From a candidate division WOR-1 bacterium RIFOXYB2_FULL_36_35 (lineage in GTDB: Bacteria; Margulisbacteria; WOR-1; XYC2-FULL-46-14; XYC2-FULL-37-10): 55,732 nt of DNA. The DNA lies in assembly GCA_001771505.1 (NCBI GenBank), contig MEUA01000026.1, positions 1 through 55,732 of the forward strand, written 5' to 3'. The translations under genes and the position numbers were made by a program. The notes below the pieces were generated by a model. The model ran no database searches, had not been told where the DNA came from, and was given only the letters and a program-made list of their open reading frames with translations. The first letter of the stretch is position 1. The number at the start of each line of letters is the position of its first letter. Positions 1 to 55,732 of this stretch are shown here, in pieces.

Positions 1-4
1 AATC

Positions 5-1456
5 ATGAAAAGATGTTTTGTAAAAGAGAGCCCTCAGGAGTTCAGACGCAGGGTGAAAAGTTTGTTGACTAGCCCATGGATAAGAAAAAATGGTGAAGCT
101 ATTTTATTGCTTGATAAAATGATCTTTTATCTGTTAAGCAGGTATCATGATGGCCGGTATAAAGGAAAGATCAAGCTGGTGGAAAAGCTTATGGTGGATC
201 AAATTCCTGTTCCTACTGTTGATGGCGACACGGTATATATGGCAGATCCCGGTTTTTATCTGAAAGATACCGTGCATGTCAGGTCTTTTCCAAGAAGTTA
301 TGCAAATGGTGTTGTTCAAATAACAAAAGGGGGAGGGATCAGGGCTTCTAAAAGTGTTATGGGTTGGCAATATTCTAAATCAAAAATATCGGGTAACAGT
401 AATACTGATACAGCTTTCTTGCAAATTGCTTTTAAGCGTGGAAGTCAAGGTATAATGGGAGGCGTTTCGAAGGGACAAGTCGAAAGAGATATGGATATGG
501 TTGCAAGTTTAGAGCATGCAATGAAAAATAAAGAAGGGAGAGTAAAAGCCCTGGACAGAATATATGGCGTTAATGATAGGATCCTTTTGCATGATGTAAA
601 ATCCCATGAAGTAGAAAGGATCCCAATTACATTGGAGATAAAAGGTGATTTGGAAGACAGCCTAGATACTAAGTTTATAAAGAATACTCTTCTTTCTATA
701 AGAGACATATTAGCTGACGGAAAAATTATAGAGATTAGAGAGAAAGACGATGGTGTTAAAGAATATACTGTTTTAGCAAATGCAAGAAAAATGATGGACT
801 TTTTGGAATTGCATGAAGAAGGGAAAGAACCTGCAAATGTTTTTGTTGAGACTTATCTATTAAAAGATCCGGATAATAGACCGATGTCAAATGTCAGAAT
901 ATCAGAATTGATGGGCTTGTTACAAACAAAAGATCCATATGATTTGTTTAAAAATTTATCTCCTTTTGCAGGCTATTATGATTATAGCATGAAATTTAAA
1001 GGATTAAGCGAAAAGGAGTTATTGCCGAAAGATACTAATAATTTAAAGGATATTTTGAGTTTTTATTTTGAAGCTTTTGACAAACAGGGAAGAGTTGTGT
1101 CGTGGGAGATGGTTCTAACCAATATATTTCAGGGGTTTGCGGCCAGCGTGGGATCTATGACAGATCTTGTACACAATGAGTTGCGCGGAGTGTTGCATAG
1201 CGGAAATCCAAATATCAACTGGTCTCAATATTCACACCATAATTTAAGTCTTTCTACTTGTTTTGATGTTGATATTTTAGTATTTAACTCGACAGGTTTC
1301 ATAAGAGATGAACGGGCAATCGACATAAAAGAGGCTAAGGATGTAATTAAAACAGTTGCTCATCTCTTTGGTTTAAACGGTCAAATATGCAAAAGATACG
1401 GTTATGATGTCTTTGATGAGTATATGACCGCGCGGGACAAACCCCGATTAGGATAA
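5..1456 (+). CDS. Hypothetical protein, 483 aa, unrecognised
   Basis: I do not recognise a family. The frame is open over 483 residues, with an ATG at the very edge of the window, so the true start could lie upstream. The protein is soluble-looking, with no signal peptide or membrane segment, and mixes charged stretches with a His-rich segment (QYSHHNLSLSTCFDVD) near residues 415-430. The last residues (KPRLG) and the stop codon are read from a genomic palindrome at 1440-1464, so the native C-terminus may have been altered by that repeat. It converges with thyX, the palindrome lying between them as a likely shared terminator. In size and style it resembles the other unrecognised large proteins of this window (34713, 51512, 53251), but I cannot show homology by eye. 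Confidence 0.6.
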   Translation: MKRCFVKESPQEFRRRVKSLLTSPWIRKNGEAILLLDKMIFYLLSRYHDGRYKGKIKLVEKLMVDQIPVPTVDGDTVYMADPGFYLKDTVHVRSFPRSYANGVVQITKGGGIRASKSVMGWQYSKSKISGNSNTDTAFLQIAFKRGSQGIMGGVSKGQVERDMDMVASLEHAMKNKEGRVKALDRIYGVNDRILLHDVKSHEVERIPITLEIKGDLEDSLDTKFIKNTLLSIRDILADGKIIEIREKDDGVKEYTVLANARKMMDFLELHEEGKEPANVFVETYLLKDPDNRPMSNVRISELMGLLQTKDPYDLFKNLSPFAGYYDYSMKFKGLSEKELLPKDTNNLKDILSFYFEAFDKQGRVVSWEMVLTNIFQGFAASVGSMTDLVHNELRGVLHSGNPNINWSQYSHHNLSLSTCFDVDILVFNSTGFIRDERAIDIKEAKDVIKTVAHLFGLNGQICKRYGYDVFDEYMTARDKPRLG

Positions 1457-1464
1457 TCGGGGTT
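1440..1464. terminator. 25-bp palindrome (family A), probable bidirectional terminator
   Basis: A perfect inverted repeat, AACCCCGATTA-GGA-TAATCGGGGTT. It sits between two convergent genes and overlaps the last codons and stop of the gene on its left. The same unit recurs many times in this window. It would form a GC-rich 11-bp stem and could end transcription from both sides, although no long T-tract follows. Confidence 0.65.
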
Positions 1465-2872
1465 AATAAACGGGTTTTATTTTTGGTTCTTTTCCAAAAA
1501 CGGATTTAAAAACTTCAGTATATGAATCTTTTCCGCAGATTGTAATCATTGATATTGGCATTGCTTTTTTGGCAAGAAAAACCATTTTATTTGTGATTGA
1601 GTGAATGTCCCATTGGGCATGTTTATCTTCTCTTAAACGGCTTATATGATAAAGTTCTCTTGCGTTGCATTTAAATAGAACCCTTTTTCGATGGGCATTT
1701 GTCAAAATATAAGGAGCTGCTAACGATTTTTTTCTGTAAATTTTTTCATATGCTTTTTCTGTTTCCACGGCAATATTTACAAATTCTTTTTCAAGCCCTT
1801 TTTCTTTTATGGTTTTTGGAACTGTTATTCCGAGTTTTGGATTATACGGTTGAGCAGTTGTTGTTGCCATCCTGTGTCTTTTTAATTGTCCAAAACAAGC
1901 CGAAGATATAATAAGTTCAAAAGTTAAATCCGAAAATTCAAATTCTCTGATGGTTGAATCAAAAAATTCTAAATTTTTAAGGGAGATTTTTATGAGTTCC
2001 AATTGTTTTTTATGGCTTAATTTTTTAATTTCTTTTAGACAAGTATTAAAATCTAAATCTGTTGAAATATGTAAGAGGGAGGCTAAAATAATATTGTCGG
2101 CTTCTTTATCAAAATTAATTAAGGAGACTTCTTCTGTATTGTTATTATTTTTATTCTTTACATTATTTTTTGCCCAGTCTTGAAGCGCAGGATAAGTATC
2201 GCGGTCAAGAGGCGTAGCCTGCGTGAACAAAATTATAGAAGGGGCGATTTTTTCGACAAGGCGAAACATCTCTTTACCGATCTGTCTGACTTCTGCTAAG
2301 GAAGAAGAAGCAAACCTCCTGAACAAAAGCTCAAGATTTCTTGCGTTTACGGTCATTCCGACCTGACCTAAAGTTGCAAGGGATGTAATATATCGGGCAT
2401 CTTCGGGCGGGACATCTATTGCGACAGCTGACTGATATGCTTTATTTTGTGCCTTTAGGGTTTCGACAAAAAGATTTTCCATTCTTACCGATTTTATTTC
2501 TTCGGGGATTAAAAAATTGTCTTCAAGTTTTTGGTATCTTTGTGATTTTTCCGTATATGAGCAGAGGCGGAATTTTTCGATTTCTTCCATGGCAAGACGG
2601 GAGACATCTATCAGGTCAAAGTTAAATACCGCGTGTTCGGCAACGGAGTGATGCCCCATTTTAAAGATAATATTCTGGTTGGATTTGCGCGCTTTTTCCA
2701 CTTCTTCCCGCGCCGCTTTGCGTAAGGAGTCGATAGGGCGGGGATCGCGGCTTATGCGAGCATAGGAAGCGGACAATACTTCAGGCGTTACATCTGTTCT
2801 GTTTGTTTTGCCTTTTTTTAAAGCTTCAATCACTTCGTTATCTAAATTATAACCTGCCAATAATATTTTCAA
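1463..2872 (-). CDS. thyX: FAD-dependent thymidylate synthase, long two-part ThyX
   Basis: ThyX makes dTMP from dUMP using methylene-tetrahydrofolate and reduced flavin. The protein has 469 residues, about twice the usual ThyX length of about 220-260. The N-terminal half shows a ThyX-like GHHSVAEH at 73-80 and SYTEKSQRY at 105-113, but the RHR of the flavin motif is missing there. The C-terminal half carries RHR at 332-334 (RHRMATTTAQPYNP) and the substrate-side segment NARELYHISRLRED...QWDI. Together this looks like a duplicated or extended ThyX; long forms are known in some bacteria. The start is a TTG with GGAGAAAG about 5 bases upstream. Family assignment is firm; which half carries the active site is inferred. 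Confidence 0.8.
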   Translation of the reverse strand: MKILLAGYNLDNEVIEALKKGKTNRTDVTPEVLSASYARISRDPRPIDSLRKAAREEVEKARKSNQNIIFKMGHHSVAEHAVFNFDLIDVSRLAMEEIEKFRLCSYTEKSQRYQKLEDNFLIPEEIKSVRMENLFVETLKAQNKAYQSAVAIDVPPEDARYITSLATLGQVGMTVNARNLELLFRRFASSSLAEVRQIGKEMFRLVEKIAPSIILFTQATPLDRDTYPALQDWAKNNVKNKNNNNTEEVSLINFDKEADNIILASLLHISTDLDFNTCLKEIKKLSHKKQLELIKISLKNLEFFDSTIREFEFSDLTFELIISSACFGQLKRHRMATTTAQPYNPKLGITVPKTIKEKGLEKEFVNIAVETEKAYEKIYRKKSLAAPYILTNAHRKRVLFKCNARELYHISRLREDKHAQWDIHSITNKMVFLAKKAMPISMITICGKDSYTEVFKSVFGKEPKIKPVY

Positions 2873-2887
2873 AAAACTTTCTCCAAA

Positions 2888-2911
2888 TCACCCTCTCCCT
2901 GAGGGAGAGGG
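2888..2911. repeat. Palindrome CCCTCTCCCTGAGGGAGAGGG between hydrolase and thyX
   Basis: A near-perfect hairpin, ACCCTCTCCC-TGA-GGGAGAGGGT, between two genes on the minus strand. The adjoining 3' end of the upstream gene contains the antisense of CCCTCACCCAATCTC. A similar CCCTCACCCAACATTCAG occurs at the very end of the window, so this is probably a dispersed palindromic repeat that may also act as a terminator for the hydrolase gene. Confidence 0.5.
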
Positions 2912-2929
2912 TTTAATTACTATAAGTTA

Positions 2930-3508
2930 TTAAAACAACTGAGATTGGGTGAGGGATTGCTCATCTCCAATCGTTGTTTCTCTACCGTGACCCGGATAAA
3001 CTTTAACATTTTCAGGAAGTTTTAGCAATTTTTTTAGCGATTTTTCCATCTCTTTTTGAGAGCTTCCGGGGAGGTCTGTTCTGCCATATGTCCCATAAAA
3101 AAGCGTGTCACCGCTGAACAAGAGTTTTTCTTTTTCGTTGTATAGGCATATGGATCCCGAACTGTGGCCTGGGGTATGGATTACAACAAACTTTTCATTT
3201 CCGACTGTTATAACATCCCCATCTTTGAGCAAACGGTTCGCTTTCATTTTGTTGGTAAAGGCCATCATAGTTTCATCTTTTTCGTGGATTAAGACAGGAG
3301 CTTTTGTTTTGGCTTGCAGGAGAAAGGCTTCTGTAACATGGTCAAAATGCCCATGGGTTAAAACAATCGCATTGACGGTTGTGTCTTTTAAAAGGGGAAG
3401 TATCTGATCAATATCAAACCCGGGATCAATGACAAGTGCTTCGTTGTTGTCGCTTATGATATAACAATTTGTCTGAATAGGCCCTATTTTTATAGTTTTA
3501 AAATCCAT
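2930..3508 (-). CDS. Metallo-beta-lactamase-fold hydrolase (glyoxalase II-like)
   Basis: A 192-residue MBL-fold protein with the zinc motif THGHFDH at residues 51-57, a metal-binding GDTLF and a C-terminal PGHGRET. The size and motifs fit the short hydroxyacylglutathione-hydrolase-like (YcbL/GloB-like) group of cytoplasmic thioester hydrolases. The exact substrate cannot be told from sequence. The C-terminus (SLTQSQLF) is read through a repeat-like CCCTCACCC sequence. No Shine-Dalgarno precedes the ATG. Instead an extended -10 (TGTTATAAT) ends 10 bases upstream, suggesting a nearly leaderless message. Confidence 0.8.
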   Translation of the reverse strand: MDFKTIKIGPIQTNCYIISDNNEALVIDPGFDIDQILPLLKDTTVNAIVLTHGHFDHVTEAFLLQAKTKAPVLIHEKDETMMAFTNKMKANRLLKDGDVITVGNEKFVVIHTPGHSSGSICLYNEKEKLLFSGDTLFYGTYGRTDLPGSSQKEMEKSLKKLLKLPENVKVYPGHGRETTIGDEQSLTQSQLF

Positions 3509-3518
3509 GTTAAAGGAT

Positions 3519-3527
3519 ATTATAACA
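3519..3527 (-). promoter_or_regulatory. Extended -10 promoter directly upstream of the MBL hydrolase
   Basis: On the minus strand TGTTATAAT ends 10 bases before the ATG at 3508, and no purine-rich ribosome binding site lies between. The predicted transcription start is within a few bases of the start codon. Confidence 0.5.
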
Positions 3528-3626
3528 TTGCGTAATATGAATTAATGATAAAATTTTTGATATTTTGCAAGCTTGCTTAGTAATTTTATTTATTATATGA
3601 TAATTAATTATTGGAGGAAATAAAAT

Positions 3627-3884
3627 ATGGTTCAAAAAATTAAAGAAAAAAATATGCTCAAAATACCTGACTTGATTCTTGACAGAGTTGGCCTGCATAA
3701 AGGTGATTATGTAGAAGTAACCGATGACGGATATAAAATAATAATTACACCAAAAACTAAAGAAGAAACCTTTAACGATGAAGAGTTTAAAAAACTAGAA
3801 AAATTAGCCGATAACAAGAAAAATAAATCTTTTAAAGATGGGAATGAATTGTTGCTTCATTTGGAAAAGATTTCAAAAAAATGA
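3627..3884 (+). CDS. AbrB/SpoVT-type antitoxin
   Basis: An 85-residue protein. Its N-terminal half (about 5-45) reads like a SpoVT-AbrB DNA-binding domain: a short strand, LKIPDLILDRVGLHKGDYVEV, then IIITPK. The C-terminal half is Lys/Glu-rich and probably wraps the toxin. It overlaps the next gene by four bases (ATGA), the typical antitoxin-first order of a type II toxin-antitoxin operon. TTGGAGG lies about 10 bases upstream of the ATG. Such antitoxins normally repress their own operon. The family call is from pattern only, but the pairing makes it likely. Confidence 0.7.
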   Translation: MVQKIKEKNMLKIPDLILDRVGLHKGDYVEVTDDGYKIIITPKTKEETFNDEEFKKLEKLADNKKNKSFKDGNELLLHLEKISKK

Positions 3885-4156
3885 TATTTCTTACAACGGC
3901 TCTTTTTGAACGGCTCTTTAAAAAGCTTGATTTTTATAAGCAAGAAGAAGTTAAAAGAGCTGTTTCAGAATTAGTTGCATTTTTTGATTCAGGGATAAAG
4001 ACTGAAGGATTAGGTTTAAAACAATTAAGAAAAACCATTTGGGAAATAAGAGCCTCAATAAAAGATAGAATTTTATTTTCTCTCGTTGATGGAAAAACAA
4101 CACTATTGATAATTGGAAATCATGATGACATTAGAAAGTTTTTAAAGAATCTTTGA
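3881..4156 (+). CDS. RelE/ParE-like toxin
   Basis: A 91-residue protein with RelE/ParE/YafQ-type layout: an N-terminal helix pair, GLGLKQLRKTIWEIRASIKDRILFSL in the middle, and a terminal TLLIIGNHDDIRKFLKNL strand-helix. The pattern of a basic 'WEIR...D.R..F' core followed by a hydrophobic strand is typical of RelE-superfamily mRNA interferases and gyrase poisons. It overlaps the AbrB-like gene by ATGA and is translationally coupled to it. Whether it cleaves mRNA or targets gyrase cannot be told. Confidence 0.7.
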   Translation: MIFLTTALFERLFKKLDFYKQEEVKRAVSELVAFFDSGIKTEGLGLKQLRKTIWEIRASIKDRILFSLVDGKTTLLIIGNHDDIRKFLKNL

Positions 4157-4229
4157 AAAAATTCTGTTAGATTAATCATTTTCATTAAAATTCTGTTATA
4201 TTTACCCACTCAAAACTGCGAAGAGCCAT

Positions 4230-5864
4230 TTATTTAGCATTCTTATTTATAATAACCTCAATCTGTTGAGAGGTTACAAGTCCTGCAGTTTCTAGCAAGA
4301 TTAAATTGTTATTATACCTAGTTTGATTATCACCAGATAGTTCTATTAACCGATCTCCACTGGTAACAAGTCTATACAACGAATATCCAATCTCTTCTCT
4401 AATCTGTTGAGTGGAAGAGGAGTCGGCAAGAGGAGAAGGGTGCCGTTGCCATTTGGTTATTACATCTTCTGGCACAACTGCAGAAATGACGGTTTGATGT
4501 ATGTCTGCCAATCCTATCAAAAGACGAGGAGGTTCTTCTGCGCAATCGCTATGAACCCAAAGCGCATCGAAAAAAGAATCGCTACAAACATTGCCATAAA
4601 TTGGGAATGTAGTGCTGGGAAGAAATAATAAGCCTGAATCTTTATTAAAAGTAATTTCTGGGAATTTATTAAAAATGACACCATTATCGCTCATACCAAA
4701 TTCAATGACTTTAACTTTTCCCTGTGCCGCAAGAGGAAGAGACAAAATTGAATATGCCAGATATCTTAATATTATATCATTAATGTTAGAGAATCTTTCG
4801 GGTATTTCAATTCCTGTATCTCTTTTAAAATCTTGCATAGAATATCCACTGCTATCGGTTGAAGAAGAACAGCCACTGAAAGAATTTGTTGGTTGTGTAA
4901 GATTGGGAGTTACCGGCAAATTATACTTAAATGAAGAAGGGCTTGTTTCTCCCCATTCATTTGTATCCAAGCGAGTGCTATCAACAACAATAGTTGACGG
5001 CGTTGATTTTGCATTTCTTCCATTATCTTCAACTCTTACAGGATAATTCTTGTTTATTTTAACAGTCACGCTCCCATTTTCAATGAAAAAAGGGTAACTA
5101 TTCCGATCCTCGCTGACTATTATCTTGATTGCTGGATAACTCTCAAAACTTAAACCTGCCTCACTATGATTGAATCTTACGACAAAATCTCCACTTCCTG
5201 TTTGCTTATCAATAAAAGGATTATTTTCCCCGAAAGAGAGAGTTAGCTCTTCTGCTAAATTTGCCGAAACATAAATTTTTCGATCTTTTATGTTAATAGA
5301 CAAATACGGATCATCAGTTGTATGTTTATTGCCATCAAAATATAATCTTAACTTTAAAGGTTTTTTATTAGTTACATAAGGAGCATATGGATATTGCACG
5401 CTTAATGAAATTCCGCCTATTGTAAAATTGCTTTTACTGTTTATATTTAAGTTAACATACCATCCGCCATCTTCCAGTAAAATAGTGCCATCTGTTATCT
5501 GTTCTTCTGTACAGCCATTTTCCAAAAGAAATTCTATTACTTCAATTTTTATTAAATCATCCACTTCAGTGCAATTTTTTAACGCGGACAAGCACCTTGT
5601 CAGTGAAAGAACAGATTCAACTTCCCCGCCATAATATTCCATTGCATCTGCAACAATTTGAGCCTCTTCGGGAGAAAGGTTATCGTCTCCATCTAAATTT
5701 GCGGCCTCAATAAATGCCCCATCAATCTTCTCTTGATCCGCTGGAAATTTTTCTGATGCTTCATTATATATATTCTTTGCATCCTCTTCTACTATCTTTG
5801 CCTGACAACTACTCCCATTCCTCCTACACATATTTCCTAAAGCATAAATTGTCATATCACTCAT
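4230..5864 (-). CDS. Hypothetical protein with one EF-hand-like calcium motif
   Basis: A 544-residue protein I cannot assign. Near residues 52-65 it has an EF-hand-like loop (NLDGDDNLSPEE) that could bind calcium, with Asn in place of the first Asp. The rest is rich in beta-strand-like and Ser/Asn/Thr segments, including KINKNYPVRVEDNGRN, and there is no signal peptide or membrane helix. Cysteines are scattered and include a CSSSTDSSG linker. On the minus strand TGAT(A)TGACAATT-like AT-rich DNA precedes the ATG, and no strong ribosome site is seen. It stands alone between the toxin-antitoxin pair and prfB. An extracellular or surface role would be a guess. Confidence 0.55.
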   Translation of the reverse strand: MSDMTIYALGNMCRRNGSSCQAKIVEEDAKNIYNEASEKFPADQEKIDGAFIEAANLDGDDNLSPEEAQIVADAMEYYGGEVESVLSLTRCLSALKNCTEVDDLIKIEVIEFLLENGCTEEQITDGTILLEDGGWYVNLNINSKSNFTIGGISLSVQYPYAPYVTNKKPLKLRLYFDGNKHTTDDPYLSINIKDRKIYVSANLAEELTLSFGENNPFIDKQTGSGDFVVRFNHSEAGLSFESYPAIKIIVSEDRNSYPFFIENGSVTVKINKNYPVRVEDNGRNAKSTPSTIVVDSTRLDTNEWGETSPSSFKYNLPVTPNLTQPTNSFSGCSSSTDSSGYSMQDFKRDTGIEIPERFSNINDIILRYLAYSILSLPLAAQGKVKVIEFGMSDNGVIFNKFPEITFNKDSGLLFLPSTTFPIYGNVCSDSFFDALWVHSDCAEEPPRLLIGLADIHQTVISAVVPEDVITKWQRHPSPLADSSSTQQIREEIGYSLYRLVTSGDRLIELSGDNQTRYNNNLILLETAGLVTSQQIEVIINKNAK

Positions 5865-5942
5865 TTTTTATCTGCCTCCGTTATTTATTTAAAAACCTTT
5901 TTTATGCACACAACTTCTTCGGAGGTTAAAACTGGAAATTTC

Positions 5943-6016
5943 ACCCCGATTATTCATACCGTAAGTAATGTTTGATAATTTGTTAGTTATTGATTCTGGT
6001 GTGAATAATCGGGGTT
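5943..6016. repeat. Long-loop family A palindrome
   Basis: The arms ACCCCGATTATTCATACC and GGTGTGAATAATCGGGGTT face each other across a loop of about 38 bases, in the divergent gap between the EF-hand protein and prfB. This is the longer form of the repeat that appears in 25-bp form at 1440 and 34446. A run of ten or so G residues follows at about 6032. Confidence 0.6.
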
Positions 6017-6067
6017 CAATTTATTTTTTTAGGGGGGGGGTAAAAAATATTCGCTTAATTTTAAGTT

Positions 6068-7180
6068 GTGAAAATGATAAGATTGAATTCTATTATGCTT
6101 GATGATTTAAAAAAAGAGATTCAGGAGTTAAGTGCCCGTATTGATAAAATAAAAGAGTTTTTGCAAGTTGACACCAAGCAAATCCGTATAAGTGAGTTGC
6201 AAAAAGAGACTCAATCGGATAATTTGTGGTCTAATCCCGACAAGGCAAAAAAAACGCTTCAAGAGATGAAGTCTCTTGAAAAAGAGACCAAAAGTTATAA
6301 TGATCTTCGCGATAATTTTGATGATATAAAAGTTTTAACTGAGCTTGCTTCCGGCGATAAGGAAGAGGCTGAGATTAGGAAAGAATTTGAAAACATAAAA
6401 AAAGAGATTGCCTCGCTTGAAATTACGGCATTGCTTTCTGGCGCTTATGACCAAAACAATGCAATTCTAACTATAGCTTCGGGAGCAGGAGGAACTGATG
6501 CTCAGGATTGGGCAGAAATATTATTTCGCATGTATACCCGTTGGTCGGAATCTAAAGGATATTCTGTTGAACTTGCCGATATGTCTTATGGGGAGGAGGC
6601 TGGAATTAAGGGCGCTACTCTTATAATATCCGGATTATATGCCTATGGATATTTAAAGGCGGAAACAGGCGTTCATAGATTGGTTAGAATATCACCTTTT
6701 TCGTCAGAAGGGAAAAGACATACCTCGTTTGCCTCAGTTGAAGTGGCGCCTGAAGTTGCGGAGGATATAAAGGTTGATATAAATCCAGGCGATTTGAGGG
6801 TTGATACTTTTAGGGCGTCCGGACCCGGAGGCCAAAATGTAAATAAAGTATCTTCTGCTATTAGAATCACACATATTCCAACCGGTATAGTTGTCCAATC
6901 CCAGCAACAGCGTTCTCAGCACCAGAATCGTGAGTATGCCATGAGAATTTTAAAGGCGAAATTGTATGAAATGATGCTAAAGGAACATAAAGATAAAATT
7001 GAAGAATTAAAAGGTGAAAGAAAAGCAATAGAATGGGGACACCAAATCCGTTCTTATGTTTTTCAACCGTATACAATGGTTAAAGACCATAGAACGGGAG
7101 TTGAAATAGGTAATGTCCAATCTGTTATTGATGGTGAGATAGATAGTTTAATTGAGGCTGCACTAAAGATGAAAATATAG
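6068..7180 (+). CDS. prfB: Peptide chain release factor 2
   Basis: RF2 releases the finished peptide at UGA and UAA stops. The protein has 370 residues, with the class I release factor GGQ at 254-256 (SGPGGQNVNKVSS). The SPF tripeptide at 209-211 marks RF2 rather than RF1. The N-terminal coiled region runs unbroken through the position where many prfB genes have the programmed +1 frameshift (near codon 25), so this copy is made without autoregulatory frameshifting. The start is uncertain: the ATG at 6095 gives a more typical N-terminus (MLDDLKKEI). Neither start has a clear ribosome binding site. Confidence 0.95.
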   Translation: MKMIRLNSIMLDDLKKEIQELSARIDKIKEFLQVDTKQIRISELQKETQSDNLWSNPDKAKKTLQEMKSLEKETKSYNDLRDNFDDIKVLTELASGDKEEAEIRKEFENIKKEIASLEITALLSGAYDQNNAILTIASGAGGTDAQDWAEILFRMYTRWSESKGYSVELADMSYGEEAGIKGATLIISGLYAYGYLKAETGVHRLVRISPFSSEGKRHTSFASVEVAPEVAEDIKVDINPGDLRVDTFRASGPGGQNVNKVSSAIRITHIPTGIVVQSQQQRSQHQNREYAMRILKAKLYEMMLKEHKDKIEELKGERKAIEWGHQIRSYVFQPYTMVKDHRTGVEIGNVQSVIDGEIDSLIEAALKMKI

Positions 7181-7221
7181 TATACTTTTAATTTGTCTGT
7201 TGCAGGGGGTTGTTTTTTTAT

Positions 7222-8568
7222 ATGTTTAAAAAAGTGTTGATTGCAAATCGCGGAGAAATAGCTGTTCGTATAATAAGAGCTTTAAAAGAAATGGATATAG
7301 AGTCTGTTGCGGTTTACTCTGAAGCAGATAAAGATTCCCTTCATATTAAACTTGCTGATGAATCATATTGTATCGGGCCTGCTTCTCCGACGCAAAGTTA
7401 TTTAAACATTGCAAGTATTATTGCAGTTGCCGAGCTTTCGGGCGCGGAGGCAATCCATCCCGGATATGGATTTTTAGCTGAGAACGGTAAATTTACAGAT
7501 GTTTGTACGGAACATAAGATTAAGTTTATCGGGCCAGCTAAAGAAGCAATGGAAAAAATGGGAGATAAAAGCACGGCAAAAATGACTGTGCAAAAAGCTG
7601 GCGTTCCTGTTGTTCCAGGTTCTGACGGAAATGTTTCTGACGAAAAGGAATTGGTAAAAATAGCTTCAAAAATTGGTTATCCTGTTTTAATTAAAGCGAC
7701 AGCTGGAGGCGGAGGAAAGGGGATGAGAGTTGTTCATTCGGAAGGTGAGCTATTGCATGCGTTTAAAATGGCAAGAGCCGAAGCTGGCGCTGCTTTTGGA
7801 AATCCTGAGGTTTATATTGAAAAGTACATTGGAGAACCCCGCCATATAGAAGTTCAAATACTTGCGGATGAATATGGCAATGTGATTCATTTAGGAGAAC
7901 GTGACTGTTCAATTCAAAGACGACATCAAAAGCTTATTGAGGAGGCTTTGTCTCCTGTTGTGGACAATAAGTTGCGGGAGAAACTAGGGAATGCTGCAGT
8001 AAAAGCTGCAAAAGCCGTGAATTATTCAAGCGCCGGGACGATAGAGTTTATATTTGATTGTGATGGGAAGTTTTACTTTATGGAGATGAACACTCGTATT
8101 CAGGTTGAACATCCTGTTACTGAAATGATTACTAACATTGATATTATAAAAGAGCAGATAAGCATTGCTGCGGGAGAAAAGCTTTCTTTAAGACAAAAAG
8201 ACGTTCAATTTTATGGCCATGCAATAGAATGTCGGATAAATGCTGAAGATCCTGCTAAGAATTTTAGGCCATCCCCAGGAGAAATTACTAGTTATCTTCC
8301 TCCGGGAGGGCCTGGAGTAAGAGTTGATAGCCATGCTTACTCAGGGTATAAAATTTCTCCTTATTATGATTCGCTTTTAGCAAAATTATTAGTTTGGGGC
8401 AAAGATAGGAATGAAGCTATTGTTCGCATGAAGAGAGCTTTGGATGAATTTGTAGTTGACGGAATTAAAACTACAATTCCTTTTCATTTGGAAGTTATGA
8501 ATAGTAAAGCTTTTAGATCTGGTCATTTTTCTACGCATTTTGTTGAGCATCATTTTTTAAAGGAATAA
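7222..8568 (+). CDS. accC: Biotin carboxylase subunit of acetyl-CoA carboxylase
   Basis: This subunit carboxylates the biotin on the carrier protein, the first half-reaction of fatty acid synthesis. The protein has 448 residues, the normal length. It has [14 protein letters not shown] at the N-terminus, the ATP-grasp glycine loop ([11 protein letters not shown]), and the active-site segment [18 protein letters not shown] chose the ATG at 7222 because it begins the conserved N-terminus and has GGGGG 12-16 bases upstream; an in-frame TTG at 7210 would add four odd residues. No biotin carrier gene (accB) lies next to it. nusB follows two bases after the stop, so the two are cotranscribed. Confidence 0.95.
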
Positions 8569-8569
8569 C

Positions 8570-8968
8570 ATGGGAAAAAGAACCACCGGCAGACGGCTTG
8601 CGATGCAAGCTTTATATGAAGCTGATTTTGGTTTGGCAAAAGTTTTAGAAATTATAGAGAGGCTTTCTAAAGAAGAGAATATGATAGAAGAGAGTTTGTC
8701 TTTTGCTAAACATCTTGCTTGCGGCGCTTTTGATAAAAAAGACGAGATAGATTCTATTATAAAAAAACACTCCAAAGATTGGCCGATTGAAAGAATGAGC
8801 GGAGTTGACAGGAATATACTTAGAGTGGCTTTATATGAATTGATTTTTACGAAAACTCCTCCTCAAGTTGTAATAAATGAGGCGCTTGAACTTGCCAAGA
8901 AATATTCTTCTTTTGAAGCTGCCAAATTTATTAACGGGATTTTAGGCGGGTATATTAAGGCTTGCTGA
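8570..8968 (+). CDS. nusB: Transcription antitermination factor NusB
   Basis: A 132-residue all-helical NusB with the typical N-terminus (TTGRRLAMQALYEAD), a central RMSGVDRNILRVALYEL segment and a C-terminal INGILGGY. NusB binds boxA RNA with NusE (S10) to keep RNA polymerase transcribing the rRNA operons. It follows accC almost without a gap and ends before a repeat-filled intergenic region, so it is likely the last gene of a prfB-accC-nusB group. Confidence 0.92.
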   Translation: MGKRTTGRRLAMQALYEADFGLAKVLEIIERLSKEENMIEESLSFAKHLACGAFDKKDEIDSIIKKHSKDWPIERMSGVDRNILRVALYELIFTKTPPQVVINEALELAKKYSSFEAAKFINGILGGYIKAC

Positions 8969-9040
8969 TTTGTAACTTGTCAGTTTTTTGAAATAGTTAC
9001 GAACTTTTCTGATGACAACAAAACCGTTTACCCCGATTAT

Positions 9041-9244
9041 GGGATTGTTGCGAAAGCCTTAAAATTACGCATGGTTCGACAAGCTCACCATGACGGGCTT
9101 GTTGCATAATAGCGGTTTTTGCAATTTGTCATCCCCGCGAAAGCGGGGATCCATCTTGTTTTCTGAGAAATAGATTCCCGTTTTCACGGGAATGACCATT
9201 ATGCAACAGACCCATGACACAATTATATATTTTGTAACAGTCCC
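9041..9244. mobile_element. MITE-like element, outer copy, interrupted
   Basis: The ends are GGGATTGTTGCGAAA and the inverse of TTTTGTAACAGTCCC. Next to the ends lie GCCTTAAAAT and AATTATATA, which are also found in the short copy at 46974-47027. The 5-bp flanks ATTAT/ATTAT are identical, as expected for a target duplication. There is no coding capacity. The element must rely on a transposase elsewhere. Confidence 0.6.
9095..9213. mobile_element. MITE-like element, inner copy, 119 bp
   Basis: The inverted ends are GGGCTTGTTGCATAAT and ATTATGCAACAGACCC. Flanking ATGAC is duplicated. The interior has two smaller palindromes, CATCCCCGCGAAAGCGGGGAT and ATTCCCGTTTTCACGGGAAT, of the kind common in REP-like repeats. 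A close relative lies at 34383-34526. Confidence 0.65.
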
Positions 9245-9306
9245 ATTATCATAATCGGGGTTTATTTGGAACGTTTGGGAGAACTGAAGATTTACACTGA
9301 GTTGCT

Positions 9307-9335
9307 TTGATTTTTTACGTATTTTATAGTAAAAT
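9307..9335 (+). promoter_or_regulatory. Promoter of ribE, TTGATT-17-TAAAAT
   Basis: TTGATT at 9307-9312 and TAAAAT at 9330-9335 are separated by 17 bases. The -10 ends 11 bases before the ribE ATG, with no Shine-Dalgarno and no room for an FMN riboswitch, so the leader is a few bases at most. Confidence 0.55.
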
Positions 9336-9346
9336 ATATATTAATA

Positions 9347-10003
9347 ATGTTTACTGGGATTGTTGAAGAAATAGGGATTATCACTTCTTTTCTGAATAAT
9401 GGACAAAGCGGCGTTATTACCATTTCAATTAAAAAAAATTTCAAAGATTTGTCTGTTGGTGATAGTATAGCTGTTAATGGAGTTTGTTTGACCATTATAG
9501 ATATTTCTCGCAATACTTTTACCGCAACAGTTTCAAAAGAGACACTTAAGACCACAAATTTTTCTCGTTGTAAAGTAGGCCAGAAGGTTAATCTGGAGAG
9601 GGCGCTATCTTTTAATGGGAGACTTTCCGGCCACATTGTTTTAGGGCATGTTGATGGGATTGTCAAAATAGTTGAAAAAAGGGTTAATGAAAAAGGATAT
9701 GAACTTTTCTTCCATTTGCCAAAAGGTCTGGAACAATATGTTGTTTTGAAAGGATCTGTGACGTTGGATGGAGTCAGCTTGACTGTTGCTAATTTATATA
9801 AAGATGGTTTTTCTGTTTTTTTAATTCCTCATTCAGCTCAAAATACTAATCTTGTTGGGCGGCAGATAGGCGATGAGGTTAACATTGAAGTTGATATCAT
9901 TGCAAAATATCTAGAAGGATTGCTTAAAGGAACGCCAGTAACTTCTACTGAACAGGTTTTTATTGATTCGGGCATTCTTCCTATGGGAATTGTTGACAAT
10001 TAA
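9347..10003 (+). CDS. ribE: Riboflavin synthase alpha chain
   Basis: Dismutates two 6,7-dimethyl-8-ribityllumazine molecules into riboflavin. The protein has 218 residues and two lumazine-binding repeats: [10 protein letters not shown] with GVCLTI in the first half, and [10 protein letters not shown] with [11 protein letters not shown] in the second. It heads a ribE-ribBA-ribH operon. The 5' side has a promoter but no FMN riboswitch, so feedback by FMN binding to RNA is not evident here. Confidence 0.95.
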
Positions 10004-10005
10004 AA

Positions 10006-11250
10006 ATGTCTATGCGGCCGGAAATAGTTATGAAATTTAATAAAATAGAAGAAGCTTTAGAAGATATCAGAAACGGCAAGTTTGTTATAGTTGTTGATGA
10101 CAAGGATCGTGAAAATGAAGGCGATTTGGTGATGGCTGCCGAAAAGATAACCCCGTCTGCTGTTAATTTTATGATAACTTTTGGCCGTGGATTGGTTTGT
10201 GTCCCATTGACGGGTGAACGTATCGATGAATTAAAACTTCAGCCTATGACTCCTTCCAATAAAGAGAAAATGAAGACCGCTTTTACTGTTTCGGTTGATG
10301 CGGCTCATTTGTTTGGAGTAACAACCGGTATTTCATCTTCAGATAGGGCAAAAACCATTGAAATATTGATTAATTTAAAATCAAAAGAGGATGATTTGGT
10401 AAGTCCCGGGCATGTTTTTCCTCTTCGTGCGGTTAGGGGTGGGGTGTTAAAACGAGCCGGACACACAGAAGCTGCTGTTGATTTAGCATCTCTTTCTGGA
10501 CTACAAGCCGCAGGGGTTATATGTGAAATCATAAAAGATGATGGAAAAATGGCCAGAGTAAAAGATCTGTTTAAATTTGCAAAAAAACATGAATTAAAAA
10601 TTGTGACGATTGCGGATCTTATTAAGTATAGAATAAAAAGAGAAAAACTGGTGAAAAAAATTGCAACGGCGAAATTGCCTACAAAATATGGTACGTTTAC
10701 CTTAGTAGATTATCTTGATCTTGTTTCAGGCGATCATCATTTAGCTATAGTCAAAGGCAAAGTTTCCGGAGTGACAGATGTTTTAGTCAGGGTTCATTCA
10801 GAATGTTTAACAGGAGATGTCTTTGGTTCATGCAGATGTGATTGCGGGGATCAATTAATCGAGGCTTTAAAGAAAATAGAATTTACAGGGCTTGGTGTGG
10901 TATTGTACATGAAACAGGAGGGGCGGGGGATCGGCCTATCCAATAAAATCAGGGCTTATGAACTACAAGATAGAGGATATGATACCGTTGAAGCCAATGA
11001 AAAATTAGGATTTCCTCCTGATTTAAGAGATTATGGGGTAGGCGCTCAGATATTAAGAGATTTAGGGCTTACTACAGTTAGATTGATGACGAATAATCCT
11101 AAGAAGGTGGTCGGACTTGAAGGATATGGTTTGAAGATTGTAAAGAGAATTCCTTTACAGGTTAAGCCCAATAAGTATAATTTGCATTATTTAAGAACCA
11201 AATCAAAAAAACTTGGGCATATTTTAGGAGGAGTGATTAAAGATGATTAA
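10006..11250 (+). CDS. ribBA: Bifunctional DHBP synthase / GTP cyclohydrolase II
   Basis: This enzyme supplies both precursors of riboflavin: dihydroxybutanone phosphate from ribulose 5-phosphate (RibB half) and the diaminopyrimidine from GTP (RibA half). Residues from about 10 to 210 carry the RibB acidic loop [16 protein letters not shown]. The C-terminal half has the zinc cysteines in [20 protein letters not shown] and the [13 protein letters not shown] loop. The length (414) is normal for the fusion. It starts three bases after ribE and overlaps ribH by eight bases. The gene for the deaminase/reductase step (ribD) is not in this window. Confidence 0.95.
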
Positions 11251-11707
11251 AATAGTGGAAGCTAATCTTGATGCGTCGGAAGGAAAATTTGGTATAGTGG
11301 TTTCTAGGTTTAATGACATGGTTTCCAAAGGGTTGCTAAATGGGGCGTTAGATTGTTTAAAAAGGCATGGAGCAAAGGATACTTCGATGACAGTTGTCTG
11401 GTGCCCTGGATCTTTTGAAGTACCGCTTGTTGCAAAGAGACTCGCTGAATCTAAAAAATATGATGCTATAATTTGTCTTGGGGCTGTTATTCGTGGTGCG
11501 ACATCCCATTTTGAATATGTGGCGTCAGAAGTAGCAAAAGGAATTGCCAACGTTTCTTTGGACATGGGAATTCCTATTATTTTTGGTATACTTACAACTG
11601 ACACATTGGAACAAGCGCTAGAACGTGCGGGTGCAAAACCAGGAAATAAAGGATTTACGGCTGCGCTTTCGGCTATTGAAATGGTAAACCTTGGAAAAGA
11701 ATTTTAA
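11243..11707 (+). CDS. ribH: 6,7-dimethyl-8-ribityllumazine synthase
   Basis: Condenses the two RibBA-derived precursors to lumazine, the substrate of RibE. The protein has 154 residues, with [18 protein letters not shown], the substrate loop [10 protein letters not shown] and [17 protein letters not shown] carrying the conserved catalytic His. It overlaps the end of ribBA; GGAGGAG lies just upstream within ribBA. It is the last gene of the riboflavin operon. Confidence 0.95.
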
Positions 11708-11722
11708 GAAAGGGGCGATATT

Positions 11723-12832
11723 GTGACTCGAGTTGTACTAAAAAATGTGACCAAAAAATTTAAAGACGATGTTGTAGCGGTTAAAAATATTAATTTGGAG
11801 ATTACAGATAAGGAATTTATGGTGTTTGTTGGTCCTTCCGGTTGCGGGAAAACAACTACTCTTAGAATGATTGCAGGGTTGGAAGAAATTACAGAAGGCG
11901 ATATTTATATTGGCGATAGACGTGTTAATGATGTTCCTCCAAAAGATAGGAACATTGCAATGGTTTTTCAATCTTATGCGTTATATCCTCACATGTCAGT
12001 TTATGATAATATGGCTTTTGGCCTAAAACTTAGAAAAATTTCAAAGAGTGAGATTGATAAAAGAGTCGCAGAGGCTGCGGAAATTTTGGGTTTGACAGAT
12101 TTTTTAACCAGATTACCAAAACAATTATCCGGAGGACAGAGGCAGCGGGTTGCATTAGGGCGTGCGATTGTCAGACAGCCTTTAGTTTTTTTGATGGATG
12201 AACCTTTGTCCAACCTTGATGCCAAGCTTCGCGTGCAAATGAGGGCTGAACTTCAAAAACTTCATCAAAAACTTAATGCTACAGTGATTTATGTTACCCA
12301 TGATCAGGTTGAGGCTATGACTTTGGGACAGAGAATTTCTGTTATTTTAAACGGAGAATTGCAGCAGGTGGCTCCTCCTATAGAGGTGTTTGAAAAACCT
12401 ACTAATAGATTCGTTGCAGGTTTTATAGGATCTCCACCAATGAATTTTGTAAAAGGTGTTTTAAGAAAAAAAGGGAAGATATATAGTTTTGAAGCCAGCA
12501 GTTTTAAAATTGATTTTACAGAAGATTTGGGGTACGGTGAATATCTTGAGGGCTATGAAGATAAAAATATGCTTTTTGGAATTAGACCTTCTGATATATG
12601 GGATGTTCCTTCTTCCGCATGGATAGATCGAAAATTTACAATTGATGCAAAGGTTGATTTTAGAGAACTTATGGGGTCTGAAACTTATGTTTATTTGAAA
12701 GTAGGAGATATTCCACTTGTTTCCAGGGTTGGAGTAATGACAGATACTCCTCCTGGCAGTAAGTTTACTGTTGTTTTTAATTTACGCAAAATTCATCTAT
12801 TTGATGTAGAAACACAAAAATCGGTAATCTAA
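11723..12832 (+). CDS. ABC transporter ATPase, MalK/UgpC type
   Basis: A 369-residue nucleotide-binding subunit with Walker A (GPSGCGKTT), signature ([17 protein letters not shown]), Walker B ([13 protein letters not shown]) and a C-terminal TOBE-like domain (from about 240). This group energises sugar, glycerol-phosphate or similar ABC importers and is often shared among several permeases. No permease or binding protein lies nearby, so its partner is encoded elsewhere. The start is a GTG with AGGGGCG upstream. It follows ribH by 15 bases and precedes gcvPB by one base after the stop, so it may be read in the same message. Confidence 0.85.
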
Positions 12833-12833
12833 G

Positions 12834-14297
12834 ATGAATAAAGGATCGGTTAATACAGAAGAAAAGGAAGAGTCTTTTTCCAAAATAATTCCTTCTTGTG
12901 ATGTCACTTCAGAGCCTTTAGAGACTTTAATTCCAATTAATTTATTGAGAGAAACATTGCCCTTGAATTGTTTGTCTGAATTAGAAGTGGTAAGACATTT
13001 TACAAAATTATCACAAAAAAACTTTTCGGTAGACACTCATTTTTATCCTCTTGGTTCTTGTACCATGAAACACAACCCGAAAGTTAATGAAGAGATAGCT
13101 GCGATGCCCGGCTTTACAAATCTTCATCCAATGCAAGATGAATCGGAAATCCAGGGGACTCTCGAGTTGCTTTATAATTTGGAACAATATCTTTGTGCCA
13201 TTTTTGGTTTTAAAGCCTTTACTCTTCAGCCTGCTGCGGGGGCTCATGGTGAGTTGACCGCTCTTTTAATGATGAAGGCTTATTTTATGGACAACAGACC
13301 GTCGGATACCGACTCTGTTAGAAATAAAATTGTAATACCTGATTCTTCGCATGGGACCAATCCTGCGTCGGCATCGATGGTTGGGTTTGAAACTATAGTT
13401 GTTTCGTCTGATTCCCATGGAAATATTGATGTTGAGGCCTTAAAAAAAATAGCAGGGGAAGATACTGCGGGACTTATGCTTACTAATCCAAACACGCTTG
13501 GCCTGTTTGATGAACATATTCTGAAAGTTGTTGAGCTTATTCATTCTGTAGGAGGTCTTGTTTACTATGACGGGGCAAATGCGAATGCAAATCTTGGTAT
13601 TTGTCGTCCTGCGGATTTGGGATTTGATGTGGCTCATTTTAATATGCACAAGACTTTTTCAACCCCGCATGGTGGAGGGGGGCCCGGGGCTGGGCCTGTT
13701 GGGGTAAATGAAAAACTTGAACCATATTTGCCAGGACCTAGAATTATTAAAAAGGATACGGGGTATGGGATATTGGATAAGGGAGAAAAGAGTATAGGTC
13801 GAGTGCATTCGTTTTACGGAAATGTTAATGTTTTGGTAAAAGCTTACAGCTATATAAGAAATCTTGGAGCTTTTGGTTTGAGGAGAGTTTCTGAAAAAGC
13901 GGTAGAAAATGCTAATTATATGATGAATCGGTTAAAAGAGTATTATTTTTTGCCTTATGATAGAGTTTGCCAGCATGAATTTGTGATTTCCGCAAAATGG
14001 CAGAAAGAAAAATATGGAGTTAAAGCTCTTGATATTGCAAAACGGTTAATTGATTATGGTTTTCATCCGCCTACAATTTATTTCCCACTTATTGTTTCTG
14101 AGGCATTAATGATTGAACCTACAGAAAGCGAGTCAAAAGAGACTCTGGATGCATTTTGTGATGTTATGATTAAAATTGCCAAAGAATGTGAATATAATCC
14201 TGAGATTGTAATGTCAGCTCCTCATGTTACTCCTGTTCGCCGTCTTAATGAAACAAGAGCTGCGAGGGAGCCCATATTGAGGGATTATTGTTGCTAA
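12834..14297 (+). CDS. gcvPB: Glycine dehydrogenase (decarboxylating) subunit 2
   Basis: The PLP-binding half of a split P-protein of the glycine cleavage system. The pyridoxal lysine is in [16 protein letters not shown], and the N-terminal region has [15 protein letters not shown], both characteristic. The length (487) is normal. The partner subunit gcvPA, gcvT and gcvH are not in this window, so the system, if complete, is scattered. A lipoate ligase-like gene follows immediately, which fits because GcvH needs lipoate. Confidence 0.93.
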
Positions 14298-14351
14298 AGA
14301 ATGAATGGTTTAGCTTTTTGTTATGTTTTATTCTACTCCGTTAATTTTAGT

Positions 14352-15068
14352 ATGAAAAAATTCAGTCTTTTTATTGATAAAAACAAATCAGGTTCTTTTC
14401 ACATGCAACGCGATCTTTCCCTTTTTCAAAAATGTGAAGCCAAGGATGATTTGTATGTAATTTGTATTTACTCTTTTTATCCTCCTTGTATATCGCTTGG
14501 TTATTCTCAAAAAGAAGAAAAAGAAATTGATATGCAAAAAGCAAAATCTTTGGGGTGGGAGGTTGTAAAAAGGCCGACAGGCGGGGGAATTGTTTTTCAT
14601 AATACAGCGGAAATTACATATTCTTTAATTATGCCAGCTGAAAATCCAATTTTACCGAAAGGGCTTATATCGTCTTATCTTTTTATATCAGAGGCGGTTG
14701 TCATTGCTTTGAAGAGTATTGGGATTAAAGCGGATATCAAACAACAGACACCAGACCATCGACAACAAATCACAAACCGCCGACAACCTGGTTTATGTTT
14801 TTCTTATCCTGCTGAACATGAAATTGTAGTTGAGGGCAAAAAAGTTGTGGGGAGCGCTCAGAAACGAGGGAAAAATGCAATACTTCAACAGGGTTCTATT
14901 TTTGTCAGGAAATCTGATGAAAGGATTTTTTCAGTTTTAAAAAGGCCATTTAAACGCTATAATGCTATTAGTGTTGAAGAAGTTTTAGGGCGGGAAGTTG
15001 TCTTTGATGAGATTAAATACGCTTTAACACAAGGGTTTAAAGAAAGGCTGGGAATATCTTTAAAATGA
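14352..15068 (+). CDS. Lipoate-protein ligase / octanoyltransferase family (LplA/LipM)
   Basis: This family attaches lipoyl or octanoyl groups to carrier proteins such as GcvH. Seen here are the family motifs KRPTGGGIVFHN, then CFSYPAEHEI and KKVVGSAQKR...LQQGSIF. A Cys in the CF motif is the position used by LipM-type octanoyltransferases, so either activity is possible. I prefer the ATG at 14352 (238 aa); an ATG at 14301 adds 17 atypical residues. Around nucleotides 14744-14792 there is a Gln/Arg/Thr-rich insertion (QQTPDHRQQITNRRQP) that looks like a translated repeat. It follows gcvPB and overlaps the next gene by four bases. Confidence 0.8.
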   Translation: MKKFSLFIDKNKSGSFHMQRDLSLFQKCEAKDDLYVICIYSFYPPCISLGYSQKEEKEIDMQKAKSLGWEVVKRPTGGGIVFHNTAEITYSLIMPAENPILPKGLISSYLFISEAVVIALKSIGIKADIKQQTPDHRQQITNRRQPGLCFSYPAEHEIVVEGKKVVGSAQKRGKNAILQQGSIFVRKSDERIFSVLKRPFKRYNAISVEEVLGREVVFDEIKYALTQGFKERLGISLK

Positions 15069-17938
15069 CAAATTACGTCCCGAACGAATCGAGACGAATA
15101 AAATCCAAATTTCGAATTATTTTGATTTCTGGATTTTGGGTTTTATTTGGATTTTGGGTTTTGTCATTTGGATTTCCTTGCGAGGCTGCAACATCAATTG
15201 ATCCATCCCTAAAATGGAAAACTTTGGAGACCCTTCATTTTAAAATAAATTATTATGATAAATTGGAACCTATAGCATATAAACTTGCTTCAATTGCGGA
15301 AGAAGTTCATTTAAGGTTATCTCCTCTGTTTAGGCATACTCCTGATCTTAAAACAGATGTTGTCCTTTTGGATAATACTGACTATACAAACGGTTTTACT
15401 ACGGTTTTGCCAAACCCATTGATTTATATTTTTGTGGCTAATATGGATTCTAATGCGCAACCTTTTTCTTATGATGATTGGTTGCATTTTGTTTTTGTCC
15501 ATGAATATACTCATTTGCTTCATTTGGATACGGTTGAAGGGAGCACTGTCCTTTTTAAAATGCTTTTGGGGCGGTCTTTTTTTCCTAACTTTCTAAATCC
15601 TTTATTTATTATAGAAGGGATAGCGGTATATGAAGAGACGAAATTTTCTAAAGGCGGAAGGCTTGATGACCCAAGATGGCAAGCGTGCCTTAGAATGGAA
15701 GCTTTGTCTAAAGATATGAAGAGTATACAGCAAGCTTCCGTTTCAACAGTAAGATGGCCGATGGGAAATGTCGCTTATTTGTACGGAAGCAGTTTTATAC
15801 AATATTTAGCTAATACTTATGGAGAAGAGAAAATATATCGTTTAAGCCAGGAATACGGTGATTATGTCCTTTCTTATGGTATTGATATGGCATTTTCTAA
15901 TATTTTTGGCAAAACTTTGTGGGTTCTTTGGAAAGATTGGGAAGAGGATCTTATAAAAAAATCGGAAGAAAAAAAGAAAAACATAGAAAAAGAAACCGTA
16001 ACTTCTCCGAAAATTTTAACACATACCGGATATTTTAAAGCCAAACCCGTATGGAGGAGCAATTCTTCAAAAATATATTATACCAGCGCTGACATGGATG
16101 ATTCCTCACGGATTAAGTGTATTGATGTAAAAACAGGCGAAGAAAATAAAATCTTGGAAGGGATACTTTATGACGATTCTATGACTATTAACGGTGATAT
16201 TTTATATTTTACAAAAGGGGATATATATAAAAATTATTATTATTTTAAAGATATTTATAGTTTAAACCTAAAAACAGGTTCGCAGAAAAGGCTAACAGAA
16301 GGGGCGCGAGCATCTGATCCTGCAATTTCTCCTGACGGGGAAAAAATTGTTTTTGTAAGAAATAATCTTGGAACGAAAAGCTTGTGGATTATGAATAGTG
16401 ATGGTTCAGGGCAAAGAAAATTTACGGCATCAAACGAGGAAGAGCAGTATTTATCTCCTAAATTTTCTCCCGATGGGGAAAAAATTGCTGTTGCAAAATG
16501 GGTAAAAGGTAAGCAGAAAATAGTTTTTGTTGATGTTAATACAGGCATTGAAAAGTTAATGACCACTAAAAAACTTTCAATAGAAGGCAATCCATCTTTT
16601 AGTCCTGACGGGAAATATCTCTTGTTTGAATCGGACGCAAGCAGTGTTCCCAATATATATGCTTTTAATCTGAAAACCTCCGAAATTTATAAGATAACAA
16701 ATGTTTTAGGAATGGCTGGAATGCCAAATGTTTCTTCTGACGTCAAAAAAATAGCGTATATTAATTATACGGAGAAAGGTTGTGACTTAGCTTTAATTGA
16801 TTTTGACCCTTCTTCTTGGAAGAAAATAAATTTTGACAACAAGAAAGAAGAATATAAATCAGTGATTGAAACAGATGAGGCAAGAGTAAAAGATGATGTT
16901 GTGTTAAAAAAATATGATTATAATCCATTGCCATCTTTTTTGCCTAAGTTTTGGTTTCCTTATTCTTATTCAGATGAGAATGGGGATCATATGCTGGCAT
17001 ATACTGCCGGAATTGATGTTTTAGGGCAACAGTATTCGGTTTTGCAATTTGGTTATGATTGGACAGCTCGAAGGCCTACATATTCTTTTATCTATAATAA
17101 TGATCAGTTTTTGCCACAATTGACTTTTACGGCAGGGGATGTTGCTTATTCTTATTTGTGGGATTCTGATACAAAAACTTATTGGGAACGCGAGCAAAAT
17201 TTGGGGGCTTATCTCTCTTTATACGACAATAGGTTTCTTTCTGAGTTTGACAGGCAATCGGTTTCCGTAGGCTATGAGTATAATAATTTGAGCAATATTT
17301 CTTCTTTAGAGGGTTTAAGTAATCAGCCAACGTTGGGAAAATTAGGAGGATATTTTGCTGCTTATCGGTATAACAGTTTAAGGAGCTTTGGTTATTCGGT
17401 TGCACCGGAGGGGGGGGTATCGTTATCCATTGCAACGAGGCTTTATTCCAAAGATGCTGGGTCCGACTATAATTTGACAAGTTATACTATTAGTGGATCA
17501 ACTTATCATAAAATGTTTACTCCTCATCATGTTTTAGGATTAAGCGCGACAGGAAATATAAATTATGGTGACAGTTTTGTCCAGAGTGGATTTAGTTATA
17601 AAAATATTTCTGTAAGAGGTTATCCTTATAACTATATTTCCGGATCAAAATCGGCAAAAGGGTCAATCCAATATATTTTCCCTGTAGGTTATCCTGAAAA
17701 TGGTTTTGGATATGGATATCTATTTTTGGACAGAATATACGGTAAGTTTTTTTATGATCAGGTGGGGGCGACATTTGGTTCTGCTTCTATTATTGACTGG
17801 AAGAGGACTATTGGCGCTGAACTTGGGTTGTCTACTATAAATGGGTGGGGGATGTTTCCTGTCTCTGTTAATATGGGCTATGCTAAGGGGTTGGATCAGG
17901 GGGGGGAAGATGAAATTTATTTTACATTTAGTATGTAA
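15065..17938 (+). CDS. Secreted protease-like, beta-propeller and outer-membrane barrel protein
   Basis: A 957-residue exported protein. Residues 1-42 hold a hydrophobic signal segment. Residues 43-300 resemble a gluzincin peptidase (peptidase MA-like) with HEYTHLLHLD at 146-155. Residues about 310-620 have several TolB/PD40-type propeller blades with repeated 'SPDGEKI/SPDGKYL' motifs. The last about 300 residues are aromatic-rich alternating strands ending in YFTFSM, as expected for an outer-membrane barrel. The zinc motif suggests a surface protease, but the substrate is unknown. The signal segment itself is read from a palindromic repeat-like sequence. The gene overlaps the lipoate gene by ATGA. 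Confidence 0.7.
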   Translation: MTNYVPNESRRIKSKFRIILISGFWVLFGFWVLSFGFPCEAATSIDPSLKWKTLETLHFKINYYDKLEPIAYKLASIAEEVHLRLSPLFRHTPDLKTDVVLLDNTDYTNGFTTVLPNPLIYIFVANMDSNAQPFSYDDWLHFVFVHEYTHLLHLDTVEGSTVLFKMLLGRSFFPNFLNPLFIIEGIAVYEETKFSKGGRLDDPRWQACLRMEALSKDMKSIQQASVSTVRWPMGNVAYLYGSSFIQYLANTYGEEKIYRLSQEYGDYVLSYGIDMAFSNIFGKTLWVLWKDWEEDLIKKSEEKKKNIEKETVTSPKILTHTGYFKAKPVWRSNSSKIYYTSADMDDSSRIKCIDVKTGEENKILEGILYDDSMTINGDILYFTKGDIYKNYYYFKDIYSLNLKTGSQKRLTEGARASDPAISPDGEKIVFVRNNLGTKSLWIMNSDGSGQRKFTASNEEEQYLSPKFSPDGEKIAVAKWVKGKQKIVFVDVNTGIEKLMTTKKLSIEGNPSFSPDGKYLLFESDASSVPNIYAFNLKTSEIYKITNVLGMAGMPNVSSDVKKIAYINYTEKGCDLALIDFDPSSWKKINFDNKKEEYKSVIETDEARVKDDVVLKKYDYNPLPSFLPKFWFPYSYSDENGDHMLAYTAGIDVLGQQYSVLQFGYDWTARRPTYSFIYNNDQFLPQLTFTAGDVAYSYLWDSDTKTYWEREQNLGAYLSLYDNRFLSEFDRQSVSVGYEYNNLSNISSLEGLSNQPTLGKLGGYFAAYRYNSLRSFGYSVAPEGGVSLSIATRLYSKDAGSDYNLTSYTISGSTYHKMFTPHHVLGLSATGNINYGDSFVQSGFSYKNISVRGYPYNYISGSKSAKGSIQYIFPVGYPENGFGYGYLFLDRIYGKFFYDQVGATFGSASIIDWKRTIGAELGLSTINGWGMFPVSVNMGYAKGLDQGGEDEIYFTFSM

Positions 17939-17970
17939 AGCATTTCTTACCTTGTCTTAAATGTTTATGT

Positions 17971-17976
17971 TAAAAT
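17971..17976 (+). promoter_or_regulatory. Extended -10 upstream of the AmmeMemoRadiSam gene
   Basis: TGTTAAAAT (hexamer TAAAAT at 17971-17976) ends nine bases before the GTG start at 17986. TTGTCT lies further upstream at non-optimal spacing. No ribosome binding site intervenes. Confidence 0.4.
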
Positions 17977-17985
17977 TATTATATA

Positions 17986-18909
17986 GTGTTTGATCAAAAA
18001 AAAGAGGCTCTTTTTTATGAGAAATCAGACAATGAACCCCGATTATGGCATCGGGGTGAAAATGTTCATTGTTTTTTATGTCCCCGTGATTGCAGGATCA
18101 AAAATGGAAGTGTAGGGTATTGTGGTGTAAGGCAAAACATTGATGGAAAACTCTACTCATTGATTTACAATATTGTTTCTTCTATTGCAAATGACCCGAT
18201 AGAGAAAAAGCCTCTTTATCATTTTCATCCAGGAACAAGGGTATTATCTGTTGGCACTTACGGTTGCAATATGAAATGTGGTCATTGCCAGAATTGGCAA
18301 ATAGCACATGCTGACATTTCAAACGAAAAGTTGTCTTATCACAAAATAGCTCCTGAAGATTTAATTAAGCTTGCCAAAAAATATAATTCTTCCGGAATTG
18401 CATGGACTTATAATGAACCGACGATTTGGTTTGAATATGCTTTTGAAGGAGCGAAGCTTGCGAAAGTAAATAATCTTTATACCGTTTGGGTGACAAATGG
18501 TTATACCTCTATTCCTCCTCTTGAAATGATAGCCCCATATCTTGATGCTTATAGGGTTGATATAAAAGGGTTTACAGATGAAGCTTATATAAAATTGGCA
18601 AATGTTTATGATTTTACTCATATCCTTAAAGCTGCCAAAAAGGCAAAAGAGCTTGGGATACATGTTGAATGCGTTACAAATGTCATTCCAACGATTAATG
18701 ATGATGAGAAACAATTAAAAGACATTGCGGAGTGGATAACAAAAGAACTGGGATCTGAGACTCCGTGGCATGTGACAAGATTTTTCCCGTATTTTGAGTT
18801 TTCTTATTTGGAACCGACACCTCTTGAGACGCTAAAAATGGCTGAAAAAATTGGGCATGATGCCGGCTTGAAATATGTTCATTTAGGAAATGCGCCTAAA
18901 AATATATAA
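17986..18909 (+). CDS. amrS: AmmeMemoRadiSam system radical SAM enzyme
   Basis: A 307-residue radical SAM protein with the cluster motif CNMKCGHC preceded by GTYG. It has an upstream cysteine set (CFLCPRDCRI and GYCGVRQN) and WTYNEPTIWFEY, typical of the AmmeMemoRadiSam/PflA-like group. The reaction of this group is not well settled. The usual partners (AMMECR1 and Memo-like genes) are not adjacent. The start is a GTG. Codons 17-24 (E-P-R-L-W-H-R-G) are read from a 23-bp family A palindrome embedded in frame at 18035-18057, which lengthens the N-terminal loop before the first cysteine. A second palindrome overlaps its stop. Confidence 0.85.
   Translation: MFDQKKEALFYEKSDNEPRLWHRGENVHCFLCPRDCRIKNGSVGYCGVRQNIDGKLYSLIYNIVSSIANDPIEKKPLYHFHPGTRVLSVGTYGCNMKCGHCQNWQIAHADISNEKLSYHKIAPEDLIKLAKKYNSSGIAWTYNEPTIWFEYAFEGAKLAKVNNLYTVWVTNGYTSIPPLEMIAPYLDAYRVDIKGFTDEAYIKLANVYDFTHILKAAKKAKELGIHVECVTNVIPTINDDEKQLKDIAEWITKELGSETPWHVTRFFPYFEFSYLEPTPLETLKMAEKIGHDAGLKYVHLGNAPKNI
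18035..18057. repeat. Family A palindrome inside a coding region
   Basis: AACCCCGATTA-TGGCA-TCGGGGT lies in frame within the first 25 codons of the radical SAM gene. The arms match the intergenic copies. It adds no stop codon in the reading frame. Confidence 0.7.
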
Positions 18910-18950
18910 ACCCCGATTATGATAATTAATCGGGGTGAATAATTGGGGTT
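18909..18950. terminator. Composite family A palindrome between convergent genes
   Basis: AACCCCGATTATGATAATTAATCGGGGT is followed by GAATAATTGGGGTT. It overlaps the stop of the radical SAM gene and sits between it and the DUF502 gene that runs toward it, so it can serve as a shared terminator. Confidence 0.55.
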
Positions 18951-18953
18951 AAC

Positions 18954-19574
18954 TCATTCTTCAACATTTGAAGAATGTGATCTGTTGCTTTCAGGTTGAA
19001 GCACACCGCCCGAAACAATATATTTAAACGCTGCGTCTGTTCTCATTTCAAGAAGGATTACTTCTTGCACTGGAACCATAATCAAAAATCCTGTTGCGGG
19101 GGTGGGGGTGTTAGGGATAAATATATTTATAAGCTTGTTTTTTGTTTTTTCTTCAATTTCATGCGCGGCATCGGAAGTTACAAAACCCATTGTATATATG
19201 CCTTTCCTGGGATATTCTATAAGGCAAGCCCTTCTAAATTCACTTTCACCTTTATGTATAAATAAGACATCATTTATCTGCTTTGCGGATGAATAGACGC
19301 TTTTTACAATCGGAACTTTGCATAGAATTTGTTCTCCTATTTGGAATATTTTTGCTCCAAAGACATGCGTAGCGAAATAGCCGGTTATAAATATAAGTAA
19401 TACGGTTACAATAAGCCCAAGTCCCGGATAATGCCTCCCTGCTATAGTTGTTATTATATTTCCTAAAATCCCATCTAAGAAATTAAACATGAACCACAAT
19501 AACCAGATAGTTACTAAAAGAGGCAATAAAGTTATTAATCCCCTTAAAAAGTAATTACTTATTTTTGTCCACAT
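18954..19574 (-). CDS. DUF502 family membrane protein
   Basis: A 206-residue integral membrane protein with two N-terminal membrane helices (about 10-33 and 50-75, the latter with LGLIVTVLLIFITGYFATHVFG). A soluble C-terminal domain follows, with FIPNTPTPATGFLIMVP, the hallmark of DUF502. The function of the family is unknown. AACAGGAGGCATTATG gives a strong ribosome binding site. It is transcribed away from the Lrp-type gene; the gap contains an imperfect inverted repeat. Confidence 0.85.
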   Translation of the reverse strand: MWTKISNYFLRGLITLLPLLVTIWLLWFMFNFLDGILGNIITTIAGRHYPGLGLIVTVLLIFITGYFATHVFGAKIFQIGEQILCKVPIVKSVYSSAKQINDVLFIHKGESEFRRACLIEYPRKGIYTMGFVTSDAAHEIEEKTKNKLINIFIPNTPTPATGFLIMVPVQEVILLEMRTDAAFKYIVSGGVLQPESNRSHSSNVEE

Positions 19575-19599
19575 AATGCCTCCTGTTAGAATATCAGAG

Positions 19600-19680
19600 T
19601 ATCAGATAACCAGATTGTCAGATGAGCAAGATAGTTTTTAATTCGGTATCTGACGCTTTGATATTCTGATACTCTTAATT
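19600..19680. repeat. Imperfect inverted repeat upstream of DUF502 and lrp-like genes
   Basis: GAATATCAGAGTATCAGATA on the left pairs imperfectly with TATCTGA...TGATATTCTGATACTC on the right. It belongs to neither the A palindrome nor the MITE family. It could be another dispersed palindromic repeat. Confidence 0.4.
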
Positions 19681-19687
19681 CTATCAC

Positions 19688-19717
19688 TTGACAGTTATAC
19701 TATCAACAAAATACAAT
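19688..19717 (+). promoter_or_regulatory. Promoter TTGACA-18-TACAAT for the Lrp-type gene
   Basis: TTGACA at 19688-19693 and TACAAT at 19712-19717 are 18 bases apart. About 36 bases follow to the ATG, with AAAGGAGAT as ribosome binding site. This is a conventional leadered promoter, unlike several others in this window. Confidence 0.55.
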
Positions 19718-19752
19718 ACAACAATACAAATAGATAGAATTACAAAGGAGAT

Positions 19753-19995
19753 ATGATGCCGACATCAGCATATATATTAATAGAATGTATTCCTGGAAAA
19801 TCAACTGATCTCAAGAAAATAATAGCTGCTTTGGAAGAAGTTAAAACTGTTCATTTGGTTACTGGTCCTTATGATTTAATAATTTTTGTTGAAGCCTCTG
19901 ACCTTAAAACTATTGGCGAAAATGTGATTAAAAAAATCCAAAGTACCGGATTTGTTGTAAAAACTTTGACTTGTGTAACTGTTGACAGAGATTGA
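19753..19995 (+). CDS. Lrp/AsnC ligand-binding domain protein without DNA-binding domain
   Basis: An 80-residue protein matching only the C-terminal RAM/ligand-binding domain of Lrp/AsnC regulators (TSAYILIECIPGKS..., VHLVTGPYDLIIFVEA). Stand-alone RAM domains are common and form dimers or octamers that bind small effectors such as amino acids. No helix-turn-helix precedes it; the promoter and ribosome site lie right before the ATG, so the short form is genuine. It marks the chromosomal edge of the island: the in-frame sequence right after its stop is a recombinase remnant. Confidence 0.8.
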   Translation: MMPTSAYILIECIPGKSTDLKKIIAALEEVKTVHLVTGPYDLIIFVEASDLKTIGENVIKKIQSTGFVVKTLTCVTVDRD

Positions 19996-20175
19996 CCCTT
20001 TTTTGGAGGAGAGCCTGTTCATGCTCTTAGACATACCTTTGCCAGCAGATTAGTTCAAAAGGGAGTAAATATTTATAATGTAAGTAAGCTACTCGGACAT
20101 GTTTCAGTACAAACCACTCAAATCTACGCACATCTTGGACAAGATAACCTTCTAAATGCAGTAAATAAACTATAA
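19996..20175 (+). pseudogene. C-terminal remnant of a tyrosine recombinase/integrase
   Basis: About 59 codons without a start. They read HALRHTFASRLVQKGVNIYN, then a KLLGH segment and QTTQIYAHL, which are the second catalytic His/Arg box (HxLRH), the LGH box and the nucleophile Tyr of tyrosine recombinases. The N-terminal and central domains are absent. The fragment begins directly after the stop of the Lrp-type gene and ends 10 bases before the left repeat of the tRNA-associated island. This is the usual position of an integrase next to its attachment site. Confidence 0.85.
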
Positions 20176-20184
20176 AAATATCTT

Positions 20185-20396
20185 TTCTCACGGAACCGCC
20201 ACGGAACCGAACCCCTAAAACCTATATTTCCTAATTCTTAACCTTCATTCTTATCCTTAAATTTTACGAAGTACTATAGGTTAGAAGGCTTGAAAATAAG
20301 GAGAAGGAGAAGGAGAAGGATTGAGGGTAAATTTTACTTCGTAAAATTTACTAGCGGGGGTAGGATTTGAACCTACGACCTCAAGGTTATGAGCCT
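20185..20396. repeat. Left copy of the island-flanking direct repeat (att-like), with truncated tRNA
   Basis: About 212 bp closely similar to 33219-33419, with an 11-bp difference in a GGAGAA tandem stretch. It contains GGAACC motifs, AAATTTTACGAAGTA with its inverse, a GTAAATTTTAC-TTC-GTAAAATTTAC hairpin and the 3' half of the Met tRNA. Identity with the right copy stops at the anticodon-side sequence GAGCCT. Confidence 0.8.
20352..20396 (-). pseudogene. 3' half of initiator-type tRNA-Met
   Basis: 45 bases identical to the T-arm, variable and anticodon region of the intact tRNA at 33375-33449. The sequence diverges abruptly after the anticodon loop, so no acceptor or D-arm 5' strand is present. 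Such half-tRNAs mark an integration boundary. Confidence 0.8.
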
Positions 20397-20511
20397 GATA
20401 GCCCACTCACCTTACATTAACCTTCTTAACTACAAATTATCTTGTAACAGTCATAAAAACAAAGCTATAGCAACAAAAAGTGGAGATGCTACGGATAAAA
20501 AAGTGGTTTCT

Positions 20512-20547
20512 AAACTTTACGCATTTGTCCAGAAAAGCGTAAAGTTT
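20512..20547. terminator. Inverted repeat AAACTTTACGC...GCGTAAAGTTT
   Basis: An 11-bp perfect stem with a 14-base loop, followed by TTATGATTTTT. It lies 3 bases before the 35-bp direct repeat. It could be a terminator or a recombination-related structure. Confidence 0.45.
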
Positions 20548-20550
20548 TTA

Positions 20551-20585
20551 TGATTTTTACTCATCTCACGGAACCGTGACGGAAC
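20551..20585. repeat. Left 35-bp direct repeat bounding the RiPP locus
   Basis: The sequence TGATTTTTACTCATCTC followed by ACGGAACCGTGACGGAAC recurs at 30067-30101 with a single change. It shares the GGAACC...GGAACC core with the edges of the larger island repeat. Confidence 0.8.
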
Positions 20586-20800
20586 CAAAATTCATAGCAT
20601 CCTATATCTTGCACTTCTTCCCAATCCAATGCGTTCAATCCTTTTTAATTTGAGCAGTACTTCGAGCGTTTGCTTTACCGTTGGTCTTGCTACCTTAGTA
20701 TTTTTTGCGACATTGCCCTAATTGGATGTTTTAACTATGTCCAATTATATCCAATTATAAATAGCTTGACATTATTTAATAATTTATGGTTTTTATTTTA

Positions 20801-20829
20801 TTGACAAATAAAAAACATTATAATACCAT
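20801..20829 (+). promoter_or_regulatory. Candidate promoter of precursor gene 1
   Basis: TTGACA at 20801-20806 with TACCAT at 20824-20829 gives 17-base spacing. A better -10 (TATAAT at 20819-20824) is present but only 12 bases away. A second TTGACA lies at 20766. The region is very AT-rich and precedes a good ribosome site. Confidence 0.4.
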
Positions 20830-20862
20830 ACATGTAAACTGAAATTAAAAAAGGAGAGAACT

Positions 20863-21030
20863 ATGAAAAAGATATGGAAAAAACCTGTTTTGACAATGTT
20901 CATAAGGGAGAATGCAGAAGAAAATGTTTTGGCTACTTGTAAGTGGGAGGCCGCTGGCCCTGATTCTGATAATGGGACTTGTCGTATATCTGGTTGCGGC
21001 GGGACTTGTTCAGATTTAAGCGCGAGTTAA
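20863..21030 (+). CDS. RiPP precursor peptide 1 (55 aa)
   Basis: A short peptide with ribosome site AAGGAGAG six bases or so upstream. The leader has K3, W5, K7-P8, L10, R15, E19-E20, V22-L23 and T25-C26-K27, all shared with the precursors at 26142 and 27777. The following core is Gly/Ser/Ala/Asp-rich, with Cys at 40, 45 and 49, and ends S-A-S. The last Cys is six residues from the C-terminal Ser. It has its own candidate promoter and is followed by a terminator, so it may be made in excess over the enzymes encoded downstream. The assignment as a precursor rests on the three-way similarity and the neighbouring radical SAM, PqqD and exporter genes. Confidence 0.85.
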   Translation: MKKIWKKPVLTMFIRENAEENVLATCKWEAAGPDSDNGTCRISGCGGTCSDLSAS

Positions 21031-21043
21031 TGCGGATGTTTTT

Positions 21044-21086
21044 AAGGCTTTAGGATTTTCCATGTTTTAGAGCCTTTTTGTTTTTT
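21044..21086 (+). terminator. Intrinsic terminator after precursor 1
   Basis: The stem AAGGCT/AGCCTT, extended by TTA/TA pairing, is followed by TTTTGTTTTTT. It lies 14 bases after the precursor stop and before the exporter gene, so it probably limits read-through. Confidence 0.6.
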
Positions 21087-21276
21087 ATGTATTTATATGT
21101 TGCTGATTTGTTCTACGATTTTTCCGTTTTATCAAACAAGCTCTTTAGGAGCTAGCTTTTGACATTTGATTTTCTTTGCCACTGAGTTGTGTACTATTGC
21201 CACCAGTCTCTGTAATATGTATTTATCATGATAAAGATAATTTATGTTATACTTCTTAAAAAAAGGATTTAACCGG

Positions 21277-22986
21277 ATGCAAAACTGGCTTTTCTACTTA
21301 AAACAGGGCCTTTCCCATAAAAAAACAAAAGATCAAATTTCTAGTAAGGTTTCAAAGCCAAAAATTGAGATTTTATTCCCTTTTTTTCTTAAGCATTGGA
21401 CAAAAGCTGTTTTAGGTGTGATATTGGTTTTTCTGAGTTCATTTGCTCTTTATGGAATCCCTCTTGTTCAACGGTTTTTAATTGATACTGTAATTTTAGA
21501 AAAGAAGCTTAATTTGCTTTTATGGGTAGTGCTGCTTTTTGTTTTTCTTCAGTTGTTTAGTAAATTGACTGAAATGCTCCAGCAGTTTCATTTAAAACGT
21601 TTTGGGCAGAGTGTGATGTTTGACATTCAAACGGATTTGCTAAACAGGGTTTTTCATTTTCCAAAAGCCTTTTTTGATGATAAAGAGACCGGTTATTTGA
21701 TGTCCAGGCTTAACAATGATGCAAATGAACTGCAGTGGTTTTTTTCCGGCACAATAATTTATATAATAACAAATATTATTCGTTTTTGTGTGGGCGTAGC
21801 ATTGCTTTTTTATCTTGAATGGCGATTGGCTTTGGGGGTCTTGCTTGTTTTGCCTCTTTTTGGTTTTTGTATCTATTATTTTTCAAGTAAAGTTAAAGTT
21901 TTAAGCCATCATGGAATGGAGCAGGGGGCCAATGTTTTAAAACGGATGCAGGAAGCTCTTTCCTCTGTCTCGCTGCTAAAAGCTTTTGTTTCTGAAAAAC
22001 AGGAAGTAAATCGAATAACAAAAGAGATAACAGAAAACTATAAAATTTCTTTGCAGCAGAGCGCTGTACAGTCTTTTGCTCAATTAATAATTGGGTCTTT
22101 GGGTGATATTTCTAAACTTATAATCCTTGTTGCCGGAATCCCTCTTGTTGTTCAGGGCAATTGGACGGCTGGATCTTTGTTTGCTTTTTTTACTTATTTA
22201 ACTTATGTATACAATCCTGTCCAGTTCTTAGCAAATACAAATTTTATTATGCAAAGCTCTTTGGCTGCGCTGGAAAGAGTCTCTGCTTTTTATGATATTC
22301 TGCCCGAAGAACATGGAAAAGGAATTACTGCTGAAAAATTAAAAGGAGAAATAATTTTTCGCGATGTCTCTTTTTCTTATAATGGGGAAGATTTGATATT
22401 GCAAAATATTTCTTTTACTATTTTTCCTCATGAGCATGTTGCTATTATTGGCCCAAGCGGAGTTGGGAAGACAACTCTTATCAGCTTATTGCTTGATTTT
22501 TATAGGCCTACAAACGGAGAGATATTTTTTGACGGCGTGCCTGCTCAAAGTTATTCAGTTGATTCATTGCGCCGTCACATTGGTTATGTATCTCAAAATA
22601 CGCGTCTTATTTCGGGGACAATAATGGATAACATGCTTTATGGTAATCCTGGGGTGCTAAAGGAAGATGTTGAAAAAGCGGCACAAATTGCCGATATCCA
22701 TAATTTTATAACAACTCTTCCTAAAGGATATTTTACATTGTTGGGTGAAAATGGAGTCAACTTGTCCGAAGGGCAGAGGCAGCGACTTTCGATTGCGCGT
22801 GCTTTAATAAAAGATCCTGATATTTTAATCTTGGATGAACCGACATCTTCTTTGGATGAAGAAACGGAAAAGTCGATTTTTGATATACTCCCAAAAGCGA
22901 TACGAAATAAAACCATGATTTTTGTGACTCATAGAAAATCGACAATAAAAGCGGCGGACAGGATTATAAAATTAGATGTTAACTGA
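21277..22986 (+). CDS. ABC exporter (membrane plus ATPase half-transporter)
   Basis: A 569-residue half-transporter. Six membrane helices lie in about residues 40-310, followed by an ATPase domain with Walker A (GPSGVGKTT), signature (LSEGQRQRLSIARAL) and Walker B (ILILDEPTSSLDEE). It resembles MsbA/peptide exporters, but the roughly 150-residue N-terminal C39 peptidase of many RiPP exporters is absent, so another enzyme must remove the leader. I chose the ATG at 21277 because AAAAGGA lies 9 bases before it; an ATG at 21244 overlaps a TGTTATACT extended -10-like sequence. It overlaps the nucleotidyltransferase gene by 11 bases. Likely role: export of the modified peptide. Confidence 0.88.
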   Translation: MQNWLFYLKQGLSHKKTKDQISSKVSKPKIEILFPFFLKHWTKAVLGVILVFLSSFALYGIPLVQRFLIDTVILEKKLNLLLWVVLLFVFLQLFSKLTEMLQQFHLKRFGQSVMFDIQTDLLNRVFHFPKAFFDDKETGYLMSRLNNDANELQWFFSGTIIYIITNIIRFCVGVALLFYLEWRLALGVLLVLPLFGFCIYYFSSKVKVLSHHGMEQGANVLKRMQEALSSVSLLKAFVSEKQEVNRITKEITENYKISLQQSAVQSFAQLIIGSLGDISKLIILVAGIPLVVQGNWTAGSLFAFFTYLTYVYNPVQFLANTNFIMQSSLAALERVSAFYDILPEEHGKGITAEKLKGEIIFRDVSFSYNGEDLILQNISFTIFPHEHVAIIGPSGVGKTTLISLLLDFYRPTNGEIFFDGVPAQSYSVDSLRRHIGYVSQNTRLISGTIMDNMLYGNPGVLKEDVEKAAQIADIHNFITTLPKGYFTLLGENGVNLSEGQRQRLSIARALIKDPDILILDEPTSSLDEETEKSIFDILPKAIRNKTMIFVTHRKSTIKAADRIIKLDVN

Positions 22987-24154
22987 TTTAGAAAAAATTA
23001 AAAATCTTCATAAAGAGCTAAAACTATCCGGCATGCCCAAAAATGCTTTATTAAACGCGCCTGATGGATTATTGGACTATTTTATTCAGGTTATGAGAGA
23101 TGAAAAAGAAGTTGTTCTCCCTATATATTCCTATGATGATTGGCAAAGTTTTATTAAGCTTTTAGCGCTTCATGGAGTATTGCCGCTATTTTATTGGCAT
23201 ATAAAGTTACTTCCAAAAAAATTACATCCTCCGGAAAAGATTTTTTCTTATTTAAAGAATGTTTTTTTGTTGAGTTCTGCCCGGTCGCTTAAAACAGATT
23301 CTCAGCTTGCGCTTATTTTAGAGGCTTTTGAAAAAGAAAAGATTGAATATCTGGTTTTGAAAGGGAAAGCTTACGAAAAAATGATTTATCCCAATTCCGC
23401 CATTCGTCCAAGCAACGATATTGATATATTGATTCTTCCGAATCAGGTAAAAAGGGGGGAAGAAATTTTATTGGCATTGAAATATGAATGTAAAAATCAT
23501 ATTTTTGATAATCTTAAAGAGGTTTTTATTGAAGAAGTGTTTATCGATAAAAATAATAAAAAGGCTGTTATCGATTTACACTGGTCTTTACATGGTTTTT
23601 TGGGGATGAATAATCCTGATAATGATATGAAGGCTATTTTTGATAGAAAAATAGAAGTAAAGGGGCAACTCTTAAGCTTTAAAACTCTTGATTTGATAGA
23701 TTCATTAATACATGCTGCAATTCATGCGAGGATGATTCATGGCGAGGAGATGAGGCTGATCTGGCTTTATGATATTAGTTTGCTCCTCCAAGAAATTATT
23801 GCGGAGAACAGAATAGATGAGCTTAAAGATAAAAGTGTTGCTTTTGGCGCGAGATTGGCGGTTGAATCTGCTGTGAAAATTTCACAATTATGGTCCGGTT
23901 TTAAAATTCCTATAGGGCTTTTTGGCTTTGATGAGTGGCCCAAGCCTACAAAACAGGAGATAAATGTTTGGGAAAATTTTAATCTAAGGAGCCGGTCAAT
24001 TATTAGTTGGTATAATTCCAGATGGCCTAAAAATTTAAATTGGCGTAGGCAATTAAGATTGTTTTTTAATGTTTTGTTTAGTTATAAACGTAAGAATTTG
24101 TCAAAATTTTTTAGGAAAGAGATAATATGGGATGATAGAAAGCTAAAAATGTAA
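22976..24154 (+). CDS. Nucleotidyltransferase-like protein (PF14907 type)
   Basis: A 392-residue protein with the PF14907 pattern: VLKGKAYEKMIYPNSAIRPSNDIDILI (acidic pair D-I-D in the nucleotidyltransferase site), then VIDLHWSLHG and a helical C-terminal half. Members occur in lasso peptide clusters; in the pseudomycoidin cluster such a protein was reported to add a sugar to the phosphorylated C-terminal Ser. Here it overlaps the exporter and is followed one base later by the radical SAM/kinase fusion, so it should belong to the same modification pathway. Its donor substrate is unknown. Confidence 0.8.
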   Translation: MLTDLEKIKNLHKELKLSGMPKNALLNAPDGLLDYFIQVMRDEKEVVLPIYSYDDWQSFIKLLALHGVLPLFYWHIKLLPKKLHPPEKIFSYLKNVFLLSSARSLKTDSQLALILEAFEKEKIEYLVLKGKAYEKMIYPNSAIRPSNDIDILILPNQVKRGEEILLALKYECKNHIFDNLKEVFIEEVFIDKNNKKAVIDLHWSLHGFLGMNNPDNDMKAIFDRKIEVKGQLLSFKTLDLIDSLIHAAIHARMIHGEEMRLIWLYDISLLLQEIIAENRIDELKDKSVAFGARLAVESAVKISQLWSGFKIPIGLFGFDEWPKPTKQEINVWENFNLRSRSIISWYNSRWPKNLNWRRQLRLFFNVLFSYKRKNLSKFFRKEIIWDDRKLKM

Positions 24155-24155
24155 A

Positions 24156-26108
24156 ATGTCAAAAGAATATTTTTTAAAAACAAAAAATAAAATACCCCGT
24201 TTACCGCTTGAAGCGTCTATCGATTTGACCTACCGATGCAATAACAATTGCAGGCACTGTTGGCTATGCATTCCTCCCGGAGCAGAAGAGAAAAAACAAG
24301 AGCTTTCTTTTGCTGAGATAAAAAATATTGTTGCTCAAGCAAAAAATCTAGGAACCAGGCGCTGGTCTATTTCGGGTGGTGAGCCGATGCTTCGGCCTGA
24401 TTTTTCTGAAATTTTTGACTATATTACGAGCCATTCAATTTCTTATTCATTAAATACCAACGGAACTTTTATTACTCCTGCGATTGCAAAACTGATGAGG
24501 AAAAAAGGGATAAAAATGATAGCTCTTTACGGGGCAGATGCCAAAGTTCATGATCATGTGACCAGAAACGCGGGTTCTTTTGAGGCCGCAATGCGCGGCT
24601 TTGCTTATTTAAAAGAAGCGGGAGTGGGGTTTATCGTACAGCTTATTCCCATGAAAGATAATTATCATCAGTTTGATAAAATGGTTGAGTTGGCAAAGAC
24701 TCTAAGCAAACATTACAGGATAGGGGCTCCATGGTTGTATTTATCATCATGTGGGGATTCCAAAATTAACAAAGAAATTCAAAGACAGCGGCTTTCACCT
24801 AAAGAAATAATAGAACTTGATAAACCGAATTTATCTTATGAAGAACATATGGAAAAAGAATCGTATTGCGGCCGGCATGAGATAGGGGACAAGGGCCTTT
24901 TTGCCTCGTGTATTGCTAATCGGATGAATTTTCATGTTGATCCGTATGGAAAAATGGCTTTTTGCTCTTTTATTAAAGATCCGGATTTGAGGTATGATTT
25001 AAGGAGTGGTAGCGTGGAGGAGGGATGGGAAACTTTTATCCCTTCTTTGGCGTCTAAGGTTGAGGGAACGCAGGAGTATTTTAATGGTTGCGGATCGTGC
25101 GAGGATCGTAAAAGCTGCAGGTGGTGTCCGGTTTATGGTTATCTGGAACACGGGGATTTTTCAAGAAAAGTAGAATATCTTTGTGCGGTTGCAAAGGAAA
25201 ACAAAAAATATAAAGAGAATTGGAAGAAGCAGCACCGGACATTTTATCAGATTGGCGGAATTACCATTCAAATTGATTCTGATCTGGAGATAAAAGGGGA
25301 TACTTTTCATAAAAAACTTGATCCGTTTAAAGTATCCGAGCCGGGAGAGGATACGATTTATCTTGAGCATCATTTTGCTTTGCCGGAAATTAAAAAAGAA
25401 GCGCTGGGAAAGAGATTTTATTTTAAAGCCCCCTGGTCTATTTATAAAAAAGGAGATTCCTGGATTTATTTGGGCATTTCTCCTGCTACAGGTGAAAAAA
25501 ATTTACATAAAGTTGCGGTTTTCAACAAAGACCACTCCCGTGCCAGAATTTATCATAAAGATGATAGGGCTTTTTGCAAAGGAGAGATTTCCTCTCTTAC
25601 TCTTTTCCCTACGGATCAGATTTTAATTGCCAGGCTTTTGGCTGATCGAGAGGGATGCTTTATGCATGCCTGTGGAATTGTTTTAGACGGCAAAGGGCTT
25701 TTATTTGTCGGTCATTCCGAAGCCGGCAAATCTACTACCAGCTTAATGATGAAGAAATATGGAGGACAAATCCTTTGCGATGACCGGATAATCATTCGCA
25801 AGCATTCTGATGGTTTCAAAATTTATGGGACATGGAGCCACGGGGATGTGCCGGATATTTCAGCAAGTTCCGCCCCTCTTAATGCTATTTTTCTTTTAGA
25901 GCAGAGCAAAAAAAATGAAATTACACTTTTAACGGATAAAAATGCAATTTTTAAAAAATTTGTAACTTGCCTAATTAAACCTTTTGAAACTGCCGATTGG
26001 TGGGAGAAGGAATTAACCTTGTTAGAGCAAATTGCTAAAAAAATTCCATGTTATAGAATGTTGTTTGATAAAAGCGGTAAAATTGTAGAACAAATTAAAA
26101 ATATATAG
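24156..26108 (+). CDS. Radical SAM/SPASM enzyme fused to an HPr-kinase-like domain
   Basis: A 650-residue two-domain enzyme. Residues about 18-240 are a radical SAM domain with C28, C32 and C35 (CNNNCRHC) and a SAM-binding SGGEP. A SPASM cluster domain follows (about 245-345: CIANRM...CSF...CGSCEDRKSCRWC...LC). Residues about 365-650 resemble HPr kinase-like proteins, with P-loop GHSEAGKST at 519-527 and CDDRIIIRK after it. Radical SAM/SPASM enzymes crosslink or modify RiPP cores. HPr-kinase-like proteins in the paeninodin lasso cluster phosphorylate the C-terminal Ser of the precursor. All three precursors here end in Ser, so the fusion could do both steps. I know of no named example of this fusion, but have not searched. 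Confidence 0.85.
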   Translation: MSKEYFLKTKNKIPRLPLEASIDLTYRCNNNCRHCWLCIPPGAEEKKQELSFAEIKNIVAQAKNLGTRRWSISGGEPMLRPDFSEIFDYITSHSISYSLNTNGTFITPAIAKLMRKKGIKMIALYGADAKVHDHVTRNAGSFEAAMRGFAYLKEAGVGFIVQLIPMKDNYHQFDKMVELAKTLSKHYRIGAPWLYLSSCGDSKINKEIQRQRLSPKEIIELDKPNLSYEEHMEKESYCGRHEIGDKGLFASCIANRMNFHVDPYGKMAFCSFIKDPDLRYDLRSGSVEEGWETFIPSLASKVEGTQEYFNGCGSCEDRKSCRWCPVYGYLEHGDFSRKVEYLCAVAKENKKYKENWKKQHRTFYQIGGITIQIDSDLEIKGDTFHKKLDPFKVSEPGEDTIYLEHHFALPEIKKEALGKRFYFKAPWSIYKKGDSWIYLGISPATGEKNLHKVAVFNKDHSRARIYHKDDRAFCKGEISSLTLFPTDQILIARLLADREGCFMHACGIVLDGKGLLFVGHSEAGKSTTSLMMKKYGGQILCDDRIIIRKHSDGFKIYGTWSHGDVPDISASSAPLNAIFLLEQSKKNEITLLTDKNAIFKKFVTCLIKPFETADWWEKELTLLEQIAKKIPCYRMLFDKSGKIVEQIKNI

Positions 26109-26141
26109 TATTATTTCTTTATTATTTTATAGGAGGCATTT

Positions 26142-26312
26142 ATGAAAAAGAAATGGGAAAAACCAATGTTGAATATTTTAGTAAGAGGTAAACCTGAGGA
26201 GAGTGTTTTGACAACGTGCAAGAGTGCAACCGCGTCAGGGCAGAGTGGGGCGTCTTATAACAACTGCGGCACACTTGGATGTGACGACTGTACGGTTGGC
26301 TCCTCGTCGTAG
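26142..26312 (+). CDS. RiPP precursor peptide 2 (56 aa)
   Basis: The start has AGGAGG five bases upstream. The leader matches precursor 1 and is closer to precursor 3 (W5, KP, L10, VRGKPEE, VLTTCK). The core is Ser/Gly/Ala/Asn-rich with Cys at 42, 47 and 50 and ends in three Ser, the last Cys again six residues before the end. It follows the radical SAM/kinase gene by 33 bases. A hairpin (26381-26423) and a decayed copy of itself lie downstream. Confidence 0.85.
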   Translation: MKKKWEKPMLNILVRGKPEESVLTTCKSATASGQSGASYNNCGTLGCDDCTVGSSS

Positions 26313-26380
26313 GGGATTCAGCCTGCAGTGAGAGGTCAGGAAGTTAATAAAAATAGAGCGGCATAATTCTATTCGTCTAT

Positions 26381-26423
26381 GCAGAAAACCACGGTAGTAA
26401 AGCTGTCGAGGTTTTGCTTTTGC
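26381..26423 (+). terminator. Hairpin with T-rich tail between precursor 2 and the decayed copy
   Basis: GCAGAAAACC pairs with GGTTTTGC and is followed by TTTTGC. It may attenuate transcription into the second radical SAM gene. Confidence 0.45.
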
Positions 26424-26446
26424 AAGCGCGGAAATGGAGGGTATGT

Positions 26447-26557
26447 ATGAAGAAAAAAGGGGAAAAACATATGTTGAATGTTTTGACAATATGTTTTTTG
26501 TCTTGTGCCTGTCTGCAAGGCGGACTGCGCTTATGGTTAAGGACTTGTTTTAGATGA
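26447..26557 (+). pseudogene. Decayed RiPP precursor copy
   Basis: A 36-codon frame starts MKKKGEKHMLNVLT, with GGAGGG just upstream. Compared with precursor 2 it has lost the invariant Trp (W to G) and Pro (P to H). A 30-base segment encoding the ILVRGKPEES part of the leader has been deleted cleanly, from GAAT to GTTTTGACAA. The core is scrambled but still has several Cys. It ends in ATGA overlapping the start of the next radical SAM gene, so its translation may still be used for coupling. Confidence 0.7.
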
Positions 26558-27732
26558 ACCGAACATCTTACGTTTCCACACAGCTTATCAATAATTCCGA
26601 TTTATTCAAAAATACAAAACCAATTCTATTAAAACTGGACATTGAGCTTACCGAACGCTGCAATAATAATTGTATCCATTGTTGCATTAACCTTCCTGAA
26701 AATGATCAAATTGCAAAGCAAAAAGAGTTGTCTACTGACGAATGGAAAAAGATAATTCAGGAAGCCGCCGGTTTGGGCGCAATCAGGATTCGTTTCACAG
26801 GCGGAGAACCTTTGCTGCGTGAAGATTTTAAAGAACTTTATCTTTTTACACGAAAACTTGGGATTAAAGTCATGCTTTTTACCAATGCCCGTTTAATTAC
26901 CCCGGAATTGGCCGATTTTTTGGCGCTTTATCCTCCTCTTGAAAAAATTGAAGTTACAGTCTATGGGATGCACAAAGAATCTTATGAGGCAGTTTCTAGA
27001 GCCAAGGGCTCTTTTGAAGAATTTTGGCGCGGAGTCAATCTTTTATTTGATAAGAAAATTCCTTTTATTGTTAAGTCCGCTTTTCTTCCTCAAAATAAAC
27101 AGGATATGGAAGAATTTGAATCTTGGGCTGCGACAATTCCATGGATGGATAGACCCCCTTCTTATTCCATGTTTTTTAATTTAAGAGACAGGAGGGAAGA
27201 AAAAAAGAATATAGCAATTAAAAAAACAAGAATTTCCCCTTCTGAAGGATTGAAAATGCTTACCAGGAATAAAGAGCGATATATTAAAGAGATGAAAGAT
27301 TTTTGCTCCAAATTTATGGGGCCTCCGGGAAATAAATTGTTTTCCTGTGGCGCGGGTCATGGTGGGGGCTGCGTGGATGCTTATGGCAAACTACAGCTTT
27401 GCCTTTCTTTAAGGCATCCAGACACGGTTTATGACCTTAAAAAAGGGACATTGAAAGACGCGATTGATAATTTTTTTCCAAAGGTTCAAGGGATTATGGC
27501 GAAAAACTCTGAATATTTAAAACGTTGCGCGAAATGTTTTTTAAAAGGTCTTTGTGACCAGTGTCCATCTAAATCCTGGATGGAATATGGGACATTAGAT
27601 ACCCCTGTGGAATATATCTGTGATGTTGCTCATGCGCAGGCGGAATATTTGGGTTTGCTTAATAAAGGAGAAAAGGCTTGGACCCTGGTGGAGTGGAGAG
27701 AGAGGATAAATAAATTTGTTGAAAATATTTAG
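26554..27732 (+). CDS. Radical SAM/SPASM peptide-modifying enzyme (second)
   Basis: A 392-residue protein with C36, C40 and C43 (CNNNCIHC), FTGGEPLLRED for SAM binding, and a C-terminal SPASM-like domain: CGAGHGGGC, QLCLSLRHPDTVYD, then CAKCFLKGLCDQC and a final YICDVAHA. This matches PqqE/MoaA/SkfB-type RiPP enzymes that form thioether, C-C or other bonds to core residues. The SPASM Cys set would hold two extra iron-sulfur clusters. It overlaps the decayed precursor by four bases and precedes precursor 3. It is closely similar in layout to the enzyme at 28797, suggesting a duplication with split tasks. Confidence 0.88.
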   Translation: MNRTSYVSTQLINNSDLFKNTKPILLKLDIELTERCNNNCIHCCINLPENDQIAKQKELSTDEWKKIIQEAAGLGAIRIRFTGGEPLLREDFKELYLFTRKLGIKVMLFTNARLITPELADFLALYPPLEKIEVTVYGMHKESYEAVSRAKGSFEEFWRGVNLLFDKKIPFIVKSAFLPQNKQDMEEFESWAATIPWMDRPPSYSMFFNLRDRREEKKNIAIKKTRISPSEGLKMLTRNKERYIKEMKDFCSKFMGPPGNKLFSCGAGHGGGCVDAYGKLQLCLSLRHPDTVYDLKKGTLKDAIDNFFPKVQGIMAKNSEYLKRCAKCFLKGLCDQCPSKSWMEYGTLDTPVEYICDVAHAQAEYLGLLNKGEKAWTLVEWRERINKFVENI

Positions 27733-27776
27733 AAAAATGATATTATTTCAGGCGGAATACATATTAGGAGGTTGTG

Positions 27777-27959
27777 ATGAATAAGAAATGGATGAAACCT
27801 ATATTGCAAGTTTTAATACGAGGGAAAGCAGAGGAGGCGGTTTTGATTACTTGTAAAAATGGAGGAGTTGCTCCTGCTGGCCCAAATAATAGCGATACTC
27901 AGTGCCATTCGAACGAATCTGGATGTGGGGTTACTTGCGATGTAAATGCTGCTTCATAG
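27777..27959 (+). CDS. RiPP precursor peptide 3 (60 aa)
   Basis: The ATG has AGGAGG five bases upstream; a GTG at 27774 is in frame but too close to that site. The leader is W5, KP, L10, LIRGKAEE, VLITCK. The core is longer, rich in Gly, Asn, Pro and Ser, with Cys at 43, 50 and 54, and ends A-A-S. The last Cys is six residues from the C-terminal Ser, as in the other two. It lies between the second radical SAM enzyme and the PqqD-like gene. Confidence 0.85.
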   Translation: MNKKWMKPILQVLIRGKAEEAVLITCKNGGVAPAGPNNSDTQCHSNESGCGVTCDVNAAS

Positions 27960-28011
27960 TTTTTGTTTGGTATTAAGATGCTTTTTTGATTAAACGAAAG
28001 GATATGATTAT

Positions 28012-28311
28012 ATGGCTTTAAATTTGGATTCTATCTATATGCCGTCGGAGAAAATAGTTGCGAGAGAGATTGAAGGAGAACTTATTATTGTTCCTTTAAT
28101 GTCTGGCGTTGGAGATATGGAGGACGAGCTGTTTACGCTAAATGATACAGGAAAAGAGATATGGAAAAGGCTTGATGGAAATAGGAGCCTTAAGGCTATA
28201 GTAGATGAATTAATAGCAGAGTTTGATGCATTAAGGGAAGAAATCGAAAAAGATGTTCTTGGTTTAGCTTCTGAACTTGTAAAACGAGGAATGCTTGTAG
28301 AGAGCCACTAA
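28012..28311 (+). CDS. PqqD-like peptide-binding protein
   Basis: A 99-residue PqqD-family protein: a winged-helix fold with LFTLNDTGKEIWKRLDG in the middle and a C-terminal helix ending VKRGMLV. PqqD proteins are RiPP recognition elements that bind the leader of the precursor and hand it to a radical SAM enzyme. Here it probably binds the KxWxKPxL leader motif shared by the three precursors. GAAAGGA is present before the ATG. It precedes the peptidase-like gene by four bases. Confidence 0.9.
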   Translation: MALNLDSIYMPSEKIVAREIEGELIIVPLMSGVGDMEDELFTLNDTGKEIWKRLDGNRSLKAIVDELIAEFDALREEIEKDVLGLASELVKRGMLVESH

Positions 28312-28315
28312 AAAA

Positions 28316-28804
28316 GTGCCTGACACAAAAAAAACAAGAGAAATTTCTCTTTATAGCCTTCAGCTAATAGAACTAATGCGTGCGGTGCATGAAAAAGGCA
28401 ATCTTTTTCGTTTCAAAGCAAAAGGCATTAGCATGACTCCTTTCATTAGGGATGGAGATATTCTTACAATATCCCCTTTAAAACAAAAACTTCAAATTGG
28501 TGATGTGGTTCCTTTTATCAAACCGGGATTTATTAAGCTAATTGTTCATAGAATAGTTAGAAAGAGAAGGAATAATTATTTATTAAAAGGAGATAATTCC
28601 TGGAACTTTGATGGTACAATCCATGCTGAAAATTTGCTTGGGATTGTTTCAAAGATAGAAAGAGGCAAAAGGAAGATAGGAATTGGATTTGGGATTGATA
28701 AGTTTTTTATAGCTTTTTTAAGCCGGTTTAAAGTTTTAAATGTTTTACTTTTTTTAATTAGATTTTTTTTATCTGTTTTTAGAAAAAATAATAACAATGG
28801 ATAA
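28316..28804 (+). CDS. S24/S26-type signal-peptidase-like protein
   Basis: A 162-residue protein with the S26 serine motif GISMTPFIRDGD and the later lysine motif LLKGDN of the Ser/Lys dyad, plus a C-terminal hydrophobic helix (about 130-155). Proteins of this type occur in several RiPP-like clusters. Because the exporter lacks a C39 peptidase domain, this is the best candidate for removing the leader, but it could also act on something else. The start is a GTG. The end overlaps the third radical SAM gene by eight bases. Confidence 0.75.
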   Translation: MPDTKKTREISLYSLQLIELMRAVHEKGNLFRFKAKGISMTPFIRDGDILTISPLKQKLQIGDVVPFIKPGFIKLIVHRIVRKRRNNYLLKGDNSWNFDGTIHAENLLGIVSKIERGKRKIGIGFGIDKFFIAFLSRFKVLNVLLFLIRFFLSVFRKNNNNG

Positions 28805-29912
28805 GAAATTTTCATCATCTGCCCCTTTATCTGAGTTTGTTTTGTGGGACAAAATGAAAAAAAACTCAAAAAATCAGGTTATATCTTTTACTTTAGAAGT
28901 TACCGCCCGCTGCAATAATGATTGTTCCCATTGTTATATAAATCTATACGCGAATGACAAGGATGCTCAAAAAAAAGAACTTTCCCTTGAGCAGATATCG
29001 GATATCGCGAATCAGGCAATAGAATTAGGAGCGCTTTGGTGTTTGATTACCGGGGGAGAGCCGCTACTTCGCCCTGATTTTTTTGATATCTACATGATGC
29101 TTAAGAAAAAAGGGCTTTTGGTCTCTGTTTTTACTAACGCCGGTCTTATTACCCAAAAACATGCCGACTTTTTTAAAAAATATCCTCCTCGTGATATTGA
29201 AGTTACGGTCTATGGAGTTACAAAAGAAACATATGAAAGAATAAGCCGCAAGCCTGGCTCTTTTGATGCTTTTATGCGAGGCTTGGAGATACTATTAAAG
29301 ACTGGAGTCAGGATACGTTTTAAAACTATGGCAATTAAATCCAATCTCCATGAGCTTGAGATGATATCTCAATTTTGCAGGGAGAGGACAAAAGATTATT
29401 TCCGTTTTGACCCGCAGCTTCATCTCCGTTTTGACCGTGATGAAAAACGAAACCAATTGATAAAATCGGAACGGCTTACCCCTGAAGAAATTGTTGCTGT
29501 CGAGCAGGCTGATAATAAGCGTTTTTCTTCTCTAAAAGAAAATTGTGATAAATTTATTAATCCTGAATTTGAGAAGCATGTCTGCGACCATCTTTTTCAT
29601 TGTGGGGCGGGAAATGGAAGTTTTAATGTCAGTTATGACGGTTTTTTCAGGCTTTGTTCGTCCCTTTGGCATCCCGATACAATTTATGACCTCAAAAAAG
29701 GGAGATTAGAAGAAGCATGGGGGGAGTTTATAAAAAAGGTTAGGGATATGCGGTCTAATCGCAAAGAATTTTTAGAAAAATGCCGCAAATGTTCTATAAT
29801 TAATCTTTGTTTGTGGTGTCCTGCGCATGCTTATTTAGAGGTTGGTGAGATGGACGCGGTAATTGAATATTTCTGCAAAGTAGCTCATGCGAGGGCAAAA
29901 GCTTTGGTTTGA
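28797..29912 (+). CDS. Radical SAM/SPASM peptide-modifying enzyme (third)
   Basis: A 371-residue protein with C39, C43 and C46 (CNNDCSHC), ITGGEPLLRPD, and a C-terminal SPASM domain (HCGAGNGSF, RLCSSLWHPDTIYDL, CRKCSIINLCLWC and YFCKVAHA). The layout is shared with the enzyme at 26554, including the sequence around the SPASM cysteines. It most likely acts on another site of the same precursors or on a different one of the three. It is the last gene of the locus; 150 bases later comes the right 35-bp direct repeat. Confidence 0.88.
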   Translation: MDKKFSSSAPLSEFVLWDKMKKNSKNQVISFTLEVTARCNNDCSHCYINLYANDKDAQKKELSLEQISDIANQAIELGALWCLITGGEPLLRPDFFDIYMMLKKKGLLVSVFTNAGLITQKHADFFKKYPPRDIEVTVYGVTKETYERISRKPGSFDAFMRGLEILLKTGVRIRFKTMAIKSNLHELEMISQFCRERTKDYFRFDPQLHLRFDRDEKRNQLIKSERLTPEEIVAVEQADNKRFSSLKENCDKFINPEFEKHVCDHLFHCGAGNGSFNVSYDGFFRLCSSLWHPDTIYDLKKGRLEEAWGEFIKKVRDMRSNRKEFLEKCRKCSIINLCLWCPAHAYLEVGEMDAVIEYFCKVAHARAKALV

Positions 29913-30174
29913 TTTTATATGGTTTGGTTTCATTTGCCAGTTTTACAAAAATAGAATTTGTGCTTTTCATCTTCGAATGTGGATATTTTTTTTTGTAATC
30001 TTGATATTCTGGAGAGTTGGCAGAGGCAACTGCTATTGGCACACACCAGGAATAATCTTTGTCTAATGATTTTTCCTCATCTCACGGAACCGTGACGGAA
30101 CGGGAAGTTATAGTAGCTACTACTCCCTTTTCTTTGGGGCGGGAACGTAAAAACGAAAGAAGGGGAAAACCACA
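29913..30174. other. Right edge of the RiPP cassette, no convincing gene
   Basis: On the minus strand a frame from about 30060 to 29920 reads with coding-like composition (PIAVASANSPEYQDYKKKYP) but has no start in place and no recognisable family. It may be the remnant of a gene. The right 35-bp repeat interrupts it. Confidence 0.35.
30067..30101. repeat. Right 35-bp direct repeat bounding the RiPP locus
   Basis: Identical to 20551-20585 at 34 of 35 positions (A to C at position 9). The sequences outside the repeat on each side do not match. The two copies enclose 9.5 kb that contains exactly the precursor, modification and export genes. Confidence 0.8.
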
Positions 30175-30534
30175 TCAACCAAATAAAGGATTTTTAAATT
30201 CTTTTTCTTTTGTATGAAACCCCACAATTTTGTATATTTCCTCAAATTCTTCCTCGACCCAGCCCTTTGGCCTAAGTTTTTTGTACTCTGCTAATAAGAA
30301 ACTCTTTGCCTGTCCCTTTCTATGGTATTCAGCAATTGCAACGTCAATTATTCTGTTTTTTATATCTTCTTTTCGTTTTTGTAAGGAATCATTATATTGA
30401 GATATTGTTAATTGTAATGTGTCCTTACTTGCCATATCAGCACTTTTATATGCTTTATAAGAGATAAAAGCTCCTATGATAGAAACTAGAAAGGTAGAAG
30501 CCCATTGCCAATTATTTAATAAAAAATAACGCAT
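30175..30534 (-). CDS. Small membrane-anchored hypothetical protein
   Basis: A 119-residue protein with one N-terminal membrane helix (about residues 8-30, WQWASTFLVSIIGAFISYKAY) and a Lys/Glu-rich helical tail. There is no family I recognise. The next gene downstream of its 5' end is divergent. Short anchored proteins of this kind often occur in mobile elements. Confidence 0.5.
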   Translation of the reverse strand: MRYFLLNNWQWASTFLVSIIGAFISYKAYKSADMASKDTLQLTISQYNDSLQKRKEDIKNRIIDVAIAEYHRKGQAKSFLLAEYKKLRPKGWVEEEFEEIYKIVGFHTKEKEFKNPLFG

Positions 30535-30798
30535 ATTTTATATGTATTATATCATGGCACACCGCCCCGCTTTGACAATGAAAACCCTCCTGAGAAGGAA
30601 TCAAGGGGGTTGATGGTCTCTTTAAACCTTTCCACAAGGGAAAACGATATTGTGCCGATTAAAAAAACATAGCTTAAGCTTTATAAAATAAAATCTTTAG
30701 TTATAAATGGTTGGGGTGCTTGTTGCGGTGTAAATAAAGTTTATCCCTTTAGACATTTGGGCTATACTTGTATAAAGGGCTAATTTGAGGAGGCAATC

Positions 30799-31593
30799 AT
30801 GAAAAGAAGAAATGTTGTGGGGAAGGTTATCAATTTTAGAGGATTAATCTACGCTCCAGTTGAGGAGAATGGTGTTATTTTTCTTTTTTCTAAAATAACA
30901 AACGATTTAAATATGAATATTGAAACCATAAGAAAAGGATTCCCTGATTGTATTGCGAAAAAATATGTAGGCAATGGACAATGGGAAGAAGTTAATATTG
31001 AATTTGAATTTAAATCCTCAGATTTCCCTAAGCACAAGCATTTAGAAAGGATGCGGTTAGGGACAAAATGCGACAGCATTGTGTGTTGGGAGCATGATTG
31101 GCAAGAATGTCCAAAGGAAATCGAAATAATTGAACTAAAGACTGAGTATAAAAAATATCCCAATACAGTAGTTGAAGAACCTGATAAGGTCTCGCAGATA
31201 AGTGATTATAATCTTAATGATTTATTTAAAAATTACACTCTATCAAAGACTCTTTATAATGAATTACATGGGCTAACAATGAAAATTAGCGGAGAAATAT
31301 GGAGGAAGGTGGCAAAATATGCGGTCTTTTATTATTCGCCAGAAAAGGTGTTCTTTAATGTCTCAATTCAGAAGCAGGGTCTCAAAATTCATCTTTTTAC
31401 TGGGGGTAAAAATATTCGAGGAGTTGAAACTATCTCCGAAGAAGGTAATTATGCTCAAAAGTGGGGGAAATTGTATGTTAAAGCTCGAAGGGACTTACCT
31501 ATTGCGATGTCTGCGATCAGAAAATCTTTGCAATTAATTAAAAAAGCAATAAATAATCATGAGAATACTGGTTGGTATGCTGAAAATGATTAA
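30799..31593 (+). CDS. Predicted nuclease-like protein with DUF5655-like C-terminus
   Basis: A 264-residue protein. The first 120 residues contain EFEFKSSDF, CDSIVCWEHDWQECP and IEIIELK, a D...ExK arrangement as in PD-(D/E)XK nuclease-fold domains. The last about 110 residues (LYNELHGLTMKI... AKYAVFYYSPEKVFFNVS ...LKIHLF) resemble DUF5655, a domain often attached to restriction-like proteins. A role in defence against foreign DNA is plausible in an island but is an inference. GAGGAGGC is the ribosome binding site. Confidence 0.55.
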   Translation: MKRRNVVGKVINFRGLIYAPVEENGVIFLFSKITNDLNMNIETIRKGFPDCIAKKYVGNGQWEEVNIEFEFKSSDFPKHKHLERMRLGTKCDSIVCWEHDWQECPKEIEIIELKTEYKKYPNTVVEEPDKVSQISDYNLNDLFKNYTLSKTLYNELHGLTMKISGEIWRKVAKYAVFYYSPEKVFFNVSIQKQGLKIHLFTGGKNIRGVETISEEGNYAQKWGKLYVKARRDLPIAMSAIRKSLQLIKKAINNHENTGWYAEND

Positions 31594-31705
31594 CCTTTCT
31601 GATGTCGCTTTTTAAACGGCTCAAAAAGAACATTGAAATTAATATGGCAAGTCAAAACCAATAATCGAATAAATGGCGCAGGATAAAGGCAATGGAGGAT
31701 TAAAA

Positions 31706-31816
31706 ATGTCTGGAAAATTATTTAAATTATTAGATACAGGGACAACTTATGAAATAGATAAGATTCCGTATGAAAAAGATTATTTAAAACTTAGAGATGG
31801 ATTATCAAAAGATTAA
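31706..31816 (+). CDS. Small ORF preceding the DUF2130 fragment (36 aa)
   Basis: It starts MSGKLFKLLDTG, with GGAGG eight bases upstream, and overlaps the next frame by 20 bases. No family is recognised. It may be a genuine small protein or the start of a gene whose remainder was replaced. Confidence 0.3.
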   Translation: MSGKLFKLLDTGTTYEIDKIPYEKDYLKLRDGLSKD

Positions 31817-32303
31817 AGAAAATCAAAGAGAGGCTCGTGCTGAAATAGCTGTCATAGTTTCAGTCGTTCTACCTGATGGGATTAAAACTCATAAACAAAA
31901 AGATAATGTCTGGGTATCTAATTTTGAGTCGGTTGTTGGTCTCGCTATGGCACTAAGAATAAACCTCATGCAGGTTATGTCTGTTAAACTTGCCTCAGTA
32001 GGTAAAAATGAAAAGATGGAGATTATCTATAATTATTTAACTGGCACAGAATTTAAACAGAGAGTCGAAGCTATTGTTGAAGCATTTACAGGGATGAGAG
32101 AGGATTTGGATAAGGAGGAGCAGTATTTTACTAGAATGTGGGCTAAAAAAAGAAAGCAAATCAATAAGGTTATAGATAACACTTACGGTATGTATGGTGA
32201 ACTTGAAGCAATAGCCGGAAAGGCTTTACCACAGATTAAATTATTGGAATTAGCTACCGGGGAAGATGTTGCGGAAGTGGTTGATGGAGTAGCTGTCGCA
32301 TGA
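31797..32303 (+). pseudogene. C-terminal fragment of a DUF2130 protein
   Basis: 168 residues matching the C-terminal half of DUF2130 proteins (VWVSNFESVVGLAMALR, SVGKNEKMEIIYNYLTGTEF, VIDNTYGMYGELEAIAGKALPQI). Family members usually run to about 400 or more residues with a long N-terminal coiled coil, which is missing. The function of the family is unknown. The truncated form could still be translated from the ATG at 31797, but no ribosome site is evident. Confidence 0.65.
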
Positions 32304-32833
32304 AAATTCTTAAAACAACCCTAAGCTACCTTCTCTCATTTATATTTTTCCTAGGAGTTCTACCAGCATTCTTTGTCGAGATAGGATTTGGCCTTGATAG
32401 ATTATTTCGAATTCCACAAAGAAGTGCTTGTCCGTACTGCTTAATATTATCTTTTATATTGGTCGTCTTTGGTTTGTTTTGGATGGTCTGGTCAATGCTG
32501 GCGATTGTTTTTATAGGTCGAGGAAACCCTCAAGAACTTTTTGGAAAAGAGTTTTTGCCTTCTGCTAAAAAGCTCATAATCGTAGGCCCTTATCGATATA
32601 CAAGAAATCCGATGATCTTTGGATGGTTGCTTATTATGTTTGGGGTTGGTCTGTATTTAGGATCGATCTCTTTACTGCTCGTAGTTTTACCTGTTTTTAT
32701 CGTCAGCGTAATTTTTTATCTTTGTAAATTTGAAGAGCCTAAGTTGCTTAAAAAATTTGGGGATGATTATGTGAAATATAGCAAAAAGACGCCTGTTTTA
32801 CTGCCTCGCGTTTGTACGAAACAATTGTCTTGA
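32300..32833 (+). CDS. Isoprenylcysteine methyltransferase-family membrane protein
   Basis: A 177-residue membrane protein with four or so hydrophobic segments and the C-terminal signature GPYRYTRNPM...FEEPKLLKKFGDDYVKYSKKTPVLLPR, typical of the ICMT/PEMT methyltransferase family. Bacterial members methylate varied lipids or small molecules; the substrate is unknown. It overlaps the DUF2130 fragment by ATGA. Confidence 0.8.
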   Translation: MKILKTTLSYLLSFIFFLGVLPAFFVEIGFGLDRLFRIPQRSACPYCLILSFILVVFGLFWMVWSMLAIVFIGRGNPQELFGKEFLPSAKKLIIVGPYRYTRNPMIFGWLLIMFGVGLYLGSISLLLVVLPVFIVSVIFYLCKFEEPKLLKKFGDDYVKYSKKTPVLLPRVCTKQLS

Positions 32834-32868
32834 CATGTAAACATTAAAAAGGATAAAATTTATCTATT

Positions 32869-33198
32869 ATGGCGATAACAAAAAAAGATGTAGAGACACT
32901 AAAAGAGGTTTTTGCTACAAAAAAAGATATAGAAGCGTTGAAAGAAGTGTTTGTTACTAAGATAGAATTCAAAGGGCTTGAATCCAAAGTCGATGCCCTT
33001 GAATCCAAGTTCGATAAATTGGAACACAAAGTTGACGCTGGATTTGATAGGCTTCTTACCGGACAGGACAAACTTATGCATGAATTAGAAAAAGCTCGAG
33101 AAGATAGAATATTTGCATTTGCAAAAGATAAAGAGCAGGATTTAAGACTGGATAATATGGATGTTCGCATTAAAAAACTAGAAACGGTACAAGCATAA
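32869..33198 (+). CDS. Small coiled-coil hypothetical protein
   Basis: A 109-residue protein made almost entirely of heptads, with a near-repeat TKKDVETLKEVFATKKDIEALKEVFVTK at the N-terminus and LESKVDALESKFDKLEHKVD after it. There is no known function; such proteins are frequent next to mobile-element ends. The right island repeat begins 20 bases after its stop. Confidence 0.55.
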   Translation: MAITKKDVETLKEVFATKKDIEALKEVFVTKIEFKGLESKVDALESKFDKLEHKVDAGFDRLLTGQDKLMHELEKAREDRIFAFAKDKEQDLRLDNMDVRIKKLETVQA

Positions 33199-33218
33199 TA
33201 CGGCAAGCAGCATTCCCC

Positions 33219-33419
33219 TTCTCACTGAACCTCCACGGAACCAACCCCCTAAAACCTGTATTTCCTAATTCTTAACCTTCATTCTTATCCTTAAATTTTA
33301 CGAAGTACTATAGGTTAGAAGACTTGAAAATAGGGAGAGGAATTAGGGAGTAAATTTTACTTCGTAAAATTTACTAGCGGGGGTAGGATTTGAACCTACG
33401 ACCTCAAGGTTATGAGCCT
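33219..33419. repeat. Right copy of the island-flanking direct repeat
   Basis: About 201 bp matching 20185-20396, including the flank AATTCTTAACCTTCATTC and the hairpin GTAAATTTTAC-TTC-GTAAAATTTAC. It continues without a break into the intact tRNA gene. Confidence 0.8.
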
Positions 33420-33449
33420 TGCGAGCTAACCGGACTGCTCCACCCCGCG
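33375..33449 (-). tRNA. Initiator-type tRNA-Met (CAT)
   Basis: A complete cloverleaf: acceptor CGCGGGG with CCCCGCT and a mismatched 1-72 pair (C against U, where initiators avoid a Watson-Crick pair), D-stem GAGC/GCTC, anticodon loop CTCATAA, T-arm GTAGG-TTCAAAT-CCTAC, discriminator A. CCA is not encoded. The anticodon stem is CAAGG/CCTTG, so only two of the three usual G-C pairs of initiators are present. Its 3' half is the integration site of the island to the left. Confidence 0.9.
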
Positions 33450-33527
33450 ATGAAAGAATAAAAGCATTATAACATTCTTTGTAAATTAAAACAAAGGGTC
33501 TCGCCATGGAAAATCAAAAGACAGTTT

Positions 33528-33584
33528 AACCCCGATTATTCACGGTAAAACCAGAAATTAACCTTGATTGTCATAATCGGGGTT
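33528..33584. repeat. Family A palindrome, long-loop form
   Basis: AACCCCGATTATTCACGG and, after about 25 bases, CATAATCGGGGTT. It is located between the tRNA and the end of a lipoprotein gene. Confidence 0.5.
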
Positions 33585-33598
33585 AAATTGAATATTGT

Positions 33599-34225
33599 TT
33601 ATGAACTTATCGCAAAATAAAGAGTCGTTGAAAAGGTTAGTGACACGGGTTGTCCTCGTTCATCTGTGCCGGTAAGGGTTGTATTTGCCCTTATAGCGAG
33701 AGAGGTGTTAAGAGATAACGCAAAAGCATATGTTCCACTTGCAGTTGAAGATACAGCTATACTTCCTATTTTATTGAAAACTTCTGATGCTAGTACTGAC
33801 GAGGCTATGTTGTTATCAGTAATAGTTATGCTTGATGAATTTGTTCCTGCAGGAATGACAATATTAACTCCGGTGCTTTCAGTAGAAGGGGCCCATGTCC
33901 CTATAAGATTTCCCGCCGAATCTTGAACTACTGTGTAGGTTACATCCATTTGATTGAAAGTTATAAGTGGCAGTAGAGTTGATGAAGTTGGTGTCTCCTT
34001 AGGATATGTGAGAAGTGTTAACGCAGGGCTTGGCAAAGTTTTGTTTATGACATATCCTGTAGCAGATGTATTATTTATTGTTGATACGCTGTAGGTTGTT
34101 GTGTAACTACTTTGTGTTGATGATACAGAAACTTTATAATATTCAGAATCGGTTATTTTTGACAGATCACTGCATCCAGCAATAAAAAATACAGAAATTA
34201 ATAACAAAGCCAATCTAAATTTCAT
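33599..34225 (-). CDS. Hypothetical lipoprotein
   Basis: A 208-residue lipoprotein whose signal sequence ends in the lipobox FIAGC (Cys18 with the chosen start). The remainder is Ser/Thr/Ile-rich with beta-strand character and no recognised domain. I chose the ATG at 34225 because GAGGAG lies seven bases before it; a GTG at 34240 lies within that ribosome site. It stands alone between repeat-rich gaps. Confidence 0.7.
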   Translation of the reverse strand: MKFRLALLLISVFFIAGCSDLSKITDSEYYKVSVSSTQSSYTTTYSVSTINNTSATGYVINKTLPSPALTLLTYPKETPTSSTLLPLITFNQMDVTYTVVQDSAGNLIGTWAPSTESTGVNIVIPAGTNSSSITITDNNIASSVLASEVFNKIGSIAVSSTASGTYAFALSLNTSLAIRANTTLTGTDERGQPVSLTFSTTLYFAISS

Positions 34226-34382
34226 GATATATCTCCTCACTCAAACGATCTATTCCCCTCTCTTTTTAAAAGAAGAAAAGTTTATTAGGCGGGGCCAATA
34301 TAACATTTTGATACGGATATTGTCAAGGAGCATTTAGCTGAACCCCGATTATTCCTACCACGAGTAAACCCAGATTATTTAT

Positions 34383-34526
34383 GGGCTTGTTGCGTAATGA
34401 CAGTTTTTGCAATTTGTCATCCCCGCAAAAGCGGGGATCCATCTTAACCCCGATTATTATAATCGGGGTTGTTTTCTGAAAAATAGATTCCCGTTTTCAC
34501 GGGAATGACCATTATGTAACAGTCCC
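34383..34526. mobile_element. MITE-like element with TTTAT target duplication
   Basis: The ends GGGCTTGTTGCGTAATG and CATTATGTAACAGTCCC are inverted repeats. TTTAT flanks both sides (34378-34382 and 34527-34531). It is the same family as 9095-9213, with which it shares the inner REP-like palindromes. A 25-bp family A palindrome is inserted between ATCTT and GTTTTCTG. Confidence 0.7.
34446..34470. repeat. 25-bp family A palindrome inserted in the MITE
   Basis: AACCCCGATTA-TTA-TAATCGGGGTT. The related MITE at 9095-9213 has the uninterrupted sequence ATCTTGTTTTCTG at the same place, so filled and empty sites can be compared directly. Confidence 0.75.
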
Positions 34527-34577
34527 TTTATAGACGAACAGAATTTCAGCAGAGTGTTGGAAATTTTCCCAGGTATG

Positions 34578-34614
34578 AACCCCGATTATCCTAATCGGAG
34601 TGAATAGTCGGGAT
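34578..34614. repeat. Composite family A palindrome
   Basis: AACCCCGATTATCCTAATCGGAGT followed by GAATAGTCGGGA, the same order of parts as at 18909 and 42641. Confidence 0.5.
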
Positions 34615-34712
34615 AAATATCTATATTGATTTGTTTTTTTTGCTGCGCTTATGTTAAATAACTAGAAATTTTCAGTCAAAACTGACGATAATAATGTAGG
34701 AGATTTATTTTT

Positions 34713-35708
34713 ATGGATACGCAAAGGATCTCACAAGTAGGACTGGTAGGTTTAAAAATTTTATCTACAACTGGTAGATATGTATTAGAAGTAGTTAGGC
34801 CTGGTTCTCATGGAGTTCCTGCCACGGAAAATTGGGCTAAAATTCCTTCAATGAATATTGAAGGAGATTTATTTAGTCCCTTTGGTGTGGAGGTAAGAAG
34901 TCCTCTTGTTGGTGATTTCGGGGCTGAGGGATTTTTTAATAATACTTATCTCCCTTCTTTACACTTCATCGATCCGTCTAGCAAGGAGCCGGAAGTCTTT
35001 TTAGCCATGAAATGTGCTTTGTCTTTTGTCTCTTCTTCCGGGCTGGAGGAAAAAATATACCATATTGATGGAGGATTAATTGCGAATACTCAAGATTTTT
35101 TAGATGTAACTTTAGAGCTTTTAAAAAATAGGGGAGATACAACTTTTTCTATTAGGCCTGTAGTTATAGGAGCAATAAATCGTTTTAGGGCATTTGGATT
35201 GAGGATGCCTTTAGAATTTTATCGTTTATCATTTATAGATAATAATTACATTCATTTCGCAAGGAGAAGAAACGAAGATAGCATACCTGTTTTTGACGTT
35301 CGAACTGTGCAAAAGGATATTTCGGTTGATCAAGTTATCCTTCATGAAAACTATAAAATTGTAGTTAATGAAGGAGTTGATAGATGTATCTTTTGCACGG
35401 ATGAGACTGTCTATGAAGATAAAAATGAATACTTAAATGGTTTAAGGAGGGGTGTTGATATTGCAACAGTTGGCGATTATAGGCTTGTAGCTCGAGATTT
35501 TATTCTTGGGACTGCCGATAGTTCTCCCTCTTACGAGATTGCGCTTCATAGATTGACAGATGATTCGGATTACTTTTATAAGATTGGAAGTGTCAAGGTT
35601 TCTCCAAATGAAGAATGTCATATTGTTATTGATTATGAAGGAGAGAGAAAAGAGATTGTAATTAAAGGAGTTAAAGAAGGTTCTCCAAAAGCCACACTAG
35701 TTTTTTAA
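34713..35708 (+). CDS. Hypothetical protein, 331 aa, unrecognised
   Basis: A soluble protein without signal peptide. Segments such as FFNNTYLPSLHFIDPSSKEPEVF and IHFARRRNEDSIPVFDVRTV suggest a mixed alpha/beta fold, and the C-terminus ends KATLVF. No catalytic motif is recognised. GTAGGAG precedes the ATG. It is a single gene between the repeat region and yggS. It resembles the unassigned proteins at 5, 51512 and 53251 only in general composition. Confidence 0.55.
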   Translation: MDTQRISQVGLVGLKILSTTGRYVLEVVRPGSHGVPATENWAKIPSMNIEGDLFSPFGVEVRSPLVGDFGAEGFFNNTYLPSLHFIDPSSKEPEVFLAMKCALSFVSSSGLEEKIYHIDGGLIANTQDFLDVTLELLKNRGDTTFSIRPVVIGAINRFRAFGLRMPLEFYRLSFIDNNYIHFARRRNEDSIPVFDVRTVQKDISVDQVILHENYKIVVNEGVDRCIFCTDETVYEDKNEYLNGLRRGVDIATVGDYRLVARDFILGTADSSPSYEIALHRLTDDSDYFYKIGSVKVSPNEECHIVIDYEGERKEIVIKGVKEGSPKATLVF

Positions 35709-35733
35709 ACGCGCTACAAGGATAATTTCTTTG

Positions 35734-35762
35734 TTGACAATAAATTAACCTCATCTTAGAAT
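35734..35762 (+). promoter_or_regulatory. Promoter TTGACA-17-TAGAAT abutting the yggS start
   Basis: A perfect -35 (35734-35739) and a near-consensus -10 (35757-35762), 17 bases apart. The GTG at 35769 begins seven bases after the -10, exactly where transcription should start. This predicts a leaderless message. Confidence 0.7.
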
Positions 35763-35768
35763 TTGTTT

Positions 35769-36467
35769 GTGCCTTCAATTTTAGATAGAATTTCGTGTTT
35801 AAAAGATAAAATCAGTGCAGCGGCCCGAAAAGCGGGCAGAGATGCTTCGGAAATAACTCTCCTTGCTGTCGTGAAAACGGTTCCTCTTCATCAAGTATTT
35901 GAAGCTTTAGATGCGGGAATATCTGTGATTGCTGAGAACAGAGTACAGGAAGCTAAAACCAGAGTTCAAAAAATAAGATCAAAATATCCTTATGTGAAAA
36001 TTCATTTTATAGGACATCTTCAAACTAATAAGGTTAAACAGGTGTTGGAAATGTTTGATGTCATACAATCTGTTGACAGCTTTAAAATTGCAAACGAAAT
36101 AGATAAAAGAGCAGATAAGCCTGTTTACGTTTTTGTGGAGGTTAACACATCAAATGAGAAAAGTAAGTTTGGAGTTGAGCCGGAAAATATTTTTGAATTG
36201 GTTGAACAGATTTCTCACCTTACACATGTTAGGATTACAGGGCTTATGACAATAGGCGCATTTACTGAAAATAGCGAAAAAATTCGAGCTTGCTTTAAAA
36301 AATTAAAAGGTTTAAAATATCAGCTGCATCAAAAAGGCTACACAAATATCGAACATCTTTCAATGGGTATGTCTTATGATTTTGAACTGGCAATAGAAGA
36401 AGGTTCTGATATAATAAGAATAGGTAGCGCCATATTTGGTGAGCGCAACTACCAAGGGGGTATGTAA
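35769..36467 (+). CDS. yggS: YggS/PLPBP family pyridoxal phosphate homeostasis protein
   Basis: A 232-residue protein of alanine-racemase-like fold. It binds PLP through the lysine in LLAVVKTVP and has the family motif HFIGHLQTNKVK and the C-terminal LSMGMSYDFELAIEEGSDIIRIGSAIFG. It keeps PLP balance and has no known catalytic activity. The start is GTG at 35769 or TTG at 35763; the promoter position favours the GTG and a leaderless transcript. It is directly followed by sepF, a common arrangement in Firmicutes and Cyanobacteria-related lineages. Confidence 0.93.
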   Translation: MPSILDRISCLKDKISAAARKAGRDASEITLLAVVKTVPLHQVFEALDAGISVIAENRVQEAKTRVQKIRSKYPYVKIHFIGHLQTNKVKQVLEMFDVIQSVDSFKIANEIDKRADKPVYVFVEVNTSNEKSKFGVEPENIFELVEQISHLTHVRITGLMTIGAFTENSEKIRACFKKLKGLKYQLHQKGYTNIEHLSMGMSYDFELAIEEGSDIIRIGSAIFGERNYQGGM

Positions 36468-36917
36468 ATGGAAAGTTTGTTCAAGCGCGCAAAAGCATTC
36501 ATTGGCATTGAAGAAGAGGATGATAATGGTTATATTCCAGAAGATAATCGTCAATTAGACATAAGTCAAGTTATAAAACCAAGAAGAGAGATGCCTGTTG
36601 GTGATAATATTTCAGAAATCATAGTTTATGAGCCCAAAATTTATGAAGACTCATTAAATATTTCTGGAAATCTGAGAAAAGGAAAACCGGTTCTTATTAA
36701 CCTTAGAAGTCTAGATCCAAGCGAAGGGACTAGATTAATTGATTTTATATGTGGAGCAGCTTATGCTATCGATGGTCATATGATGAAAATAGGGGATTCT
36801 ATTTTTCTGTTTACCCCAAGTTCCGTAAAAATTACCGATGCAGAAGAAAGGGCTTCTATAGGAGAGGAGATAACCTCATTTGATTCGCAAAAAGAGACTT
36901 TTTTCAGTAGGCAGTAA
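36468..36917 (+). CDS. sepF: Cell division protein SepF
   Basis: A 149-residue SepF, with a disordered N-terminal third after an amphipathic membrane-binding start (MESLFKRAKAFIGIEEE). The SepF core follows: GKPVLINLRSLDPSEGTRLIDFICGAAYAIDG and GDSIFLFTPSSV. SepF tethers FtsZ filaments to the membrane. It begins one base after the yggS stop, with AAGGGGG as ribosome site inside yggS, and its 3' end overlaps proC. Confidence 0.93.
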   Translation: MESLFKRAKAFIGIEEEDDNGYIPEDNRQLDISQVIKPRREMPVGDNISEIIVYEPKIYEDSLNISGNLRKGKPVLINLRSLDPSEGTRLIDFICGAAYAIDGHMMKIGDSIFLFTPSSVKITDAEERASIGEEITSFDSQKETFFSRQ

Positions 36918-37710
36918 AATAGCATTTATTGGTGGAGGTCGGATGGCTGAGGCTGTTATTTGTGGTCTTTTGAAGTCTAAGAAAATTTCTCCTGAAAAAA
37001 TAATTGTTTCTGATATAAAAAAAGATAGGCTTGACTACTTAAAAAGGGAATACGGAATTAATTTTGTTCGAAATAATCAGGAAGCTCTAAAATGTTCTAA
37101 AATTGTTGTTTTGGCCGTTAAGCCTCAAAATTTTCCTGATGCCATTGTAAATTTGGATTTTTCAGAAGTAGATATTGTTATATCAATAGCTGCGGGGATA
37201 ACAATAGATTATTTAAAAAGATTTGTTGGTGTTAAATCTGTAATAAGAGCTATGCCTAATAATCCTGCTCTTATTCAAGAAGGCATTACTGCTATTTCTC
37301 CTTCTTGTGATTCCAGAGAAAAAGATATTAAGTTGGCGGAGTTTGTTTTTAGCACAGTTGGAAGAGTTGTTCAAATTAAAGAGTCTTTAATGGATGCAGT
37401 AACGGCTCTTTCCGGATCGGGTCCCGGTTTTGTTTATTTTTTTATTGAAGCTATGATAGAAGCGGGGGAGTCTTTGGGTTTTGTTAAGTCTGTTTCTGAG
37501 GAGTTGGCAGTTCAAACTTTTTTTGGATCTATCCAGACACTCCTTAAAACAAAGAAGTCCGCAAGAGAATTGAGGGAAATGGTTACTTCTCCGGGAGGAA
37601 CAACAAGGGCAGGGCTTGATGTTTTGGAGTCCGGAAAATTTAAGGAAGTTTTTTTGGAAGCTGTGAAGGCGGCTGCCGAAAGATCAAAAAGTCTTAGTCA
37701 AAAAAGTTAA
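36880..37710 (+). CDS. proC: Pyrroline-5-carboxylate reductase
   Basis: Last step of proline synthesis, NAD(P)H reduction of pyrroline-5-carboxylate. The protein has 276 residues: Rossmann motif FIGGGRMAEAVI, RAMPNNPALIQEGITAI, ALSGSGPGFVYFFIEA and the C-terminal TSPGGTTRAGLDVLE. The start is a TTG at 36880 inside sepF, with GGAGAGGAG upstream, a 38-base overlap with sepF. No better start precedes the Rossmann segment. Confidence 0.93.
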   Translation: MIRKKRLFSVGSKIAFIGGGRMAEAVICGLLKSKKISPEKIIVSDIKKDRLDYLKREYGINFVRNNQEALKCSKIVVLAVKPQNFPDAIVNLDFSEVDIVISIAAGITIDYLKRFVGVKSVIRAMPNNPALIQEGITAISPSCDSREKDIKLAEFVFSTVGRVVQIKESLMDAVTALSGSGPGFVYFFIEAMIEAGESLGFVKSVSEELAVQTFFGSIQTLLKTKKSARELREMVTSPGGTTRAGLDVLESGKFKEVFLEAVKAAAERSKSLSQKS

Positions 37711-37746
37711 ATTTTGTTTATCACCACAATTTTGGAGGGTAGTTCA

Positions 37747-38679
37747 ATGACTCTTTTAATAACAGGGACAATAGCTCTTGATACAATTGAAACTCCTTTT
37801 GGCAGGAAAGAAGATATATTAGGGGGATCTTCTGTTTATGCGGGAGTATCCGCGAGTTTTTTTACTGATGTTTCAATCAGCGGCATCATTGGTAAAGATT
37901 TTCCAAAAGATCATTTGGATTTTTTAAAGTCTAGAAATATTGATTTGTCCGGTTTGGTTGTAGATGACGGCGAGACTTTCCGTTGGAATGGGTTTTATGA
38001 GTATGATATGAACCAAGCCCATACAAAAGATACAAAACTTAATGTTTTACTGAAATTTGATCCTAAATTGAGTGATAAACATAAAGAAAGTGATTTTGTT
38101 TTTCTTGCAAATCTTGATCCTGCAATTCAGCTTAAAGTTATAGACCAATTAAAAAATCCCCGCTTTATTGCTGCCGACACTATGGATTTTTGGATAAGCA
38201 ATAAAAGAGAAGAACTTTACGAAGTCATTAAAAGGGTCGATTTTCTTCTGATTAATGAGGGAGAAATTCGGATGTTTATGGAAACTCCAAACATCCCTTT
38301 GGCGGCAAAACGTTTACTTGCGCTTGGAGTTTCAGGCGTAATTGTAAAAAAAGGAGAGCATGGCGCTCTTTTATTTACGCAAAGTGACCATTTTTCCGCA
38401 CCGTCTTATCCGCAAGAGGTTTTTCGTGATCCTACAGGTGCAGGAGATTCTTTTGCTGGAGGGTTTATGGGCTATTTGTCGAGGACAGGGGATGTTTCTC
38501 TAAGTAGTATTAAGAAGGCAATGGTCATCGGTTCTACAATGGCATCTTTTAATATTGAAGATTTTAGTTTGGAGCGGATGCGCAAATTGGTTGTCCGTGA
38601 AATATTTGATAGATTTTCGGAGTTTAGAAGATTCTCAGAATTTGAAGCTCTCTCTTTTGCGACAATTAGTGAAGATTAA
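37747..38679 (+). CDS. PfkB-family carbohydrate kinase
   Basis: A 310-residue ribokinase-like sugar kinase with the N-terminal GGSSVYAG substrate loop and the C-terminal DPTGAGDSFAGGF (anion hole and catalytic Asp). The substrate cannot be told. I chose the ATG at 37747 (MTLLITGTIALD), preceded by TTGGAGGG; an upstream ATG at 37714 lacks a ribosome site. It may be an adenosine or fructose type kinase. Confidence 0.88.
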   Translation: MTLLITGTIALDTIETPFGRKEDILGGSSVYAGVSASFFTDVSISGIIGKDFPKDHLDFLKSRNIDLSGLVVDDGETFRWNGFYEYDMNQAHTKDTKLNVLLKFDPKLSDKHKESDFVFLANLDPAIQLKVIDQLKNPRFIAADTMDFWISNKREELYEVIKRVDFLLINEGEIRMFMETPNIPLAAKRLLALGVSGVIVKKGEHGALLFTQSDHFSAPSYPQEVFRDPTGAGDSFAGGFMGYLSRTGDVSLSSIKKAMVIGSTMASFNIEDFSLERMRKLVVREIFDRFSEFRRFSEFEALSFATISED

Positions 38680-38793
38680 CAGAAATTGATAAATTTTACT
38701 TGTTTTATTAGGATGGCGATGGTAAATAGTTTGGGAGTGATGAAAAAGCCTATAAAAGGCGTAATTCCTGTGATATAAAAATGGAGGTAAACA

Positions 38794-39441
38794 ATGTTAG
38801 AAGAATTTCAGTCGATGGGAAAAAAACTGTTTGAACAGGGGTTGATTGGCCCGTGTGGAGGAACTTTAAGCTGTAGGGATGGGGATAAAATTATCATAAC
38901 CAAACAGGGGGCAATTTTATCTAATCTTAATTTCGATGATTTAGCAGAAGTCTCTTTTGGTGAAGGGAAAAATCCTAACGCTTCAATAGACTTGCCTACA
39001 CATCTTTCTATTTATTCAGCTTGTGATATAAAAGTTATTATTCATGCAACCCCTATATATGCTATGGCGATTGCTGTTCATGAAGAAAAAATAATTCCTT
39101 TAGATTATTATGCCAAGCAATTTTTAAAGGGGATTCCCGTTGTTAGGGTTCGAGATCCTCATTCTATCGAGGAGATTAATAGGTTTCTTGTCCCATTGCT
39201 TAAAAGTTGTTATCCTTGTTCTATTGTCAGGGGATATGGGAGTTTTTCTATCGGTAAAAGTTTTAATGAAGCCTACACGTATCTTTTACTTGCGGAGAGA
39301 TCTTGCAAGATGATTAATTTTTCTAAAAAAACAGATAGCAGTTATGGGCAAAGAGATGATAAATCTAAACAAAAAACTTACCGGTCGGCTATCCCTCCTT
39401 CAATTGGAGTTATGGATAGAAGTTATCGTAGGAAGAGATGA
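38794..39441 (+). CDS. Class II aldolase/adducin-like protein, probably without aldolase metal site
   Basis: A 215-residue protein with the class II aldolase fold signature GPCGGTLSCRDGDKIIITKQG. The metal-binding HxH (usually HTHP) is HATP and the later conserved His-Gly (NHG) is RGYGSF, so zinc ligands are lost. It probably has another role or binds a metabolite. It starts after AAATGGAGG and overlaps relA by ATGA, so the two are coupled. Confidence 0.7.
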   Translation: MLEEFQSMGKKLFEQGLIGPCGGTLSCRDGDKIIITKQGAILSNLNFDDLAEVSFGEGKNPNASIDLPTHLSIYSACDIKVIIHATPIYAMAIAVHEEKIIPLDYYAKQFLKGIPVVRVRDPHSIEEINRFLVPLLKSCYPCSIVRGYGSFSIGKSFNEAYTYLLLAERSCKMINFSKKTDSSYGQRDDKSKQKTYRSAIPPSIGVMDRSYRRKR

Positions 39442-41585
39442 ATTTTGATGACCTTAAAAGAAAAGTAAGAGCTTATTGTTCTGAAAATGACTTGAAAGAT
39501 ATTGAAAAGGCGTATGAATTTGCCTTAGAGAAACATCGTGATCATAAAAGACTTTCCGGCGATCCTTATATAATACATCCTGTTGCGGTTGCGAACATTT
39601 TGGCTGAATTGGAACAGGATGCTCCCACAATTTGTGCCTCACTATTGCATGATACTGTTGAAGACAGTGATACCACAATTGAAGATATCTCAAAAAAGTT
39701 TTCGCCTATTGTTGCTAAGTTGGTTGAAGGAGTTACAAAGTTAGGTCAATTAATTTATGATTCAAAAGAAGAGCAACAAGCGGAAAATTTTCGCAAAATG
39801 TTTATGGCTATGGGAGAAGATTTGCGTGTTGTTATTATCAAACTTGCTGATCGTCTTCATAATATGCAAACATTAAAATGGTTGCCAGAACAAAAAATTC
39901 ATGAAATTTCCTTGGAAACGAGAGATATTTTTGCTCCTCTTGCCCATAGGCTTGGCATGTGGCGTTTAAAATGGGAGCTTGAAGATTTATCTTTTAAATA
40001 TTTGGAACCAGAGGAGTATAAAAGTATTCAAGAAAAAATTTCTGAAAGCCGCATAGCAAGAGAGGAATACATCGGGAGATTTATAGAAAAGCTTAGTTCA
40101 GCTTTAAAAGAGCTGAATATTGAAGGAGAGGTTAAAGGGCGGCCAAAACATTTGTATTCCATATGTCGTAAGATGGTAACCCAAAACTTAGAATTTGAGC
40201 AGATTTATGATTTAACCGCCGTCAGGGTTATAGTCCCTTCACTTAAAGATTGTTATGAAGTTTTAGGCATTATTCATGCCAACTGGAAACCTATTCCCGG
40301 AAGATTTCGTGATTACATAGCAGTCCCCAAAAGTAATGGGTACCAATCTTTACATACTACTGTTGTTGGGGATGAAGGAAAACCTGTGGAGGTTCAAATT
40401 AGAACACTTACGATGCATAGGACTGCTGAGTATGGAGTTGCCGCTCATTGGGTGTACAAAGAGACATCGACCGATAAATCTTTTGATAAAAAAATGGCCT
40501 GGTTCAGGCAAATGCTGGAACATCAGGCGGAATTTAATAGCGCGAAAGATTTTATGAATACTTTGAAAATTGATCTTTTTACGGATGAGGTTTTTGTTTT
40601 TACTCCAAGAGGAAAAGTGATCCAATTACCGCAAGGCGCAACTCCTGTTGATTTTGCTTATCATGTTCACACGGAAATCGGACATAAATGCGCAGGGGCT
40701 AGAGTTAACGGCAAAATTATACCTTTGGATTATAAGCTGAAGAGTGGAGATATAGTAGAAATTATAGCTTCAAAAACTGGGAATCCGTCTCTTGATTGGT
40801 TGAACTTTGTAAAGACCTCTGGCGCCAGAACAAAAATCAGAAATTATTTTAAAAAAATCAAGAGAGATGAAAGCCTTTTGCGTGGAGAAGCTGCCATAGA
40901 TGAGGAGTTGAAAAAACTTCACCTTATTCCCAAAGAGGCTCTTGCCCAAAAAAATATAGACTTATTGCTTAAGCAATTTAAGCTTCAATCAAGAGAAGAT
41001 TTGTATGCAGCGGTTGGTTGTGGCGATATTTCCGCCTTTGATTGCGCCAGGAAAATTTTTAATATTTTAAACCCGCAGAGTAAAATTGAAGCTGTTTCTC
41101 CTTTATCTGGTCGCAGACCGCGTAAGCGGAAAATAATTCATGGCGTAAATGTTGCAGGACTTTCCGGTATTATGGTTAAAATATCCCGTTGTTGCAGGCC
41201 TTTGCCTGGCGATGAAATAGTGGGCTTTGTAACCCAGGGGAAAGGAGTCGCTGTCCATCGTAAAGATTGTAACAGCCTTTTGCGAAATAAGCCGGATGTT
41301 CATAAACTTGTTGATGTTGAATGGGACCTAGCTTCCGAACTACACTATCCTGTAGAAATAGAGATAGAAGCTTTTGATAGATTGGGTGTTTTGAAAGATA
41401 TTTTAGCCCAGATTGTGGAGACAAAAACAAATGTTGAATCTGCTTCAACTAAGACAAAAAGAGGAAGCATTGCTTTTTTACGTCTTGTTATTGATGTGAA
41501 AAATGTTGAACAATTAAATAAGGTTATACAAGCCGTAAAGAAAGTTTCTGATGTTTATGAAACTAGGCGATGCGATATTGAATAA
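39438..41585 (+). CDS. relA/spoT: Bifunctional (p)ppGpp synthetase/hydrolase
   Basis: A 715-residue Rel/SpoT protein. It has the HD hydrolase (LLHDTVEDSDTT and LADRLHNM), the synthetase (VPKSNGYQSLHTTV with EVQIRT), a TGS domain (VFVFTPRGKVIQLPQGATPVDFAYHVH) and a C-terminal ACT domain. The hydrolase motifs are intact, so it should be bifunctional. It makes and degrades the stringent-response alarmone. It overlaps the aldolase-like gene by four bases. Confidence 0.95.
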   Translation: MNFDDLKRKVRAYCSENDLKDIEKAYEFALEKHRDHKRLSGDPYIIHPVAVANILAELEQDAPTICASLLHDTVEDSDTTIEDISKKFSPIVAKLVEGVTKLGQLIYDSKEEQQAENFRKMFMAMGEDLRVVIIKLADRLHNMQTLKWLPEQKIHEISLETRDIFAPLAHRLGMWRLKWELEDLSFKYLEPEEYKSIQEKISESRIAREEYIGRFIEKLSSALKELNIEGEVKGRPKHLYSICRKMVTQNLEFEQIYDLTAVRVIVPSLKDCYEVLGIIHANWKPIPGRFRDYIAVPKSNGYQSLHTTVVGDEGKPVEVQIRTLTMHRTAEYGVAAHWVYKETSTDKSFDKKMAWFRQMLEHQAEFNSAKDFMNTLKIDLFTDEVFVFTPRGKVIQLPQGATPVDFAYHVHTEIGHKCAGARVNGKIIPLDYKLKSGDIVEIIASKTGNPSLDWLNFVKTSGARTKIRNYFKKIKRDESLLRGEAAIDEELKKLHLIPKEALAQKNIDLLLKQFKLQSREDLYAAVGCGDISAFDCARKIFNILNPQSKIEAVSPLSGRRPRKRKIIHGVNVAGLSGIMVKISRCCRPLPGDEIVGFVTQGKGVAVHRKDCNSLLRNKPDVHKLVDVEWDLASELHYPVEIEIEAFDRLGVLKDILAQIVETKTNVESASTKTKRGSIAFLRLVIDVKNVEQLNKVIQAVKKVSDVYETRRCDIE

Positions 41586-41617
41586 ATCCCCATGCAAAAA
41601 AACTTTTATTTCTGTGA

Positions 41618-41623
41618 TAGAAT
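41618..41623 (+). promoter_or_regulatory. Extended -10 of trpD (TGATAGAAT)
   Basis: The hexamer TAGAAT ends eight bases before the trpD ATG. No Shine-Dalgarno is present. The -35 is weak, but the TGA extension compensates. Confidence 0.5.
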
Positions 41624-41631
41624 ACTAAATA

Positions 41632-42642
41632 ATGTTTGTAGCTTTAATTAAGAAGGTTGTTGAAAATATAAATTTGTCTGTTAACGAGTCCTCTTTTGCT
41701 ATGGATTTTATAATGAAAGGGGAGGCAACTCCTTCGCAAATTGCTTCTTTTATTACCGCGCTTCGAATGAAAGGCGAGACCATTGATGAAATTACGGGTT
41801 TTGCGAAAAAAATGAGAGAACATGCGATTCAAATTCATCCTCATAAAACTAATCTTGTTGATACTTGTGGTACGGGTGGAGATGCTTTGGGTACATTTAA
41901 TATTTCAACGGTGTCAGCTTTTGTTGCCGCAGGGGCTGGTGTTACTGTTGCTAAACACGGCAACCGTTCGGTTTCAAGCAAATGCGGTTCGGCAGATCTG
42001 CTTTGCGCCTTGGGAGTAAACATAAACATTGAGCCACAAAAAGTTAAAGAGTGTATTGATAAAATCGGGATTGGTTTTATATTTGCTCCTGTTTTTCATA
42101 AAGCGATGAGATTTGCCATGCCCTCAAGAAAAGAGATAGGGATCAGGACTGTTTTTAATATTTTAGGGCCTCTTACTAATCCTGCAAATGCTTCCGCTCA
42201 AATTCTGGGGGTTTTTGATTCGCGGTTGTGCGAAGTTATGGCGAAAGTTTTAAGAAATCTTGGGGTGCAACATGCTTTGGTTGTTCATGGAAATGATGGG
42301 TTGGATGAAATTTCAATTACGGATAAAACCAGAATTTCCCAATTACGAAAAGGAAAAATTAATAATTATGAGATAAAACCCAAAGATTTTGGGATTAAGA
42401 AGGCTTTATTGAAAGATCTTTTTAGTGACACTGTTTTAAATAACAAGAAAATTGCTCTCAATATTTTGAAAGGGAAAGAGATAGGACCAAAACGAGATGT
42501 TATCTTGTTAAATTCAGCTGCCGCTATTTTTGTTGGTGGCATTGCAAAAGATATGCATGAAGGAATTAACTTGGCTAAGGAATCGATAGATTCTGGTTTG
42601 GCATATAAAAAACTATGTGAATTAATAGCATTTACCACTTAA
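41632..42642 (+). CDS. trpD: Anthranilate phosphoribosyltransferase
   Basis: Transfers phosphoribosyl from PRPP to anthranilate, the second step of tryptophan synthesis. It has 336 residues with the PRPP-binding DTCGTGGDALGTFNIST and KHGNRSVSSKCGSADLL. No other trp gene lies in this window, so it is isolated, or belongs to the related thymidine phosphorylase-like family; the length and motifs favour TrpD. Its stop lies at the start of a family A palindrome. Confidence 0.88.
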   Translation: MFVALIKKVVENINLSVNESSFAMDFIMKGEATPSQIASFITALRMKGETIDEITGFAKKMREHAIQIHPHKTNLVDTCGTGGDALGTFNISTVSAFVAAGAGVTVAKHGNRSVSSKCGSADLLCALGVNINIEPQKVKECIDKIGIGFIFAPVFHKAMRFAMPSRKEIGIRTVFNILGPLTNPANASAQILGVFDSRLCEVMAKVLRNLGVQHALVVHGNDGLDEISITDKTRISQLRKGKINNYEIKPKDFGIKKALLKDLFSDTVLNNKKIALNILKGKEIGPKRDVILLNSAAAIFVGGIAKDMHEGINLAKESIDSGLAYKKLCELIAFTT

Positions 42643-42702
42643 CTCCGATTATTCATACACGAGTAAACCCCGATTTCCTAATCGGGGTGAATAATCGGGG
42701 TT
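42641..42702. repeat. Composite family A palindrome after trpD
   Basis: Outer arms AACTCCGATTATTCA and TGAATAATCGGGGTT surround the inner unit AACCCCGATTTCCTAATCGGGGT, as if a short unit was inserted in a longer one. It acts as the terminator for trpD and spacer before lptB. Confidence 0.6.
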
Positions 42703-42726
42703 AAAATTTAGTTAGCAGGAGGGGTT

Positions 42727-43449
42727 ATGTTTATAAAGACCAATAAACTGGTTAAAATTTATAACGGGGTTCGTGTTGTGAACGAGATCTCTATTGAAGT
42801 AAATCAAGGGGAAATTGTAGGGCTTTTAGGGGCTAACGGGGCGGGAAAGACTACAACCTTTTATATGTGCGTCGGGCTTGTAAAACCGGATTTAGGGACA
42901 GTTTATCTTGGAGATAAAAACATTTCAAAACTTCCCATGCACAGGCGTTCACAAATGGGGATAGGGTATCTTCCTCAAGAGTCTTCAATCTTTAGAAAAC
43001 TTACAGTGGAAGAGAATATTTTTATTTTGTGGCAGCTTATGCCTTATATAAAAAAATCTGATTATGAGGAAAAACTCGTATCTCTTCTTGATGAATTTGG
43101 AGTAACCCGTTTAAGAAAACAAAAAGCTTATACCCTGTCTGGAGGAGAACAGCGACGAGTTGAAATTGCGCGTGCTTTGGCGACCAACCCCGCCTTTTTA
43201 TTGTTAGATGAACCGTTTACAGGTATTGACCCAAAAACTGTAGGTGATATACAAAATATAATCAGGTATTTAAAAGATAAAGGAATTGGTGTTTTAATTA
43301 CTGATCATAATGTTCGCGAAACTTTAGCTATTACTGATAGAGCTTATATTGTGCATAAAGGACAGGTTTTAGTTTCCGGAGATTCAAATTCTATTGCACA
43401 GTCAGAAGAGGCTAAAAAGTTTTATTTAGGCGATCAGTTTATTCTTTAA
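42727..43449 (+). CDS. lptB: LPS export ATPase LptB
   Basis: A 240-residue ATPase: Walker A GANGAGKTT, Q-loop YLPQESSIF, signature LSGGEQRRVEIARAL and Walker B LLLDEPFTGIDP. It is typical of LptB, which powers LPS transport from the inner membrane with LptF/G. AGCAGGAGGGG precedes the ATG. The next gene codes for the permease, nine bases later. Confidence 0.93.
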   Translation: MFIKTNKLVKIYNGVRVVNEISIEVNQGEIVGLLGANGAGKTTTFYMCVGLVKPDLGTVYLGDKNISKLPMHRRSQMGIGYLPQESSIFRKLTVEENIFILWQLMPYIKKSDYEEKLVSLLDEFGVTRLRKQKAYTLSGGEQRRVEIARALATNPAFLLLDEPFTGIDPKTVGDIQNIIRYLKDKGIGVLITDHNVRETLAITDRAYIVHKGQVLVSGDSNSIAQSEEAKKFYLGDQFIL

Positions 43450-43458
43450 TATATTTAT

Positions 43459-44550
43459 ATGTTTAAGATAATTGATAAATACATTTTAAAAGAAATAATG
43501 GATCCATTTTTATTTGGATTGTTGTCCTTTTCTTTGATTTTGTCGGCTTCTATGGTTCTTTTTGAATTGGTCAGGGCTGTTGTTATGCACGGGATGTCTT
43601 TATTTACTGCTTTGCAGGTCTTTGTTTTTCGCCTTCCTTCTGTAGTTGTTTATATTTTCCCAATGGCTACACTTTTAGGGACACTTCTTGCTTTTGGCCG
43701 GCTTTCTAAAGAATCGGAAATAGTTGCTTTTAGATCTTCTGGTATTTCTTTGTACAGGCTTATGGTTCCCGTCTTGATTTTTGGGATTTTAATTTCTTTT
43801 GTAACATTGGCTTTTTATGAAATTGTTGTTCCTGAGTCGAATAAAAAAGTAAAAAACCTGATGATTCAAACAGCTACGAAACGAAATGTGAAGATGCAGG
43901 AGAATGTTTTTGTCCCGGAAATGGAACACGGTGTTTTAAAGCGGATTTTTTACGCTCAAAAAATGGTTGGAGATGAAATGGAGGGGGTTGTTGTTTCTGA
44001 GTTTTCGTCAGGGAAATTATCCCAAATTATAAATGCTGGCACCGCGAAATGGGATGGACAAAAAAATCAATGGTTATTTAAAGATGGCGTCGTTTATCTT
44101 TTGTCTGATATTGGTGAGTATAAACATTTAATTAAATTTGACGAACAATATATTTCAATCAAATATACTCCCGCGGATTTTTCAATAGGAGATAAATCTC
44201 CTGATGATATGAATATTGCGGAGCTTGGCGATTTTATAAAGCTTAAAGAAAAAATGGGGGTTAAGGTCACCGATTTTAAAATACAGCTTAATATGAAAAT
44301 TGCTATACCTTTTGCAAGCTTGGTTTTTGCTCTTTTAGGAGCTCCCCTTGGATTATCTCCCAGAAGGGCTTCCTCTTCTGTCGGACTTGGTTTTTCCATT
44401 ATAGTTATATTTGTCTATTATGTTTTAATGTTTTTTTCTATTGCTTTGGGGGAGCTTGAGTGGATAGCTCCATGGATGGCGGCCTGGATCCCCAACTTTG
44501 CAACTTTTGGTTTGGGATATCTTTTCTTGTCGAGGGCAGCTCAAGCATGA
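43459..44550 (+). CDS. lptF: LPS export permease, LptF/LptG family
   Basis: A 363-residue permease of the YjgP/YjgQ family: three membrane helices in the first 110 residues (ILKEIMDPFLFGLLSFSLI and on), a periplasmic jellyroll in the middle, and three helices at the C-terminus (GAPLGLSPRRASSSVGLGFS). It works with LptB. Only one permease gene is present here, whereas the complex usually has two; the other may be elsewhere or it forms a homodimer. The LptF or LptG identity is not resolved. Confidence 0.85.
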   Translation: MFKIIDKYILKEIMDPFLFGLLSFSLILSASMVLFELVRAVVMHGMSLFTALQVFVFRLPSVVVYIFPMATLLGTLLAFGRLSKESEIVAFRSSGISLYRLMVPVLIFGILISFVTLAFYEIVVPESNKKVKNLMIQTATKRNVKMQENVFVPEMEHGVLKRIFYAQKMVGDEMEGVVVSEFSSGKLSQIINAGTAKWDGQKNQWLFKDGVVYLLSDIGEYKHLIKFDEQYISIKYTPADFSIGDKSPDDMNIAELGDFIKLKEKMGVKVTDFKIQLNMKIAIPFASLVFALLGAPLGLSPRRASSSVGLGFSIIVIFVYYVLMFFSIALGELEWIAPWMAAWIPNFATFGLGYLFLSRAAQA

Positions 44551-45569
44551 ACTATAGTTTTGCTTTTCGAATCATATTTATTTTAGTTGTTTTGTCTGGT
44601 ATCATTGCTTTTGTAGGCAATCGCATAGGGCGGTTTTTTGGAAAGAAACGGCTTTCTCTTTTTAATTTGAGACCCAGGCATACTGCAACAATTTTTACTG
44701 TTTTATCGGGCATTCTTATTATGTGCTTAACTTTTACAACGCTGATTTTTCTGTCAAAGGATGTTCGTACGACTTTGTTTGGGCTGGAAGAGCTTAGGTT
44801 GTTGATAAAAAAAAACAAAGATGAATTGGCTGTTACAAAAAAAGAGCTTGATAAGCAGAAAAATGATTTAGTTGTAGTCCGAAATAATCTTGACTCCGTG
44901 GAAAGACAAAAAGAAGAGCTTGAGAAAGAGAAGTTACATCTTCAAAGACTTCGAGATAAACTTCGCATGGAAATAGATAAACAAAAAATGGGAACAGTCA
45001 TTTTCGGTGCGGGAGAGATAATTTCGATTGAGTTAATTAAAGCTGATGTTGATCTTAATCAGGCTCAGGTATTAATTAGGGGTATTTTAAAAAGTTTGGA
45101 TAAAGATGTTAAACAATACCTTATTCCTAATGTTGATGTGGATAAATCTGATTTTGACGCAGCAGTCTCTTTTTTGACAAATAGTCGAGGGGATGTTGTT
45201 TTAAGGATAAAATCGATGGAAAATGTAACAATAGGTTCTGATCTTTTGGTGAAAATCGAGGTTTTTTCAAACGAGTTAATTTATAAAAAAGATGAAGAAC
45301 TTATTAACCTTATTTTCTCTGGAGATGAACCCCAGAAAGAGATAGAGGAGAAGCTTAAGGATCTTTTGTCTACTGCTAGATTTTCCGCGACACGAAAAGG
45401 TGTTTTACCTGATGTCTCTGGATCTTTCGGCAGCCTCTCATATTCTGAAATTTTTGATGCCGTAAAAGAAATAAAAGCTGAAAAGAGGGCTGTTAAAGTA
45501 AAAATTTTGGCAAAAAATGATATTTATACTATAGGTCCTCTTAATATCAGGTTTAAGGTTGAACAATGA
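44547..45569 (+). CDS. DUF3084 membrane protein
   Basis: A 340-residue protein with two N-terminal membrane helices (about 3-22 and 48-70), a coiled coil from about 80 to 145, and a globular remainder, the DUF3084 pattern. Function unknown. It overlaps the permease by ATGA, the reason for choosing this start (a longer in-frame start lies inside the permease gene), and overlaps the following RuvC-like gene by ATGA. It is thus part of one operon lptB-lptF-DUF3084-RuvC-like. Confidence 0.8.
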   Translation: MNYSFAFRIIFILVVLSGIIAFVGNRIGRFFGKKRLSLFNLRPRHTATIFTVLSGILIMCLTFTTLIFLSKDVRTTLFGLEELRLLIKKNKDELAVTKKELDKQKNDLVVVRNNLDSVERQKEELEKEKLHLQRLRDKLRMEIDKQKMGTVIFGAGEIISIELIKADVDLNQAQVLIRGILKSLDKDVKQYLIPNVDVDKSDFDAAVSFLTNSRGDVVLRIKSMENVTIGSDLLVKIEVFSNELIYKKDEELINLIFSGDEPQKEIEEKLKDLLSTARFSATRKGVLPDVSGSFGSLSYSEIFDAVKEIKAEKRAVKVKILAKNDIYTIGPLNIRFKVEQ

Positions 45570-45955
45570 TAATAATGGCTGTCGATCCGGGGACTAAAAA
45601 ATGTGGATTGGCAGTGCTTGATTACGCATTAAACATATTGGATAAAAAGATAGTTAATGTTGAGATGTTAAAATATGAACTTATCTCTTTTGCTGCAAAA
45701 TATGCTGTTTCTCGGGTTGTTATAGGGGAGGGGACGGGATCTAAAAAAATCAAACAAGAGTTATCTCAAATGGAATTGCCGTTTGATATTGTTTTTATCC
45801 CTGAAAAATTTACAACCTTAGATGCTAAAAAAAGATATTATAAGGACAATCCTCCTGCTTGGTTTATGAGAATTATTCCTGTTTCACTACTTGTTCCTCC
45901 AAGACCTATTGATGATTATGCTGCTGTTGTATTAGGAGAGAGATATCTTTCTTAA
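45566..45955 (+). CDS. RuvC-fold (RuvX/YqgF-like) nuclease
   Basis: A 129-residue protein with the RNase H-like start MAVDPGTKKCGLAV, a middle VVIGEG...K, and a C-terminal DDYAAVVLG providing a further acidic residue. It resembles YqgF/RuvX-type nucleases, which process pre-16S rRNA or Holliday junctions, though it is more divergent than true RuvX. Met1 or Met4 could be the start. It is the last gene of the lpt operon. Confidence 0.65.
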   Translation: MIIMAVDPGTKKCGLAVLDYALNILDKKIVNVEMLKYELISFAAKYAVSRVVIGEGTGSKKIKQELSQMELPFDIVFIPEKFTTLDAKKRYYKDNPPAWFMRIIPVSLLVPPRPIDDYAAVVLGERYLS

Positions 45956-45965
45956 CCCCGATTAT
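45954..45965. repeat. Half of a family A palindrome at the RuvC-like stop
   Basis: AACCCCGATTAT begins inside the stop codon; no second arm is found. It is probably a decayed or truncated copy. Confidence 0.4.
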
Positions 45966-46036
45966 ATAAATAACGTGTGAAATTCTGCAGTTTTCTTGAA
46001 CGATATTGAATAAAGAAATTACAAGGGGGATTATTT

Positions 46037-46972
46037 ATGACTTTATCAATAAAAAATAAATTTGTTGTTATACAGAGACAGGAGAGAAGAAAATCTCCGA
46101 TTATAAGAAGAGAAAGTCCTCTGGGAACATTTTTGCTTTTTTCTGATATTGGAAGAAGAGATATAAACAAAGATGCTGCCGGATATATTCATAGAGAAAT
46201 AAAGGGAAACCATTTTGCCGCTGGATTGATCCTTGATGGAGTATCGAGCGTGGAAAAGTCGGAACTGACATCTTTTAAAGCAATCGAATTTTTTAAAGAA
46301 ACTATGTACGCTCTGACATTAAATCAATTGCAACAATTTAATAATCAATTAATGTTTGAGCTTATCTCTTGCGTGCAAAGAAAGTTGGTTGATGAAAACA
46401 TCCCTGGAGTAACAACGTTTTCTGCAATATTAGTTTCACAAAGCGGAATATTATATGCGAGAATAGGTGATTCCCCGATAATCGCGATAAACCGTACAGG
46501 CAAAGAAGAAGAGCGTCTTTCTCTCGGTTTAGATCATGTATTATATTGGGAAAATAGAGAAGATGCTGCTGTTTGGTACAGTCCGGAAGAGATACAACAG
46601 GAGAGATTTGAGTTAAGAGGAGACGAAGATCCTGAGAGTAAAGCGTTAATTTCTCTACTAGGTTATCCATTCAGTAACCAGAATATAAGGGTTATTCTCT
46701 CTTTTATCCCTTTTCTTGATACAAAAAACCCTAAAAGAAGCGCTTCATTGCTTTACACCGATGGAATTGTATTAAGAGAACAAGAGATTGCTGATACTTT
46801 AGAAAAAGGGGCCAGTGATCATGTAATTACAAGAATTAGGGGGGGGCAGGATTTTCTTAGAAAATTAAATCTTCTTGATGATTCGACTGCTTTACTATTT
46901 ATGGGTCCTTTATTGGATTTTAAAGAGGTAAACAGACAGACAGAGGAGCTTATTATCCCGGCGGTTGCATAA
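46037..46972 (+). CDS. PP2C-like protein phosphatase domain protein
   Basis: A 311-residue protein with features of the PPM/PP2C fold: GLILDGVSS near residue 62, TTFSAILVSQSGILYARIGDSPI, LLYTDGIVLREQEI and DDSTALLF at the end. These correspond to the metal-binding aspartates of PP2C phosphatases, though the first motif is DGVSS rather than DGHGG. It could dephosphorylate Ser/Thr proteins; no kinase gene is adjacent. AAGGGGG precedes the ATG. A MITE begins right after the stop. Confidence 0.65.
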   Translation: MTLSIKNKFVVIQRQERRKSPIIRRESPLGTFLLFSDIGRRDINKDAAGYIHREIKGNHFAAGLILDGVSSVEKSELTSFKAIEFFKETMYALTLNQLQQFNNQLMFELISCVQRKLVDENIPGVTTFSAILVSQSGILYARIGDSPIIAINRTGKEEERLSLGLDHVLYWENREDAAVWYSPEEIQQERFELRGDEDPESKALISLLGYPFSNQNIRVILSFIPFLDTKNPKRSASLLYTDGIVLREQEIADTLEKGASDHVITRIRGGQDFLRKLNLLDDSTALLFMGPLLDFKEVNRQTEELIIPAVA

Positions 46973-46973
46973 T

Positions 46974-47027
46974 GGGACTGTTGCGAAAGCCTTAAAATAC
47001 AGAAATTATATATTTCGCAACAGTCCC
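46974..47027. mobile_element. Minimal 54-bp MITE-like element
   Basis: Perfect 15-bp inverted ends GGGACTGTTGCGAAA and TTTCGCAACAGTCCC. The inner GCCTTAAAAT and AATTATATA are shared with 9041-9244. The flanks ATAAT and ATATT agree in four of five positions. It starts one base after the stop codon of the PP2C-like gene. Confidence 0.65.
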
Positions 47028-47067
47028 ATATTAGAGATTTATGATTGGGGTTGATTTCTGATTTTTC

Positions 47068-48435
47068 CTAATAATTGGGGTTAAATACTAGATACCCTTT
47101 TTTGTTTAATCCGAGTTTTTTGATGACTCGTCCGCAAGGATCAATTAATCCGGATATTCCTGTATTTGCTGCCTGAACGACAAATTTTCTATTTTCTATA
47201 GCCCTGAAAATAGCATGGTTGAAATGTTCATAAGGGGCTGAAGATGTTTTAAACCACGCATCGTTTGTGATTACAATAATAATATTGGCTCCTTCTTTTG
47301 TTCTTCTTTTGATTGAAAAAGGAAATGTGGATTCAAAACATATTGCCGGCGCGATTGTTAAATTGTTTATTTTAATAGTAATAGCGCCATTCCCTCTTGC
47401 AAATTCGCCTTCATAGTATCCAGTATTTTTTAAAAAAGGATAAAGAAAAAATCTAAAGGGGAGATATTCCCCGAACGGAACTAATTGTTGTTTGTCGTAA
47501 CGGCTTACAACTTCAAAAGAGGGAGAAATAACTGCCATGGAATTATATATTTTATGGTTTTTGTCGTAATGTGGAGTTCCGATTATAAGATATGAGTTTG
47601 TCTCTTTTGCCAGATTTTTTATTTCGTTTAGAAATTTTTTATTGTGCAGTAAATACACAGGAATGCTGGTCTCCGGCCAGATAATTATATCGGGGGCTTC
47701 TTTTGCCGCTTTGAGTGTTAATTTTTTATGGATGTTTAGATTTTCCGTATTAAAGTCCGGATCTAATTTTTTTTCCTGGGGGATATTTCCTTGAATTGAA
47801 GCTATTTTAATTGTATTTTTATTATTGATTGGTTTGTTTAATTGGATAAACCCATAAATTGTTGAAGCGAAAATTAATATTAAGGATAGGAGAAAAAGAG
47901 ATAGCGTCCCTTTTTTGTTTTTTTGGAATATAATTTTTGTAAGACTGATATTAAACAATATAATCAAAAAAGAGATACCATAAGCGGTTGTGAATGAAGC
48001 GATCTGAATAATAGGGAGGAATATTGTTTGGGAGTAAGCGATTACACCTCCAGGCATGCCAAAATTGCCCATTCCTCTTATAATTTCAATTAGAATCCAT
48101 AAAAATGCTCCCCAGATAGAAAGAGTTATGTTAAAACGTTTTATAATGTAAGAATAGATGAGTAGGAAGATCGATTGGAAAATAGCTAAGCATATCCAAG
48201 CCAGGTATGCCCATTTGCCGACATATAAAGAGAGGGAATTGATCCACAGAAAGTTTATGCTAAAAAGTGTCATTCCCAGAGTAAAACCTAAAGCGGCTGC
48301 CTCTCTTGTGTTTTTGCTTTTTTCTATTGCAAAAAAGAATGGGACGAGGGCCACCCAGGCTATTATAGAAAAATTTGACTTTGGGAAAGCGCTTGCGAGT
48401 AACAGCCCTGAAGTGATTGCATAGATTAGGCTCAT
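47068..48435 (-). CDS. lnt: Apolipoprotein N-acyltransferase
   Basis: Adds the third acyl chain to lipoproteins in the inner membrane. A 455-residue protein with N-terminal membrane helices (residues 1-200) and a nitrilase-like domain with the catalytic Glu in IIWPETSIPV and the Cys in APAICFEST. The C-terminal VFNPNY and stop are read from a family A palindrome remnant. It overlaps the upstream lipoprotein gene by four bases. The order lptD, lipoprotein, lnt on one strand suggests an envelope operon. Confidence 0.93.
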   Translation of the reverse strand: MSLIYAITSGLLLASAFPKSNFSIIAWVALVPFFFAIEKSKNTREAAALGFTLGMTLFSINFLWINSLSLYVGKWAYLAWICLAIFQSIFLLIYSYIIKRFNITLSIWGAFLWILIEIIRGMGNFGMPGGVIAYSQTIFLPIIQIASFTTAYGISFLIILFNISLTKIIFQKNKKGTLSLFLLSLILIFASTIYGFIQLNKPINNKNTIKIASIQGNIPQEKKLDPDFNTENLNIHKKLTLKAAKEAPDIIIWPETSIPVYLLHNKKFLNEIKNLAKETNSYLIIGTPHYDKNHKIYNSMAVISPSFEVVSRYDKQQLVPFGEYLPFRFFLYPFLKNTGYYEGEFARGNGAITIKINNLTIAPAICFESTFPFSIKRRTKEGANIIIVITNDAWFKTSSAPYEHFNHAIFRAIENRKFVVQAANTGISGLIDPCGRVIKKLGLNKKGYLVFNPNY

Positions 48436-49142
48436 TCTAATCTAACCATCCAGGTTTTAATGTCTAATGAAGTAGTTATCTTGGGATCATCAATATCACT
48501 TTGTGTTACAACTGTTCCGCTTATTGTTGCAAAATCGTAAACGGGGGGGGAAATTCTGTCTTTTAATATTTTTTCCGAGTTTGTCGGATAATCAACCGAA
48601 ACTATGTCAAAATATACATTATTTGGTATGTTTGTACCAAAGATTTTTTCAAGATTAACTTTAAAAGCCAGTTTGTTTGTTAAGCTTCCGAGAGTTGAAA
48701 TAATCTCCCGTGTTGATTCTGTGCCAAAGACAAATGGGCCCTTTACAAAGTTATAGCCAAAACTGTCAATAACGACATAGGCATTCCAGGTGGAATAATA
48801 TTTGGTATAATAGCTTTCTTTTGTTGTCAACCCCGGTTGTGGATCATTTCCAGGCTCTAAAAATTCATCTATGCTATCGGGTGGTGGGAGGGGGATTTGA
48901 TAAGACTCCATTGTTGAAAATATTACAAAATATCGGTTGTTTGATACATTGGCTGTCCCTTCTAAATTGATTTCTACATATAATTCATTTCCTAGAGATG
49001 GCATTTGGGTGACTGTTCGCGAGCAACCGCCCAAAAACAAGACTAGGATTATTAGAAAACAGACTACAGACTTCCTGCTATTGACTATGGCCTGTCTCTT
49101 GTCCATTGTTTGCAGTTTGTTAATATCTTTGAGGTGACTCAT
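48432..49142 (-). CDS. Hypothetical lipoprotein between lptD and lnt
   Basis: A 236-residue protein with a signal segment ending in the lipobox LFLGGC (Cys about 40). The start at 49142 has AGAGGA upstream; the long, hydrophilic N-terminus (SHLKDINKLQTMDKRQ) is unusual and includes sequence that resembles repeat DNA (GTCTGTAGTCTGT in the coding direction). The mature part has beta-strand character. It is placed between lptD and lnt, so an envelope role is likely; no known family. Confidence 0.7.
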   Translation of the reverse strand: MSHLKDINKLQTMDKRQAIVNSRKSVVCFLIILVLFLGGCSRTVTQMPSLGNELYVEINLEGTANVSNNRYFVIFSTMESYQIPLPPPDSIDEFLEPGNDPQPGLTTKESYYTKYYSTWNAYVVIDSFGYNFVKGPFVFGTESTREIISTLGSLTNKLAFKVNLEKIFGTNIPNNVYFDIVSVDYPTNSEKILKDRISPPVYDFATISGTVVTQSDIDDPKITTSLDIKTWMVRLE

Positions 49143-51396
49143 TGCTTGTTTCCTCTTTTAATGCTTTTTCAAAACTGTCAAAGTAAAAACCTCTTCCTTC
49201 GGTATATCCAAAAGGTTCATTGGGAAGCGCTTTAAGCGTAAACATTATAGCGTATTCTTTCTTGTAATCCGAATAAGTATATTTTACTTCCCAGCAGTGG
49301 AGGTCTTTTATTATCATCAAATCTCTGAGCATAAAATATTTTGATAAATTATCATAAACAAAGCCCAATCTGAAGTTCCAGTGATTTTGCCAGTTGTTTT
49401 CATCTTGTGTTTCTAAATTTATCAGGCAACTCCCTTGTTTAAAACCTCCGATGTTTAAGTCGTTGACGGATGAGAATTCAACCGATAATTTATCTTTAAG
49501 ATTTAATGTCGCAGTTGAGATAAGCTCCAGATATTTTTGGGTTTCAATGTTAAACCCTGAACGCCAGTTTAAATTTAGCGGTTCTATTGGCTTTAGATTT
49601 AAATTTGTGTCGTAATTAAAATATTTTTGTGTTTCGTAATTGTATCCGCATTCATTTTTCCATTCAAATTTGTCTAAATGATAAAAAGTTAAAATGTCTT
49701 TAAGATCATTATATTTTGTTGATGCCTTATCGAAGAAAAACGGAGAATTTCCGTCTGATATCCCGCGCCTGTAATTGGTTTCATTTTTTAAAAAATCAAA
49801 ACCTTGAGAATTTAAACCATATGATTCTCTGAAAGAATTTAAAGCGTCCCCCGGCTCGTATAAGAATTGATCGAGGCCGGCATTGATATTAAATGTTGTT
49901 GACCCTAGTATTATAAGCTTATTGGCGTTAAATGATGTTTTATACCTGGTTGTAGTGTAATCGCGGTTTATTTGGAGGCTTGGAACATAAGCTATTTCAT
50001 GGAATCGCCCGTAATTGACGGAGGTTGAAAGATTAAACAGGTTAAGGTCTACGGGATTAAAATTTATTATAAGTTCAGGTTGAGATTCCACATATGTATC
50101 ATTATTGTCTTTAGCATATAAATTACGGTCCAAGTCCATATGCCAGTTTTCTATGTATTGAATATTGTAAAAATCTTCGATGTGCGATATTTCAACCTTT
50201 GGAGTTAAAAGTTCATTTCCGTATTCACCCGCGTTTTTAATGAAATTCTGGTAATCGGCATTAAGGGTTAATCTGGTTTTGTCTCCAAAAATATTTTGCT
50301 GATGAAAAAGCTTTTCAGCAATATTTATATTTCTTGGGGCTGTTTTATTTTGGTTCATATTTAAAGCATACGAACTGCTTAGAGTCTCTTTTGCATAATT
50401 TGTCTGAAAATTAAGAATCTCCTGGTTTGCCTGGCGGTAATCGTAGACATTTAATAAAGAATTTAAGGTTTTATCGCTTTTATGGTTAAGTGCGATACTG
50501 TATGTTGATTGGTTGAGCCTTCCTGTAGGGATTTGATATATTGTGGTTGATGAATGGTTAAGGCCTATCTTTGTTGAAGGAGAAAGTTGAATGGCATGTT
50601 CGAACTTTATTACATAATCAGATAAATGGGTGTCTGCTTCTTCTATATGATAAACATAAATATCTCCGTTGTAGTTCTCTTTTTTGTATTCGTAGGTAAA
50701 TCCCTGCCCAAAACTTTTTTTCTCCATCTCGTCTAGAAAGATTTGACCATCCGGATATCCCCATGATGTTTTAATGAAATTTCCTTCGACTTCATTATGA
50801 CCGAAAGACCAATTTCTCCTTCTCTTTTGTTTAAGATCGTATATCATATACGGACTCCAGAAAACGGGGATATCCTTTACATAAAAAGTTACATTGTGGC
50901 CTATAATTCTGTCGTTAGGATAGTATTCTATTTTTTGTGCGGCTGTAAAATAATGGGGATCTTTATAATTACATGTTGTGACTGTCCCTTCTTCTCCAAC
51001 CATGTCGGCCTTGTTGTCATCTATGTAATCAGCCGATAAAAAAAGCGGACCCTTTATATTCTCAGGGTAGACTGTTGTTTTAAAGTTATTATATGATGCA
51101 TTATCATCATCAATTGAGTATGTGACAGATGATGATAATGCGTTATAGTCAGCCCCTTTCATTTTTACATTTCCTTCGGCAGTTACAATATTTGTTTTTG
51201 AGTCTAGAATAAGTTTGTCAGCGAAGATTACAACCTCTTTAAACTTTACTTCGACAGAGCCTAAGGCTTCTATAATACTTGAGTTTTCTATATATTTTAA
51301 TTTATCCGATTTTATTTTGACGGGTATTTTTTCTTCAGCTTGGCATAGGGAGAAGAGTGTTAAAAAAAACATTATGATGATAAAGAACCTTTTCAC
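49120..51396 (-). CDS. lptD: LPS assembly outer membrane protein LptD
   Basis: A signal peptide (FFLTLFSLCQA) is followed by an OstA N-terminal domain (SDKLKYIENSSIIEALGSVEV...ADKLILDSKTNIVTAEGNV) and a long barrel of about 550 residues (the LptD domain begins near VFWSPYMIYDL). It is 758 residues from the GTG at 51396. The barrel inserts LPS into the outer leaflet. I prefer the GTG because the extended -10 TGATATAAT ends seven bases before it; an ATG at 51432 is upstream of that promoter. Cysteines typical of proteobacterial LptD are few. Confidence 0.9.
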   Translation of the reverse strand: MKRFFIIIMFFLTLFSLCQAEEKIPVKIKSDKLKYIENSSIIEALGSVEVKFKEVVIFADKLILDSKTNIVTAEGNVKMKGADYNALSSSVTYSIDDDNASYNNFKTTVYPENIKGPLFLSADYIDDNKADMVGEEGTVTTCNYKDPHYFTAAQKIEYYPNDRIIGHNVTFYVKDIPVFWSPYMIYDLKQKRRRNWSFGHNEVEGNFIKTSWGYPDGQIFLDEMEKKSFGQGFTYEYKKENYNGDIYVYHIEEADTHLSDYVIKFEHAIQLSPSTKIGLNHSSTTIYQIPTGRLNQSTYSIALNHKSDKTLNSLLNVYDYRQANQEILNFQTNYAKETLSSSYALNMNQNKTAPRNINIAEKLFHQQNIFGDKTRLTLNADYQNFIKNAGEYGNELLTPKVEISHIEDFYNIQYIENWHMDLDRNLYAKDNNDTYVESQPELIINFNPVDLNLFNLSTSVNYGRFHEIAYVPSLQINRDYTTTRYKTSFNANKLIILGSTTFNINAGLDQFLYEPGDALNSFRESYGLNSQGFDFLKNETNYRRGISDGNSPFFFDKASTKYNDLKDILTFYHLDKFEWKNECGYNYETQKYFNYDTNLNLKPIEPLNLNWRSGFNIETQKYLELISTATLNLKDKLSVEFSSVNDLNIGGFKQGSCLINLETQDENNWQNHWNFRLGFVYDNLSKYFMLRDLMIIKDLHCWEVKYTYSDYKKEYAIMFTLKALPNEPFGYTEGRGFYFDSFEKALKEETSNESPQRY

Positions 51397-51403
51397 GATT
51401 AAA

Positions 51404-51412
51404 ATTATATCA
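51404..51412 (-). promoter_or_regulatory. Extended -10 (TGATATAAT) next to the lptD start
   Basis: On the minus strand the -10 ends seven bases before the GTG at 51396. No ribosome binding site intervenes, predicting a leaderless transcript. Confidence 0.5.
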
Positions 51413-51511
51413 ATAGTGCAGGTTAAAATCACTTGAAATTTTCGGGTGTATTTTGAGAGAAAACTATAGAGTGTGAGTGGGTTGTTTTAAATCATTAAGG
51501 AGTTGATAGCT

Positions 51512-53224
51512 GTGTCATATTTGTTAGCAAGAAATTCGAATATGTTGAAAGGCTATGAGGTAACAAGGCAGAGAGTAATAAAACCTTTGGTATCAGATGC
51601 GGATAAAAAGTTTGTGAGAAAGAGTATAGATGATGGGCTTTCATTATTTCTTCCTGTTTCTTACGTAGTTCCAAGTATAAAATTAGCGCATCAAGAAGTT
51701 CTCATGGGTCTTGAGGCAGAGATTTTGCTTCCTCTATTAAAAGATACAGTAGCGGGTTTATATGGCAAAGCAAAAGGGGTAGGGGCAAAGGAATTGTTGG
51801 GGGCGGTTCTTAAAATTATCGATCCGTTAAAAGAGGTAACTGCCGCGGCGGAGGCGAGGGCTAAGCGAGTGCAGGCGGATAAACTGTCTAAACCAGTAGG
51901 CCATTATGAAGATTCAGAAGAACTAAAAACATATTTTCAGGCTATGACTCTTATGATGAAAGCGACTTTTAATGTTGATTTGCATCCTCAATATTCGCAG
52001 TCTCTTAATGCTTATAAATTTGATTTTGATGTAACGGGTGAATTAGTTTCATTATTGAGACAAAATCGTGAGCTTTATGAAAACTGGAAAGATATCTATT
52101 ATTTTTATTATGTTTTTACAGGCGAACCTGATCTTCCGACACTTGTTGATTTGGTAGACAGCAGTGAGTCTGTTTCTAAAGAGTCGGTTCGAAGAATAGC
52201 AAAGGATATGGGGCTTCCTAAAATAAATCAGGAGATGGGGCTTGGAGTTCAGGGGATGGGGGAGCGATTTACTGTTATAGGAAAGACGATGGATGATCTA
52301 AAAAGAACTTTAACAGAAGCTGAAGGGATGGATATTGATGAGGTTTATAATAGAGTAAAAATGCATACCACAATTCATGGGCATTCAAAAAGACTTACTG
52401 GCCGAGAGGTGGTAGTCAACGGATTGTTAGATAGGATATCAGATAGTAAAAACAGGAAGACTTATGCTGACAGGATGCTTTATGGTGTTATGCAAATTTT
52501 AAAAGATAGGCCCAGGGCTCTTTGGGGGATGAGAGGATTAAACCATGTTGCGGTTTCTGTGACTCATCTTAGAGAGTTTACTGTTTTAGGGTCTAAAGTC
52601 CCAGAATTTATGCCTTTATTTATGAGCGAAACTCAGGGTCTCCCTTCTATTTATATAGAGAGTGCGCCAGTTGATTTATTCCAAGGATTAATAGATACGG
52701 AAAAAATGATTAGCGACCTATATACTACTTTTACGGATAAATATAGACAAAAATATGGCATTAGTGATTATTGTTTATCTTACCAAGATAGAAGAGAAGA
52801 GATGGCTACGGTTTTTAACGTTGCTGTAAGTGAAGACAATCACTTTAAAAATGGAACAAAAGAATTTCATGCTTGCTTATCTTTATTTGAAAGACTAAAA
52901 CGAGATCCAAATGTGACAGTTAATGTTTTTACTTATCACTCATCTTTAGGAGATACAAGTTATCTACAATGGGGAACTGTTATGGCGGAGACTAAGGTTG
53001 TGTTGCATAGGAAGTTTGGCTCTGAGATAAAAGTTCTTGCTCCTGAAATTCTATTTGCTGAAAATTGGGGAGATAAATTTATTCCTGAAACAAGGGCTCC
53101 TTTGGCTAATTCTGAATGGAGACGATTTTTTTGGAGAGATGACAGGTTGCTTGAAATAAAAAATAGTCTTCTCTTGGGAGATTCGGACGGTCGAGGCTTT
53201 ATCAAATTTAACGGGGAACGATAA
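51512..53224 (+). CDS. Hypothetical protein, 570 aa, unrecognised
   Basis: A cytoplasmic-looking protein with no signal peptide. I chose the GTG at 51512, which has AAGGAG nine bases upstream; a TTG at 51503 is too close to that site. Notable stretches are MHTTIHGHSKRLTGREVV (His-rich) and VFTYHSSLGDTSYLQWGTV near the C-terminus. It is followed by a second large unrecognised gene 26 bases later on the same strand, probably as an operon. Confidence 0.6.
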   Translation: MSYLLARNSNMLKGYEVTRQRVIKPLVSDADKKFVRKSIDDGLSLFLPVSYVVPSIKLAHQEVLMGLEAEILLPLLKDTVAGLYGKAKGVGAKELLGAVLKIIDPLKEVTAAAEARAKRVQADKLSKPVGHYEDSEELKTYFQAMTLMMKATFNVDLHPQYSQSLNAYKFDFDVTGELVSLLRQNRELYENWKDIYYFYYVFTGEPDLPTLVDLVDSSESVSKESVRRIAKDMGLPKINQEMGLGVQGMGERFTVIGKTMDDLKRTLTEAEGMDIDEVYNRVKMHTTIHGHSKRLTGREVVVNGLLDRISDSKNRKTYADRMLYGVMQILKDRPRALWGMRGLNHVAVSVTHLREFTVLGSKVPEFMPLFMSETQGLPSIYIESAPVDLFQGLIDTEKMISDLYTTFTDKYRQKYGISDYCLSYQDRREEMATVFNVAVSEDNHFKNGTKEFHACLSLFERLKRDPNVTVNVFTYHSSLGDTSYLQWGTVMAETKVVLHRKFGSEIKVLAPEILFAENWGDKFIPETRAPLANSEWRRFFWRDDRLLEIKNSLLLGDSDGRGFIKFNGER

Positions 53225-53250
53225 AGAAGAAAAAAAATAAGAGTATAGAT

Positions 53251-54648
53251 ATGTTTAACAAAAAAGTTATATCATTTACTTTGCAAGACTTGCCAAAAAA
53301 AAAAGTAACAGCTGAAATATTATTTCAAAAGCTTTTGGCTTTAAAAGATTCCTTGGCTACTGATGAAATGGAAGCTTTTATAAAAATGGCCAAAGATTTT
53401 GGTTTCCCTATTGTTGCAAGCCGGTTTCCAGCTGTTGTAAAAGATGGCAGATTTGAGAACTTGTTATGGAGTCTTGTTGAACAAGAGCGGGATCTTTTAA
53501 GGAGGGGGTATGATGCTGCTCTCTTTGCTGCGCAGGTTGTTTCCCCTGGCGGAAAAAAGGTGTCTCCTCCTGCAGAAAGGGCGCTTACCCGTGAAGAGAA
53601 GCTTGCGATCCTGGAGAGGGCCCAGCTTCAAAATCGTATTTCATATGGGGATGTTTGTGGTGGGGGCCATCATAGTTGGCCGGAATATATAAAAAGAGTA
53701 GGCTTTTTTACAGGAAAAATTGTTCGTGATGGGGAAATATGGACACCTGACGGGCTTTTTAGAAAAGAGATGTTTAGCGAGGAAGATTATTCCATCCTTT
53801 TGGATCTTAATCTTTTTGACGATAAAGGTTCGGTCAATATGACAAAACTGGGAGAATATGCCAGAAACTTTGAAGATTTTAAATTGGATGTAAGGCTCGG
53901 AATATTGAGCCGATCCGGTGCGGGCGCCGCATATGCCAAGGCTATGGAAACGCGGATGCAAGGGTTGAATGGCGCTTTAATGAAAATAGTCCTTTGCAGG
54001 TTTTTGGATAAACCGTTGTGGCTCAATCATTGTGATATGACATCGGCATATAATGCTTTTAGTAATACTTTTTTAACCAATTCTGTATATCGTGATAAAT
54101 TTGATCAAGAGAGTGTTAGAAATATGGTTTACCCATTTTATCTTGCTTATGAATCGTATTATGCCAGACCTAATCCGATTGATTTTGAATGCGTTTATAA
54201 GAGCAATCAACTTAGAAAATTCTTTGAAAGCTTAAGACACATGTCCGGCAGATCTTTTACTAGAATCAATACTTTTGATGCTAAAGTTTTTAGCGAGCGT
54301 GAAAGATTATGTCTTAATCTTGCTGATCGGATTGATAGCAATAGAGAAAATAATTCTATAAATATATATAGTTTTACTGGGAGATATGAAGACTTTGAAA
54401 AGAGCATTCTTTTTGTCTCTGGTTCGTTAAATGGCGCAAACCCGCCTGATTTTGTCAGGTTGTTGTATAACAAAGTTATGAAAATAATGGCTTGTGAGGT
54501 TTTAGGGATTCCTCTTTACTTAAGTTATGAGGATATGCAATACAGGCGGGAAGAGATTGATGTGTATAAAAAAGAATTTGGCGAAGATTATTTCCAGAAG
54601 TTTGTTTCTTCTGTAACATCTGATATGTGGGATGTAGTTGTCTGTTAA
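53251..54648 (+). CDS. Hypothetical protein, 465 aa, unrecognised
   Basis: No domain recognised. It has GGGHHSWPEYIKRVGFF near residue 136, a possible metal or nucleotide site, and many aromatic residues in its second half. The ribosome binding site is weak (AAGAAAAAAAATAAGAG). It lies just after the protein at 51512 and before tRNA-Gly. Confidence 0.55.
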   Translation: MFNKKVISFTLQDLPKKKVTAEILFQKLLALKDSLATDEMEAFIKMAKDFGFPIVASRFPAVVKDGRFENLLWSLVEQERDLLRRGYDAALFAAQVVSPGGKKVSPPAERALTREEKLAILERAQLQNRISYGDVCGGGHHSWPEYIKRVGFFTGKIVRDGEIWTPDGLFRKEMFSEEDYSILLDLNLFDDKGSVNMTKLGEYARNFEDFKLDVRLGILSRSGAGAAYAKAMETRMQGLNGALMKIVLCRFLDKPLWLNHCDMTSAYNAFSNTFLTNSVYRDKFDQESVRNMVYPFYLAYESYYARPNPIDFECVYKSNQLRKFFESLRHMSGRSFTRINTFDAKVFSERERLCLNLADRIDSNRENNSINIYSFTGRYEDFEKSILFVSGSLNGANPPDFVRLLYNKVMKIMACEVLGIPLYLSYEDMQYRREEIDVYKKEFGEDYFQKFVSSVTSDMWDVVVC

Positions 54649-54651
54649 AAA

Positions 54652-54724
54652 AGCGGGAGACGGGACTCGAACCCGCGACCTCCAGCTTGGAAGGCTAGAG
54701 CTCTACCAACTGAGCTACTCCCGC
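54652..54724 (-). tRNA. tRNA-Gly (TCC)
   Basis: Acceptor GCGGGAG/CTCCCGC, D-stem and loop AGCTCAGTTGGTAGAGCT, anticodon stem CTAGC/GCTGG with loop CTTCCAA (anticodon TCC), T-arm GCGGG-TTCGAGT-CCCGT, discriminator T. CCA is not encoded. Confidence 0.93.
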
Positions 54725-54892
54725 GCGTTTAGCAAATAACTAATAGCCTATGGCTTATAACTAAGCAATACAATATAATTATATCATACATATAGTAGAA
54801 AATAGCTTTCTTGAAAATGCTTGATAATTACGATAAAATCTTATTATAAGCTTAGTTTTATGAGCTATGAGCCATTAGCTATAAACTATATT

Positions 54893-54965
54893 GCGCCACT
54901 AGCTCAATTGGCAGAGCAGGACACTCTTAATGTCAAGGTTGAAGGTTCGATTCCTTCGTGGCGCA
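54893..54965 (+). tRNA. tRNA-Lys (CTT)
   Basis: Perfect acceptor GCGCCAC/GTGGCGC, D-stem GCTC/GAGC, anticodon loop CTCTTAA (anticodon CTT) on the stem GGACA/TGTCA with one mismatch at its base, T-arm GAAGG-TTCGATT-CCTTC, discriminator A. CCA is not encoded. Confidence 0.92.
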
Positions 54966-54973
54966 CATTGGTT

Positions 54974-55504
54974 TCAGCCTTCAACTATCCATCTCTCTTT
55001 AGCTTTAAACCAGTCGCCCGGGTTATTTAAATATTCAAGAGTCTCGTCCAGAATTGCATAATGTTCTTTTTCTTCTTGAGCCAGAGCTGTGTAAAATTTC
55101 TTGGCAGTTTCATCATCTGTGCTATTTGCTATTTTTGTATAGAGCTTATAGCTGTCAGTTTCTAGTCCTTCTGCTATTTTATAGGCTTCATTTATATTTT
55201 TATCTGTTTCAAATTTTTTCTCAAGATTGTTTTTTAGTTTTTCTATAATAGGTTTTATAAGACTTTTTTTGCTTGGAGCAACTCCAACATTTTTCAGCCA
55301 ATCACTCCTTAGTATTTTTTCACCTGTTAAGTTTTTGTAGAACTCTTTAATCTTTTCTATATGTATCAATTCTCTTTCAGCCAGGCTTTGTAGCGTTGAT
55401 CCAGCAAGTGGATTTCCGGTTTTCTCTGCGGTTTTTATATAAAAATCATATCCTTTTTCTTCTAATTGAATTGATAGTTTTACATCTTCTATTATATTTT
55501 TCAT
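54974..55504 (-). CDS. Ferritin-like diiron protein (rubrerythrin type)
   Basis: A 176-residue four-helix protein with LEEKGYDFYIKTAEK, ERELIHIEKIKEF, and in the second half SYKLYTKIANST and QEEKEHYAILDE. These paired E and ExxH motifs bind two iron atoms. The rubredoxin-like C-terminal domain of rubrerythrins is absent. It probably helps handle peroxide or iron. It has its own upstream region with AGGAGG before the ATG. Confidence 0.8.
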   Translation of the reverse strand: MKNIIEDVKLSIQLEEKGYDFYIKTAEKTGNPLAGSTLQSLAERELIHIEKIKEFYKNLTGEKILRSDWLKNVGVAPSKKSLIKPIIEKLKNNLEKKFETDKNINEAYKIAEGLETDSYKLYTKIANSTDDETAKKFYTALAQEEKEHYAILDETLEYLNNPGDWFKAKERWIVEG

Positions 55505-55732
55505 TTTTTCCTCCTATGATTTTGCGCAATTATTATAAAATATTATACCACTATTGAATAAATAATTGTTATAAGCATGCACATTTCCCCTACCTGCTTT
55601 GCGAAGTTTGCCCTCAACCCATCCATCCTGTCTTTTGACTTCTACATATAATGAGGAAATGTAAAGTTTGTAACATATCCTGACTTTCTCTTTTATGTAT
55701 CACAGACAACAGCCCTCACCCAACATTCAGAC

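Follow-up and report, generated by a model that had tools for sequence, protein, structure and literature searches.

Organization of the locus

Three genes for short precursor peptides and seven other genes lie in a single orientation at positions 20863-29912 of the window, the whole 55.7-kb stretch of DNA that we analyzed, from a genome of 1.95 Mb. All the parts named in the first-pass annotation could be placed in it from the open reading frame translations and Pfam and NCBIfam profiles. The three precursors with one leader pattern were found at 20863-21030, 26142-26312 and 27774-27959, and a decayed fourth was added to them; the profiles also bear out the three radical SAM/SPASM genes, the PqqD and PF14907 proteins, the S26-like peptidase and the ABC exporter. 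The reported HPr-kinase-like domain is present as well, although it is no separate gene: the first radical SAM protein carries it in its 290 C-terminal residues. The features are as follows.

20020-20175, + strand: remnant of a tyrosine recombinase, C-terminal part, at the left island edge (match to positions 130-168 of the 172-position PF00589 profile, E 6e-13)
20185-20396, no strand: left direct repeat, att-like, including the 3' half of tRNA-Met (repeat alignment)
20863-21030, + strand: precursor A, 55 aa, four Cys as CK...C..C..C, C-terminus -SAS (RBS AAGGAGAG)
21244-22986, + strand: MsbA-like ABC exporter that has no peptidase domain (PF00664 and PF00005)
22976-24154, + strand: PF14907 nucleotidyltransferase-like protein, PsmN/LppN-type kin (E 8.4e-41)
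24156-26108, + strand: radical SAM/SPASM enzyme fused to an HprK/PEPCK-fold kinase-like domain (Pfam, AlphaFold, Foldseek)
26142-26312, + strand: precursor B, 56 aa, four Cys, C-terminus -SSS (leader and core alignment)
26447-26557, + strand: decayed fourth precursor (MKKKGEKHMLNVL...), with the W, P and CK motif gone (likeness to precursor B)
26554-27732, + strand: second radical SAM/SPASM enzyme (PF04055 E 1.7e-23; Cys motifs)
27774-27959, + strand: precursor C, 61 aa, four Cys, C-terminus -AAS (leader and core alignment)
28012-28311, + strand: PqqD-type discrete RiPP recognition element, RRE (PF05402 E 7.3e-17)
28316-28804, + strand: signal-peptidase-I-like protease (S24/S26), probable leader peptidase (PF00717; TIGR02228 E 3.5e-12)
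28797-29912, + strand: third radical SAM/SPASM enzyme, rSAM3 (PF04055 E 9.6e-24, SPASM E 0.0036)
33219-33419, no strand: right direct repeat (repeat alignment)
33374-33450, - strand: intact tRNA-Met, overlapped at its 3' end by the right direct repeat

The two direct repeats are 89% identical over 212 alignment columns, and their final 70 bp are identical. In two genomes of the same family, synteny with the window ends at the recombinase remnant; an empty tRNA-Met site was sought in the same-family genomes, and only this break in synteny was found. Judging by these sequence features, the cluster is part of an island framed by the tRNA-Met repeats and the tyrosine recombinase remnant.

A precursor family with a conserved C-terminal Ser/Thr

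Precursors A, B and C have in common the leader KxWxKPxLxxLxRxxxEExVLxxCK and 20 invariant columns across about 60 aa. Each is preceded by a ribosome-binding site. Across the 97 nt that surround their starts, the three genes share 69-72% identity, and the decayed precursor at 26447 retains 82% identity to the start of precursor B over 45 nt. Among the relatives, the consensus reads KxWxKPxLxVLxRxxxEExVLxx-CK-x(~15)-C-x(~7)-C-x(2-3)-C-x5-S. The leader pattern W..P.[LIFVM] was found in 148 of 158 precursors, with Leu at position -3 relative to the first Cys in 125/128, and the cores, of 28-38 residues, carry three or four conserved Cys at fixed spacing, the first of them followed by Lys (138/141) or Arg (3/141).

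The final residue is Ser or Thr in all 53 precursors of the first set and, once the collection had been enlarged to 148, in 143 (129 Ser and 14 Thr); the five that lack it look decayed, frameshifted or truncated. The background frequency of Ser/Thr is 11.6% at the ends of other open reading frames and 18.8% within the precursor cores. At no other precursor position do Ser and Thr exceed 32%, and when core positions are numbered from CK or backwards from the C-terminus, they reach at most 27% except at the last, which is the sole conserved Ser/Thr of these peptides. Circular counting was ruled out by a profile built from the leaders alone, with which 52 of 54 precursors end in Ser/Thr; the remaining two, both from a single MAG, are frameshifted.

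No Pfam or NCBIfam family covers the precursors. Curated lasso precursor families yielded three weak matches among 44 precursors, to the paeninodin and rhodolasso families (best E 0.003 and 0.0093).

Precursors can greatly outnumber kinase loci. The Omnitrophota genome G831 has a single kinase locus alongside 16 precursor matches, which are spread over at least nine contigs, and genomes G082 and G431 contain seven and five precursors, respectively, again with one kinase locus each. Several of the scattered precursors sit among housekeeping genes, and a search of the neighborhoods of orphan precursors for functional hints returned unrelated housekeeping genes only. Because the cores of the scattered precursors retain the full signature, this arrangement suggests modification in trans by a single enzyme set.

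A radical SAM enzyme fused to a kinase-like domain

The fused protein comprises 650 aa, with the radical SAM/SPASM part spanning residues 1 to ~350 and the kinase-like part residues ~360-650. Similarity to Hpr_kinase_C is marginal in profile searches: in the window protein, the match (E 1.7e-4 over 51 residues) falls under the Pfam cut-off, and just three of 35 homologues match. Solved HPr kinases match the kinase half at E 0.0016-0.02, with the MH, GxxxxGKS and DD(R) motifs aligned. AlphaFold yielded models with a pLDDT of 90.5 for the fusion and 93.0 for the kinase half, which was modeled separately because Foldseek returned only the radical SAM half for the whole fusion. For the kinase-half model, Foldseek finds PEP carboxykinase (E 3e-7) and HprK/P (E 3e-5), which represent the two branches of a single kinase fold.

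Residues H504, K525, D542 and D543, invariant or near-invariant in the 35 homologues, correspond to the His-Lys-Asp-Asp motif that is required in the paeninodin kinases (PMC9266682), and the kinase half combines the HprK/PEPCK fold with this motif. As a regular expression, H...GxxxxGK[ST]...DD is present in 63 of 76 copies, and 13 fail the strict pattern. Stand-alone versions of the kinase exist beside the same type of precursor. In paeninodin, an HprK-type kinase phosphorylates the C-terminal Ser, to which PsmN then adds a hexose, and a conserved C-terminal Ser is the signature of lasso precursors whose clusters have an HprK-type kinase (PMC9266682). Because Ser/Thr is conserved at the last residue here, as Ser is in paeninodin, the comparison strongly implies that the C-terminal Ser/Thr is the phosphorylation target of the predicted HprK-type kinase.

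Radical SAM enzymes and the number of cysteines

Across the three radical SAM enzymes, CX3CX2C is retained in 54/58, 56/60 and 57/60 copies, and the SPASM Cys motif in 57/58, 60/60 and 60/60; the second enzyme carries CX3CX2C plus C..C(4-7)C(2-3)C. None of the three window enzymes reaches the cut-off of an NCBIfam maturase family, the AlbA, SkfB, StsB and PapB models scoring at best 42-78 bits versus cut-offs of 300-850. Foldseek matches the front half of the fused enzyme to SkfB, SuiB, PqqE and EpeE, which catalyze differing chemistries. Since Cys is the residue that the cores conserve, thioether rings are the likely product of the radical SAM chemistry, C-C bonds or epimerization being the alternatives. 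The conserved Cys might also form disulfides or bind metal.

The number of Cys differs between types of operon. At least four Cys are present in 64 of the 69 intact precursors from fusion loci, whereas 11 of 13 precursors at stand-alone-kinase loci have three (Fisher p 2e-8, a value that counts relatives repeatedly because about four changes of operon type suffice on the rSAM3 tree, where a test of independent pairs has no power). The two exceptions are at L190, which lies at a contig end, and L194, which lacks rSAM3 and looks broken. It is possible, if somewhat doubtful, that every further radical SAM enzyme adds one ring, with three-Cys cores in operons without the fusion and four-Cys cores in those with it. 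Genome G415, which has stand-alone kinases only and three-Cys precursors, agrees with such a scheme, as does the split itself; against it stand the repeated counting of relatives and the presence of three Cys in one-enzyme and two-enzyme operons alike. We treat the relationship between Cys number and radical SAM number as a lead, not an established result.

Distribution and gene content of related clusters

A contig scan with four fusion proteins recovered 49 loci, the last few of which are unrelated radical SAM genes. The bacterial loci come from Omnitrophota, Saganbacteria/WOR-1, WOR-3, Acidobacteriota, Aminicenantes, KSB1, Poribacteria, Deltaproteobacteria (including the isolate Desulfofustis glycolicus DSM 9705), Anaerolineaceae, Chlorobiaceae and Kiritimatiellae, and the archaeal loci from Methanothrix and Methanolinea MAGs, that is, two methanogen lineages. 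Related clusters are found in at least ten bacterial phyla, although single MAG-derived assignments may reflect binning errors. The closest loci, in Candidatus Saganbacteria and WOR-1 MAGs, show 70-72% identity, and orthologous clusters are present in two genomes from the order and class of the window's genome (G072 and G056). On these grounds, the window most probably belongs to the Saganbacteria/WOR-1 lineage.

A profile built from 44 precursors (threshold E 1e-4 outside the window's own phylum, E 0.01 within it) matched 10/395 genomes in the phylum of D. glycolicus, 19/384 around Omnitrophota, 16/297 around Aminicenantes, 1/197 around Methanolinea, 6/147 around WOR-3, 2/151 around Anaerolineaceae and, at the laxer threshold, 4/74 in the window's phylum. 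This patchy distribution suggests horizontal transfer of the cluster.

Gene content was counted within an 8-kb radius at 24 fusion loci that have a precursor and at least 5.5 kb on both flanks (about 20 distinct, given overlapping fetches). The protease is present at 24/24, PqqD at 23/24, rSAM3 at 22/24, the second radical SAM enzyme at 21/24, the ABC exporter at 14/24 and the PF14907 protein at just 11/24. Two simpler forms also occur. In one (L134-L137, L060, L055), the kinase stands alone and is accompanied by two radical SAM enzymes; the other (L178-L180, L210, L211) is a compact arrangement of PqqD, third-type radical SAM enzyme, precursor, kinase, protease and PF14907 protein. Nearly every operon encodes one to three radical SAM/SPASM enzymes, and an rSAM3-type enzyme is found in each version. 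The genome search for the gene set and the KxWxKPxL leader that the first-pass annotation had proposed recovers the same leader, enzymes and gene order in related and unrelated genomes, which argues against a chance assembly.

The remaining proteins are read by analogy with named homologues. The best NCBIfam match of the exporter is MsbA (E 1.5e-114, under the family cut-off). The PqqD-type RRE also shows weak matches to lasso PqqD families in NCBIfam, and the precursor leader carries the [Y/W]xxPxL RRE motif. For the protease, the best NCBIfam match is the archaeal-type signal peptidase I family TIGR02228; Ser, His and Asp are kept, followed by a hydrophobic C-terminal stretch, and S..H..D occurs in 54 of 63 family members. 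This signal-peptidase-like enzyme is likely to remove the leader, and we infer RRE binding, glycosyl or nucleotidyl addition and export from the corresponding homologues.

Relation to known systems

For the non-radical part of the cluster, the closest published relatives are the linear polyphosphorylated peptides (LPP), whose clusters encode an SpI-like protease, RRE, HprK, NTP transferase and MsbA-like exporter, with a [Y/W]xxP leader motif (Popov et al., Nat Commun 2026; PMC13381572). There, the kinase phosphorylates the peptide and the SpI-like LppS cuts the leader with the assistance of the RRE; the leader is YxxPxVLxHQxIxFETxxS, the phosphosite is Ser3 of the core, the product is linear and the hosts are Bacillota (PMC13381572). 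The complete LPP core set is present here, with the kinase as a fused domain, and the [Y/W]xxPx[L/V] leader motif and patchy spread are common to both. In contrast, the LPP leader is absent, the relatives having KxWxKPxLxVLxRxxxEExVLxxCK instead, and no core position other than the last shows a conserved Ser/Thr that would correspond to Ser3 of LPP, whether numbering starts at CK or at the C-terminus. The present family further differs in its Cys-rich core, its conserved C-terminal Ser/Thr, its spread over many phyla and archaea and its up to three radical SAM/SPASM enzymes, one of them kinase-fused; LPP have none, and radical SAM is never mentioned in the LPP paper (PMC13381572). Two points count against the proposed C-terminal phosphorylation. 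LppK refuses Thr at its own site (PMC13381572), and Thr accounts for about 10% of the C-termini in our collection. In addition, the kinases of LPP and Bsf have their sites close to the N-terminal end of the core, so that the HprK type alone does not set the site.

The first-pass annotation had assigned the HPr-kinase-like and PF14907 proteins to lasso clusters. The parallel with paeninodin holds; as the closest relative, LPP takes precedence. With paeninodin and pseudomycoidin, the locus has in common the HprK-type kinase, conserved C-terminal Ser, PF14907-type PsmN, discrete RRE and WxxPxL leader. It differs in having radical SAM enzymes instead of the asparagine-synthetase-like macrolactam cyclase and the B2 transglutaminase-like cysteine protease. 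A plain lasso cluster was rejected, neither cyclase nor B2 being among the cluster genes.

SPASM radical SAM maturases and Cys-containing cores also characterize sactipeptides and ranthipeptides (SkfB, AlbA, PapB, ruminococcin C), from which the present family is set apart by its discrete RRE, CK...C..C..C core and C-terminal Ser/Thr. To our knowledge, no known member of those classes has an HprK domain or PF14907. The RRE-Finder survey noted about 300 lasso-model RREs that co-occur with radical SAM enzymes (PMC7470986); such RREs were taken as off-class lasso-model matches, and the text of the survey presents no kinase, precursor family or gene set (PMC7470986). No paper in the literature searched, with a coverage that mostly leaves out subscription papers and preprints, combines radical SAM, HprK and PqqD in one RiPP system. 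Together with the lack of a Pfam or NCBIfam precursor family, this accords with the first-pass annotation, which knew of no named class with this set.

Proposed pathway and alternative explanations

We consider it probable that the locus represents an undescribed RiPP family that joins LPP/paeninodin-type phospho-tailoring to SPASM crosslinking of a core with three or four Cys. The PqqD-type RRE would bind the WxxPxL leader and present the precursor, and the radical SAM/SPASM enzymes would then act on the core CK-x(~15)-C-x(~7)-C-x(2-3)-C-x5-S, with thioether crosslinks as the most likely modification. The fused HprK-like domain would phosphorylate the C-terminal Ser/Thr, a step that the comparison strongly implies, and the PF14907 protein, where present, might add a group such as a hexose to the phosphate, as PsmN does. 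The signal-peptidase-like protease, by analogy with LppS, would cut the leader, plausibly right before the first Cys, and the MsbA-like pump would export the peptide. From the first reading of the DNA, a hybrid pathway to a crosslinked peptide with a lasso-like decoration at its C-terminus had been proposed; the 143 of 148 C-terminal Ser/Thr, the kept kinase motif and the RRE leader motif support it, with crosslinking as the predicted component.

The most serious competitor, which we nevertheless regard as unlikely, keeps C-terminal phosphorylation and has the radical SAM enzymes epimerize, hydroxylate, decarboxylate or form C-C bonds, with the Cys engaged in disulfides or metal binding. Exported Cys peptides are commonly disulfide-bonded, and the maturase scores below every NCBIfam cut-off and the mixed chemistries of the Foldseek matches are compatible with this reading, but the three or four conserved Cys at fixed spacing and the rough match between extra enzyme and extra Cys suggest that Cys is the target. 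Improbable, in our judgment, is a kinase-like domain that phosphorylates no peptide and only assists the radical SAM domain, in an ATP-dependent manner or through peptide binding: the marginal Pfam match and the 13 of 76 copies that fail the strict motif could be read in this way, but H-K-D-D is near-invariant, stand-alone versions lie beside the same precursors, and the C-terminal Ser/Thr conservation would be left unexplained.

That a lasso or LPP cluster merely adjoins unrelated radical SAM genes we hold to be very improbable. The leader motif and five genes in common with LPP and the weak paeninodin and rhodolasso matches would fit such an origin; against it, radical SAM genes, when checked, were present, not absent, in most relatives, their synteny with the precursors extends across phyla, and one of them is fused to the kinase. 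Moreover, the window contains no lasso cyclase or B2 protease, and neither the leader nor the core motif of LPP is found in the precursors.

Beyond the family assignment, we see the case as evenly balanced for a new class, common to many anaerobes and candidate-phylum bacteria as well as some archaea, in which a bifunctional radical SAM-kinase couples thioether rings to C-terminal phosphorylation, with or without glycosylation, and one enzyme set serves many scattered precursors. If the family reading is correct, crosslinking by radical SAM enzymes and C-terminal phosphorylation by an HprK-type kinase, previously separate, would be joined in one operon and even in one polypeptide. The hosts include Omnitrophota, Margulisbacteria, Aminicenantes, WOR-3 and methanogens, lineages nearly devoid of characterized natural products. 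The family is searchable by its precursor signature of WxxPxL leader, CK and C-terminal Ser/Thr, and with at least one cultured host, Desulfofustis glycolicus DSM 9705, the prediction is directly testable.

Genomic island and gene remnants

The cluster lies on an island of about 13 kb (window 20020-33450), and synteny with two genomes of the same family breaks at about position 20055. The island contains the following features:

20020-33450 (within), tyrosine recombinase remnant
20020-33450 (within), 212-bp direct repeats that include the 3' half of tRNA-Met
26447-26557, fourth precursor in a decayed state (MKKKGEKHMLNVL...), lying between precursor B and the gene for the second radical SAM enzyme
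31797-32303, C-terminal part of a DUF2130 protein (profile positions 106-253 of 255), which appears to be the remnant of a gene

Related loci in other genomes

In G072, a genome of the same order and class as the window's genome and with an orthologous cluster, a further radical-SAM-rich stretch adjoins that cluster (L015, 186-6367) and includes a different small Cys-rich ORF (KKWQTPELTGIIGTKTGSDC...); the stretch may encode a separate RiPP system, whose leader would be of a related WxxPxL type.

In one Omnitrophica MAG (L026), the leader interiors of the precursors at 4677-4875, 6218-6551 and 8702-8893 carry G-rich or poly-G stretches, at which two of the three are frameshifted, reflecting either phase variation or assembly error.

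The Omnitrophota genome G831 (L138, L139, L140, L212-L218) combines a single kinase locus with 16 precursor matches dispersed over the genome, including several orphans flanked by housekeeping genes (FtsH, GT20, IMPDH, GT9). A compact operon form, with one radical SAM enzyme, a stand-alone kinase and 3-Cys precursors, is found at L178-L180, L210 and L211, and its third-type radical SAM/SPASM proteins (rSAM3) form a separate deep branch.
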